From positions 1 to 45,718 of the forward strand of contig CALUUT010000083.1 of assembly GCA_944324045.1 (NCBI GenBank): DNA of 45,718 bases, in the 5' to 3' direction. Below, piece by piece: positions 1 through 45,718 of this stretch. Position 1 is the stretch's first letter. Each line of letters opens with the position of its first letter. This DNA comes from an uncultured Desulfovibrionaceae bacterium. Its GTDB lineage: Bacteria > Desulfobacterota > Desulfovibrionia > Desulfovibrionales > Desulfovibrionaceae. Made by a program: the position numbers and the translations under genes. The notes under the pieces were generated by a model. The model was not told where the DNA came from and searched no databases. It saw only the letters and a list, made by a program, of their open reading frames with translations.

Positions 1-335
1 AAAAACTGTTTTTCATGGTTCAACAGGGTGACTGTAAGAATCTCTCCATCGTTCAGCACGGAATGAGCGCATGCGGCCAGGGTGACGAGCCCGCCGTCTT
101 TAAATTGAATGACAAGCGTAAACGGCTGCCGCACGACATGTTTTTCCGCTTCAATCTGTTGCGTAACCGTGACCGAATTTTTCCATCGGCGATCCCATTC
201 CGCTTGGGCAAGCGCACGATTTTCAGGGGTATCATGCTGTGCGCATAGCCCTGTTTTCTGACTGTCCGGCGCAGGGGGAAATCCTGTCCACCATCCTCCC
301 TCAATATCTTTTCCGCAAATAAAGCATGGAATCAT
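1..335 (-). CDS. Small putative zinc-binding protein, partial (runs off left edge)
   Basis: This is an open frame of 111 codons on the minus strand. It starts at an ATG two bases after the purQ stop and stays open to the window edge, so the C-terminus is missing. The N-terminus reads MIPCFICGKDIEGGWWTG and is followed by GLCAQH. Cys4, Cys7, Cys31 and His34 therefore form a CxxC...CxxH pattern typical of a small zinc knuckle. The rest has alternating charged and hydrophobic residues, with no signal peptide or membrane segment in the visible part. Tight spacing implies co-transcription and probably translational coupling with purQ. I do not recognise the family; a role in purine synthesis is only suggested by position. 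Confidence 0.7.
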   Translation of the reverse strand, partial: MIPCFICGKDIEGGWWTGFPPAPDSQKTGLCAQHDTPENRALAQAEWDRRWKNSVTVTQQIEAEKHVVRQPFTLVIQFKDGGLVTLAACAHSVLNDGEILTVTLLNHEKQF

Positions 336-337
336 AG

Positions 338-1153
338 TCAGATATTCTGTTTTAAATACGTGATTGCATTTTCAAACAGGACTATGCCCAGCGCGGCATT
401 TTCGCCATGGGTCCATCTTGGATGATTTGTCGGATGGTTATACGCTTCCGGATGGGGCATAAGCCCCAATATGCGGCCGGACGGATCGCACAGACCGGCT
501 ATTCCCAATGGGGAACCGTTTGGATTATAGGGATATTCCATGGTGACTTCGCCTGTTTCAGGATGCGCGTATTGCAGGGGAATGAGCTGTTTTTCTGTCA
601 GCGCCTGCAATACGCCGGCGTTTTTGGGAATGAGTTTTCCTTCGCCATGCCTGACAGGGATATATAATTCGGTTATGCCTTTGGTAAAGATGCAAGGACT
701 TTTTGTATTGACCGCGAGGTGGCACCAACGATCTTCATACCTTGCGGAATCATTGTGGCCAAGAGATACCTGGCGTTCAAAATACGCATCGTTTAAAGCA
801 GGCAGGAGCCCCAATTTGACCAAAAGTTGAAAGCCGTTGCAGATGCCTAAAATCAAACCGCCGGAATCCAGAAACGTTTTAAGCTGCGTAAGCAGGGGAA
901 TTCCTGCGGCATCAGAGCTGTGCCGCCAGCGCATACTCGCGGCCTGTGCCGCGCCAAGATCATCGCCGTCAAGAAAACCGCCCGGAAAAATGAGAAAATT
1001 GTATTCGGACAGTCGGTTGCGTCCCGCAATAATATCTGCGAAGTGCGCTATATCCGTTGTGTCCGCGCCGCATTTGCGCGCGGCGAAAGCGCATTCTTCT
1101 TCACAATTCGTTCCATGTCCCGTAATCACGAGAGTATTGACGGCGCTGCCCAT
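338..1153 (-). CDS. purQ: Phosphoribosylformylglycinamidine synthase, glutaminase subunit PurQ
   Basis: PurQ releases ammonia from glutamine for the PurL subunit, which converts FGAR to FGAM in purine synthesis in the cytoplasm. The 271-residue protein is a class I glutamine amidotransferase. It shows the oxyanion strand LIFPGGF, the nucleophile elbow GICNGFQLL with the catalytic Cys, and the C-terminal PHPEAYNHP with the catalytic His. It is longer than the roughly 225-residue Bacillus type and resembles the amidotransferase domain of the large fused enzymes. I chose the ATG at 1153 because AAAGGAG lies six bases upstream; the reading frame extends 31 codons further without family similarity. 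A small zinc-motif gene follows two bases after the stop. pyrG is divergent. Confidence 0.92.
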   Translation of the reverse strand: MGSAVNTLVITGHGTNCEEECAFAARKCGADTTDIAHFADIIAGRNRLSEYNFLIFPGGFLDGDDLGAAQAASMRWRHSSDAAGIPLLTQLKTFLDSGGLILGICNGFQLLVKLGLLPALNDAYFERQVSLGHNDSARYEDRWCHLAVNTKSPCIFTKGITELYIPVRHGEGKLIPKNAGVLQALTEKQLIPLQYAHPETGEVTMEYPYNPNGSPLGIAGLCDPSGRILGLMPHPEAYNHPTNHPRWTHGENAALGIVLFENAITYLKQNI

Positions 1154-3161
<2,008 letters not shown>

Positions 3162-3337
3162 GCCGGAAAGCTTTTGCTTACCGGCATGCGCCGGACGGGC
3201 CGCTGAAGAGATGGTGTTCGCCATGTTCGACTCCAGGCGGCTCTTTCGCTGTTGCGGCAAATGTGGTATGCTGCGCGTCCTGTCGGAAAAGACAAAGCGA
3301 CGACCGAACATATCATAAACACCGCCTGGAGGTTTGC

Positions 3338-4150
3338 GTGTATTCCAATGCATTATATGCCCGGCTCTTATCCGGCCATTTCGTTATTGCCGGCCCCTGC
3401 GTGCTGGAAAGTCTTGAGCTTGCGCGAAGGGTTGCGCATGAACTTGCCGAATGCGCGGCAAAGCATGGTTTGCCTGCGGTATTCAAAAGTTCATATGATA
3501 AGGCCAACAGGACCTCGCTTTCCGGGTTTCGCGGGCCAGGCATGAAAGAAGGATTGGAATGGCTCAGTCAGATCAGAGAGGAAACCGGTCTGCCGGTCAT
3601 CACCGACATTCATGCGGCGGAAGAAGCGGATATTGCAGCCGCCTATGTGGACATTCTCCAGATTCCGGCTTTTTTATGCAGACAGACGTCTTTGCTGCTC
3701 GCCGCCGGAAAGACAGGCAAAATCATCAATATAAAAAAGGGGCAATTTCTGGCTCCATGGGATATGCGGGCCGTTGCGGAAAAGGTGGCTTCGACGGGCA
3801 ATTCGCATATTCTTTTGACGGAACGCGGCACAACCTTTGGATATAACAATTTGGTTGTGGACATGCGGGCGTTGCCCATTATGGCTGAAATCGGATATCC
3901 CGTTGTTTTTGACGCCACTCATTCCGTACAGGTTCCGGGGGGGAAGGGGAACTGTTCTGGAGGAGAACGGCAATATGTGCCCACGCTTGCGCGCGCCGCC
4001 GTTGCCGCAGGCGCGAGCGGCATTTTTCTGGAATGCCATCCCAATCCGGACAAGGCGCTTTGCGACGGTCCGAACAGTTGGCCGCTTCACCGGCTGTCCG
4101 CATTACTAAAAGAGCTTTCTCTGCTTTGGAGCATACCTAATGAAGCATGA
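3338..4150 (+). CDS. kdsA: 3-deoxy-8-phosphooctulonate synthase (Kdo-8-phosphate synthase)
   Basis: KdsA condenses arabinose-5-phosphate with PEP to Kdo-8-phosphate, the first committed step of Kdo synthesis for the LPS inner core. The 270-residue TIM-barrel protein shows the family start HFVIAGPCVLES, FKSSYDKANRTS, the LLTERGTTFGYNNL segment and FDATHSVQ. The proposed start is GTG at 3338 with GGAGG five bases upstream (3328-3332); the frame is open further upstream, but that part has no family similarity. The Asn versus Cys metal position near the N-terminus separates metal-independent from metal-dependent enzymes; I did not assign this class. The 3' end overlaps kdsC by 11 bases, indicating translational coupling. 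Confidence 0.95.
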   Translation: MYSNALYARLLSGHFVIAGPCVLESLELARRVAHELAECAAKHGLPAVFKSSYDKANRTSLSGFRGPGMKEGLEWLSQIREETGLPVITDIHAAEEADIAAAYVDILQIPAFLCRQTSLLLAAGKTGKIINIKKGQFLAPWDMRAVAEKVASTGNSHILLTERGTTFGYNNLVVDMRALPIMAEIGYPVVFDATHSVQVPGGKGNCSGGERQYVPTLARAAVAAGASGIFLECHPNPDKALCDGPNSWPLHRLSALLKELSLLWSIPNEA

Positions 4151-4712
4151 TTCCATTGATCCCGCACAAAATATAAAGCTGGTGGTGCTTGATCTGGACG
4201 GCGTTCTCACGGACGGCGGTCTTTATATCGACAATGACGGCCATGTGAGCAAACGGTTTAATGCTCAAGATGGATTGGGTATTAAAATTCTCCAAAAAGC
4301 GGGCATTCCGGTGGCCATTGTTACGGGACTTGCGTCAAAAGCGGCGAGGGTTCGTGCGGAGCAATTGGGCATAATCGATTATTCTGAAGGCAAACATAAA
4401 AAAAACTTGGTTGTTGATGCGTTTCGCCGCAAGTACGGCCTTGCCTGGAACGAGGTCGCATACGTCGGGGACGATTGGATAGACCTTGGTCCTATGAGTC
4501 TGGTGGGATTTCCAATCGCCGTGGCCAATGCTCAACCGGAAGTCAAGGCGGCGGCCGCCTGGGTGACGCAGACGCCGGGAGGCGCGGGCGCTGTGCGTGA
4601 AGTCGCCCGCCGCATACTGGCCGCGCAAAATTTGACGAAAAAAGCATTGGCATATTGGGTGGATGCGAGCAAACCAGAGCCAGATGCGGAAAACGCAGAG
4701 GGCGTTCAATGA
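4140..4712 (+). CDS. kdsC: 3-deoxy-D-manno-octulosonate 8-phosphate phosphatase (KdsC)
   Basis: KdsC removes the phosphate from Kdo-8-phosphate to give free Kdo. This 190-residue HAD-family enzyme of the C0 type (no cap domain) has the nucleophile motif LVVLDLDGVLTDGG, the RFNAQDGLGI segment, motif II Thr in VTGLAS, a conserved Lys in the SEGKHKK segment and the motif III/IV acidic pair in YVGDDWIDL. A roughly 20-residue acidic tail follows the domain. The gene starts inside kdsA and its stop overlaps the lptC start as ATGA, so kdsA-kdsC-lptC should be translated as a coupled unit. No arabinose-5-phosphate isomerase gene (kdsD) is visible here. Confidence 0.94.
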   Translation: MKHDSIDPAQNIKLVVLDLDGVLTDGGLYIDNDGHVSKRFNAQDGLGIKILQKAGIPVAIVTGLASKAARVRAEQLGIIDYSEGKHKKNLVVDAFRRKYGLAWNEVAYVGDDWIDLGPMSLVGFPIAVANAQPEVKAAAAWVTQTPGGAGAVREVARRILAAQNLTKKALAYWVDASKPEPDAENAEGVQ

Positions 4713-5350
4713 AAAAAAGGCGCATTCTTCTGATTATTCTTGGGGTTCTGATACTTGCAGGGGGGATTATATGGTTTTATACCCCCTTGGGCCGTATGGT
4801 GAGCCTTGCCACAAACGCCGCCTTAAATCCAAATAATACGCTTGAGGGAGAAGACGCCAACGAAGCCGTGACCATCGCCATGAAGACGCTTTCTCTTTCG
4901 CAAGGCGAACGCGGATTCGAGTCATGGCGGCTTAAAGCTAAGGTGGCGTCCTTGAAACAGGAGTCAGGAGTCATCACCGCTGAATTTCCTGATATCATCT
5001 ATTTTCGGAGAGAAAACGGGAAACCTGTATATGTGACGGCGCATTATGGAGAAATTGATCAGGAAAAGCATCTTATGACGCTTTGGGAGAATGTTCACAT
5101 TACGACAGATGGAAAGACGTTGCTTTCTTCCCGTATGCAGTATGATGACGTTAAAAGACTTTTAACGATGCCGAATCCGATCACCATTACGGCGGAAAAC
5201 CTTGTTGGAACAGCGAATACAGCCACGATGGACCTTGCTTCCAATATTATCGAAGCGCGAGGCGACGTTGTCGTCAAATTTGGAGCGTCTGAAACGACTT
5301 CAGCAGAGAAAGCCGAGACCGCATCTGAATCCGTAAAGAAACCTTCCTGA
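4709..5350 (+). CDS. lptC: LPS export ABC transporter periplasmic protein LptC
   Basis: LptC is the bitopic inner-membrane protein that receives LPS from LptB2FG and passes it to LptA. The 213-residue protein has one N-terminal membrane helix (about residues 4-23, after MKKRR) and then a beta-rich periplasmic domain of the OstA/LptC type; ENVHITTDGKTLLSSRMQYD is the typical repeat. The last 25 residues are rich in Glu, Ala, Ser and Lys. The ATG at 4709 overlaps the kdsC stop, which decides this start over an upstream in-frame codon. Sequence conservation in LptC is low, so context contributes much to the call. Confidence 0.88.
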   Translation: MKKRRILLIILGVLILAGGIIWFYTPLGRMVSLATNAALNPNNTLEGEDANEAVTIAMKTLSLSQGERGFESWRLKAKVASLKQESGVITAEFPDIIYFRRENGKPVYVTAHYGEIDQEKHLMTLWENVHITTDGKTLLSSRMQYDDVKRLLTMPNPITITAENLVGTANTATMDLASNIIEARGDVVVKFGASETTSAEKAETASESVKKPS

Positions 5351-5389
5351 TATTTCGCTCGCATAACCCCTATACGACGAGGATATACT

Positions 5390-5974
5390 ATGACTATGCG
5401 CTTTTTGCTTTATGCCGCAACGTTGATTTGCATAGGCTGCATGAGCGTCTCCACCGCCTTGGGCGCGCCGCAGTCGGAAGACGATATCATGGGCGCAGGC
5501 GGCATCCGCAAGGATGTCCCTACAACCATCCGTTCAAACAACATGCGTTATGACGCAAACAAACTGCAGATTGTTTTTGACGGAAAAGTCCAGGTTCGGC
5601 GGCCTGATTTTGATCTTGATGCAAAACGATTGACTGTGTATTTAAAACCCGCTCCAGAAAAGCCCAAAAGCGCGAATGAAAATTCGCACGATATTGGAAG
5701 CGGAATGAACGCGGGCGATATTGACCGCATGGTCGCCACAGGAAGCGTTCATATCGTCAAGGAAGGACGAACAGGCGATGCGGAAAAAGTGACGTTTTTC
5801 ATGGATGATGGACTGCTCGTCATGGAAGGCAACCCCATTTTGCGTGAAAATAAAAATACGATCAGAGGCACTGTCGTCAAATTTTATACAAAAGAAAATC
5901 GCAGTGAAGTCATAGGAAGCAACAATACTCCGGTAGAAGTTTTATTTTCCGTGCCGCCGGGCCGCAATAAATAA
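5390..5974 (+). CDS. lptA: Lipopolysaccharide transport periplasmic protein LptA
   Basis: LptA oligomerises into the beta-jellyroll bridge that carries LPS across the periplasm to LptD. The 194-residue product has a signal peptide (hydrophobic residues about 4-22, probable cleavage after TALGA). Its OstA-type domain holds TTIRSNNMRYD, IVFDGKVQVRRPDFDLDAKRL and a GSVHIVKEGRTGDAEKVTF segment. The start at 5390 is preceded by GAGG; an alternative ATG lies two codons in. It lies 39 bases after lptC and 12 before lptB, within one transcription unit. Confidence 0.92.
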   Translation: MTMRFLLYAATLICIGCMSVSTALGAPQSEDDIMGAGGIRKDVPTTIRSNNMRYDANKLQIVFDGKVQVRRPDFDLDAKRLTVYLKPAPEKPKSANENSHDIGSGMNAGDIDRMVATGSVHIVKEGRTGDAEKVTFFMDDGLLVMEGNPILRENKNTIRGTVVKFYTKENRSEVIGSNNTPVEVLFSVPPGRNK

Positions 5975-5986
5975 AAAGGGAACAGT

Positions 5987-6712
5987 ATGTCTTCAATTCT
6001 TGAGGCGGAAGGTCTGAAAAAAAAATACGGCGAACGCGAGGTTGTGCGTGGCATCTCTTTGAAGATGCATCAAGGGGAAATTGTTGGGCTTTTGGGACCA
6101 AACGGAGCCGGTAAGACGACAACGTTTTATATGGTTATCGGGATTATTCGTCCTTCTGCGGGAAATGTGTTCCTTGATGGGAAAAATATTGTGGACTGGC
6201 CGCTTTATGAACGCGCAACTGTTGGTTTGTCTTATTTGCCGCAAGAAAGTTCTGTTTTCCGCAAGTTGACGGTATATGAAAACTTGCAGTTAATCCTGCA
6301 ATACACAAACTTGAGTCCTAAAGAGGAAAAAGCGCGAGCGGAATCATTAATGGAGGAATTCGGCATAACGCATCTTGCCAAAACACGCGCCATGCATCTG
6401 TCGGGCGGAGAACGCCGGCGGCTTGAAATAGCGCGTTCGCTTATCCGCGAGCCAAAGTTTCTGCTCCTTGATGAACCTTTTGCTGGCATAGACCCTTTGG
6501 CGGTTGATGATATCCAGTGTTTGATCAAGGGATTGTGCGCCAAAGGCATCGGCATCCTCATTTCAGACCATAACGTCCGCGAGACCCTTAACATATGCGA
6601 CCGCGCCTATCTTGTGTATGAAGGACAGATAATTTTGAACGGCACGCCGCAAGAAATCGTCAATGACCCCAAGGCACGCCGCGTATATCTGGGGCAGGAT
6701 TTCTCTTTGTAG
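5987..6712 (+). CDS. lptB: LPS export ABC transporter ATP-binding protein LptB
   Basis: LptB is the cytoplasmic ATPase dimer that powers LPS extraction by LptF and LptG, which are encoded at 19275-21568. The 241-residue protein has Walker A GPNGAGKTT (residues 37-45), the Q-loop YLPQESSVFRKLTV with the typical LptB groove sequence, the signature LSGGERRRLEIARSL, Walker B FLLLDEPFAGIDP and the H-loop ISDHNVRETL. Length and motifs are standard. AGGGAACAG just upstream supplies the ribosome-binding site. The short stem TGCTGC/GCAGCA (6717-6734) right after the stop is too weak to be called a terminator. Confidence 0.97.
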   Translation: MSSILEAEGLKKKYGEREVVRGISLKMHQGEIVGLLGPNGAGKTTTFYMVIGIIRPSAGNVFLDGKNIVDWPLYERATVGLSYLPQESSVFRKLTVYENLQLILQYTNLSPKEEKARAESLMEEFGITHLAKTRAMHLSGGERRRLEIARSLIREPKFLLLDEPFAGIDPLAVDDIQCLIKGLCAKGIGILISDHNVRETLNICDRAYLVYEGQIILNGTPQEIVNDPKARRVYLGQDFSL

Positions 6713-7320
6713 GTTTTGCTGCAAGAATGCAGCAGGCATTTAATTTTCTCAAAGGCAGGAAAACTGAAAGAATGATAGGGCATGCATATGTGCGCATCAA
6801 TGTCTACTTTCCCGGATTCCATGGCGTATTCCCTTCATAATATGGTCTGCGGCGGGCGCTTTTCTGTGCCGCATATATTGCGTCCTTTTTAAGCATGCGG
6901 CGTTGAAGGACAAAATCGTCTCGAAATCAGTCGTACTATCCGACTCTGCTTTTCAGGCTCTATGCCGGATTCCTCTTCTCTTGGGGATACATTTTCAATT
7001 TCTCCAGTATCTTTCTTAAAATTTTAATTGCGATATGTCATTGTCTAAAAGAGACTTTTGCTGTCTTTTTGACCCTGTCGATTTTTGGATAAACCTTTGC
7101 TTGCAAAAATCATGGCAAGTGTGGCATAATTCAAAGGAACAAGGTGTATACCGTCATAGTGAAGTATGCATAGAAAATATTTTGTTTTTATAATTAGAAA
7201 CAGTATGTCGCTATAGCAACTGAATATAGGCATCATTTTTTTGCAGTAAGAAGTCCTTGTAATGGCAGTGTATGCATTTCCGGTCAATGTATCAAAAAAC
7301 TTCCTGAAAAATGAGCAACC
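6713..7320. other. 608-base noncoding region with probable rpoN promoter
   Basis: No open frame with a ribosome-binding site or plausible protein is visible between lptB and rpoN. In many proteobacteria the two genes are nearly adjacent, so this gap is long. It contains the promoter-like element at 7101-7130 and an AT-rich leader of about 180 bases before rpoN. A short frame near 6788 (34 codons) has no ribosome-binding site and I do not call it. Confidence 0.6.
7101..7130 (+). promoter_or_regulatory. Putative extended -10 promoter for rpoN
   Basis: TTGCAA (7101-7106), an 18-base spacer and CATAAT (7125-7130) are preceded by TGG, giving the extended -10 form TGGCATAAT. The spacing and five of six -10 matches suggest a housekeeping promoter. 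It lies about 190 bases upstream of rpoN. Confidence 0.5.
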
Positions 7321-8757
7321 ATGGGCCTTGAACTCAGACAGCAACTGAAACTTGCGCAACAGCTTGTTATGACGCCGCAATTGCAGCAAGCCATAAAACT
7401 GCTGCAATTATCCCGTATTGAACTCATTGAAAATATCAACCAGGAGCTTTTGGAAAATCCTTTTCTCGATGATGTCGCGGACGAGGGAGATTCCCACCAG
7501 GATACCCAGCCATCCGAAAAACGTTCCGATGCCGATGATCAGGATACCATCTACGGCAAGGAAATCAGCGATAATGCGGATTGGGAGGACTATCTGGGCG
7601 ATTTTTCGAGTACGTCTCGCCAATCGACCCTTCGCGAGGCCGAATTGCCGGAAGAGGGGAGCTCTTTTGAGACCTATTATGCGGCCAGAACGACATTGGA
7701 AGGGCATCTGGAATGGCAGCTTAGACTTTCTTCGCTAACGGAACGCCAAAAAGAGATTGGCGAATTGATCATAGGAAACCTGGATGCGGCTGGTTATTTG
7801 CAGGCTACAGTCGAAGAAATAGCCGGCATGGCCAAGGCTGAAGTCAAAGAAGTGGAAGCCGTCCTCGCCGCGGTTCAGCGTTTTGATCCGGTTGGCGTTG
7901 CGGCAAGAACCCCGCAGGAATGCCTGTTGACCCAGATTGATGTACTGGGATATACGCGCGATCCGATTCTTGTGGGCATTGTGCGCGATCATCTGGAGGA
8001 TTTGGAAGAAAGGCGATATAAACCGCTTTTAAAAAAATTCAAGCTCACCCTGGATGACCTTAAGGATTATCTGAATATCATTCAGTCGCTTGATCCCATG
8101 CCTGGCCGGAATTACGGCGGAGACGAGCCTCTTTTTGTAAGTCCGGACGTCTATGTCTATAAAGCGGATGGCGAGTATATCATTATCCTCAATGACGAAG
8201 GGCTTCCCCATTTGTCTTTGAACGCCATGTACGAAGCCAGCATCGGCACTGCCAAAGACAAGGAAAGGGAATATCTTCAAGAAAAGCTTAAGGCCGCGTC
8301 ATGGCTGATAAAAAGCCTGCACCAGCGGCAACGTACCCTTTACAAGGTCACTGAAAGCATAGTCAAACATCAAAAAGAATTTTTTGATGAGGGCGTTTCA
8401 AAACTGAAGCCCCTTATTTTGAAAGATATTGCGGAAGATATAGAAATGCATGAATCTACGGTAAGCAGAATTACCGCAAACAAATTCATTGCGACTCCGC
8501 ATGGGACTTTTGAATTGAAATTTTTCTTTAACAGCGCTCTTGAGCTGGACGACGGCTCGCATGTAGGTTCCGAGAGCGTTCGCTTGCTGATAAAAAAACT
8601 TATTGCCGAGGAAGATCCCAAAGAACCTCTCAGCGATGAAAAACTGGGAGAGATTCTCAAAGAAAAACTGAAAGTGAATATTGCGCGGAGAACTGTTGCA
8701 AAATATCGAACAGCGATGGGCATTGAATCTTCGTCGAAACGGAAACAACTTTTTTGA
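7321..8757 (+). CDS. rpoN: RNA polymerase factor sigma-54
   Basis: Sigma-54 directs RNA polymerase to -24/-12 promoters that need AAA+ activators; in Desulfovibrio this regulon covers nitrogen, motility and carbon genes. The 478-residue protein has the Gln/Leu-rich region I (LRQQLKLAQQLVMTPQLQQA), an acidic region II (about residues 45-100), the core-binding domain, the helix-turn-helix HESTVSRITANKFIATPHG and the RpoN box ARRTVAKYR at about 455-463. All domains look intact. The ribosome-binding site before the ATG is weak. The gene sits between lptB and hpf, the conserved proteobacterial order. Confidence 0.97.
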   Translation: MGLELRQQLKLAQQLVMTPQLQQAIKLLQLSRIELIENINQELLENPFLDDVADEGDSHQDTQPSEKRSDADDQDTIYGKEISDNADWEDYLGDFSSTSRQSTLREAELPEEGSSFETYYAARTTLEGHLEWQLRLSSLTERQKEIGELIIGNLDAAGYLQATVEEIAGMAKAEVKEVEAVLAAVQRFDPVGVAARTPQECLLTQIDVLGYTRDPILVGIVRDHLEDLEERRYKPLLKKFKLTLDDLKDYLNIIQSLDPMPGRNYGGDEPLFVSPDVYVYKADGEYIIILNDEGLPHLSLNAMYEASIGTAKDKEREYLQEKLKAASWLIKSLHQRQRTLYKVTESIVKHQKEFFDEGVSKLKPLILKDIAEDIEMHESTVSRITANKFIATPHGTFELKFFFNSALELDDGSHVGSESVRLLIKKLIAEEDPKEPLSDEKLGEILKEKLKVNIARRTVAKYRTAMGIESSSKRKQLF

Positions 8758-8780
8758 AGCATTGCCAGCACCTGATATCT

Positions 8781-8815
8781 ATGGTAGCAGATATTTACTA
8801 CCATGCTTTTTTGTA
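8781..8815 (+). terminator. Hairpin with T-run between rpoN and hpf
   Basis: ATGGTAG (8781-8787) pairs with CTACCAT (8798-8804) across a 10-base loop and is followed by GCTTTTTTG. This resembles a weak intrinsic terminator. It could uncouple rpoN from hpf levels; since hpf follows only about 60 bases later, it may act as a partial terminator. Confidence 0.55.
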
Positions 8816-8867
8816 TTGTACCGGCAGAGGCTTTTGAAAACATTTCGGGAAATTCAAGGAGGAGCGC

Positions 8868-9416
8868 ATGAACATTGTCTTCACGTTCAAAAATTTTGAG
8901 CCGTCAGATCATTTGAAGCAATATGCGCGCAAGAGACTGGAAAAACTTGGTCGGTTTATATCGAATCCTGACAGTGTGGAAATCGCTGTACTCCTGACTG
9001 TAGACAAATTTCGCCAAAGAGCCGAAGTTCGCATGACCGGCGATTATCTGGATATCTCCGCAATGGAGCAATCCGAAGATATGTATGCAACCATGGATAT
9101 GGTTCTTGATAAGCTTTCTTCACAATTAAAGCGACAACAGGAAAAACAGAAAGATCACAGACGTCAGGCCGGGGCCGCCCGCATGGTGCAGATGGACGTG
9201 TTTCAGCTTGACGAGGGAGAAGGGCGCGAACGTAAAATTGTAACCTCCAATAAATTTGCGCCTAAGCCCATGACTGTTGAAGAAGCTGCGCATCAGCTTG
9301 AAACGGGCGGCCAAAAGCAGACATTCATTGTATTTTTGAATGCCGTGACGGACAGAATTAATGTGCTGCACAAGATGCCTAATGGTGATTTTGGTTTGAT
9401 TGACCCGGAAGCGTAA
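8868..9416 (+). CDS. hpf: Ribosome hibernation promoting factor, long form
   Basis: Long HPF dimerises 70S ribosomes into inactive 100S particles in starved cells. The 182-residue length and two-domain layout mark the long form: an N-terminal ribosome-binding domain (about 1-100, beginning MNIVFTFKNFEPSDHLKQYA), a charged linker rich in Lys, Gln and Arg, and a C-terminal dimerisation domain (about 125-180) with KPMTVEEAAHQLE and FIVFLNAVTDRINVLH. AGGAGG lies just upstream of the ATG. Location after rpoN is conserved, but the usual ptsN/rapZ genes do not follow; instead a strong terminator and a PEP synthase gene come next. Confidence 0.95.
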   Translation: MNIVFTFKNFEPSDHLKQYARKRLEKLGRFISNPDSVEIAVLLTVDKFRQRAEVRMTGDYLDISAMEQSEDMYATMDMVLDKLSSQLKRQQEKQKDHRRQAGAARMVQMDVFQLDEGEGRERKIVTSNKFAPKPMTVEEAAHQLETGGQKQTFIVFLNAVTDRINVLHKMPNGDFGLIDPEA

Positions 9417-9426
9417 ATCGTATGTC

Positions 9427-9456
9427 AAGCCCGGCGGAATGCTCCGCCGGGCTTTT
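9427..9456 (+). terminator. Strong intrinsic terminator after hpf
   Basis: A 12-bp GC-rich stem, AAGCCCGGCGGA (9427-9438) with TCCGCCGGGCTT (9443-9454) around a 4-base loop, is followed by TTCCTTTC. It ends the rpoN-hpf transcript 10 bases after the hpf stop. Confidence 0.85.
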
Positions 9457-9798
9457 CCTTTCATTTTCCACGACGCTGTGATGAGTTGAAGCGCTACGTG
9501 TTCCTTTGTCTTTTTATATGCTTTCCTGTGCCGTAATTTCACTGAACAAAATTCATAGAGTCCTTATAAGTATTCAGATATGAAAGAAAATAATTATTTG
9601 GATTTAATGGTTTTTCTAAATATAATAATATTGTAATATTGTAATATTACAAGTTGCTTTTTTTCTTTTGGAGTGACATAGGAAGCATACCAAGATGAGC
9701 ATATGCTACGCGTAAGTGTAAATTTTAATTGCAATACGCACATCAATCGTCAAGCAGCTCTAACGATTTTTATGGACGCGCCCTGAAAGGAGGACGTC
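9457..9798. other. AT-rich intergenic region before the PEP synthase gene
   Basis: These 342 bases hold the palindrome at 9626-9652 and the strong ribosome-binding site AAAGGAGG just before 9799. I see no open frame. I could not pick a convincing -35/-10 pair, so the PEP synthase promoter is unassigned. Confidence 0.6.
9626..9652. repeat. Tandem 8-bp repeat forming a 10+10 bp palindrome (candidate operator)
   Basis: TAATATTG occurs at 9626-9633 and 9634-9641, and a third copy with one change at 9642-9649. Within it TTGTAATATT (9631-9640) and AATATTACAA (9643-9652) are perfect reverse complements two bases apart. The TTGT...ACAA ends resemble the outline of CRP/FNR-family and Rex half-sites, but the core does not match any consensus I know. 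It lies 147 bases upstream of the PEP synthase start. Confidence 0.6.
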
Positions 9799-12700
9799 AT
9801 GACGAAGGTAACGAAATCCAAAAGCCAGGATGATGCGATAAAAAACGATGAACTGACTGAAACGGCTGAACCCCAGACTGGAGAAAAAACGTTGAGCGAC
9901 CCCGAAAAGGATCAGGTTAAGCCTTCTGTGGCGGCACTTCGCAAAAAAATGGTGCTTACCGGCTCTGACATTGTGACTATCGGCCAAGAAGCCGAGCTTC
10001 TGGTTGGCGGCAAAAACTACAATACCGCCATTATCAGTGAAATAGAGGGAATTCAGGCGCCCCAGTTCAGGGCGATATCCTCCATTGCGTTCCATAAAGT
10101 GCTTGATGAAACCAAAGTGAACGCAACCATGATTCGAACTATTGTCGATCGGGAATATTCCCGCATCGACTGGAATGATCCGGAAATCAACAAGGATCCG
10201 GAATTCTTGCAGAAATTTGTCCGCAATCTTGGTCGGGATGTGCGCAGGGAAGTGGAAAACTCCAGAATTGCCCCTCAGACGAAGCTGCGCACCTTTATAA
10301 ATAATGTTGTGGAAGGTTTTGCGACCTCTCCTGAAGGAATAGACCAACTGCGCAAGCGTTCCGTTCTGGTCCAGGTCGGGATTTTGTCTGTGCTGCTTCC
10401 CGACAGCGTGCGCACAGCGGTTTGCGGCGCGTATAAAGATATCTGCGCTGAAGCCGGAGAAGAACGGGTTCCGGTAGCCGTGCGTTCGTCCGCAGCCGGC
10501 GAAGATTCAAGAAAGAAAGCCTTTGCCGGACTTCAGGATACATACCTTAATATTTACGGCGAAAATCAGGTGGTTGAAGCATACCACTGGGACTGTGCAT
10601 CAGCGTATAATCTTCGCAGCATGACGTACCGTCGCGAAGCCGTTCTTGACGCCATGAAACGCGCTGAGGAAACGGGCAACGACGAATTGGCCGTATCGGC
10701 CAAACAGGAGTGGGCTATTGAAAATACGTCGCTCTCCGTGTGCGTCATGCGGATGATCAATCCCGTTATTTCCGGTACGGCGTTTTCCGCGGACACGGCG
10801 ACCGGATGCAGAGGCGGCGGACAAAAAGACCTCGTGTCGATAGATGTCAGTTATGGGCTTGGCGAAGCTGTCGTCGGCGGCATGGTGACGCCGGATAAAT
10901 ATTATGTGTTTACCCGCGATGACGGCGAAAACGTTGTTATTCGGTATCTTGGCGCAAAAGATAAAAAAATTGTGTATGATGAAAAAGGCGGTACCAAAAA
11001 AATTCCCGTGCCCGATATGGAAGCATATCGCTGGTCGCTCTCCCTTGTTCAGGCGGAACGAGTCGCTAAGGGTGTGCGTGCGATAAGCAAGGCCTATGGC
11101 GGCATCATCATGGACTCTGAATTCTGTATTGATGCGCAAGGGGAGCTGTGGTTTGTTCAGGCGCGGCCTGAAACCCGCTGGAACGAAGAAGTTGAAAAAC
11201 ATCCGCACACCATATTCATGCGTCGCAAGGAAGTGGACCCCAGCGCCCTTGCGGGAGCGGACTGCATTCTTGAGGGGAATGGAGCTTCCAGAGGCGCCGG
11301 ACAAGGCAAAGTGCGATTCCTGCGTTCAGCGTTGGAACTCAATAAAATCAAAAAAGGCGACATTCTTGCGGCAGAACGCACGGATCCGGACATGGTTCCG
11401 GGAATGCGCGTGGCTTCCGCCATTCTTGCGGATGTCGGCGGGGACACCAGCCATGCCGCAATCACATCGCGCGAGCTGGGGATTCCGGCTGTTATCGGCA
11501 TACAGCGCCTTCCTATTTTGCAGACCCTGGATGGTCAGGACGTTACAGTTGACGGAACCAATGGATGCGTCTATCGCGGTCTTTTGCCCTTGAATGAGGT
11601 CGGCTGTGAAATGGACCTGTCCAAGTTGCCTCCCACGAAGGCCAATGTTGGCCTGATTCTGGCGGACGTGAATCAGGCGTTGTTCCTTTCGCGACTGCGC
11701 AGCTCCGAAGACTTTGAAGTCGGTCTCATCCGTGCGGAATTCATGCTCGGCAATGTGGCGGTGCACCCCGAAGCTTTGGAAGCGTATGACGCCGGAAACC
11801 TGGACGATATCATCAAGACCAAAGTGCGCGACCTGGAAATGGAGCTTTCAAAGGCCCTTCGCGAGCAGCTGAACGCCGGATTAATCGGCATAGACATGAA
11901 GTTGCGCGAATATGTAGGCGCCGTCACAGGCTTGTCGCAGGAAATAGAAGCCCTCACCGCAAAAGAAAATCTGCGCGGCACAGACGAGGTCTTGGCTTTG
12001 CACCGTGAATTGCGCGACTTGGAGCATCGTCTTGACGTTTATGTCGAAAATGCCACTCAGCGTATTGAAGTGCTCAAGACTTCGGTGGATTTGCACGAAC
12101 ATGTCGTTGCCATTTTCGGAGTGGAAGATGAGCTGAACCGTCTGCATGGGAATGATCCTGATACAGTAAAACTTCGGACGGAAATAGAAGAGCAGGTGCG
12201 TGAGACAATGGAGTACGCCGCCAGGCTGCCCATCGTCCAGGATGCCTTGAACAAGGTTGCCGCTTTGCGTGAAGAGGTTGCTGTCCGTACGGGAATCGCC
12301 AAACAAATCAAAGATATTCAAAGCATTCCCGATAAAATTAAAGAAATCCTCAAGCTTCGCGGATATCGCAGCGGCAAAGAGCATTATGTTCAGACTCTTG
12401 CTCAAGGACTGGCCCTTTTTGCAATGGCGTTTCATGGCCGCGATATCATTTATCGGACCACGGACTACAAGACCAATGAATATCGCAATTTGCTTGGGGG
12501 ACTGCTGTTTGAAGGCGAAGAAGACAACCCCATGCTTGGATACCGTGGGGTTGCCCGCAATGTGCATGACTGGGAACTTGAAGCCTTCAAGCTTGCCCGC
12601 AATGTCTATGGCGGCAGCAATCTCCAGATCATGCTGCCGTTTGTACGCACCCTTGAGCAGGCGCGCAGCATGCGCGATTATCTTGATCGTGTTCATAAGC

Positions 12701-13452
12701 TCAGAAGCGGTGTGGACGGTCTTAAAATCATTCTCATGTCGGAAATTCCAAGCAATGCCATACTGGCTCGTGAATTCATCAAGGAATTTGACGGATTTTC
12801 CATAGGCTCCAACGATATGACCCAGTTGGTTCTGGGAACGGACCGGGATAACGCGAGCCTCAAACATATTTACGATGAAACCGATCCTGCGGTCATATGG
12901 GCGATTCTCGTATCCATTTTTGCAGGCCAAAAGTATGGCAAAAAGGTCGGTTTCTGTGGACAGGGCGTAAGTAATAACGTTATCCTGCGCGGCGTCGTCG
13001 CGATTGCGGGAATTTCTTCCGCTTCTGTGACGCCTGATACCTATTACCAGACCAAACTCGACATAGCTGCGGTAGAGCAGTTGAACATTCCCACGTCTCA
13101 GCTTGGCATCTGGATTAAAAAAGCATTCCTTGAGCGTTTGAAGGAGCTTCTCGAATCCAAGGGATATGGTCATATTCTCAAGAAGTATGAAACGGCTGAT
13201 GATGTGACTGAATGGTATCAAGGGGAAATGGACAGGCTTCATGAGCACTTGCGTGAGAGCCTGGGAACGGAAAAAGAACGTTTTTATCGGCAAGAACTGG
13301 AAAGTTTCCGGGGCATCTTCCATAAACCAGTTATTTACGCGGCATGGAACTGGGAGCAGACTGTTCTTGATGCACTGCACCAGGCTGGTTTCGCCAATTT
13401 TGAAGAACAGGCGCAAGCTCTTGCAAAGCAACGCATGAAAAAAAGACATTGA
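9799..13452 (+). CDS. Giant phosphoenolpyruvate synthase-like protein with inserted coiled coil
   Basis: PEP synthases convert pyruvate and ATP to PEP, AMP and phosphate, the entry to gluconeogenesis from lactate or pyruvate. The 1,217 residues compare with about 790 in the classical enzyme. Visible in order: a charged extension (1-50), the ATP-grasp domain (about 55-470; PVAVRSSAAGEDS, SYGLGEAVVGG, WFVQARPET), the swivelling domain with phospho-acceptor His552 in GGDTSHAAITSRELGIPAV, VGLIRAEFMLG near 642, a long heptad-rich insertion (about 665-870) and the PEP/pyruvate TIM barrel (about 880-1070). The barrel carries GSNDMTQLVLGTDRD and catalytic Cys1053 in FCGQGVSN. About 120 helical residues follow. 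All key residues are kept, so it is probably active; I leave out ppsA because of the unusual architecture. Confidence 0.87.
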   Translation: MTKVTKSKSQDDAIKNDELTETAEPQTGEKTLSDPEKDQVKPSVAALRKKMVLTGSDIVTIGQEAELLVGGKNYNTAIISEIEGIQAPQFRAISSIAFHKVLDETKVNATMIRTIVDREYSRIDWNDPEINKDPEFLQKFVRNLGRDVRREVENSRIAPQTKLRTFINNVVEGFATSPEGIDQLRKRSVLVQVGILSVLLPDSVRTAVCGAYKDICAEAGEERVPVAVRSSAAGEDSRKKAFAGLQDTYLNIYGENQVVEAYHWDCASAYNLRSMTYRREAVLDAMKRAEETGNDELAVSAKQEWAIENTSLSVCVMRMINPVISGTAFSADTATGCRGGGQKDLVSIDVSYGLGEAVVGGMVTPDKYYVFTRDDGENVVIRYLGAKDKKIVYDEKGGTKKIPVPDMEAYRWSLSLVQAERVAKGVRAISKAYGGIIMDSEFCIDAQGELWFVQARPETRWNEEVEKHPHTIFMRRKEVDPSALAGADCILEGNGASRGAGQGKVRFLRSALELNKIKKGDILAAERTDPDMVPGMRVASAILADVGGDTSHAAITSRELGIPAVIGIQRLPILQTLDGQDVTVDGTNGCVYRGLLPLNEVGCEMDLSKLPPTKANVGLILADVNQALFLSRLRSSEDFEVGLIRAEFMLGNVAVHPEALEAYDAGNLDDIIKTKVRDLEMELSKALREQLNAGLIGIDMKLREYVGAVTGLSQEIEALTAKENLRGTDEVLALHRELRDLEHRLDVYVENATQRIEVLKTSVDLHEHVVAIFGVEDELNRLHGNDPDTVKLRTEIEEQVRETMEYAARLPIVQDALNKVAALREEVAVRTGIAKQIKDIQSIPDKIKEILKLRGYRSGKEHYVQTLAQGLALFAMAFHGRDIIYRTTDYKTNEYRNLLGGLLFEGEEDNPMLGYRGVARNVHDWELEAFKLARNVYGGSNLQIMLPFVRTLEQARSMRDYLDRVHKLRSGVDGLKIILMSEIPSNAILAREFIKEFDGFSIGSNDMTQLVLGTDRDNASLKHIYDETDPAVIWAILVSIFAGQKYGKKVGFCGQGVSNNVILRGVVAIAGISSASVTPDTYYQTKLDIAAVEQLNIPTSQLGIWIKKAFLERLKELLESKGYGHILKKYETADDVTEWYQGEMDRLHEHLRESLGTEKERFYRQELESFRGIFHKPVIYAAWNWEQTVLDALHQAGFANFEEQAQALAKQRMKKRH

Positions 13453-13581
13453 CGGATTCGGCGCGCGTGAGCGCTCCATTCAGGCATGGCAAGATGCGTG
13501 CGGCAGGCAAAAGAGCATGATATTGCTTTAAACAGTGTGGAATCCCGTGCGCAAGGTTATGATGTAACCGTTTTTAAAATA

Positions 13582-13634
13582 AGGGACAGTGCTTTTTCAT
13601 AAGATGCATGGAAAAGTCACTGTCCTTTTCTTTA
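13582..13634 (+). terminator. Intrinsic terminator after the PEP synthase gene
   Basis: AGGGACAGTG pairs with CACTGTCCTT to close a long hairpin, with further A/T pairing inside (CTTTTTC against GAAAAG), and TTTTCTTTATT follows. It lies about 130 bases past the stop codon. Its right arm carries ACTGTCC, which recurs in the tandem repeat at 13767-13818. Confidence 0.75.
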
Positions 13635-13645
13635 TTAGGCTAAAT

Positions 13646-13668
13646 ATGGCATGAAGAAGGTATGCCAT
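13646..13668. repeat. Inverted repeat ATGGCAT/ATGCCAT
   Basis: ATGGCAT (13646-13652) and ATGCCAT (13662-13668) are perfect reverse complements separated by nine bases. They lie just upstream of the promoter-like pair at 13708-13735, a plausible place for a regulator to bind. No known consensus was recognised. Confidence 0.4.
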
Positions 13669-13707
13669 GACTATTTGATGAAGATATTTTGTTTGACATG
13701 TATCTTA

Positions 13708-13735
13708 TTGACTTTTTTCATCAGACTAATATATT
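13708..13735 (+). promoter_or_regulatory. Putative sigma70 promoter for the FMN dehydrogenase gene
   Basis: TTGACT (13708-13713), a 16-base spacer and TATATT (13730-13735) each match five of six consensus positions. A perfect TTGACA lies nearby at 13693-13698 but lacks a good -10. Transcription from here would place the 26-bp tandem repeat inside the mRNA leader. Confidence 0.45.
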
Positions 13736-13766
13736 TAAAATATAGAGAGGATACTGTACATGGTTT

Positions 13767-13818
13767 GACTGTCCATAGAAAAAAATATTTCCGACTGTCC
13801 ATAGAAAAAAATATTTCC
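13767..13818 (+). repeat. Perfect 26-bp tandem duplication in a leader
   Basis: Two identical, directly adjacent 26-base units occupy 13767-13792 and 13793-13818. Each begins GACTGTCCATAG, continues with seven A and ends TATTTCC. They sit 64 bases before the proposed ATG at 13882. Identity without a single change suggests either recent duplication or selection for both copies. Confidence 0.85.
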
Positions 13819-13881
13819 GAATGAGGCATTTTATTTTATATACTACTGATCATTTGAAATACGATTTATATGGGAAAGACG

Positions 13882-14904
13882 ATGAAAGAAATCTGGAATG
13901 CTGCAAGAGAAAGATTGAAGGGGTTTTGCAGAGTATGTTCTGTATGCGATGGGCGGGCATGCGCCGGCGAAGTCCCTGGAATGGGCGGCCTGGGAAGCGG
14001 CGCATCCTTTAAAAACAACCTTGCTGCTCTTGCTTCATTTCGGCTGCGCATGAGGGTGATTCATGAAATAACCGAGCCGGATATCTCGACTGATGTGCTG
14101 GGGCTCAAGCTTTCCATGCCGGTCATGGCCGCGCCGATTGGCGGAACCTCATACAATATGGGTGAAAACAGCATATCGGAAAGGCGCTATATAGCATCTG
14201 TCATTCAAGGGTGTCTGGCGGCCGGAACACGGGCGTGCACAGGCGACGGGCCTTTGGACGAGATATTCACCGAGGCGCTTTTTGCCATAAAAGAGGCTTC
14301 AGGGGCAGCCATTCCGTTTATCAAACCATGGGAAGGACGTGAAGCTTTTGATAAAATCCAGGCAGCGCTTGACGCAGGCTGTACAATCATTGGAATGGAT
14401 ATTGACGCCATTGGTCTGGTGACATTGAGAAAAATGGGGCGGCCTGTTTCTCCCAAGAACATCGAGCAATTGGCGGCGATTGCTGAGTATGTTCATTCGC
14501 ATCACGCTCGACTGATAGCAAAAGGAATCATGACCAGAGAAGATGCCGCGCTGGCTTGTGATGCGGGCGTTGACGGCATTGTTGTTTCCAATCATGGCGG
14601 CCGCGTTCTTGATCATACGCCGGGAACCGCTGAAGTGCTTTCAGAAATCGCTGAAGCGGTAAAGGGAAAAGTGGCGGTACTTGTGGATGGCGGCGTACGT
14701 TCAGGGGTTGATGTGCTTAAGATGAGGGCCTTGGGTGCTGATGCCGTGCTTATTGGACGCCCCTGTTCTCTTGCTGTCGTGGGAGATCCGGAAAATGGCC
14801 TTGAAAAATATCTTAATGCGATACGGCAGCAGCTTATGGCGGCCATGATATTAACCGGCATGCCGGATTTGCAAAGCGTAGGAAAGCATATTTTGCAGCC
14901 TTGA
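13882..14904 (+). CDS. FMN-dependent alpha-hydroxy-acid dehydrogenase/oxidase family protein with N-terminal Cys cluster
   Basis: This family oxidises 2-hydroxy acids such as L-lactate or glycolate to 2-oxo acids with FMN. The 340-residue TIM-barrel protein has the substrate/FMN region MPVMAAPIGGTS, the catalytic VSNHGGRVLDHTPGT with active-site His and Arg, VLVDGGVRSGVDVLKM and the phosphate-binding LGADAVLIGRPC. The N-terminus carries Cys16, Cys19, Cys22 and Cys27 in GFCRVCSVCDGRACAGE, unlike classical lactate oxidases. The ATG at 13882 has GGGA about six bases upstream; an in-frame ATG at 13870 has none. The gene appears to stand alone behind its own promoter. The substrate cannot be told from sequence; lactate is an attractive guess in a sulfate reducer. 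Confidence 0.83.
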   Translation: MKEIWNAARERLKGFCRVCSVCDGRACAGEVPGMGGLGSGASFKNNLAALASFRLRMRVIHEITEPDISTDVLGLKLSMPVMAAPIGGTSYNMGENSISERRYIASVIQGCLAAGTRACTGDGPLDEIFTEALFAIKEASGAAIPFIKPWEGREAFDKIQAALDAGCTIIGMDIDAIGLVTLRKMGRPVSPKNIEQLAAIAEYVHSHHARLIAKGIMTREDAALACDAGVDGIVVSNHGGRVLDHTPGTAEVLSEIAEAVKGKVAVLVDGGVRSGVDVLKMRALGADAVLIGRPCSLAVVGDPENGLEKYLNAIRQQLMAAMILTGMPDLQSVGKHILQP

Positions 14905-14944
14905 TGGTAATATTGGTTTTAGCATGATATGACAGGATAGACCT

Positions 14945-15688
14945 TTGTCTTTATATATCAGACAGATATTCTCCCATGAGCATAAAGAAGCGTTGCAATC
15001 CTGCGGAATAACGCTTCTTGCTGAACAGGCGGTATGGAATATCCATCGTATCTGCGCATGGTTGTGTCTGATTATTTTCACTGTATGCACGTTTCCCGCG
15101 CATGCGGCCCCAAATGATGCAGTTAAAAGCAATTCTCCAAAAATAAAATTGTTTGGAACTGTGGAATTTCGTGGGCCGCTAAAAACTCTTCCTGCATGGC
15201 TGAGCGTTCTGGAACGCAACAGCAAAAATTCTATTTTCATTCCCGGCAGTAGATTGAATTCAAAAATGACGTGGGATGAATTCAAGGCAAAAGCGGAAAA
15301 ATTATCTCCCCTGGATCAACTTAAGATGGTCAACTCATTTTGGAACCAGTGGCCATATCGCGAAGACAGGGATGTTTACGGAAAATCTGACTATTGGGCC
15401 ATTCCAGCTCAATTTCGAAAAAATTCAGGCGACTGTGAAGACTATAGCATTGTAAAATATTTCACTCTACGGGCTTTAGGTTTTACACCGGAACAAATGC
15501 GCATTGTCGTCCTTATGGAAACCATTCGTAACATGGCTCATGCCGTTTTAGTCGTGTACCTTGATGGCGATGCGTACGTTCTTGACAATTTAAGCAAAAA
15601 TGTGCTCTCTCATACGAGATATAAAAACTATCTTCCCCAGTTTTCAGTTAATGAGAAAAATAGATGGGTTCATGTGAAACCAAAATAA
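14945..15688 (+). CDS. LapG-like periplasmic transglutaminase-type cysteine protease
   Basis: LapG-family proteases (bacterial transglutaminase-like cysteine proteinases, DUF920) clip the N-terminus of large surface adhesins in the periplasm and release biofilm cells. The 247-residue product has a Sec-type signal after a 35-residue lead (hydrophobic about 36-51, cleavage near PAHA-APN). The probable triad is Cys164 in NSGDCEDYS, His199 in MAHAVLVVYL and Asp214 in VLDNLS. FWNQWPYREDRDVYG is the expected segment before the Cys. The start is a TTG at 14945 with AGGA upstream; a later start would shorten the lead to the signal. It is followed after 71 bases by a membrane receptor gene. No giant adhesin or type I secretion genes lie in the window. 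Confidence 0.82.
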   Translation: MSLYIRQIFSHEHKEALQSCGITLLAEQAVWNIHRICAWLCLIIFTVCTFPAHAAPNDAVKSNSPKIKLFGTVEFRGPLKTLPAWLSVLERNSKNSIFIPGSRLNSKMTWDEFKAKAEKLSPLDQLKMVNSFWNQWPYREDRDVYGKSDYWAIPAQFRKNSGDCEDYSIVKYFTLRALGFTPEQMRIVVLMETIRNMAHAVLVVYLDGDAYVLDNLSKNVLSHTRYKNYLPQFSVNEKNRWVHVKPK

Positions 15689-15759
15689 TAGCTATTTTAT
15701 ATTATTGAATACAACACACATCCTTTGAATTTTTCTGATACTGTATTTGGAGATGCAAT

Positions 15760-17835
15760 ATGGATATCTCTTCCAAAGAATCGTGGTATACTGCAATTCA
15801 TAAAAAATATATAGTAATTATATCAATATGCATTATACTCTGCATTTTAGCTGTTGCATATGTCATATGCAAACAGAAATACGAAATAGAAAAAAAGGAC
15901 ATTCTGACGCAGCAAAAAGAAGCGCTCGAATTGTGGACAGTTGGAACGGTAAAAGCCATTTCTTTATGGACCGACGAACTTGACGCCTTGGCAAAGCGCG
16001 TAAGCACATCTGAACTATTTCGAATTTTTGCCACGGACGCTTACAATCTGGATGAGAAAAATAAAGCCATAGTCAATGATCCTGACGTTGCAGCCTTGTC
16101 TCCATCCGAAGATGCTTCGATGCTGGCGGAGCAGGTTCCTCTCATGCGCAATATTTTGCTGGATTTCATGAATTATAATGGCATGCTTGATGCCCGTATA
16201 GTCAACGCGCATGGACAGACGCTTCTCTCTTCGCTTTCACGCCCAACCCCTGTCACAAAAGAACAGCGTGCGGCCATTGCCGCGGCCTTATCCTCAAACT
16301 CCATTGCGTTTACGCCTGTAAGAGAATCTCCGGCCGGCCTGGTTCTTGATTTTGTGCAGCCTTTGCGGCCCGTGTTGTCCCACAGCGAGGAAAGCAGACC
16401 CGTTGCAGCCATCCTGCTGACCACGCCTGTCACCGGGCAGATCGCCCAGTTTCTTGCTCGCGATATGCGACAAATCGGTTCAGCCAAAGCCCGGTTGTTG
16501 CAAAAGCATGACGCAGACTGGGAGGAAATTCAGGTACAGTCAGCAAGTCCTATACTGTTAAGCAAAGAAATGGCCCTTCCCGTGATGCATGGGGCCATGC
16601 CTTTTGCTCTCCGGCCGGCTCTGCAAAATGAATCGAAAGTGTATTCTCTTGGCACGCCGGTTCCCGGTCTGGAGTGGCTGCTTGTGATTGAGGTTCCAGC
16701 CCAGCATATCAATGCCCGTCTTGATTCAGAAGCGCGAATGATTTTCGGCATAGGCGCTCTGGTCAGCATAGGTTTTATACTCCTATTGGCTCTTTTGTGG
16801 TGGGTCGGCATAGGACGGCAACAACGAAACATAGCTCAGCGTTTCAAAAATTTATATCAGGTCATCAATAATCAAAAGCGATTGCTTGACGGCATCAATG
16901 TTTCGTTGGAAGTCGGTTTGATTATGGCTGATGAAAAAGGAGAAATTCAGGTCAGCAATAGATTTTTCGCACAAATGGTCCACCAAGAAAACGCCGATCT
17001 CAAGGGAGCCACTTTTGCTTCCCTGTTTGATGGCCGCGTCTCCGGCATTCTTCTTGATGGAATCCGAAAAGTCGTCGGCTCGGGCGAAACGACATCATTT
17101 GAAATAGAAATACAGGACACGCTGTTTCGCGTCACGTTATTTCCTTTTATTGATACAGACGAAGCGGAGAATACAAAGGGAGCGGTCGCCATTTTTCAGG
17201 ATATAACAGAATTTCGTCGAAACAGCGAAAGGCGTCGCAGGCAGCAGATCAATACAATAGCCGCCCTGGTTCGCGCCATTGAAGGCGTTGATCCATATCT
17301 TGCCGGTCATTCCCATATGATGGAGACGTTGTCAGGTCTTGTTGCGCGTCAACTGCAGCTTGACGAACATGATAAAAATACTTTGAAAATAGCGGCGAGC
17401 CTTTCCCAGATAGGAAAAATATTTGTGCCGCGTGAATTGTTGGCGAAAACAGGCGAGTTGTCGCAGGAAGAACAGCAGGAGCTTATGCGCGTGCCGGAAT
17501 ATGCATATACTATTCTGCGTGATATTGATTTTGATCTTCCTGTTCCTCAGGCTGTCTATGAAATGTATGAGCGAATGGACGGAACAGGATATCCGCAACG
17601 CCTGAAAGGAAAAGATATCAGTCTTCCTGCCAGAATTTTAGCTGTCGTTAATGCATTTTGCGCCATGGTAAGCCCGCGGTCCTATAGAAACAGCATGCCT
17701 GTTGACAAGGCGATTAGGGCGTTGCATTCCAATCCAGGCAGTTTTGACCCCGAAATCGTACAGAGCCTTGAAGCTGTTTTGCGCACGCCGGAAGGGGCTC
17801 AGGCTGTCGTGCGCAATCCCTTGGACACAGTATAG
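15760..17835 (+). CDS. Membrane receptor with periplasmic sensor, PAS and degenerate HD-GYP domain
   Basis: The 691-residue protein has TM1 at about 17-38, a periplasmic sensor region (about 40-327), TM2 (328-352), a short coiled segment, a PAS-like domain (about 375-490) and an HD-GYP-like domain (about 500-680). HD-GYP enzymes hydrolyse c-di-GMP using a His/Asp metal site. Here the HD pair is Ser549-Gln550 (LSQIGK), the RHP His is Val578, the HH pair before the GYP loop is Met602-Tyr603, and two Asp positions read Asn and Cys (VVNAFCAM). The DGTGYP loop (607-612) is kept. Hydrolysis is therefore unlikely, while ligand or partner binding may persist. GGAG upstream supports the start. Location next to a LapG-like gene suggests a LapD-like role. 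Confidence 0.82.
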   Translation: MDISSKESWYTAIHKKYIVIISICIILCILAVAYVICKQKYEIEKKDILTQQKEALELWTVGTVKAISLWTDELDALAKRVSTSELFRIFATDAYNLDEKNKAIVNDPDVAALSPSEDASMLAEQVPLMRNILLDFMNYNGMLDARIVNAHGQTLLSSLSRPTPVTKEQRAAIAAALSSNSIAFTPVRESPAGLVLDFVQPLRPVLSHSEESRPVAAILLTTPVTGQIAQFLARDMRQIGSAKARLLQKHDADWEEIQVQSASPILLSKEMALPVMHGAMPFALRPALQNESKVYSLGTPVPGLEWLLVIEVPAQHINARLDSEARMIFGIGALVSIGFILLLALLWWVGIGRQQRNIAQRFKNLYQVINNQKRLLDGINVSLEVGLIMADEKGEIQVSNRFFAQMVHQENADLKGATFASLFDGRVSGILLDGIRKVVGSGETTSFEIEIQDTLFRVTLFPFIDTDEAENTKGAVAIFQDITEFRRNSERRRRQQINTIAALVRAIEGVDPYLAGHSHMMETLSGLVARQLQLDEHDKNTLKIAASLSQIGKIFVPRELLAKTGELSQEEQQELMRVPEYAYTILRDIDFDLPVPQAVYEMYERMDGTGYPQRLKGKDISLPARILAVVNAFCAMVSPRSYRNSMPVDKAIRALHSNPGSFDPEIVQSLEAVLRTPEGAQAVVRNPLDTV

Positions 17836-17949
17836 TCAAAATGGTTTGAGCGCTGATTGTGTATATGACCTATGCAGGGTGAAAGAACAGGTCGGTTAAA
17901 GCCTGCCTGGCGCGTCGGTGCAAGAGTTGGCAAAATAGTGCGCCATAAA

Positions 17950-17974
17950 AAAGCCCAGAAAAATTCTGGGCTTT
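17950..17974 (-). terminator. Intrinsic terminator of the tRNA-Met gene
   Basis: An 11-bp perfect stem (AAAGCCCAGAA at 17950-17960 with TTCTGGGCTTT at 17964-17974) is followed on the minus strand by a T-run. It lies five bases beyond the tRNA 3' end. It may also stop plus-strand transcripts coming from the receptor gene. Confidence 0.85.
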
Positions 17975-17979
17975 AAATA

Positions 17980-18056
17980 TGGTAGCGAGGGAGGGAATTG
18001 AACCCCCGACACTGCGGATATGAGCCGCATGCTCTAACCGTCTGAGCTACCTCGCC
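17980..18056 (-). tRNA. tRNA-Met(CAT), probably elongator type
   Basis: The minus-strand 77-base sequence folds as a complete cloverleaf. It has acceptor GGCGAGG pairing with CCTCGCT (one G-T pair), TA then GCTC of the D arm, anticodon stem TGCGG/CCGCA with loop CTCATAT, T loop TTCAATT and an encoded CCA end. The anticodon is CAT (18020-18022). Position 1 pairs, so it is not an initiator. Elongator Met and the lysidine-modified Ile2 tRNA share this anticodon; Met is more likely but not proven. Confidence 0.93.
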
Positions 18057-18085
18057 ATAGAAAGATTCATACCGCGTGGGTGTGG

Positions 18086-18114
18086 TTAATAACCAAGTTG
18101 AGGGAGCTTGGCAA
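18086..18114 (-). promoter_or_regulatory. Promoter of the tRNA-Met gene
   Basis: Read on the minus strand, TTGCCA (18109-18114) and TATTAA (18086-18091) are separated by 17 bases. Transcription would start about 22 bases before the mature tRNA 5' end. Confidence 0.6.
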
Positions 18115-18123
18115 GTCTTTTTT

Positions 18124-18918
18124 TCATGAAAGAAGAAAATAAACGACCGGCGCGAGAAGTATGCGGTAAATGGCAAAGGGGGTAAAGTTTATCTTACTGA
18201 TAAGATTGACAAAAATTTTTATAGCTAAAGAGGCGGCCAAGAAAGAAACAATAAAGCCAACCAGAAAAACAGGGATATTCTTTGCTGTAATAAAGGCCAT
18301 ATTTTTAAGCAGATCAAATCCCGTTGCCGCAAACATAATCGGCACAGCCGCAATAAAAGAATATTCAGCCGCCAGAGGCCTCTTTGCCCCGGAAAGCAGA
18401 CCGCCCATAATCGTGGAAGCTGAACGGGAAAAACCGGGCCACAGCGAGAAACATTGAGCAAGTCCCACGCAGAGAGCAAAGCCTGGCGTGATATCGTTGA
18501 TGCTTTTAACCTTATGTCGAACGGGCAACCGTTCAACAACAATCATGGCTACGCCGCCCACAATCAACGCCAGCGCCACTGTTTTGGGGCTGAAGAGATA
18601 CGTTTTTATGTAGGAATGAACAAAAAGTCCGAGAATACCCGCAGGCAAGGATGTCAGCACAAGCAGGCGAAGGCCCTTTAATCCCGAAAAGCCTGTGCGT
18701 GTTTTGGGAAAAAACAGCTCTAAAAAGCGAAGTCGGTAAAGCCAGATGACTGCAAAAATGGAACCAAGCTGGATAAAAACCTCAAAAGTCTTTGTCGTAT
18801 TATCCGTAAGCCCCAATAGATGGCTCACTATAATGAGGTGCCCGGAAGAGGATATCGGCAAAAACTCCGTTAGTCCCTGAACGATTCCAAGGATAGCGGC
18901 AGAAAAATAATCAAGCAT
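18124..18918 (-). CDS. uppP: Undecaprenyl-diphosphatase UppP (BacA)
   Basis: UppP dephosphorylates undecaprenyl pyrophosphate to recycle the lipid carrier for peptidoglycan and O-antigen; high expression gives bacitracin resistance. The 264-residue, multi-helix membrane protein has both family signatures: an N-terminal GLTEFLPISSSGHLI with the conserved Glu and Ser residues, and GFSRSASTIMGGLLSG in the second half. About eight hydrophobic helices can be counted. AAGGAGG lies a few bases upstream of the ATG at 18918. It shares a 126-base divergent promoter region with the small gene at 19045. Confidence 0.96.
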   Translation of the reverse strand: MLDYFSAAILGIVQGLTEFLPISSSGHLIIVSHLLGLTDNTTKTFEVFIQLGSIFAVIWLYRLRFLELFFPKTRTGFSGLKGLRLLVLTSLPAGILGLFVHSYIKTYLFSPKTVALALIVGGVAMIVVERLPVRHKVKSINDITPGFALCVGLAQCFSLWPGFSRSASTIMGGLLSGAKRPLAAEYSFIAAVPIMFAATGFDLLKNMAFITAKNIPVFLVGFIVSFLAASLAIKIFVNLISKINFTPFAIYRILLAPVVYFLLS

Positions 18919-19044
18919 GACAACCTCCTTATCATGTAGGAGAACTTCAGATATGCTATCCTACTTAATACCGCAAGGAAAGAAGTTGCAATTGCAAGTG
19001 CCGGATAGTTAAGGTAAAGAACAACCGATTCGGAGGAAACAGGT

Positions 19045-19260
19045 ATGACTGGCATTCTGTCGGATAGCGAAAAATTCAAAAAAGCTTTGGAAGCTGTTTT
19101 TGAAAACTCGCGATTGCTTACGGAGCGTGGACCGGAATTTGATGCATTTCTTGACGATGTTTTTATGAAATTTGATCTTTCTCCCAAAGAATCGGAGAAA
19201 ATTCTGCATATCCTGGAAACTGTGAGAACCAAAGGCTCTGTACAGGATATATTGAGCTAA
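19045..19260 (+). CDS. Small acidic helical protein of unknown function
   Basis: A 71-residue product behind a clear CGGAGGAAACAGG ribosome-binding site. The sequence is soluble, largely alpha-helical by composition, and has an acidic middle (ERGPEFDAFLDDVFMKFD) and a C-terminal KESEKILHILETVR helix. No cysteine, signal or membrane segment is present. It ends 14 bases before lptF and is very likely co-transcribed with lptFG. I do not recognise the family. Its size and placement suggest a regulator or adaptor, but nothing in the sequence shows it. Confidence 0.7.
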   Translation: MTGILSDSEKFKKALEAVFENSRLLTERGPEFDAFLDDVFMKFDLSPKESEKILHILETVRTKGSVQDILS

Positions 19261-19274
19261 CCTGTTTCAGCATT

Positions 19275-20477
19275 ATGGGGGCAACTCTGCCAAAGCTTCT
19301 TCGCATCACGTTACTGCAGCGGTATCTGTTCAAAGAACTTATTTCCGTTTTTGCGTTATCCTTGGTCGCTTTGCTGTTTTTAGTGCTTATGGGCCGGGGT
19401 CTGCAACTGCGTGAATTATTTGTGGGCCTTGACCTCGGCATTGGTGAAATGCTGTATCTTTTTGGCTGTCTTACGCCTTTTTTCCTTATGCTCGTCTTGC
19501 CCATCGCTTGTCTGCTTTCAGTGTTTCTCACGTTTTTGCGCATGAATACCGACAGGGAGCTTGTCGCTTTGAAAACAGGCGGCATTGGCATTAATAAGAT
19601 GCTGAGCGCGCCGATAATCTTTTGCCTAATCTGCTTTGCGCTGACCCTCCTTATTTCATTGCATGGCATCAACTTTGGAATGTCCCGTTTTCGCGAGACA
19701 ATCATGACGATTGCAAATACCCGAGCCCGTCTTGTCATTCAACCGGGAGTGTTTAATCAGGATATTCCCGGACTGACCATTTTTGCCAAAAATGTCGACC
19801 TGGTCAGCGGCAAATTGTCGCAGGTTGTTGTGGATGACCGCACACACGACAACATCAGCATGAGCATTGTCGCGCCGACCGGTTATATCATGACGGACCA
19901 GCAGCGCGGAGAGCTGATTTTTGAACTGGAGAATGGTCAGCTGTATCGCGTTTCCGGAAACCAGGTCAACACGGCAGGGTTTAATGAATACCTTGTTCGG
20001 ATAAGTCTTAATGAGATTTTTAAAGGCGTCGATCTGGGAGAAGTTCGACCGCGAGAAATGTCGTGGACGCAACTTCTACGCAATATGAGAAACTTTGCCC
20101 AAAAAGACGCTACGCCTGAAAACATCCTCGAATATAACAGATTTGTAGTGGAAATGCATAAGCGTTGGGTGTTTCCCGCAGCCTGCATTGTGTTGGGCTT
20201 TCTTGCCATCCCCATGGCCTGTTCCATTGAGGGATTGCATAGACAGTTTGCCGCTGCCTTTGCTCTTATCTTGTTTTTCATTTATTACAGCATGCAATCT
20301 ATGGCCATGAGCATCGGAGAAAGCGATGTCCTGCCGCCCGCCATCATCATGTGGCTTCCAAATGCAATTTTTATGGCCCTTGCTTTGTGGGGATACCGTC
20401 TCGCATCGCGTGAACGTTTCCACTTTGTTTCAAGAGCGCCACGTTGGTGGACTCGATTGCGGAGGCGCCAAAAATAA
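19275..20477 (+). CDS. lptF: LPS export ABC transporter permease LptF
   Basis: LptF and LptG are the permease pair that extracts LPS from the inner membrane with LptB and LptC. The 400-residue protein has three N-terminal TM helices (about 20-125, including the coupling-helix region MNTDRELVALKTGGI), a beta-jellyroll periplasmic domain (about 130-290) and three C-terminal helices (about 295-380). The start at 19275 lacks a clear ribosome-binding site, so it may be translated by coupling with the small gene 14 bases upstream. Its TAA overlaps the lptG ATG by one base. F and G are told apart by order and by similarity at the N-terminus (RYLFKELISVF), so a swap is possible. Confidence 0.92.
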   Translation: MGATLPKLLRITLLQRYLFKELISVFALSLVALLFLVLMGRGLQLRELFVGLDLGIGEMLYLFGCLTPFFLMLVLPIACLLSVFLTFLRMNTDRELVALKTGGIGINKMLSAPIIFCLICFALTLLISLHGINFGMSRFRETIMTIANTRARLVIQPGVFNQDIPGLTIFAKNVDLVSGKLSQVVVDDRTHDNISMSIVAPTGYIMTDQQRGELIFELENGQLYRVSGNQVNTAGFNEYLVRISLNEIFKGVDLGEVRPREMSWTQLLRNMRNFAQKDATPENILEYNRFVVEMHKRWVFPAACIVLGFLAIPMACSIEGLHRQFAAAFALILFFIYYSMQSMAMSIGESDVLPPAIIMWLPNAIFMALALWGYRLASRERFHFVSRAPRWWTRLRRRQK

Positions 20478-21568
20478 TGCTTCGTGTAACCAAATTGACC
20501 GGATATTTGACGCAGCAAAACCTGTATCTGCTTGGCGTTATTCTTATTATGGGCTTGGGGGTCTACCTTCTTACTGACCTTTTTGAGCGGTTGGATAATT
20601 TTTTGGAGTCGGAGGCCTCTTTAAAAATAATTCTTTTATATTTTGTAGTTAAAATTCCCTTAATTATTTCTCAAATATTGCCCGCGACATTTTTATTGTC
20701 CACCCTGGTCCAATTGTGTTTTATGGCCAGAAGCCGTGAGCTTATAGCATTACAGACCGGCGGAATATCTCTACTGAAGATTCTGAAGTTTTTATTGATT
20801 TATGGAATAATATGGGCGGGGGCGCAATTGTTTTTCTCGCAATGGTTGGGCGTATGGGGCGAACAATATGCCAATGAAATCTGGCGCAGAGATATTTCAG
20901 GAAAAAGCGCTTCAAAGCATATGCTTTCAAATGTCTGGTTTCTTGATGAAAACTGGGTTGTACATTTGGAAAGCGTCTCCACTGAATCCGGCGAAGGGCA
21001 AAATTTCACGGGGTATAAGCTTTCTGAGGATGGTTTGGAAATTGATCAGGTGGTTCGAGCGTCATCATTCCATGCCCGTTCCCAGGTATGGCGTCTCAAT
21101 GATGTTATGATATCCGTGCCGAACGATTTTTCACAAATGCGGCAGGAGACTCTTGTTTTGCCTTTGTCGCAATCGCCCAAAAATTTTCAGGTGTTTACCA
21201 GCAGCAACGCTCCATCCAAGCTTTCGCTTTGGCAATTGGGAGAAACAATAGAGCAACTTGAGGCTTCCGGTTCCAATGTTGAAGGGTTGAGAACGGCCTG
21301 GCATTCAAAAGTCGCCTATGCCGCGTCCATCATTATTATGGGAGTCGTGGCCCTGGCTATTGTGACTTGGAAGGATACGCTCTATATCAGCGTCGGCGCC
21401 GGACTGGTTTTTGTTTTTTTATTCTATGTGCTTTTCACATTGGGGGGCACATTGGGAGAAAAAGGGGTTTTCTCTCCTGCCGTCGCTGTATGGATTTTTC
21501 CGGCCAGTATTTTTTGTCTGGCTTTAATTCGAATATTCTGGGTATTGCGGCCCCGTTTTTTTCATTAA
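20477..21568 (+). CDS. lptG: LPS export ABC transporter permease LptG
   Basis: This is the partner permease of LptF, with 363 residues and the same plan: three TM helices (about 12-120; SRELIALQTGGIS marks the coupling helix), a periplasmic jellyroll domain, then three helices from about 275. The ATG at 20477 overlaps the lptF stop; the frame extends upstream to a TTG inside lptF, but the family N-terminus LTGYLTQQNL fits the ATG. GGAGG lies 12 bases upstream. It converges with ysxC on the minus strand, with only 38 bases between. Confidence 0.92.
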   Translation: MLRVTKLTGYLTQQNLYLLGVILIMGLGVYLLTDLFERLDNFLESEASLKIILLYFVVKIPLIISQILPATFLLSTLVQLCFMARSRELIALQTGGISLLKILKFLLIYGIIWAGAQLFFSQWLGVWGEQYANEIWRRDISGKSASKHMLSNVWFLDENWVVHLESVSTESGEGQNFTGYKLSEDGLEIDQVVRASSFHARSQVWRLNDVMISVPNDFSQMRQETLVLPLSQSPKNFQVFTSSNAPSKLSLWQLGETIEQLEASGSNVEGLRTAWHSKVAYAASIIIMGVVALAIVTWKDTLYISVGAGLVFVFLFYVLFTLGGTLGEKGVFSPAVAVWIFPASIFCLALIRIFWVLRPRFFH

Positions 21569-21606
21569 CTATTTAATCTGATGAAACAGGCTCAGGAACT
21601 ATTTGT

Positions 21607-22191
21607 TCACGCGCAAAAATCACGGTTTAACGCTTCACGGAGTTCCTTAATCCCCAATCCGCTCTTTGCGGATACTATCAGCGGCATATGCCCGCCCACA
21701 ATACTGCGCCACTCCTGAGTACGCTTTGCCAGTTCCTGCTGTTTGCATTTATCGGCTTTGGTCAACACCGGCAAAAGCGGCATCCTGTTTTTATGCGCAA
21801 AGGCAATCAGCTCCAGATCAAGCTTTTGGGGAGGGAGCCGCCCATCAAGCAGGGCAATGAAGCAGCGAACATTGGATGCGCGCGTAATGTAGGCGTGAAT
21901 GAGTTTAGACCACTTCTCGCGTTCTGTTTTGCTGCATTGCGCATAGCCATATCCGGGAAGATCAATAAGGTAAAAGTTTCCTGGCATTACAGCATACATA
22001 TTGAGACTGCGGGTTTTTCCAGGAGTCGCGCTGACCTTTGCCAGATTTTTCCGCGAGCCCAGTGCGTTGATCAACGATGATTTGCCCACATTGGAGCGCC
22101 CGGCAAAGACGACATGCGGCAATGAAACATCAAGAGAACGGAGTTGTTCCAGGGTATAAATTGTGTCTTTGAGGGTCAGGTTCATATCCAT
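21607..22191 (-). CDS. ysxC: Ribosome biogenesis GTP-binding protein YsxC/YihA (EngB)
   Basis: YsxC is a small essential GTPase needed for 50S subunit assembly. The 194-residue protein has the P-loop GRSNVGKSS (G1), switch Thr in SATPGKTRSLN (G2), DLPGYGYAQ (G3), TKADK (G4) and SAKSGLG (G5), all in the expected order. KTEREKWSKLIHAYI matches the family-specific region after G3. The ATG at 22191 is used; a second ATG two codons in is an alternative. It is transcribed divergently from aroQ. Confidence 0.95.
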   Translation of the reverse strand: MDMNLTLKDTIYTLEQLRSLDVSLPHVVFAGRSNVGKSSLINALGSRKNLAKVSATPGKTRSLNMYAVMPGNFYLIDLPGYGYAQCSKTEREKWSKLIHAYITRASNVRCFIALLDGRLPPQKLDLELIAFAHKNRMPLLPVLTKADKCKQQELAKRTQEWRSIVGGHMPLIVSAKSGLGIKELREALNRDFCA

Positions 22192-22314
22192 AAAAAATCC
22201 TTATGAGGGGGCTCGTTGGCAACTGACGGTCAAAAGCATGATCAGGACTTGACAATCTGTCGCGAACCATTGAAAAGGTTGTGGCCGTAATTTTATTCAG
22301 TACAGGAGCAACGG

Positions 22315-22791
22315 ATGCCTTTTTCTTTTCTTGTCGTCAATGGCCCCAACTTAGGATGCCTCGGTAAAAGGCAGCCTGAAATATACGGGACCAAAAGTCT
22401 TCAGGACATACCGGCATTGCTTGATAAATTTTTCGGGCCAAATGTACAAGACATGATTCGCCTGGAGTTTTATCAATCAAATCACGAAGGCGCAATTATT
22501 GACAGAATTGAGCAAGCGCGAGAGGAAGGGGTAGATGGACTTATTATCAATGCCGGGGCTTTGACTCATACCAGTTTGGCCTTGGCCGACTGTCTTGCCT
22601 GGGTGCAGATTCCCTTTATCGAAGTTCATATCAGCAATGTCATGGCTCGTGAGGAGCAAATACGGCATACAACCCTCCTGGGAAGATATGCGCGGGGAAT
22701 TATTGCCGGTTTTGGAATCTTGGGATATGCTTTGGCAATAAAAGGACTGTATGAATATTTGAACGATAGCAAAAATCCGCTTCATGCCTGA
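22315..22791 (+). CDS. aroQ: 3-dehydroquinate dehydratase, type II
   Basis: AroQ dehydrates 3-dehydroquinate to 3-dehydroshikimate, step three of the shikimate pathway, as a dodecamer. The 158-residue protein carries VNGPNLGCLGKRQPEIYG with the catalytic Tyr and flexible-loop Arg, the FYQSNHEGAIID segment, INAGALTHTSLALADCL and the catalytic His in EVHISNVMAREE. The ATG follows AGGAGCAACGG. It lies 153 bases before efp in the same direction, a pairing seen in many bacteria. Confidence 0.96.
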   Translation: MPFSFLVVNGPNLGCLGKRQPEIYGTKSLQDIPALLDKFFGPNVQDMIRLEFYQSNHEGAIIDRIEQAREEGVDGLIINAGALTHTSLALADCLAWVQIPFIEVHISNVMAREEQIRHTTLLGRYARGIIAGFGILGYALAIKGLYEYLNDSKNPLHA

Positions 22792-22944
22792 ATACTTAAA
22801 TGCCGTGTAAACGCTACATGGAGCTGGTGATCTATTTCAGAAAAAAATGCCTTTTAAAGAAAAACTCCTGGTTTCAGTCAATATATTACAGTGGTGCGGC
22901 CTTGCGTCTGCATAAAACTATTTGCGTCTTTATTGGGAGGACAA

Positions 22945-23502
22945 ATGTATTCGACCACAGATTTTCGGAAGGGCCTTAAGATTGAACTTGATGGCACCCC
23001 TTATGAAATTGTTGACTTTCAGCATTTCAAGCCAGGCAAAGGCGGCGCAATGGTACGGACAAAATTGCGCAATATTTTGACGGGACGTCTTCAAGACAAT
23101 ACTTTCCGTTCGGGAGAAAAGGTTGAGCGTCCGGATCTTGAAGTGCGCGAGATGCAGTTTCTTTACCATGACGGCGAAGCCCTTGCTTTTATGGATTTGA
23201 CTTCATATGAACAAATTGCCATGGATGAATCCGTCACGGGCGGAAAGTCAAACTTTCTTAAAGATGGACAAACCGTACAGGTTCTTTTGTACAAAGGGCA
23301 ACCTTTGGATGTGGAATTGCCGCTTTCTCTTGTGCTTAAAGTCGTAGAAACCGAGCCCGGCGCCAAGGGCGATACGGTAAGCAATGTCACCAAACCCGCC
23401 AAACTTGAAACAGGGGCCGTTGTTCAGGTTCCTATTTTCATCAATGAAGGCGACATGATTAAAGTCGATACACGCAGCAGTGAATACCTGGGACGCGAGT
23501 AG
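22945..23502 (+). CDS. efp: Elongation factor P
   Basis: EF-P rescues ribosomes stalled at polyproline. The 185-residue, three-domain beta-barrel protein starts [17 protein letters not shown]; the modifiable tip residue is Lys in [12 protein letters not shown], and the C-terminal domain ends with [20 protein letters not shown] Lys tip points to beta-lysylation by EpmA/EpmB or to an unmodified tip; the partner genes are not here. GGGAGG precedes the ATG at 22945, which overrides an 18-codon upstream extension. Confidence 0.96.
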
Positions 23503-23679
23503 TCATTTTGCGTTTCGTACGCGGCCTGGAGTTTCTCCTGTCCTCCCGCGTCGCTTTCGGAAAGTGTTTCACCCGACGGCATGATTGCGGCACATCATCT
23601 GTTTTGTCGGAAGCATGAATTCGTGGGGCGGGAAAGTTTTCCAGCGATTACGGTTTGTTGTGTGATATAAGTGGCCACA

Positions 23680-23712
23680 AAGAGGATATGGACATATTGG
23701 ACATATCCTCTT
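23680..23712 (+). terminator. 11-bp inverted repeat overlapping the annotated ftsK ATG
   Basis: AAGAGGATATG (23680-23690) and CATATCCTCTT (23702-23712) form a perfect 11-bp stem with an 11-base loop, followed by the T-rich ATTCTATTTTTC. It can be read as the efp terminator, or as a structure that hides the ATG at 23688 and its GAGG. See the finding on the ftsK start. Confidence 0.5.
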
Positions 23713-26162
23713 ATTCTATTTTTCAGAATAAAGGAGCACATATTACGGAAGGCAATAAAATTGCCCGCGATTTGCTGGGGTTTCTTTATATTTTTTTGGG
23801 GGTCATTTTGTTGCTCAGTTTGGCGACATTTGACGCTGCTGACCCTCATATCAATCACACGTTCTCCCCTCCTGTTGAAATAAAAAACGGAGCAGGGGTC
23901 TTTGGCGCATATGCCTCTGGATTTATTGTCGATTTTTTTGGCATTGCATCCTACATGATTGCTGTCGCGGTTCTTATCGCCGGCTTGCGCCGCATCATGG
24001 TCCGCTTGATTTTTCCTTGGTGGCGGACCTCAGGGATAATTCTGCTTGGCCTTTGCATCTCTACAGCAGCCTCAGGGGGCGGAATAAGCCTTGGCGATAT
24101 TTACGGCGGCGGCTTGATCGGGGATATTTTATATGCGTTTTTCCGGCGTTTTCTTGGCGTCCGCGGCGCCGCCATTTTCTGGCTTTTTCTTTTCATGGTT
24201 GCTGTGCAGCTGTTTCTTGGCATTTCCTGGGTTTCCACATGCCATCTTGCATGGGAAAAATTTACAAAAACGGCTCGCATGCTTTTGCTCAAAATCCGCG
24301 ATAAAATCCATACCGTAAAATTGGGTATGCCTGTTAAGACATTATCCGCAGTAAAGCACGGCCCAGAAAATGAACAATCAGGTTCATATGATGCGGATGA
24401 TTCACCAGTGAAAGATTTAATCCGCTTTCCCGGTGTATTCTCTTCAGATCACGCGGAAGCGAATACGTCGAACGCATCGCTTGAAGCTGGCGGAAAAAAT
24501 AATGTATCCAAACAGTTAAAGAATAACTTTAATTTTTTATCAGAAATGGAATTCTGTCCGGAGGAAAGTTCGCCTCAAGCTGATCAGCCCGCACAGGATA
24601 TCGCCATTCAGTCCACGCCAAATGACTCCCAAATGCTTGACGGCGCTATAGCTGTCGAGCCTGTAATGGAGCCTGGGCAGCAAGCGACGCAACCCATTGC
24701 GCGAAAGCGGAATATTGTTTTGCCGCCCATTTCAATTCTGTCCACTCCAAAACCGGATGAAAACAGGATATCGCACGAAGTACTTGCGGCAAATGGTAAA
24801 AATCTTGTGAATAGTCTGGCTGATTTTGGAGTGCAGGCAGATCTTGTGGGAATTATTCCCGGACCGGTGGTCACCATGTATGAGCTGCGTCCGGCGCCGG
24901 GCATCAAAGTCAGCCGTATCGCGGGGTTAAGCGATGATCTCGCGCTGTCTTTGAAAGCTGTGGCCGTCCGCATCCAGGCGCCCATTCCCGGGACCGACAC
25001 GGTCGGAGTCGAAGTGCCCAATGAGCATCGGGAAACTGTGTCCTTTAAAGATTTGCTGGCCTCGGATGCTTTCATGTCCTCGCCGTCATTATTGAGTATG
25101 GCTCTTGGCAAGGATATTTCAGGCGCTCCCAGCATCGCAGATCTTGCCCGCATGCCGCATCTTCTCGTGGCCGGCGCGACAGGCGCCGGAAAAAGCGTTT
25201 GCATCAACGCCATTCTTCTTTCTTTGCTTTTCAAAGCCAAGCCCAGTGAACTCCAGCTTCTGCTTGTTGACCCTAAACGCATCGAGCTTGCCGTATATGC
25301 GGATCTGCCGCATCTTGTGCATCCGGTTGTGACGGAAATGTCCATGGCCAAAAATGCGTTGGAATGGGCCGTGCAGGAAATGGATCGCCGGTATATGGCC
25401 ATAGCGCAGGTCGGAGTCCGCAATATTTCGGGATATAATGAGAAACTGGCAAATCTCAAAAAAGAAAATCCGGAATCCGTACAAGACCTTGAGCCCATGC
25501 CATATCTTGTCATCATTATTGATGAACTTGCGGACCTTATGATGACCGCCGGCAAGGATATTGAAACAAGCATTGTGCGCCTTGCCCAGCTTGCCCGCGC
25601 CGCTGGCATTCATCTGATTCTTGCGACCCAGCGCCCAAGCGTTAATATTGTGACCGGGTTGATCAAGGCCAATTTTCCCTGCCGCATCTCGTTTCAGGTT
25701 ACGTCTTCCCACGACTCGCGAACCATTCTTGATGCAGTCGGGGCGGAGCATCTGCTCGGCAAAGGTGATATGCTGTTTAAGCCTGGCGGAGGAAAATTGC
25801 AGCGTTTGCATGGAGCGTTCGTCAGTGACGATGATGTCGCCGCTGTGGTTGGCTTCTGGAAAAAACAGCTTCCGCCTTCATATAAAGTTGATTTTGCATC
25901 CTGGAACAACAACGATCAGGCCGGGTCAGAACAGGGAGGCGGCGGAGACGATTTGGGAAACGATCCGATGTATTCGGAAGCTGTGGCATTCGTCATGCAA
26001 CAGGGTAAAGCTTCCATATCGCTTATTCAGCGTCGCTTCCGCATCGGCTTTAACAGAGCGGCTCGATTTGTCGAACAGATGGAAAAAGACGGGGTCATCG
26101 GTCCGCAGGATGGAAGCAAACCACGAATCGTCATTCGCGGCCGGGATGCTCAGAATTTCTAG
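23688..26162 (+). CDS. ftsK: DNA translocase FtsK
   Basis: FtsK anchors at the septum and pumps DNA toward dif, where it activates XerCD (xerD is at 32860). Visible parts: four or five TM helices in the first 200 residues, a Pro/Gln/Ser linker, the alpha/beta RecA-like motor with Walker A GATGAGKSV and Walker B LVIIIDELADLMM, ATQRPSVNIVTG, and a C-terminal gamma winged helix (QRRFRIGFNRAARF) that reads KOPS. The size is typical of the short-linker FtsK/SpoIIIE type. The start is uncertain. The ATG at 23688 has GAGG only two bases away and lies in a hairpin. An in-frame ATT at 23742 has AAAGGAG at ideal spacing and would give 806 residues. Confidence 0.95.
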   Translation: MDILDISSYSIFQNKGAHITEGNKIARDLLGFLYIFLGVILLLSLATFDAADPHINHTFSPPVEIKNGAGVFGAYASGFIVDFFGIASYMIAVAVLIAGLRRIMVRLIFPWWRTSGIILLGLCISTAASGGGISLGDIYGGGLIGDILYAFFRRFLGVRGAAIFWLFLFMVAVQLFLGISWVSTCHLAWEKFTKTARMLLLKIRDKIHTVKLGMPVKTLSAVKHGPENEQSGSYDADDSPVKDLIRFPGVFSSDHAEANTSNASLEAGGKNNVSKQLKNNFNFLSEMEFCPEESSPQADQPAQDIAIQSTPNDSQMLDGAIAVEPVMEPGQQATQPIARKRNIVLPPISILSTPKPDENRISHEVLAANGKNLVNSLADFGVQADLVGIIPGPVVTMYELRPAPGIKVSRIAGLSDDLALSLKAVAVRIQAPIPGTDTVGVEVPNEHRETVSFKDLLASDAFMSSPSLLSMALGKDISGAPSIADLARMPHLLVAGATGAGKSVCINAILLSLLFKAKPSELQLLLVDPKRIELAVYADLPHLVHPVVTEMSMAKNALEWAVQEMDRRYMAIAQVGVRNISGYNEKLANLKKENPESVQDLEPMPYLVIIIDELADLMMTAGKDIETSIVRLAQLARAAGIHLILATQRPSVNIVTGLIKANFPCRISFQVTSSHDSRTILDAVGAEHLLGKGDMLFKPGGGKLQRLHGAFVSDDDVAAVVGFWKKQLPPSYKVDFASWNNNDQAGSEQGGGGDDLGNDPMYSEAVAFVMQQGKASISLIQRRFRIGFNRAARFVEQMEKDGVIGPQDGSKPRIVIRGRDAQNF

Positions 26163-26255
26163 CATAAGCAGTTATTGCGTTTTTTCACAGCAACGATATC
26201 TGCGATATGCATGTTTGCTAACATAAAAAGTTCTCGCTTGGATGGAGACCATAAC

Positions 26256-26924
26256 ATGTTTCGGTGTATTTGCTTGACTCTCGTATTGGTTTTCAGTGCT
26301 GTTTCATGTTGGGCGGATGTTTTGGCCAACTTCGATATTGCGGCAAAAATGCAGGAAAAATATGCATCTGTCACGTCATTTTCCGCTGAAATTACACAAA
26401 TTTTGACGCATGCCGAAAGTCAGACCACGGAACGCCGGACAGGAAAACTCGCTTTCAAAAAGCCCGGTTTCATCAATATTGAAACATCCATACACGATAA
26501 TTCGAAAGAGTTCGACGTTTCACGAATCATCGTAACCGATGATCTGGTATGGATGTATGCGCCTGAGGAAAAAACAGCCTATAAATATTCACGGGACATG
26601 CTTCAGGATGTATCACCGGGCCTTCTTGTTTTGACGGGACAGGCGAACCTTCTGAAAAGTTTTGCAATTGACGGTCAGGCGGAGGAGGGCGCCTTAACAA
26701 GATTGACGCTGTATCCTAATGAGCCGACGACGCAAATGGTCAAGGTGGTCATCTGGCTTGAAACGCAAACAGGGGTTTTGCAGCGGGTTCAAATTACAGA
26801 TTTCTACGAGAATATGAATGATATAACATTGACTAAGCTCCAGTTCGATGGGCGAATTGATGATTCGCTTTTTCACTTTGTTCCGCCCAGGGGAGTCCTT
26901 GTCGAAGATCACACAAAAAACTAG
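26256..26924 (+). CDS. lolA: Outer-membrane lipoprotein carrier protein LolA
   Basis: LolA carries lipoproteins from LolCDE across the periplasm. The 222-residue product has a signal peptide (hydrophobic about 4-17, probable cleavage near SCWA) and the single-domain half-barrel. Typical segments are KYASVTSFSAEITQ, RRTGKLAFKKPGFI, VTDDLVWMYAPEEKTAYKY and LQRVQITDFYEN. It follows ftsK by 93 bases, an order shared with many gamma- and deltaproteobacteria. The ATG at 26256 has GGAG nine bases upstream; an in-frame TTG further upstream would spoil the signal peptide. Confidence 0.9.
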   Translation: MFRCICLTLVLVFSAVSCWADVLANFDIAAKMQEKYASVTSFSAEITQILTHAESQTTERRTGKLAFKKPGFINIETSIHDNSKEFDVSRIIVTDDLVWMYAPEEKTAYKYSRDMLQDVSPGLLVLTGQANLLKSFAIDGQAEEGALTRLTLYPNEPTTQMVKVVIWLETQTGVLQRVQITDFYENMNDITLTKLQFDGRIDDSLFHFVPPRGVLVEDHTKN

Positions 26925-26963
26925 AAGAGTGCGCCGGATGTTTGATTTTTATTCAAAAAACTG

Positions 26964-26990
26964 AACAGAGAGTCAACTCTGTTGTTTTTT
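26964..26990 (+). terminator. Intrinsic terminator after lolA
   Basis: AACAGAG (26964-26970) pairs with CTCTGTT (26977-26983) over a 6-base loop and runs into GTTTTTT. It ends the ftsK-lolA transcript. Confidence 0.75.
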
Positions 26991-27000
26991 AAGCAATGAG

Positions 27001-27157
27001 GCAGCAAAACGTTTCAGGGCTTGCGCTTGGGAGGGGCGCGCATCCCCTCCCGAACTTTCCGTCCATCTGATACCCCACACAAAAGGCTCGGGGTGGGGCT
27101 AGGCCTTCCGGCCGGGTCTTAAACCACAAAGATAGATGAATATGGGGGCGGGAAAAC
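27001..27157. other. GC-rich structured intergenic segment between lolA and rluB
   Basis: Three inverted repeats lie close together: GGGAGGGG/CCCCTCCC (27029-27036 with 27044-27051), CCCCAC/GTGGGG (27073-27078 with 27093-27098) and GGCC/GGCC (27102-27105 with 27110-27113). The segment is clearly richer in G and C than other spacers here. No protein frame with a ribosome-binding site is seen. It lies downstream of both converging genes. Confidence 0.5.
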
Positions 27158-27922
27158 TCACGCAAGGCCGACGGCATGATAGAGCGCCTGCACTTCTTTT
27201 GCCGTCAACAGACGGCTTTGCCCCTTTTGCAGTTTTCCAAGCTGCAACGGGCCTACAGCAACACGTTTAAGCGACAAAATGGTCATGTCCAAATCCCGGC
27301 ACATCCGGCGTATCTGCCTGTTGACCCCTTGACGTAAGACCATTTCAAGCCATGTCGTCCGACCATCTCTGCGTAATACGGACGCCTGCACGGGCGCAAG
27401 CGTTTCCCCTTCGGCAAGGCGCATGCCGGACGACATGACGGTGAGCGCTTCCTCTGAAACCTTTCCGCGTATGGCGACGTGATATGTTTTTGGCAGATGC
27501 CAGCCCGGATGCGTCAATCTGTGTGTGAGCTTGCCGTCATCCGTCAGAATGAGCAGTCCTTCGGAAAAAAAATCCAGCCTTCCCACCGGGTATAGACGTT
27601 TATGTTTCAGTTCGCACGGAATCAGGTCAAGAACCGTCGAACGCCCCTGCGGATCGCGAACCGTTGAGACAACCTGAACGGGCTTGTTCAGGATAATATA
27701 GGTATGGGGAATATTCTGAGGGCCAGCCAAGACCGGCTTGCCGTCAAGCGTCACATGATCCTGATCGGGAATAAGCTTTGCGCCCATTTCCGCCCGAACG
27801 CCATTGACCATGATGCGTCCCTGAGCAATCATTTCGTCCGCGCTTCGGCGCGAACATACGCCGGCCTGGGCCAGAAACTTGTTGAGTCGAACTTCGGGTA
27901 GAGAATTTTTTTCCTGCGTCAT
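27158..27922 (-). CDS. rluB: 23S rRNA pseudouridine synthase of the RluB/RsuA family
   Basis: RsuA-family enzymes isomerise single uridines; RluB modifies position 2605 of 23S rRNA. The 254-residue protein has an N-terminal S4 RNA-binding domain (RLNKFLAQAGVCSRRSADEMI, split here for length, about 12-70), YIILNKPVQVVST and the catalytic Asp in the motif YPVGRLDFFSEGLLIL. VLRQGVNRQIRRMC is the family C-terminal signature. The first ATG at 27922 is used. RluB versus RluE/RsuA is judged by the presence of S4 and overall resemblance. It stands alone, divergent from msbA. Confidence 0.9.
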   Translation of the reverse strand: MTQEKNSLPEVRLNKFLAQAGVCSRRSADEMIAQGRIMVNGVRAEMGAKLIPDQDHVTLDGKPVLAGPQNIPHTYIILNKPVQVVSTVRDPQGRSTVLDLIPCELKHKRLYPVGRLDFFSEGLLILTDDGKLTHRLTHPGWHLPKTYHVAIRGKVSEEALTVMSSGMRLAEGETLAPVQASVLRRDGRTTWLEMVLRQGVNRQIRRMCRDLDMTILSLKRVAVGPLQLGKLQKGQSRLLTAKEVQALYHAVGLA

Positions 27923-28101
27923 TATGTATAATCCCTGAAAAAGGCAGGCCGCCTATGTTTTGTAGCAGTTCGCAGAAAAATAAACAAAAAAACAAACAAT
28001 CAAGGCCGGACGGAACGCCGCTTTAAAAACTAGCGCCTTTTGCCTTTTTCTGGCATTGTCATGCCGCATTTTTTCTATAACCAAAAGCTCAAGGGAGCAA
28101 C

Positions 28102-29877
28102 ATGAGGCTAAAGCTCTTTTCCTCTGGAATATCCTATAAGCAAAGCCTGAACCTTATGGCTAGGATGATCCGGTATTTTGCGCCATATAAATTCAGGATT
28201 ATTCTGGCAATGTTTTGTATGTTGATTGTCGCGGGAGCCACAGGCGGCTCGGCGTATCTGGTCAAGTCAGCAATGGACGACATTTTTATTCGAAAAGATC
28301 TTTGGGCCTTGTCTATTATTCCCTTGATCTATGTCGGACTTGATTTTGTCAAAGGAGTAGCCCGCTTTATGCAAAACTACATGATGCAATACAGCGGGCT
28401 TTGCGTCCTTGAAACCATACGTGATCAGCTTTATGACAGAATAATCCGTCTTCCTGTCCGTTTTTACGAAGACAACCAGGTTGGAATGCTTATGTCCAGA
28501 ATCATCAATGACGTCACGATGATCAGGAACAGCATGCCGTCTTTGGTCATGATGGTCAGGGAAACATTTACTTTGCTGGGATTGATGGTCGTCGTTTTTT
28601 ATCAAAATGCGGAGTTGGCCTTTTGGGCTATTTTTGTCCTCCCCATTGGCCTGTTTCCCTTTATTTATATTGGAAAAAAATTACGGAAACTCGGACGGCG
28701 CAGTCAAGGAAAAATAGCGGATATTTCTGTATTTTTACAGGAAATTTTCAGCGGCATCCGGGTAGTCAAAGCCTTTGCGACAGAAAAAGAGGAGACCGCC
28801 CGTTTTGCGGAAGAAAACGAACGACTGGTAAAAATATCTTTAAAACAAACAATTTATAATGAATTATCTTCTCCTGTAATGGAATTTGTCGGCGCTGTGG
28901 GCATTGGTTTTGTTTTGTGGTATGGCGGCAAACAGGTTATAGACGGCAATGCGACTCCAGGCACTTTTTTTTCATTTGTCGCCGCACTGGCCATGATGTA
29001 TGATCCTGTAAAAAAAATTACCGGTGCAAATAATGAGGTGCAACGCGCTTTGGCTGGTGCGGAGCGCGTTTTTGAAATCCTGGACTCAGAGGAAATTTTT
29101 GAGCAGAGCGAAGGTTCTGTCGTCTTCAATGAACCCTTTGAAAGTCTGGTTTTTGAAAACGTCACCTTTTCTTATAATGACAGCCATATTGCTCTTGACA
29201 GCGTCAATCTTACCGTTCGTGCCGGGGAACGTATTGCGATAGTTGGGCCATCAGGTGCGGGGAAAAGCACCTTCGTCAATCTTATTCCGCGTTTTTATGA
29301 TGTTCAGTCCGGCCGAATTCTGTTAAACGGCCGGGATTTGCAGGAATATACGCTTGCGAGTCTGCGGCGTTCTGTGGCGCTTGTTTCGCAAGATACTTTT
29401 TTGTTTAATATTACTGTACGGGATAATATTGCCTATGGCGATAAGGAAAGTTCGGATGACTCCGTGTTTGATGCCGCAAAAAAAGCCTTTGCACACGAAT
29501 TCATACTTGATCTTCCGGAAGGGTATGCAACGGTGATAGGGGAGAGGGGAGTCAAAATATCCGGCGGACAAAAGCAACGCCTTGCCATTGCCCGGGCAAT
29601 TCATAAAAACTCTCCGTTGCTTATTCTTGATGAAGCCACCAGCGCATTGGATTCTGAGGCTGAGCGTATCGTGCAGCTTGCTCTTGAAAATCTGATGCTG
29701 AATAAAACCAGTATTGTTATTGCGCACAGGCTTTCAACAATATTAAATGCGGATAGAATTCTTGTGATGGATAAAGGAAAAATCGTTGCTGAAGGACGCC
29801 ATGAAGAACTATTGCAAACTTCAGCGCTCTATTCCAAGCTGTATAAATTGCAATTCTTAGCAAATGAAACGGAATAA
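28102..29877 (+). CDS. msbA: Lipid A export ATP-binding/permease protein MsbA
   Basis: MsbA flips lipid A-core across the inner membrane. The 591-residue half transporter has six TM helices (about 30-310) and a nucleotide-binding domain from about 350. That domain contains Walker A GPSGAGKST, the Q-loop VALVSQDTFLFN, the signature ISGGQKQRLAIARAI, Walker B LLILDEATSALDSEA and the H-loop VIAHRLST. Length and order are standard for the MsbA family; other lipid exporters of the same family cannot be excluded, but the next two genes are lipid acyltransferases, which supports MsbA. The ATG follows AAGGGAGCAAC. Confidence 0.92.
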   Translation: MRLKLFSSGISYKQSLNLMARMIRYFAPYKFRIILAMFCMLIVAGATGGSAYLVKSAMDDIFIRKDLWALSIIPLIYVGLDFVKGVARFMQNYMMQYSGLCVLETIRDQLYDRIIRLPVRFYEDNQVGMLMSRIINDVTMIRNSMPSLVMMVRETFTLLGLMVVVFYQNAELAFWAIFVLPIGLFPFIYIGKKLRKLGRRSQGKIADISVFLQEIFSGIRVVKAFATEKEETARFAEENERLVKISLKQTIYNELSSPVMEFVGAVGIGFVLWYGGKQVIDGNATPGTFFSFVAALAMMYDPVKKITGANNEVQRALAGAERVFEILDSEEIFEQSEGSVVFNEPFESLVFENVTFSYNDSHIALDSVNLTVRAGERIAIVGPSGAGKSTFVNLIPRFYDVQSGRILLNGRDLQEYTLASLRRSVALVSQDTFLFNITVRDNIAYGDKESSDDSVFDAAKKAFAHEFILDLPEGYATVIGERGVKISGGQKQRLAIARAIHKNSPLLILDEATSALDSEAERIVQLALENLMLNKTSIVIAHRLSTILNADRILVMDKGKIVAEGRHEELLQTSALYSKLYKLQFLANETE

Positions 29878-29881
29878 CGCC

Positions 29882-30529
29882 ATGCCTTCCAAACCTTCGT
29901 TGTCCTCGCCGCTGCTGTCCTGGCTGACATACCTTGTTTACAAGGCATGGTGTTCTACCTTGCGTTTTTCATTTGAAAACCAGGAAGAATTATTCACAAT
30001 ATGGAATGGTGGAAGTCCATTTATACTTGCCTTGTGGCATGATGAACTTTTTCCCTCCATATATGTGCCGCAATATCTGGATGAATTCAAACTCATGACT
30101 GTTGCGAGTCAAAGCAAAGATGGAGAACTTATTACTTCTATCCTTCACCGCTTGGGATATATTGTGGCGCGCGGTTCAAGTTCGAGAGGGGGCCTTCATG
30201 CGCTTTTGGGCATGGCCCGGACGATGCGGAAAGAAAAAATCTGTCCCGCGATAACTGTGGATGGTCCCAAGGGACCAAGGCACAAAGTAAAGGACGGCAT
30301 CTTTTTTTTGGCGCATAAGGCGCAAGCTCCGATTATCCCCATGCGATGCAGATTGTCGCGAGCCAAAATTTTCCATAAATCATGGGATCGGTTTCAATTG
30401 CCGCTTCCTTTTTCAAAAGTCCATGTCCGTTTCGGCGCTCCCATTTTTGCCGTTACGGAAAAAATAGATGAAAATTTTCTGATGCAGGCGCGCTCCGAGC
30501 TTGAAGATGCGCTGAATCTTCCATTTTAA
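29882..30529 (+). CDS. DUF374 lysophospholipid acyltransferase family protein
   Basis: The 215-residue protein belongs to the DUF374 branch of the LPLAT superfamily. It shows ILALWHDELFPS with the H-x-x-x-x-E/D-type catalytic pair, SQSKDGELITSILHRLGY, ARGSSSRGGLHAL and VDGPKGPRHKVKDGI, the hallmark glycine-rich block. One hydrophobic stretch near residues 10-25 may tie it to the inner membrane. It overlaps or follows msbA directly: an in-frame ATG at 29864 lies inside msbA, while the one at 29882 has GGA at usable spacing. Position between msbA and an LpxL-like gene suggests acylation of lipid A, possibly in place of a missing acyltransferase; the exact substrate is unknown. Confidence 0.86.
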   Translation: MPSKPSLSSPLLSWLTYLVYKAWCSTLRFSFENQEELFTIWNGGSPFILALWHDELFPSIYVPQYLDEFKLMTVASQSKDGELITSILHRLGYIVARGSSSRGGLHALLGMARTMRKEKICPAITVDGPKGPRHKVKDGIFFLAHKAQAPIIPMRCRLSRAKIFHKSWDRFQLPLPFSKVHVRFGAPIFAVTEKIDENFLMQARSELEDALNLPF

Positions 30530-30544
30530 CCAAACTTTTTGCGC

Positions 30545-31453
30545 ATGGTACGAAAAATAGTTCTGTCTATTGAAAAATTTTTACAAAATAGGGATTTTGA
30601 CGGCATCGCCGCCATGGGAGACCGGTTGGGGATGCTCATGTGGCGGTTTTTACCCAAAAGAAGGCGAATGGCCACTGCCGCCATAAAAAAACATCTCGAA
30701 GTTTCTGAACAAGAAGCGAGTAGGATTGCCCGCGAAAGCTTTCGCCACAATGCGCGTTCTTTTTTGGAATTGACGCTGGTGCCCGCCATGGACGAGCGCT
30801 TTTTGTCGGACAGGCTTATTATTGATGATCCCGAACACTGGAAAGCCGTGTTGGCGGAAAAAACGCCAGCCGTTATCACAACCGCGCATCTTGGCGCATG
30901 GGAACTTTTGGCGGGATTATTTGGCTTGTTTTTTCCGCCGGATTACCCGCGTTTGATCATCGTTCGGCGCAACAAAAATCCGCTTTTGAATGAGCGAATT
31001 TTTGCGCTTCGCGGAGCCAAGGGCGCCACAATTCTTTCCCACCGTAATGTATCCGCAGCTATCCTTACTGCCTTGAAAAGCGGAGGAGTGGCTTCATTTC
31101 TTGTGGATCATAACTGCAACCGCCGCGATGCCTTGTTCCTTCCTTTTTTGCAGGATATCGCCGCGGTGAATATGGGACCGGCTCTTTTAACTGTGCGCTC
31201 GCGCGTTCCCACCTTTTCCATATTTCTTGTCAGAGAAGGCGAGAAATATCGGATGCTGACAGAACCTTGGCTTCGGCCGGCCGATTTGTCAGGCTCCATT
31301 CATGAGCGGGTCGAACAGGTTGCCAAAAACTATACCGCATCTGTTGAAAAATACGTTCGCAGGTATCCGGAACAATGGTTTTGGATGCATAATCGGTGGA
31401 AAACCAGACCTGAAGATCCTGAAGTTACAGCTTCTCACGCGGATTGCCATTGA
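30545..31453 (+). CDS. LpxL/HtrB-family lipid A acyltransferase
   Basis: LpxL/LpxM enzymes add secondary acyl chains to Kdo2-lipid IVA on the inner-membrane face. The 302-residue protein has the catalytic H-x4-E motif in TTAHLGAWELLAG, IVRRNKNPLLNE, FLVDHNCNRRDALFLPF and a C-terminal PEQWFWMHNRWKTRPED, which is the usual W-x-H-x-R/K-W end. The typical N-terminal TM helix is weak or missing. ATG at 30545 is chosen over an in-frame TTG at 30539; neither has a good ribosome-binding site, so translation may depend on coupling with the upstream gene 15 bases away. Confidence 0.88.
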   Translation: MVRKIVLSIEKFLQNRDFDGIAAMGDRLGMLMWRFLPKRRRMATAAIKKHLEVSEQEASRIARESFRHNARSFLELTLVPAMDERFLSDRLIIDDPEHWKAVLAEKTPAVITTAHLGAWELLAGLFGLFFPPDYPRLIIVRRNKNPLLNERIFALRGAKGATILSHRNVSAAILTALKSGGVASFLVDHNCNRRDALFLPFLQDIAAVNMGPALLTVRSRVPTFSIFLVREGEKYRMLTEPWLRPADLSGSIHERVEQVAKNYTASVEKYVRRYPEQWFWMHNRWKTRPEDPEVTASHADCH

Positions 31454-31666
31454 ATGTATTTCATATATGCCGTGTGAAAAGGGGAAAGGTTGTCAGTTTA
31501 ATTGGGGATGAATAGATTTTTGTTGTTGTTTGTTTTTTATCTGAAGTGAAAGTTAACATAATTTACATTATGAGACAAATATATATACAAACCTTATACA
31601 AATCTATTTATAAATCTATACATTTTTCACGTCACCTATGCAACTTCTATTTTTATACTATGCAAA

Positions 31667-32191
31667 TCAATTAATTTTTTCTTTAGTATTTCGTTGATTG
31701 ACTTCATCAGCCGTGGCATCAACATCCAGCGTGCCTTGATTTTTTTCTGCCTGTTTTTTCTCTAAAGATAAATTTTCATCTGAAACTGAAGCTGTTGCTT
31801 GGGCTTTCGGCGTTTCTGGCGCTTGCTGATCATCTATCTGTTCGCTTTGCGCACGGACATCAATCTTTTTTTCCTCAATGCCATCATCAGTATCTGTTTT
31901 TCCAGTTATTTCATCTACGTTTTCAGCCGTGACATCAATGGCATTTTTTTGTTTTAAAAAAGCATCACGACAATCATAACTGCAAAAATAATACACCGTA
32001 TCATTTTCACGAACAGTCAGGGCATTCTCCTTGGACACATATGTGCCGCATATGGGGTCTTTCGCCAGATCACCTGCTTTGGCCCGCGCCTTATCGACAT
32101 TGGCCTTTGCTGATTCCTTACGCCGTTTATCATTTACAAACATTCGGTATAAAATATATGCGGCCAAAATAAGTATGATAATTTTCCACAT
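31667..32191 (-). CDS. Membrane-anchored YHS/TRASH-like metal-binding domain protein
   Basis: The 174-residue product has an N-terminal TM helix (about 3-19), a basic linker and a YHS-type domain (about 44-82) with Cys48, Cys70 and Cys74 in DPICGTYVS and YYFCSYDCRDAF, a pattern linked to copper or other heavy metals. The last 90 residues form an acidic, Ala/Glu/Thr-rich tail with no fold apparent. The ATG at 32191 has AAGGAA eight bases upstream. It lies 13 bases behind folK, so the two are co-transcribed, though no functional tie is obvious. Orientation of the domain is probably cytoplasmic, judged from the basic linker. Confidence 0.8.
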   Translation of the reverse strand: MWKIIILILAAYILYRMFVNDKRRKESAKANVDKARAKAGDLAKDPICGTYVSKENALTVRENDTVYYFCSYDCRDAFLKQKNAIDVTAENVDEITGKTDTDDGIEEKKIDVRAQSEQIDDQQAPETPKAQATASVSDENLSLEKKQAEKNQGTLDVDATADEVNQRNTKEKIN

Positions 32192-32204
32192 GATATAGTT
32201 CCTT

Positions 32205-32723
32205 TTAGGCGGTTTGCCATATTTGCTTATTTTTAATGGTATAATCAAGTGCAGCCAGCAAGCCGGAAATTGAACGCCCATCCGGCATGGCCGTCCCTGG
32301 CAACAAAACCTCAAGAAGCGGGACAAGCACAAAAGCCCTGCTATGCATTCGAGGATGCGGAATAATCAATTCGGGCGTTTGCATGACCAAATTATCAAAA
32401 AGCAGAAGATCAAGGTCTATTGTACGCGGCAGATATGCCGCAGAATTTCGTTGTACATGAGGACGCACTCGCCCCTGCTCATTTTCAATTCTCTGCAAAG
32501 AGAGTAAGAGATATTCCGGGTTGCTTTCCCGACAGGATATTCGAAGCGCCTTATTGTAAAACCAGGTCGTTCCTTTAGGACAACCCTGTGGTTCCGTTAT
32601 ATATGTGCTTGAAACAGCCTCGATAGTCACATCCGGGATTTCCGTCATGCGCTTCAAAGCCGCCTCAAGCTGCTTGGGAGGTTCTCCAAGGTTGCTTCCC
32701 ATGGAAATATACGCGGTGGGCAT
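32205..32723 (-). CDS. folK: 2-amino-4-hydroxy-6-hydroxymethyldihydropteridine diphosphokinase
   Basis: HPPK transfers pyrophosphate from ATP to the pterin, giving the substrate of FolP in folate synthesis. The 172-residue protein begins AYISMGSNLGEPPKQLEAA and has YITEPQGC, FYNKALRI, the metal-binding RTIDLDLLLFD and IIPHPRMHSRAFVLVPL, all family landmarks. The ATG at 32723 fits the family start, although the frame is open 52 codons further. xerD is divergent, with a short shared promoter region. Confidence 0.95.
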   Translation of the reverse strand: MPTAYISMGSNLGEPPKQLEAALKRMTEIPDVTIEAVSSTYITEPQGCPKGTTWFYNKALRISCRESNPEYLLLSLQRIENEQGRVRPHVQRNSAAYLPRTIDLDLLLFDNLVMQTPELIIPHPRMHSRAFVLVPLLEVLLPGTAMPDGRSISGLLAALDYTIKNKQIWQTA

Positions 32724-32859
32724 GACAAAATCCAGCTTGTTGCAATAACATAAAAAAGGTATATGACATGTCCTGCTTTTGTAAGCTCTGTCCGGCAATT
32801 CTGTCAATTGCCGGAAAAAGATTTGTTTTTCCCGCTTGAGGAACGTCCGGCTCAAAGGT

Positions 32860-33813
32860 ATGATGCATTCCATGAGCATAAAAAAAATAGGAGCTGCGGT
32901 TGAGGACCACGAAAATGCGCCCCCGCTTTTGGATTATTTCATTGAATACCTTGTAACGGAAAAAGGACTTTCTGAAAATACTATTTCCGCTTATCGAACA
33001 GACCTTGCAGATTTTCTTTCTTTTCTTGCCATTCATGAAATTCCTCTTCAGGCGGCGGATGAGGATATACTTTTTGCATATCTTGCCGGGTTGAGGCAGA
33101 AAGGTCTTGGCAGTCGCAGTTTGGCGCGACATTTGTCCGCATTGCGGGGACTTTTTTCCTTTGGCCTTAAAGAAGGCTGTCTATCAGCCGACCCGGCGGC
33201 GTTTCTTGAAAATCCCAAACTTCCAAAACTTCTCCCTGATGTTTTAAGCATTCAAGAGATTTCCGATATTTTAAATCAACCCAACCTCTCAACAAAACTC
33301 GGATTCAGAGACAGGGTCATGCTGGAAGTCCTGTATGCTGCGGGGCTTAGAGTATCAGAGCTTTGCGGCCTGGAAGTTCTGGATTTCGACATGCATGCCG
33401 GCATATTGAAAATATTTGGCAAAGGCTCAAAGGAACGTCTTGTTCCTGTCCATTCGGCTGCCGGCGAATTTTTATCTCAATATTTAAATGTATGGCGCCC
33501 TCTTTTTGAGCCGAAGGAAAAATACATGTTTCTTAATCGTTCAGGAAAGGGGCTAAGCCGCCAGGCCGTCTGGAAACTGGTGCAGAAATACGCAGTCTCC
33601 GCGGGAATTCATAAAGCCATTTCTCCCCATAGCTTTCGGCATTCCTTTGCCACGCATCTTCTGGAAGGCGGCGCTGATTTGCGTGTCGTGCAGCTCCTGC
33701 TGGGTCATGCCGATATCAGCGCGACTGAGATATATACCCATGTGCAATCAGCGCGACTGGTATCCATCCACAAACAATTTCATCCACGCTCTCGTATGCA
33801 TACGGAAGTATGA
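32860..33813 (+). CDS. xerD: Tyrosine recombinase XerD
   Basis: XerD with XerC resolves chromosome dimers at dif under FtsK control. The roughly 317-residue protein has the N-terminal SAM-like core-binding domain (GLSENTISAYRTDLADFL) and the catalytic domain with Arg164 in AAGLRVSELCGL, Lys in FGKGSKERLVPV, HSFRHSFATHLLEGG, LLGHADISATEIYTH and the Tyr nucleophile near 292. Three ATGs occur at 32860, 32863 and 32872; AAAGG just upstream fits the first two poorly, so the start is uncertain by a few codons. The stop overlaps a possible ATG of the next gene. XerD rather than XerC is judged from general resemblance. Confidence 0.9.
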   Translation: MMHSMSIKKIGAAVEDHENAPPLLDYFIEYLVTEKGLSENTISAYRTDLADFLSFLAIHEIPLQAADEDILFAYLAGLRQKGLGSRSLARHLSALRGLFSFGLKEGCLSADPAAFLENPKLPKLLPDVLSIQEISDILNQPNLSTKLGFRDRVMLEVLYAAGLRVSELCGLEVLDFDMHAGILKIFGKGSKERLVPVHSAAGEFLSQYLNVWRPLFEPKEKYMFLNRSGKGLSRQAVWKLVQKYAVSAGIHKAISPHSFRHSFATHLLEGGADLRVVQLLLGHADISATEIYTHVQSARLVSIHKQFHPRSRMHTEV

Positions 33814-33821
33814 GGATTTTC

Positions 33822-36530
33822 ATGCCTGATAAAAACAAGTCATCTTTACTGATACCGGCTACTACTGTCGTCACAGCACACTCAAATGCGGATTTTGACG
33901 CGCTTGCTTCCATTATAGCTGCTGGAAAGCTGTATCCTGACGCCCTGCTTATCTTTCCGGGAACACAGGAACGCGCTATACAAAATTTATTTTTGGAACA
34001 TGCATCTCTTAACTTTTCCATTCGCATGCCGCGTGAAATTGACATGAAAAGCGTCCGAAAGCTGGTCGTGGTGGACACAAGGCAACGCTCGCGTATTCCG
34101 CACATGCGCCCGGCTTTGGATAATGAAGGGTTGGAAATTCATGTGTATGATCATCATCCGGATACATCCGACGATCTCCCGGCTCAAAAAAAGGTGGTAA
34201 AGACCTGGGGCGCCACCACAAGCATTCTTGTCCATGAGATAAAAGAACGCGCCCTCTCCGTGACGCCTGATGAAGCAACCATGCTGGGACTGGGAATTTA
34301 TGAGGATACGGGTTCTTTCACGTTCCCCTCCACTACTCCGCATGATTATGAGGCTGCCGCATGGTTGCATGCAAAAGGAATGAATCTCACTATTATTTCT
34401 GAACTTGTAAGCCGCGATATGACGCCGGAGCAGGTCGCCGCCTTGCATACTCTGCTTGAGTCTGCTCAGACGCATGATATCAAAGGCATTCCCGTGATTA
34501 TTACCGAAGCTTCCATGGAGAGTTTTTTGGGAGACTTCTCCCTTGTTGTGCAAAAGGTAATGGAAATGACCCAGGCAAAAGCCATTTTTGCTTTGGCCAA
34601 TATGGCGGACAAGGTGCAGATTGTGGCTCGCAGCCGTATTCCAGAGGTGGATGTGGGAAAGGTGTGCGCTTTTTACGGCGGCGGCGGTCATGCCATGGCG
34701 GCGTCCGCTTCCGTCAAGGATCAAACCATGGCGCAAATCAAGGATGGTTTGTTCGCACTGCTCTACTCTTCTATTGTGCCGGATATGACGGTACGGCAAC
34801 TCATGTCGCTCCCTGTCGTAAGCATTCCTGAAGACAGGTCCGTCAAAGACGCCAGCGAGACCATGGCGCGATACGGGCTTAAGGCCATTCCGGTCACGCA
34901 GCCTGGCACCCTTCATTGCGTGGGGCTGCTTGAATATCAACTCGCGGCAAGAGCCATCAGCCATGGTCTTGGGGACATGCCGGTATCAGAATATATGCAC
35001 CGGAAAGTTTTGACTGTAACCCCGGACAGCACGTTATACCCTGTTACCGAAATTATTTTGGGGGAACGACAGCGACTCATTCCCGTCGTCGAGAAAGGAA
35101 ATATCGTAGGGGTGATCACGCGAACCGACCTTATCAACACGCTTGTCGAAGAACCGGCGCGAATTCCGGAAAAGCTTACGACTGACACACGCCGCTATCG
35201 CAATATTGGAACGCTTATGGAAGAACGTTTGCCGGAGCGGACACTGCGCTATCTGCGCGCCGCGGGAAAATATGGCGATAGGATGAACGTGAATGTCTAT
35301 GCGGTTGGAGGGTTTGTACGGGATATCCTTATGAATCGTCCCAATCTTGACCTGGATTTGGTGGTTGAAAGCGATGGCGTTGACTTTGCCGCCGGGCTTG
35401 CGCAAGAGCTTGGCGGACGCATTCGTCCCCACTATGCTTTTAAAACAGCGCTGCTCATGGTCCCTGAAGAAAACGGCAAAGAACAACGCATAGACATAGC
35501 GACAGCGCGTCTTGAATATTATGATCATCCGGCTGCGCTGCCCACTGTGGAATTATCTTCCATAAAAATGGATTTGTACCGGCGCGATTTTACAATCAAC
35601 GCAGTGGCTGTTCAGCTTAATGAAAAGCACTTTGGCCGCCTGCTCGACTTTTTCGGTGCGTTGCGAGATTTGAAAGATCATACAATCAGGGTTCTTCACT
35701 CCTTGAGCTTTGTTGAAGACCCAACCAGAATATTGCGCGCCATTCGTTTCGAGCAACGGTTTAACTTTCAGCTTGGGAACCAGACGGAGCGTCTTATCAA
35801 AAATGCCATGCACCTGAATTTGATACAAAAAGTATCGGACGCAAGAATTATGCATGAGTTTAAAAACGTGCTTCAGGAAGGCAAAGCCGTATCATGTTTG
35901 GAACGTATGGAATCCTTTGATATTCTTAAGGCCATTCATCCTGTCCTGAAGCTGACTCCCAAGAAAAAAGAGTTGCTGCATGAGACGCAGAAAGTTATTG
36001 ACTGGTATAAACTGCTGTATCTTTCTCCAGAGCCTGAAGTCTGGCAAATATATTTGCTTTGCCTGTGCCTGCACGCAAAATATCCGGATGTTTCAAGCGT
36101 CGCTCATCGGCTTGGACTTACGCCGAACATACGCCATGATTTTTTGACCATGCGGGAACAACTGCGCAACGCGAGCAAGGAGCTTAAAATTCTGCTTGAA
36201 AAAAAATTAAGCAGAAGCGCTTTGTATGCGCTTTTGGCGCCCATTCCGCTGGAAGGCATACTCTATATGATGGCAAAAGCGGAAAACGAAGAGGCCCGCA
36301 AGGCAATTTCTTTATATCTTACCAAACTGAAGGACATGAAGCCCGATATATCCGGTCTTGATCTTATGGCGCTGGGCGCTGCTCCGGGGCCGCTTTTTGG
36401 CGAAACTCTGCGGAAAGTTCTGGATGCCAAGCTTGATGAGGTCGCCCAGACCCGTACCGCTCAGCTCAGCCTTGCCGCGAGTCTTTTACACGAACAGGGC
36501 GATGCTAAAACATCTTCCGATGAAGATTAG
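33822..36530 (+). CDS. DHH-phosphoesterase / CBS / tRNA nucleotidyltransferase fusion protein
   Basis: The 902-residue protein joins three modules. First is a DHH-DHHA1 phosphoesterase (about 15-310) with NADFDALAS, Asp110-His111-His112 in VYDHHPD and FYGGGGHAMAAS. Second are two CBS motifs (about 320-450; VRQLMSLPVVSIPEDRS and VSEYMHRKVLTVTPDST). Third is a class II nucleotidyltransferase (from about 490) with AVGGFVRDILM, the catalytic DLDLDLV, RRDFTINAVA and DPTRILRAIRFEQRF. This layout is known from Aquifex and deltaproteobacteria as the A-adding or CCA-adding enzyme. The DHH part resembles NrnA-type nanoRNases. CBS pairs usually sense adenine nucleotides. GAGG six bases before 33822 decides the start over the ATG at 33810 that overlaps xerD. 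Confidence 0.9.
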   Translation: MPDKNKSSLLIPATTVVTAHSNADFDALASIIAAGKLYPDALLIFPGTQERAIQNLFLEHASLNFSIRMPREIDMKSVRKLVVVDTRQRSRIPHMRPALDNEGLEIHVYDHHPDTSDDLPAQKKVVKTWGATTSILVHEIKERALSVTPDEATMLGLGIYEDTGSFTFPSTTPHDYEAAAWLHAKGMNLTIISELVSRDMTPEQVAALHTLLESAQTHDIKGIPVIITEASMESFLGDFSLVVQKVMEMTQAKAIFALANMADKVQIVARSRIPEVDVGKVCAFYGGGGHAMAASASVKDQTMAQIKDGLFALLYSSIVPDMTVRQLMSLPVVSIPEDRSVKDASETMARYGLKAIPVTQPGTLHCVGLLEYQLAARAISHGLGDMPVSEYMHRKVLTVTPDSTLYPVTEIILGERQRLIPVVEKGNIVGVITRTDLINTLVEEPARIPEKLTTDTRRYRNIGTLMEERLPERTLRYLRAAGKYGDRMNVNVYAVGGFVRDILMNRPNLDLDLVVESDGVDFAAGLAQELGGRIRPHYAFKTALLMVPEENGKEQRIDIATARLEYYDHPAALPTVELSSIKMDLYRRDFTINAVAVQLNEKHFGRLLDFFGALRDLKDHTIRVLHSLSFVEDPTRILRAIRFEQRFNFQLGNQTERLIKNAMHLNLIQKVSDARIMHEFKNVLQEGKAVSCLERMESFDILKAIHPVLKLTPKKKELLHETQKVIDWYKLLYLSPEPEVWQIYLLCLCLHAKYPDVSSVAHRLGLTPNIRHDFLTMREQLRNASKELKILLEKKLSRSALYALLAPIPLEGILYMMAKAENEEARKAISLYLTKLKDMKPDISGLDLMALGAAPGPLFGETLRKVLDAKLDEVAQTRTAQLSLAASLLHEQGDAKTSSDED

Positions 36531-36605
36531 GATGATGATTTTTCATCCTTGCTCACTGTGTGGATAACATGTAGAAATGTACGAAGAACGTTTTCGAGGT
36601 GACGC

Positions 36606-37115
36606 ATGGAAATTCTTTGGGCTCCTTGGCGAATGAAGTATATCCTTGGTCCTAAACCCGATTCCTGCATTTTTTGCATTGAAAAGAATACACCGGATGA
36701 ACACTATGATGAAGAACACGGCATTTTATATAGAGGTAAGCGCGTTTTTGTCGTTATGAATAAATTTCCGTATAATAACGGACATTTATTGGTTGTTCCC
36801 TATAGACATACCGCGGACTTTTCCAGCCTTGATCTGGAAGAATCCGCGGAGTGCATGCATGTAATGCAGCGCTGTGTTGCAATTCTTGTAAAATCTCTGC
36901 ATCCGGATGGCGTAAATGTGGGATTGAATTTGGGAGAAGCCGCAGGCGCGGGCGTTCGGCAGCACCTGCATTTTCATCTTGTTCCACGATGGAATGGCGA
37001 CTCGTCGTTTATGCCTGTCTGCGGTGACGTGCGTATTATGCCGCAATTGCTTTCCGAGGCATATCATGTGCTCAAACCGCACTTTGATGCGCTGCTCAAG
37101 TCAGAAAAAGCATAA
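36606..37115 (+). CDS. HIT-family nucleotide hydrolase/phosphorylase
   Basis: The 169-residue protein has the histidine triad HLHFHLVPRW (H-x-H-x-H) near residue 125 and the NKFPYNNGHLLVVPYRHT block of the Ap4A phosphorylase/FHIT-like branch. A Cys pair (CIFCIEK, near residue 20) and His/Glu residues may bind zinc, as in other HIT proteins that start with this pattern. Such enzymes act on dinucleoside polyphosphates or nucleoside phosphoramidates. The ATG follows CGAGGTGACGC. It is 75 bases downstream of the nucleotidyltransferase fusion and 10 bases before lapA. The precise substrate is not evident. Confidence 0.88.
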   Translation: MEILWAPWRMKYILGPKPDSCIFCIEKNTPDEHYDEEHGILYRGKRVFVVMNKFPYNNGHLLVVPYRHTADFSSLDLEESAECMHVMQRCVAILVKSLHPDGVNVGLNLGEAAGAGVRQHLHFHLVPRWNGDSSFMPVCGDVRIMPQLLSEAYHVLKPHFDALLKSEKA

Positions 37116-37125
37116 GGAGCCTTTG

Positions 37126-37500
37126 ATGCGCTTTATTAAAATTCCTTTGATGATCGTCATCTTCCTGCTCGTCGTGATTTTTCTAGTGGAAAATCATACC
37201 GTCTTTTCACAGACTATGTCTGTGCGCATGGACCTGCTTTATGGCGTCAACTGGTCCAGCGCTGAAATGCCCATATATTTTTATCTGACCTTTTGTTTTC
37301 TTCTTGGGTTTGTGGTTTGCCTTCTTCTTTTACTTTCCGATCGGATTAAAAATGTTCGCGCGTTGCGTAAATGCCAAAAGAATGTCAAGGCTCTGGAGCA
37401 AGAAATCAATTCATTGCGCACAATGGCTTTAAACATGGAACTGGAAGAGCCGGAATCCCCTTCAGAAATGCTGAAAACAACGGAACAGCAGCATGGTTGA
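37126..37500 (+). CDS. lapA: Lipopolysaccharide assembly protein A (LapA) domain protein
   Basis: LapA (YciS, DUF1049) is a small inner-membrane protein that works with LapB in setting LPS levels. The 124-residue product has two TM helices (about 6-22 and 45-67) joined by a short periplasmic loop and a C-terminal coiled coil (about 75-110). AAGGAG precedes the ATG at 37126. It lies 71 bases before the LapB homologue, the same order as in E. coli. It is not related to the LapA adhesin of Pseudomonas. Sequence similarity within this family is mostly hydrophobicity, so the neighbour strengthens the call. Confidence 0.8.
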   Translation: MRFIKIPLMIVIFLLVVIFLVENHTVFSQTMSVRMDLLYGVNWSSAEMPIYFYLTFCFLLGFVVCLLLLLSDRIKNVRALRKCQKNVKALEQEINSLRTMALNMELEEPESPSEMLKTTEQQHG

Positions 37501-37571
37501 CACAGTTAATACGTTCGAATATTTCGGAATGGTAAAACTCTATTATAACGTTTTGGCTGAGGAGTAACCCT

Positions 37572-38699
37572 GTGAGTCTTTGGCAACGATTGACCCAGAA
37601 TGTGCGTCACATGTTCCGCGAAAAGGATCCTTTGTATTTGACAAAGCTTGAGGGAGAGACCTCGTCCGAACTTGATACCCTGGGGGCGATCAGGGCATTA
37701 AGCGAAGTTGTTCGCAACCAGCCTGACGGGGTGGAAACCTATCTTGCGCTTGGAAACCTCTATCGGACCCGCGGCGATTATGAGCGCGCCATTCAGGTGC
37801 GACGAAATATTATTGTTCGCCAGACGTTGCCTGATAATACAAAGGCCATGGCTTATTATGAACTTGGGCATGATTATAAGCGCAGCGGCTTTCTGGATCG
37901 TGCGCTCAAGGCCTTTACTGAAGCTAAAAAGCTTGGCGCTCCTGCTGATGCCATAGGACTTGAAATAGCGCGGGTTCATGCAGTCAGCGGCAATTTTGAG
38001 GCGGCGGCCGCTGCTTTTGGTCATCTTGGTTTTCATGTCGCGGAAGCGCACTATAGAACCAAAATGGGCGAAGAATTTTTGGCCAAAAATAGCCCCGCGG
38101 CCGCTCTGACCTGTTTCAAAAAAGCCATTAAGGTTTATCCGGCCAGTGTCGAGGCCTGGTTGGCGAAGATCTGTCTTGCCGCGCAAAACGGAAGTTGGCG
38201 TGATGCGGCTGGAACTTTCAAGTCTTCCTTTAAAAAAATTGATGAAGAGGTTCGGTTTCTTCTTCTTGAGGGGCTTTTGCAAAAAGCGGATGGACCATTA
38301 CCTGACGGCATGGAGCGTAAAAAGTGGTATGAAAAGTTCTGTGGCGTGATTACAAAGGGCCTGGAACCTTTGGAAACCGAATTTCTTCAACATTATTACG
38401 GCGGTCTTTTTCTTATGCGAGCCGGGCGCATTGAGGAGGCTTCCAGCTGGTTTGAAAAAGCTTTGATTGTGGAGCCGGATTTTTGGGGGGCGCGTCTGGA
38501 ACTTTTGGGTTTGAGTCTGAAACAGGAAGAGGTTTCCCTATCTTTTAAAGATCAAGTGGAGCATTTTCTTGCACAAAGCCGGAATGCAAAAAAATTTATT
38601 TGCAAAAAATGCGGATTGCACAGAGACACCATGTTTTTTTTATGTCCGCGCTGTCTTTCATGGCATTCGGCCAGATTCAGGATACATATTAAAGAATGA
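37572..38699 (+). CDS. lapB: TPR protein with C-terminal zinc ribbon, LapB (YciM) homologue
   Basis: LapB adjusts LpxC turnover by FtsH and so matches LPS to phospholipid synthesis. The 375-residue protein has a TPR array (about 35-330; GNLYRTRGDYERAIQVRRNI is typical) and a rubredoxin-like ribbon with Cys344, Cys347, Cys358 and Cys361 in FICKKCG and LCPRCLSWHS. This TPR-ribbon layout is diagnostic of LapB. The N-terminal membrane helix of the E. coli protein is not seen: the start MSLWQRLTQNVRHMF is amphipathic. The start is GTG at 37572 with GAGGAG nine bases upstream. Confidence 0.86.
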   Translation: MSLWQRLTQNVRHMFREKDPLYLTKLEGETSSELDTLGAIRALSEVVRNQPDGVETYLALGNLYRTRGDYERAIQVRRNIIVRQTLPDNTKAMAYYELGHDYKRSGFLDRALKAFTEAKKLGAPADAIGLEIARVHAVSGNFEAAAAAFGHLGFHVAEAHYRTKMGEEFLAKNSPAAALTCFKKAIKVYPASVEAWLAKICLAAQNGSWRDAAGTFKSSFKKIDEEVRFLLLEGLLQKADGPLPDGMERKKWYEKFCGVITKGLEPLETEFLQHYYGGLFLMRAGRIEEASSWFEKALIVEPDFWGARLELLGLSLKQEEVSLSFKDQVEHFLAQSRNAKKFICKKCGLHRDTMFFLCPRCLSWHSARFRIHIKE

Positions 38700-38746
38700 A
38701 AATCTAAGCAGGAAATTTGCTTTTCCTTAAATACGCGACAAAGACC

Positions 38747-41512
38747 ATGAATCAGGAAAAAGACTCCCCTTCCGCCTTTGTCTTTGATACGGACTGTACG
38801 CAAGATGGACACAGCAAGCAGGTCAAGCTTACCCCCATGCTTGAGCAGTATCTCAAAATCAAGTCCCAAAATCCGGACGCACTTCTTCTTTATAGAATGG
38901 GGGACTTTTACGAACTTTTTTTTGAAGACGCCCGAATTGCCTCGCGAGAGCTCCAAATAGCGCTGACCACCAGAAATCCAAACGCCAAGGATGCCGTGCC
39001 CATGGCTGGCGTCCCGCACCATGCGATAGACGTGTATCTGCCTCAACTTCTGGAAAAAGGATATAATGTCGCCATATGCGATCAAACCGAAGATCCGCGT
39101 TTGGCAAAGGGATTGGTCGCCAGAGCCGTTACCAGGGTTCTGACGCCAGCGACTGTTGTTGAAGACAGCACCCTTGATGCAAAATCTCATACATATCTTG
39201 GCGCCTGCAGTTTCAGTGAAAAAAATGGGGGCGGTTTTGCCTGGTTGGACATTTCCACTGGAGAATGGTCAGGCATCTCATTAAGCAATGAAGGCGAATT
39301 GTTGCAATGGGTATTAAAAATAAGGCCGCGAGAATTGCTTGTTTCAGACAGCGCAAAGATTCCGCAAAGTCTTTCTGCATCGGAAATACAAATTGTTCGT
39401 CTGCCGGAACAAACATTTTATGATCAAAAAAGAGCGCAACGAGAAATTTTGCAAGCCCAAGGGGTTCAGGAATTGTCCGCGCTGGGGCTTGAAGGAAAGC
39501 CGGAACTTGTCAGAGCATGCGGCGCTCTTCTCTTTTATTGCGCGCAGACTCAAAAACAGGAAGCGACTCATCTTAGTCAATTCAAAATCATACATCCCGG
39601 TCGATTTCTTATTATTGACGAAATTACAGAGCGAAATCTCGAATTATTCCGTAGACTGGATGGAAAAAAAGGAATTGGAACGCTGTGGCATGTTCTTGAT
39701 GCGACAGTAACCCCCATGGGCGGACGCCTTCTGGGCGAACGCCTGCGTAATCCATGGAGAGATGTGAGCGCGATTGAAAAGACGCAGAATGCCGTTGAAT
39801 GGTTCTTCCAACATGCGGATACGCGCGAGGCTCTGCGAAAAGCCATGGACAACGTATATGATCTTGAACGGCTTTCGTCACGCATTCATCTTAACAGAGC
39901 AACCCCAAAAGACTTTATAGCCTTGCGTGAAACGCTCGCGGCGCTTCCTCAGATTAGAAAAGTACTGGAACAGGCTTTTTTGCCAAAGAAGCGTTATCCG
40001 ACAGGACAGGAAACAGCCGGAGCCGACATACCTGCGTTTATGTCGGAAATTTTTAACTCATGGGACAATCTTGAAGAATACAGAGAACTTTTGGAAACCT
40101 CTCTGGTTGACTCTCCTCCGCCTTCATTGACCGAAGGCGGACTTTTCCGCCTGGGATATGACGCCCAACTCGATAAGCTCATTAATCTGACGGATAATGG
40201 ACAGTCAGAGATTCAGGCCCTGTATATCGAAGAAAAAGAAAAAAATAATCTTCCTAAATTAAAATTAGGCTTTACCAGGGCTTTTGGCTATTATTTTGAA
40301 TTATCCAGGTCTGCTTCGGCTTCCATCCCGGATCATTTTATCCGCAGGCAAACGCTTGTCAATAATGAGCGATACACTACCGACGCTTTAAAACGCCTTG
40401 AAGAAGAATTGCTGACAGCGGCTGACAGGCGAAAAAGCATGGAATACGAGCTTTTTCAGGAGTTGCGAAAAAAGGTTGCGGAAAGTCGGCCGCGGGTGCT
40501 TTTTATGGCCGGACTTTTGTCCGCGCTTGATTTTTGGCAGAGTCTTGCGGAAACGGCGCAAAAAAATGGTTGGGTCAGACCGCATTTGCATACAGGCTTG
40601 GATATTGTCATTCGCGAAGGGCGGCACCCTGTGGTGGAGGCCGTACTTGGCGCTGCGCGATTCATTCCAAATGATCTGCGCATGGATTATTCAAGGCGCG
40701 TTCTTCTTATTACCGGCCCTAACATGGCGGGCAAATCCACGGTCCTGCGTCAGACCGCATTAATTTGCATACTTGCGCAAATGGGGTCGTTTGTCCCCGC
40801 GCGCGAAGCCTCTATAGGCATTGCAGATCGCGTGTTCTGCCGTGTCGGGGCATCAGACAACCTGGCGCAGGGGCAAAGCACGTTTATGGTTGAAATGATG
40901 GAAACTGCCAGGATTTTACGACAGGCCACACGAAAAAGTCTTGTCATTCTTGACGAAATTGGCCGCGGGACCAGCACCTTTGATGGGCTTGCCCTGGCTT
41001 GGGCCGTAGTTGAAGATTTGGTGGGCAAAGGTCAGGCCGGCATACGCACGCTTTTTGCCACTCATTACCATGAATTGACTGTTCTTGAAGGCAAGCTTCC
41101 GGGCGTTCATAATATGAATATAGCCATAACAGAGCATGGCAATGAAATTATTTTTTTGCGCAGACTGGTTCCCGGGCCGGCAGATCGCAGTTATGGCGTG
41201 GAAGTGGCCAGGCTTGCAGGCGTGCCGCACCCTGTCGTCGCCCGCGCCAAACAGATTCTTGCTGAACTTGAGGCCAAATCTCGCGAAGACAACGCCAAAA
41301 AAATATCCGCAAGCATTCAGGCACAGCCGCTTTTGCCCGGCATTCCTGCATCAAAACCATTGACCGAACCTCAGCAGACTGCTCCTGCGCCGCTTCATCC
41401 TCTGCTCATCAGTTTGCAGGATATGGATGTGAATGCTATAACACCGCTTGATGCGCTGAAATTGCTCACGGAATGGAAAACTTTGTGGGGAAAAGGGAAT
41501 CGCGATGCATAG
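38747..41512 (+). CDS. mutS: DNA mismatch repair protein MutS
   Basis: MutS recognises mispairs and starts repair with MutL. The 921-residue protein has the mismatch-binding domain with the Phe-x-Glu loop (MGDFYELFFEDA), connector, lever and clamp domains, and the ABC ATPase with Walker A GPNMAGKSTVLRQT, the signature STFMVEMMETA, Walker B LVILDEIGRGTSTFDG and FATHYHELT. A C-terminal region from about 810 ends the protein. It is slightly longer than E. coli MutS. ATG at 38747 is preferred over an in-frame TTG at 38717. It overlaps the following lipoprotein gene by eight bases. Confidence 0.96.
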   Translation: MNQEKDSPSAFVFDTDCTQDGHSKQVKLTPMLEQYLKIKSQNPDALLLYRMGDFYELFFEDARIASRELQIALTTRNPNAKDAVPMAGVPHHAIDVYLPQLLEKGYNVAICDQTEDPRLAKGLVARAVTRVLTPATVVEDSTLDAKSHTYLGACSFSEKNGGGFAWLDISTGEWSGISLSNEGELLQWVLKIRPRELLVSDSAKIPQSLSASEIQIVRLPEQTFYDQKRAQREILQAQGVQELSALGLEGKPELVRACGALLFYCAQTQKQEATHLSQFKIIHPGRFLIIDEITERNLELFRRLDGKKGIGTLWHVLDATVTPMGGRLLGERLRNPWRDVSAIEKTQNAVEWFFQHADTREALRKAMDNVYDLERLSSRIHLNRATPKDFIALRETLAALPQIRKVLEQAFLPKKRYPTGQETAGADIPAFMSEIFNSWDNLEEYRELLETSLVDSPPPSLTEGGLFRLGYDAQLDKLINLTDNGQSEIQALYIEEKEKNNLPKLKLGFTRAFGYYFELSRSASASIPDHFIRRQTLVNNERYTTDALKRLEEELLTAADRRKSMEYELFQELRKKVAESRPRVLFMAGLLSALDFWQSLAETAQKNGWVRPHLHTGLDIVIREGRHPVVEAVLGAARFIPNDLRMDYSRRVLLITGPNMAGKSTVLRQTALICILAQMGSFVPAREASIGIADRVFCRVGASDNLAQGQSTFMVEMMETARILRQATRKSLVILDEIGRGTSTFDGLALAWAVVEDLVGKGQAGIRTLFATHYHELTVLEGKLPGVHNMNIAITEHGNEIIFLRRLVPGPADRSYGVEVARLAGVPHPVVARAKQILAELEAKSREDNAKKISASIQAQPLLPGIPASKPLTEPQQTAPAPLHPLLISLQDMDVNAITPLDALKLLTEWKTLWGKGNRDA

Positions 41513-41957
41513 ACAGTCCCATATATTGAGAGGGTTTATTCTTTTATGTATGCTCTTGGCCGGCGTAAGCGGGTGCGGAAAAAAAGGAGATCCTTCCATT
41601 CCAGGCGAGAATAGGCAGTTTGCTTTCACACAGCTTGACGCAACATTACTTAATGAATGCATTCAGATTCAGGGGAGCCTTTCCGGCTCCTGGTGGAATC
41701 TGGAGCAAATATATGTTGAAGTGCAACCATCCGACATACTTGGAAATTGCGACAATTGCCCATTTCTTCCGACAGAGCAGGCCGCATTTAGTGCTTCAGA
41801 TGTATTTGCTGAATGGGGAAACGGCAAGATCAACCTCCAGTTTTGCCCCACGACCTCCTCTTCTGAAATTACGGCTTGGCGTTGGCGGGTCATTGGAAAA
41901 AATATGGTCCGTGATCTTCCCTATGTGCTGACGCCTGTGCAAATCGTACAATATTAA
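41505..41957 (+). CDS. Small outer-membrane lipoprotein with LptM-like N-terminus
   Basis: The 150-residue product has a lipoprotein signal (about 8-23) and lipobox VSG-Cys24. After Cys24 the sequence GKKGDP matches the short CGxKG motif of the LPAM/LptM group, in which E. coli LptM (YifL) helps LptD mature. Gly at +2 predicts outer-membrane sorting by Lol (lolA is at 26256). The mature part has a CDNCPF motif and a beta-rich pattern ending ITAWRWRVIGK. It starts inside mutS. The mature domain is much longer than LptM and I do not recognise it, so the function is open. Confidence 0.8.
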   Translation: MHRQSHILRGFILLCMLLAGVSGCGKKGDPSIPGENRQFAFTQLDATLLNECIQIQGSLSGSWWNLEQIYVEVQPSDILGNCDNCPFLPTEQAAFSASDVFAEWGNGKINLQFCPTTSSSEITAWRWRVIGKNMVRDLPYVLTPVQIVQY

Positions 41958-41983
41958 CACAGTATATGAGGTCAAAAACGAGA

Positions 41984-42007
41984 TCGATATTGATCGAGCC
42001 CTTTTTT
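41984..42007 (+). terminator. Possible weak terminator after the lipoprotein gene
   Basis: TCGAT (41984-41988) and ATCGA (41993-41997) frame a 4-base loop and are followed by GCCCTTTTTT. The stem is short, so this is tentative. Confidence 0.35.
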
Positions 42008-42145
42008 CATGCGGATAATATGGCCAAACATCTTTAGCGTTTATTTGTCACATTATGCATTACGAATATCAGCATCTTCATACATAATTATTGTAGAGAT
42101 TCCATAAATGCAGTAAATATGTTTTTTGGAGAGCAAGGAGATATA

Positions 42146-42832
42146 ATGATAAAGACGCAATTTGAACTTTTTTTTGAAAGGTTGTGCGAAAGCACGTTTA
42201 TTACAAACCAGTTGGCGCTTGCCACAACTTTGGGCATCAACCGTTCTGCAGTAACGCAGGCCAAAAAACGAGACGTCATCCCCCAAAAATGGATCCTTGC
42301 CCTATCCAGAAAATTCAATTTATCGCCTGACTGGTTGGAATTTGGACATGAGCCAAAATATTTATATATGGGAAAAAAGCAGGAGAAAAAAAACAGGGAT
42401 TCAAGCCAATATAGTGAATCCCCTTTTTTTATCCGTCTGCCTAAAGTCCAGACGGGGCTGCTCAAAAAATCCACCCAAACAACAGAAATATCTGAAATGG
42501 AGCTTCGAGCCTTCGACGCTACGTGGATTAAACGTTTCGGCAAAATTAACGACATGATTTTAATGGATATAACGGACAACAGCATGGCGCCTACAATATC
42601 ATGTGAGGATATGGTCATGATTGACCGTTCTCCCGTTACTGAATTCAAACAGGAACATATTTATGCAGTGCAATATAATAATCTGTTGATGCTTAAGAGA
42701 GTATCTCTTCTTTCGGACGGCTTTTGCCTTAACAGCGATAATCCTGAATATAAAGCGATTATTATTCAAGACGCCGCCAAAAAATACCTCTCGATTTTTG
42801 GCCGGGTTGTATGGCTCTGTCGTATCTGTTGA
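42146..42832 (+). CDS. HTH and S24-peptidase repressor (CI/LexA-like)
   Basis: The 228-residue protein pairs an N-terminal helix-turn-helix (about 15-60; LATTLGINRSAVTQAKKRD) with a C-terminal S24 domain. The catalytic Ser146 is in TDNSMAPTI and Lys184 in LLMLKRVSL, as in LexA and phage CI repressors, so RecA-stimulated self-cleavage is possible. The usual Gly-Asp after SMAPT is altered (SCEDMVMID). Around residues 70-115 lies a linker. AAGGAG five bases upstream fixes the ATG at 42146. No phage genes are adjacent. Lone repressors of this kind are frequent in Desulfovibrio; the targets are unknown. Confidence 0.85.
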   Translation: MIKTQFELFFERLCESTFITNQLALATTLGINRSAVTQAKKRDVIPQKWILALSRKFNLSPDWLEFGHEPKYLYMGKKQEKKNRDSSQYSESPFFIRLPKVQTGLLKKSTQTTEISEMELRAFDATWIKRFGKINDMILMDITDNSMAPTISCEDMVMIDRSPVTEFKQEHIYAVQYNNLLMLKRVSLLSDGFCLNSDNPEYKAIIIQDAAKKYLSIFGRVVWLCRIC

Positions 42833-43153
42833 GTTTATGTAATCATGTCTTTGCGGCTTGCTGTAAACAAAAAAATCCATGGCATTTCATACTATTTAAT
42901 AGAGAGATTCTTTTTCCCCAAAGTTTCCAAGCGTATGCCCTGCACATTCTTGTTTCGTCGAAACCTGTCTGGAAGTCATTAGAAGTCATTAAAATGCAAA
43001 ATGCTGCCGACAATTCAAGCGTTATGCGCCCAAGATATCATTCAGACTATAGTATGCACGGCAGGCCGGCATAAAGAAATGTAATATACGCTTTTATAAA
43101 TTTCCGTATTGCACCGGATGAAGTTTAAAATAGTTGCCCCCTTGCAATCCGCT
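42833..43153. other. AT-rich noncoding stretch after the S24 repressor gene
   Basis: These 321 bases hold no supported gene. A perfect 10-bp tandem repeat GAAGTCATTA occurs at 42972-42981 and 42982-42991. Both neighbouring genes point into this stretch. Confidence 0.5.
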
Positions 43154-43534
43154 TTATGTAAATAGCATCTCTCGTAATATTGAAGGATCATAATCATTGG
43201 CAGAATCAAACTCCAAGACAAAGGCAAGCAAATGATTCAATGCCGTACCTCTGTTTAATTTATAAAAATGTAAGCAATCGTTATCTTCAGTTTCTTTTAC
43301 CTTATGCACAAACATTTCTATAAACTTTTCTTCAGAGGCATATGCGCTATTACATTCCATATCCCAATACAGACAAAATGACTCATTCATGCTTTTATGA
43401 CATTTTGCCATTAAAAACCATGAAGTTAGCTTTTGATACATAGTTGAATTTTTATTCAAAGAAAAAATTTCTTTTTTTAACAACTCAATCCCATACGGGC
43501 TTAAAACCAAAACTATTCTGTTCAACGGCTTCAT
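43154..43534 (-). CDS. Hypothetical protein, 126 residues
   Basis: This is an open frame on the minus strand with AAGGAG close to its ATG (43534). The product is slightly acidic and Cys-containing (Cys45, Cys54, Cys61 and Cys87 by count, not in a metal-site spacing), with no signal peptide or clear membrane helix. The start MKPLNRIVLVLSPYGIELLK and the end YDPSILREMLF look like a folded soluble protein. I do not recognise a family. It stands alone in an AT-rich region between the S24 repressor and a decarboxylase homologue. Codon use seems more AT-rich than in the core genes, which fits recent acquisition. Confidence 0.62.
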   Translation of the reverse strand: MKPLNRIVLVLSPYGIELLKKEIFSLNKNSTMYQKLTSWFLMAKCHKSMNESFCLYWDMECNSAYASEEKFIEMFVHKVKETEDNDCLHFYKLNRGTALNHLLAFVLEFDSANDYDPSILREMLFT

Positions 43535-44180
43535 AATTTCTCCTTATGCGCGCATATCCCCGGAAAAATGGAATTTTCAAATATTCACATGACGATTTTC
43601 AAGCAACTTCAGGAAGATACAGAGAATATTCTGCATACTGACGCTATTTGAAAATATGCAGCATCAGATTGTCCATAGGACCATATGCCAAACCAGATTC
43701 CAAGTCCATGACTCTCTCCTTTTTTGCATCCTGAACGGTCTTGCAGTTTTCATCAGGCTGCGCTTTCTCTCCTGACTATTTTAGATTATCAACTGTTTTC
43801 AGAGCTCTCTTCTATTGTTATCAGTAAAACTCTCCATACAGAAACTGGGCATTTAATTAATTTTAATAAAAAACAGGAACCAGGTGTATTGCTTTACCTG
43901 TGGTATTCTTATATGGAGAAATAAACTGGATGAATACGATGCACGCAAAGAGCAATCATGACCATGAAATGCGGCTGCCAATTTTCTCTTTTCATCCGGA
44001 AATTTGCTTTTTACAATGTATAAAGGCGATTTTGCTTATGTGGTCTAAAATTTCCAATTCTCTTCACACCTCTACTAAAATGGCGTCCGCACTTTTGCCA
44101 ACGTGCTCTTTTATGCTTGTCCAATCGCTTTTCGGCATGGCAGCAATAACCGCTCTCTTTCACCCCCACAGGAGTCCATT
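43535..44180. other. 646-base AT-rich region upstream of the decarboxylase gene
   Basis: No convincing gene is visible. Two plus-strand frames (43724-43924 and 43900-44184) lack good ribosome-binding sites and have low-quality sequence. An imperfect inverted repeat AGGT/ACCT occurs around 43880-43906. The ribosome-binding site AGGAG of the next gene lies at 44170-44174. Confidence 0.5.
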
Positions 44181-45470
44181 ATGATTAGCCGCCGTTCTCT
44201 ATCCTCTCTATTGAATGTTTTTGTTTTGGCCGTCATACTCTGCGTATGTTCCCCCGCGGTCCATGCGACGACGACTGCGGAGACCAAACATCAGCCTGCA
44301 ACGCTTGAGTTAATGCAGATTGTAGAACATAGTCCGGAACTGAAAGCCCTGCTTGAGGAATCCATCGCCAAGGCGGCTATAGCCAATCCAAATAAGAACA
44401 CAAACCCTGTACAATCTCTTGATGAATATTATGCATTCATTGATTGGGCGGCTACAGCCATGCCCTGGAGCATTCTTCCGGGCGTAGAAAAAAATTTTCC
44501 CTCCCTGTTTGATCAAATCGACCAAAGTCTTGACTATTTTTATTTTCTTGTGGACCAGCCTCTCGATGCCCTCAAGGACAAAGGGTATTATAACAATTCT
44601 TTGCAATATCATGAACCCTATCGTTCATGGTTGATCCGCTTTGTCTCTCAATGGGGCCAATACATGAGCACGCCTGAATCCTGGAATGAAGAGTACTACC
44701 AAGTGGCCTACAACAATGAACCGTTTGGCCTGCGAAAAGGTTGGTATGAATCCCCGTCCAACTGGAAAACGTTTAACGATTTTTTTGGGCGCCGTCTCAG
44801 TTCCCCATCGGCCAGGCCCATCGCCTCGCCTGGGGATGACGCGATTGTCGTCGCTCCAGCGGACTCTGTGCCCCAGGGGGTATGGAACATTGACGCCCAG
44901 TCGCATATAGAAAACGGCGTTGCCGTCAAATCAACGGTATTTACTTCAATCCCCGCTCTTCTTGGAAAAGACAGCAAATATGCAGATGCCTTTGCCGGCG
45001 GCACGCTTACCCACACCTTTTTAAATGTGCATGACTACCATCGCTATCACTTCCCTGTGGCGGGAAAAATTTTGGAAATGCGCATCATCTGGCAAGATGA
45101 CGCCGTAGGAGGCGTGGTCTATTACGATGAGAAGCTGCAGCGCTATATGCTTGCCTGTGAAGACTATGGCTGGCAAGCCATTGAGACGCGCGGCTGCGTT
45201 ATTCTTGAAACAGAAAAATTCGGCTTGGTTGCCCTGCTGCCTGTAGGCATGTCGCAAGTATCTTCCGTCAACTTTGAAAAAAATATAAAAACAGGGCAGA
45301 ATGTTGCAAAAGGCGATATGCTCGGCTCATTCCTTTTTGGCGGGTCTGATTTTATCATGATATTCCAAAAAGGCGTGCAGTTTGAACTGACTGCGGAAAA
45401 AGAAAAAAACGGCGCGGGCTATAACCATCTGTTAATGGGCGAAGCGTATGGACGCCTGTCCAAAAAATAG
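44181..45470 (+). CDS. Exported phosphatidylserine decarboxylase family protein
   Basis: PSD enzymes make phosphatidylethanolamine from phosphatidylserine using a pyruvoyl group formed by self-cleavage. The 429-residue product has a signal peptide (hydrophobic about 10-24, cleavage near AVHA-TTT; the start MISRRS also resembles a weak Tat motif). A helical N-terminal region (about 30-180) follows, then the PSD domain: FNDFFGRRLSS, Asp228 in VVAPADS, His287 in NVHDYHRYHFPVAGKI, LLPVGMSQVSSV and the cleavage site Gly388-Ser389 in FLFGGSDF. The triad Asp-His-Ser is kept. The residue after the Ser is Asp, not the usual Thr or Ser. Classical PSDs carry no signal peptide. AGGAG precedes the ATG at 44181. 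Confidence 0.85.
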   Translation: MISRRSLSSLLNVFVLAVILCVCSPAVHATTTAETKHQPATLELMQIVEHSPELKALLEESIAKAAIANPNKNTNPVQSLDEYYAFIDWAATAMPWSILPGVEKNFPSLFDQIDQSLDYFYFLVDQPLDALKDKGYYNNSLQYHEPYRSWLIRFVSQWGQYMSTPESWNEEYYQVAYNNEPFGLRKGWYESPSNWKTFNDFFGRRLSSPSARPIASPGDDAIVVAPADSVPQGVWNIDAQSHIENGVAVKSTVFTSIPALLGKDSKYADAFAGGTLTHTFLNVHDYHRYHFPVAGKILEMRIIWQDDAVGGVVYYDEKLQRYMLACEDYGWQAIETRGCVILETEKFGLVALLPVGMSQVSSVNFEKNIKTGQNVAKGDMLGSFLFGGSDFIMIFQKGVQFELTAEKEKNGAGYNHLLMGEAYGRLSKK

Positions 45471-45513
45471 TCTTCGGGATGCCCACGCTTGCAAAAAATC
45501 GCCCCCTAATGTG

Positions 45514-45546
45514 AAACAGCCGTCCCTGGACAGGGACGGCTGTTTT
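45514..45546 (+). terminator. Strong intrinsic terminator after the decarboxylase gene
   Basis: A stem of about 14 bp, AAACAGCCGTCCCT (45514-45527) with AGGGACGGCTGTTT (45532-45545), closes a 4-base loop and ends in TTTTC. It lies 43 bases after the stop. Confidence 0.88.
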
Positions 45547-45628
45547 CAGTTTTGTGCGTGTCGTTGCGGCCTTGCGCTGCTTGTGTAAACTAGACACGGA
45601 ACCTTCAGGCGCATGAGTGTATAATAAA

Positions 45629-45664
45629 GCATCGGCAAAACCCTGCGTGCGGTTTTGCCGATGC
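45629..45664 (-). terminator. 14-bp hairpin, probable terminator of a minus-strand gene beyond the edge
   Basis: GCATCGGCAAAACC (45629-45642) pairs perfectly with GGTTTTGCCGATGC (45651-45664) across eight bases. On the minus strand TTTATTATAC follows, whereas the plus side has no T-run. A minus-strand gene should therefore end just to the right of the window. Confidence 0.6.
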
Positions 45665-45718
45665 TTGCCAATGAAAAGGTTGCCATATTCCAGCGATGCT
45701 CGTGTGTGCAAGCTGGAC

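Follow-up and report, generated by a model that had tools for sequence, protein, structure and literature searches.

A DvhG/DvhD-type protease-receptor pair in an uncultured Desulfovibrionaceae bacterium, with a giant adhesin, type I secretion genes and a second DvhD elsewhere in the genome

The locus consists of two plus-strand genes, separated by an intergenic gap of 71 bp, on a 45,718-nt stretch of DNA from an uncultured Desulfovibrionaceae bacterium (the whole analyzed stretch is herein called the window). The upstream gene encodes a protease of the LapG family and carries the following features.

14945-15688, + strand: dvhG-like gene, TTG start, 247 aa, periplasmic LapG-family cysteine protease (BTLCP, Peptidase_C93), from ORF, profiles, alignment and model
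15431-15439, + strand: D163-C164-E165, the catalytic Cys between two calcium-site residues, invariant in a 24-row alignment
15539-15541, + strand: triad residue His199, identical in all 24 aligned sequences
15584-15586, + strand: triad residue Asp214, identical in all 24 aligned sequences

The Peptidase_C93/BTLCP profile matches this ORF at 4.5e-21, the NCBIfam LapG model matches it at 9.5e-30, which is under the equivalog cut-off, and its PDB matches are the solved LapG chains 4u65 and 4fgo. The AlphaFold2 model (block pLDDT 92-99 from residue 71 onward) likewise has the LapG fold, with LapG structures as its first matches. A preceding sequence-only reading had proposed a LapG-like protease with the triad Cys164/His199/Asp214, in good agreement with the ORF and the invariant residues found here. 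The core is preceded by a hydrophobic helix at residues ~21-48, which fits a signal peptide. This short N-terminus differs from that of DvhG of Nitratidesulfovibrio (Desulfovibrio) vulgaris Hildenborough (DVU1019, also BfsG), which carries a TM helix and a linker of about 180 residues, and signal peptides are present in most DvhG orthologues (PMC13090378). Residues D316/C317/E318 are needed for the activity of DvhG (PMC13090378).

The 5′ neighbor of the protease gene is an FMN-dependent dehydrogenase gene (13870-14904), and a tRNA-Met gene lies on the minus strand 3′ of the receptor gene (17980-18056); tRNA-Met aside, no family attained its gathering score in an Rfam scan of the window. The remainder of the window (1449-6712, 7321-8757, 18124-31453 and 32836-45470) resembles chromosomal housekeeping DNA, with genes for CTP synthase, a DAHP-synthase-family enzyme, LptC, sigma-54, EF-P, FtsK and LolA, an ABC exporter near a lipid A acyltransferase, a tyrosine recombinase, a DHH/CBS/polyA-polymerase fusion, MutS, an S24 CI-like repressor (42119-42832) and phosphatidylserine decarboxylase.

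The downstream gene encodes the receptor, herein DvhD1, with the following features.

15760-17835, + strand: dvhD-like gene, ATG start, 691 aa, two-TM receptor with dCache, PAS and degenerate HD-GYP domains
15871-16698, + strand: periplasmic dCache domain, approximately residues 38-313 (phmmer and Foldseek to 9rc2)
16906-17202, + strand: PAS domain, approximately residues 383-481 (PAS_4 1.7e-5; 9rc0 match)
17290-17784, + strand: degenerate HD-GYP domain, approximately residues 511-675 (HD_5 7.5e-44; 9rbz match; residue table)
17404-17409, + strand: S549-Q550, replacing the HD metal ligands (residue comparison)
17587-17595, + strand: G610-Y611-P612, the intact GYP motif (residue comparison)

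The three best PDB matches of DvhD1 by sequence are all structures of D. vulgaris DvhD (DVU1020, also BfsD; PMC13090378), that is, 9RC0 (PAS/HD-GYP, 1.8e-61), 9RBZ (HD-GYP with c-di-GMP, 7.5e-49) and 9RC2 (periplasmic dCache, phmmer 7.6e-32). The same three again came first when the structure of DvhD1 was predicted from an alignment of 14 sequences (mean pLDDT 82), the Foldseek match to 9rc2 being 5.3e-19 with TMt 0.86. DvhD1 is therefore homologous to DvhD over its full length, including the two TMs, the periplasmic dCache domain, PAS and HD-GYP, and these domains and the model uphold the receptor architecture given in the sequence-only reading. In the profile search neither GGDEF nor EAL was detected in DvhD1, of which the cytoplasmic part is PAS plus HD-GYP, as had been read from the letters, nor was there a match to LapD_MoxY_N (PF16448). 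The receptor differs from LapD of Pseudomonas fluorescens in lacking the LapD/MoxY periplasmic domain as well as HAMP, GGDEF and EAL; the likeness to the LapG/LapD/LapA system of P. fluorescens lies in the LapG-type protease, the [T/A/P]AAG motif, an adhesin exported by a type I secretion system (T1SS) and the inside-out logic of control.

The HD-GYP fold is shared with the catalytic phosphodiesterases PmGH (4MDZ) and PA4781 (4R8Z), but DvhD1 has SQ for the HD ligands and M and Y at further metal positions (DvhD positions 612/613), so that the HD and downstream His metal ligands of active enzymes are missing. The c-di-GMP contacts Y523, P567, L577, Y621, M646, R650, Y652 and R653 (DvhD numbering) are kept, whereas four contact positions are changed, K582Q and E668N in the canonical site and K520V and R569E in the bridging site. 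DvhD itself has SQ in place of HD and does not hydrolyze c-di-GMP, and its stabilization by c-di-GMP was reduced most by mutation of R650, Y652/R653 and P567 (PMC13090378). From its residues, the HD-GYP domain of DvhD1 is predicted to bind c-di-GMP and not to hydrolyze it.

We considered whether a LapG-like peptidase gene might simply lie beside that of a c-di-GMP phosphodiesterase with no function in common. HD-GYP domains are usually phosphodiesterases, the receptor carries a domain of this family, and adjacency by itself is no proof of a shared role, but the replacement of the metal ligands by SQ and the full-length homology to DvhD both speak against chance neighborhood. So does the gene order among relatives; of 199 Desulfovibrionaceae genomes surveyed, 89 each contribute one receptor gene that is preceded, within 1.5 kb and in the same orientation, by a C93 gene, a count that is uncorrected for relatedness among genomes that are not phylogenetically independent. 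We regard this explanation as highly improbable. Within the same survey, both receptor and C93 were found in 94 genomes, the receptor only in 8, C93 only in 6 and neither in 91, and all of the 47 genomes in which a retention-domain adhesin was detected also have C93. In a scan of contigs from named species, for which an alignment query gave matches and a lone receptor sequence gave none, the arrangement was found in Mailhella, Bilophila, Desulfovibrio, Nitratidesulfovibrio, Pseudodesulfovibrio, Halodesulfovibrio and Desulfuromonadales, with SQ in essentially all the receptors. About 20 family genomes (for example G007, G016, G033 and G018) carry two to three C93 matches each, some of them distant from any DvhD, and the surplus matches are possible extra LapG-like proteases.

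The rest of the source genome (2.55 Mb in 117 contigs, rated complete) supplies the other parts of a Dvh system. The protease of the window is its single C93 protease, and no LapD_MoxY_N domain was found genome-wide, leaving no sign by this domain of the canonical LapD that might have been encoded elsewhere. No giant adhesin lies in the window, as already stated from the sequence, and a single one, located via its RTX and Big_9 repeats, is encoded at C16:29561-38812 (3083 aa; Big_9 repeats with C-terminal RTX repeats). Its residues 1 to ~110 constitute a retention domain homologous to adhesin N-termini across many family genomes, at the end of which PAAG is located at residues 92-95. This is the sole [T/A/P]AAG in 3083 residues, the number expected by shuffling within the first 130 aa being 0.034 against the one seen, and the equivalent site is [P/T]AAG in nearly all the homologous retention domains inspected. 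The sequence-only reading had suggested looking for a large RTX adhesin that carries a LapG cleavage motif, and this protein answers that description. In contrast to the P. fluorescens system, the Pseudomonas-type LapA retention model NF033682 matched nothing in the genome. A protein with an intact GGDEF motif is encoded directly upstream of the adhesin on the same strand (C16:39183-40577); a conserved linkage of diguanylate cyclase and adhesin was ruled out, with none found in 16 upstream regions of relatives.

The type I secretion system, the search for which had also been suggested, is encoded on a third contig by a run of TolC, LssB-type ATPase and HlyD genes (C51:37314-42389), of which the ATPase (C51:38837-40912) is the one type I secretion ATPase above the curated LssB cut-off. 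A second receptor, herein DvhD2, follows HlyD (C51:42415-44514), is 34% identical to the window receptor and also carries SQ; no protease and no adhesin lie beside these genes (C51:37314-44514). The Dvh parts are accordingly spread over three contigs, with the window pair on one, the adhesin on C16 and the T1SS plus DvhD2 on C51.

Taken together, the window pair very probably represents one half, protease and receptor, of an adhesin switch of the Dvh type. The locus and genome share with the Dvh system of D. vulgaris the BTLCP protease adjoining a dCache-PAS-degenerate HD-GYP receptor with SQ for HD, most of the c-di-GMP contacts, a retention-domain adhesin with [T/A/P]AAG and a T1SS; the protease is the only one of its kind, and LapD is absent by its domain. 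Against this reading stand the four altered contact positions, the non-independence of the genome counts and the split layout, which departs from the single operon of adhesin, T1SS, dvhG and dvhD in D. vulgaris in that adhesin and T1SS lie apart from the dvhG-dvhD pair and a second DvhD, which could be the main c-di-GMP sensor, lies beside the T1SS. We did not treat linkage to adhesin and T1SS as defining, because many relatives have these parts separated.

For the D. vulgaris proteins, c-di-GMP binding, cleavage and the control of DvhG by DvhD have been established (PMC13090378 and its ref. 30). By homology, these proteins would run the same switch, and DvhG would serve the C16 adhesin. At high c-di-GMP, the degenerate HD-GYP domains of DvhD, dimerized in the cytoplasm, would bind the nucleotide without hydrolyzing it, and the resulting shape change would travel along the stalk and through PAS and the TM helices until it reached the dCache domain in the periplasm, by which DvhG would be restrained. 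Upon a fall in c-di-GMP, DvhG would be freed to cut the giant adhesin at PAAG (near residue 92), just behind the N-terminal retention domain, and the cleaved protein would come off the surface.

The sequence-only reading had guessed that the pair might be DvhG/DvhD, and it was right, since the three DvhD structures are the best PDB matches by both sequence and fold and SQ is shared. Its description of a variant module holds relative to LapD; the pair is a member of the published Dvh system and no new module, so that the finding is less novel than was implied. On its own, the window pair contributes little beyond the structural paper of 2026 (PMC13090378). What is added beyond its main text is the split layout and a second receptor lineage. 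A genome other than that of D. vulgaris hereby bears out that c-di-GMP came to control adhesin release by way of a receptor unrelated to LapD, and that the Dvh parts need not be linked.

In a tree of 59 receptors, a quick tree with a midpoint root for drawing only, the window receptor falls into a DvhD1 lineage of 30 rows, separate from a canonical/DvhD2 lineage of 29 rows, each with SH-aLRT 100; it is 29-46% identical to the aligned relatives. Two receptor matches together with one C93 were found in 16 of the 199 genomes, three of which (G164, G177 and G178) were left out, their second match being distant and beside a different transporter. The other 13, with DvhD1, DvhD2 and a single C93, are the genome of the window, G088 (by a matching contig, Candidatus Mailhella excrementigallinarum) and eleven of group g40, taken as Desulfovibrio via G182 (Desulfovibrio sp. 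OH1186_COT-070). In all nine genomes read (eight of the two-receptor genomes plus G161), DvhD2 accompanies T1SS genes with no protease directly upstream, and DvhG lies elsewhere with DvhD1, a broken one in the case of G161. The DvhD1 beside DvhG in G161 (L115:9209-11014) appears to be interrupted, with its parts in two reading frames; DvhD2 beside the T1SS is intact in this genome. In G195 the DvhG/DvhD1 and DvhD2/T1SS units adjoin on one contig, pointing apart.

The two lineages and their co-occurrence with one C93 gene raise the possibility of a division of labor, in which DvhD1 would hold the protease and DvhD2 would be the better c-di-GMP sensor, both acting on the one DvhG, either side by side or joined as a heterodimer; we give this tentative credence, short of an even chance. 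The residues Y, P, L, R, Y, L, R, Y and R at positions 523, 567, 577, 582, 621, 646, 650, 652 and 653 are uniform in all nine protease-less DvhD2s. Position 582, K in DvhD, is Q, L or R in all the DvhD1s compared. In DvhD1 of g40, Y523 is gone as well, and so is Y621, the tyrosine of the GYP motif, which is kept by the secretion-linked DvhD2 of the same group; against the proposal, R650, R653 and P567, among the residues most sensitive to mutation, are retained in g40 DvhD1. The GYP tyrosine is changed there to L, Q, H, S or T (for example at L078:9838-11820 and L082:9020-11035), and most other c-di-GMP contacts remain. Periplasmic helix 117-139 is conserved at the 83rd-96th percentile in protease-linked receptors and at the 52nd in protease-less DvhD2, values that come from 9 sequences and a helix of uncertain correspondence to the one named in PMC13090378, but helix 83-96 is conserved in all receptor groups.

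In two further genomes, G145 and G010, DvhD1 is eroded and no DvhD2 was found. They weaken the idea that DvhD1 could lose its GYP tyrosine because DvhD2 permits it, as erosion there is independent of DvhD2, and because of them the drift of the site and the helix pattern suggest receptor specialization weakly.

As an alternative, DvhD2 may act not on the protease but on adhesin export through the T1SS, leaving the window pair alone as the Dvh switch. The T1SS-linked position of DvhD2 without a protease of its own in the nine genomes agrees with this, as do groups g7 and g4, in which a more distant SQ receptor closes a giant-adhesin/T1SS operon, eight g7 genomes with that receptor having no C93 found. 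In Bilophila (G072), on the other hand, a DvhD2-type receptor adjoins both T1SS and DvhG, like the canonical operon, and we know of no mechanism that couples DvhD-type receptors to export. We consider export control unlikely.

Returning to the shared-protease scheme, we propose with less than even confidence a two-receptor Dvh switch in part of the Desulfovibrionaceae, in which one protease is governed by two anciently split DvhDs of complementary specialization, the protease-linked one with a drifting c-di-GMP site and, in Desulfovibrio, without the GYP tyrosine that the T1SS-linked one keeps. The layout of two receptors and one protease touches on how host-associated Desulfovibrio hold onto surfaces. 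Our search of the main text of PMC13090378 found no mention of a duplication, paralogue or orphan, and it is uncertain whether the layout with two receptors is described here for the first time. At L116:9752-19899, L102:3-11743, L086 and L100, a distant SQ DvhD-like receptor ends a run of a giant Ig-repeat adhesin, a MotB/ExbD-looking protein, a T1SS ATPase and HlyD.
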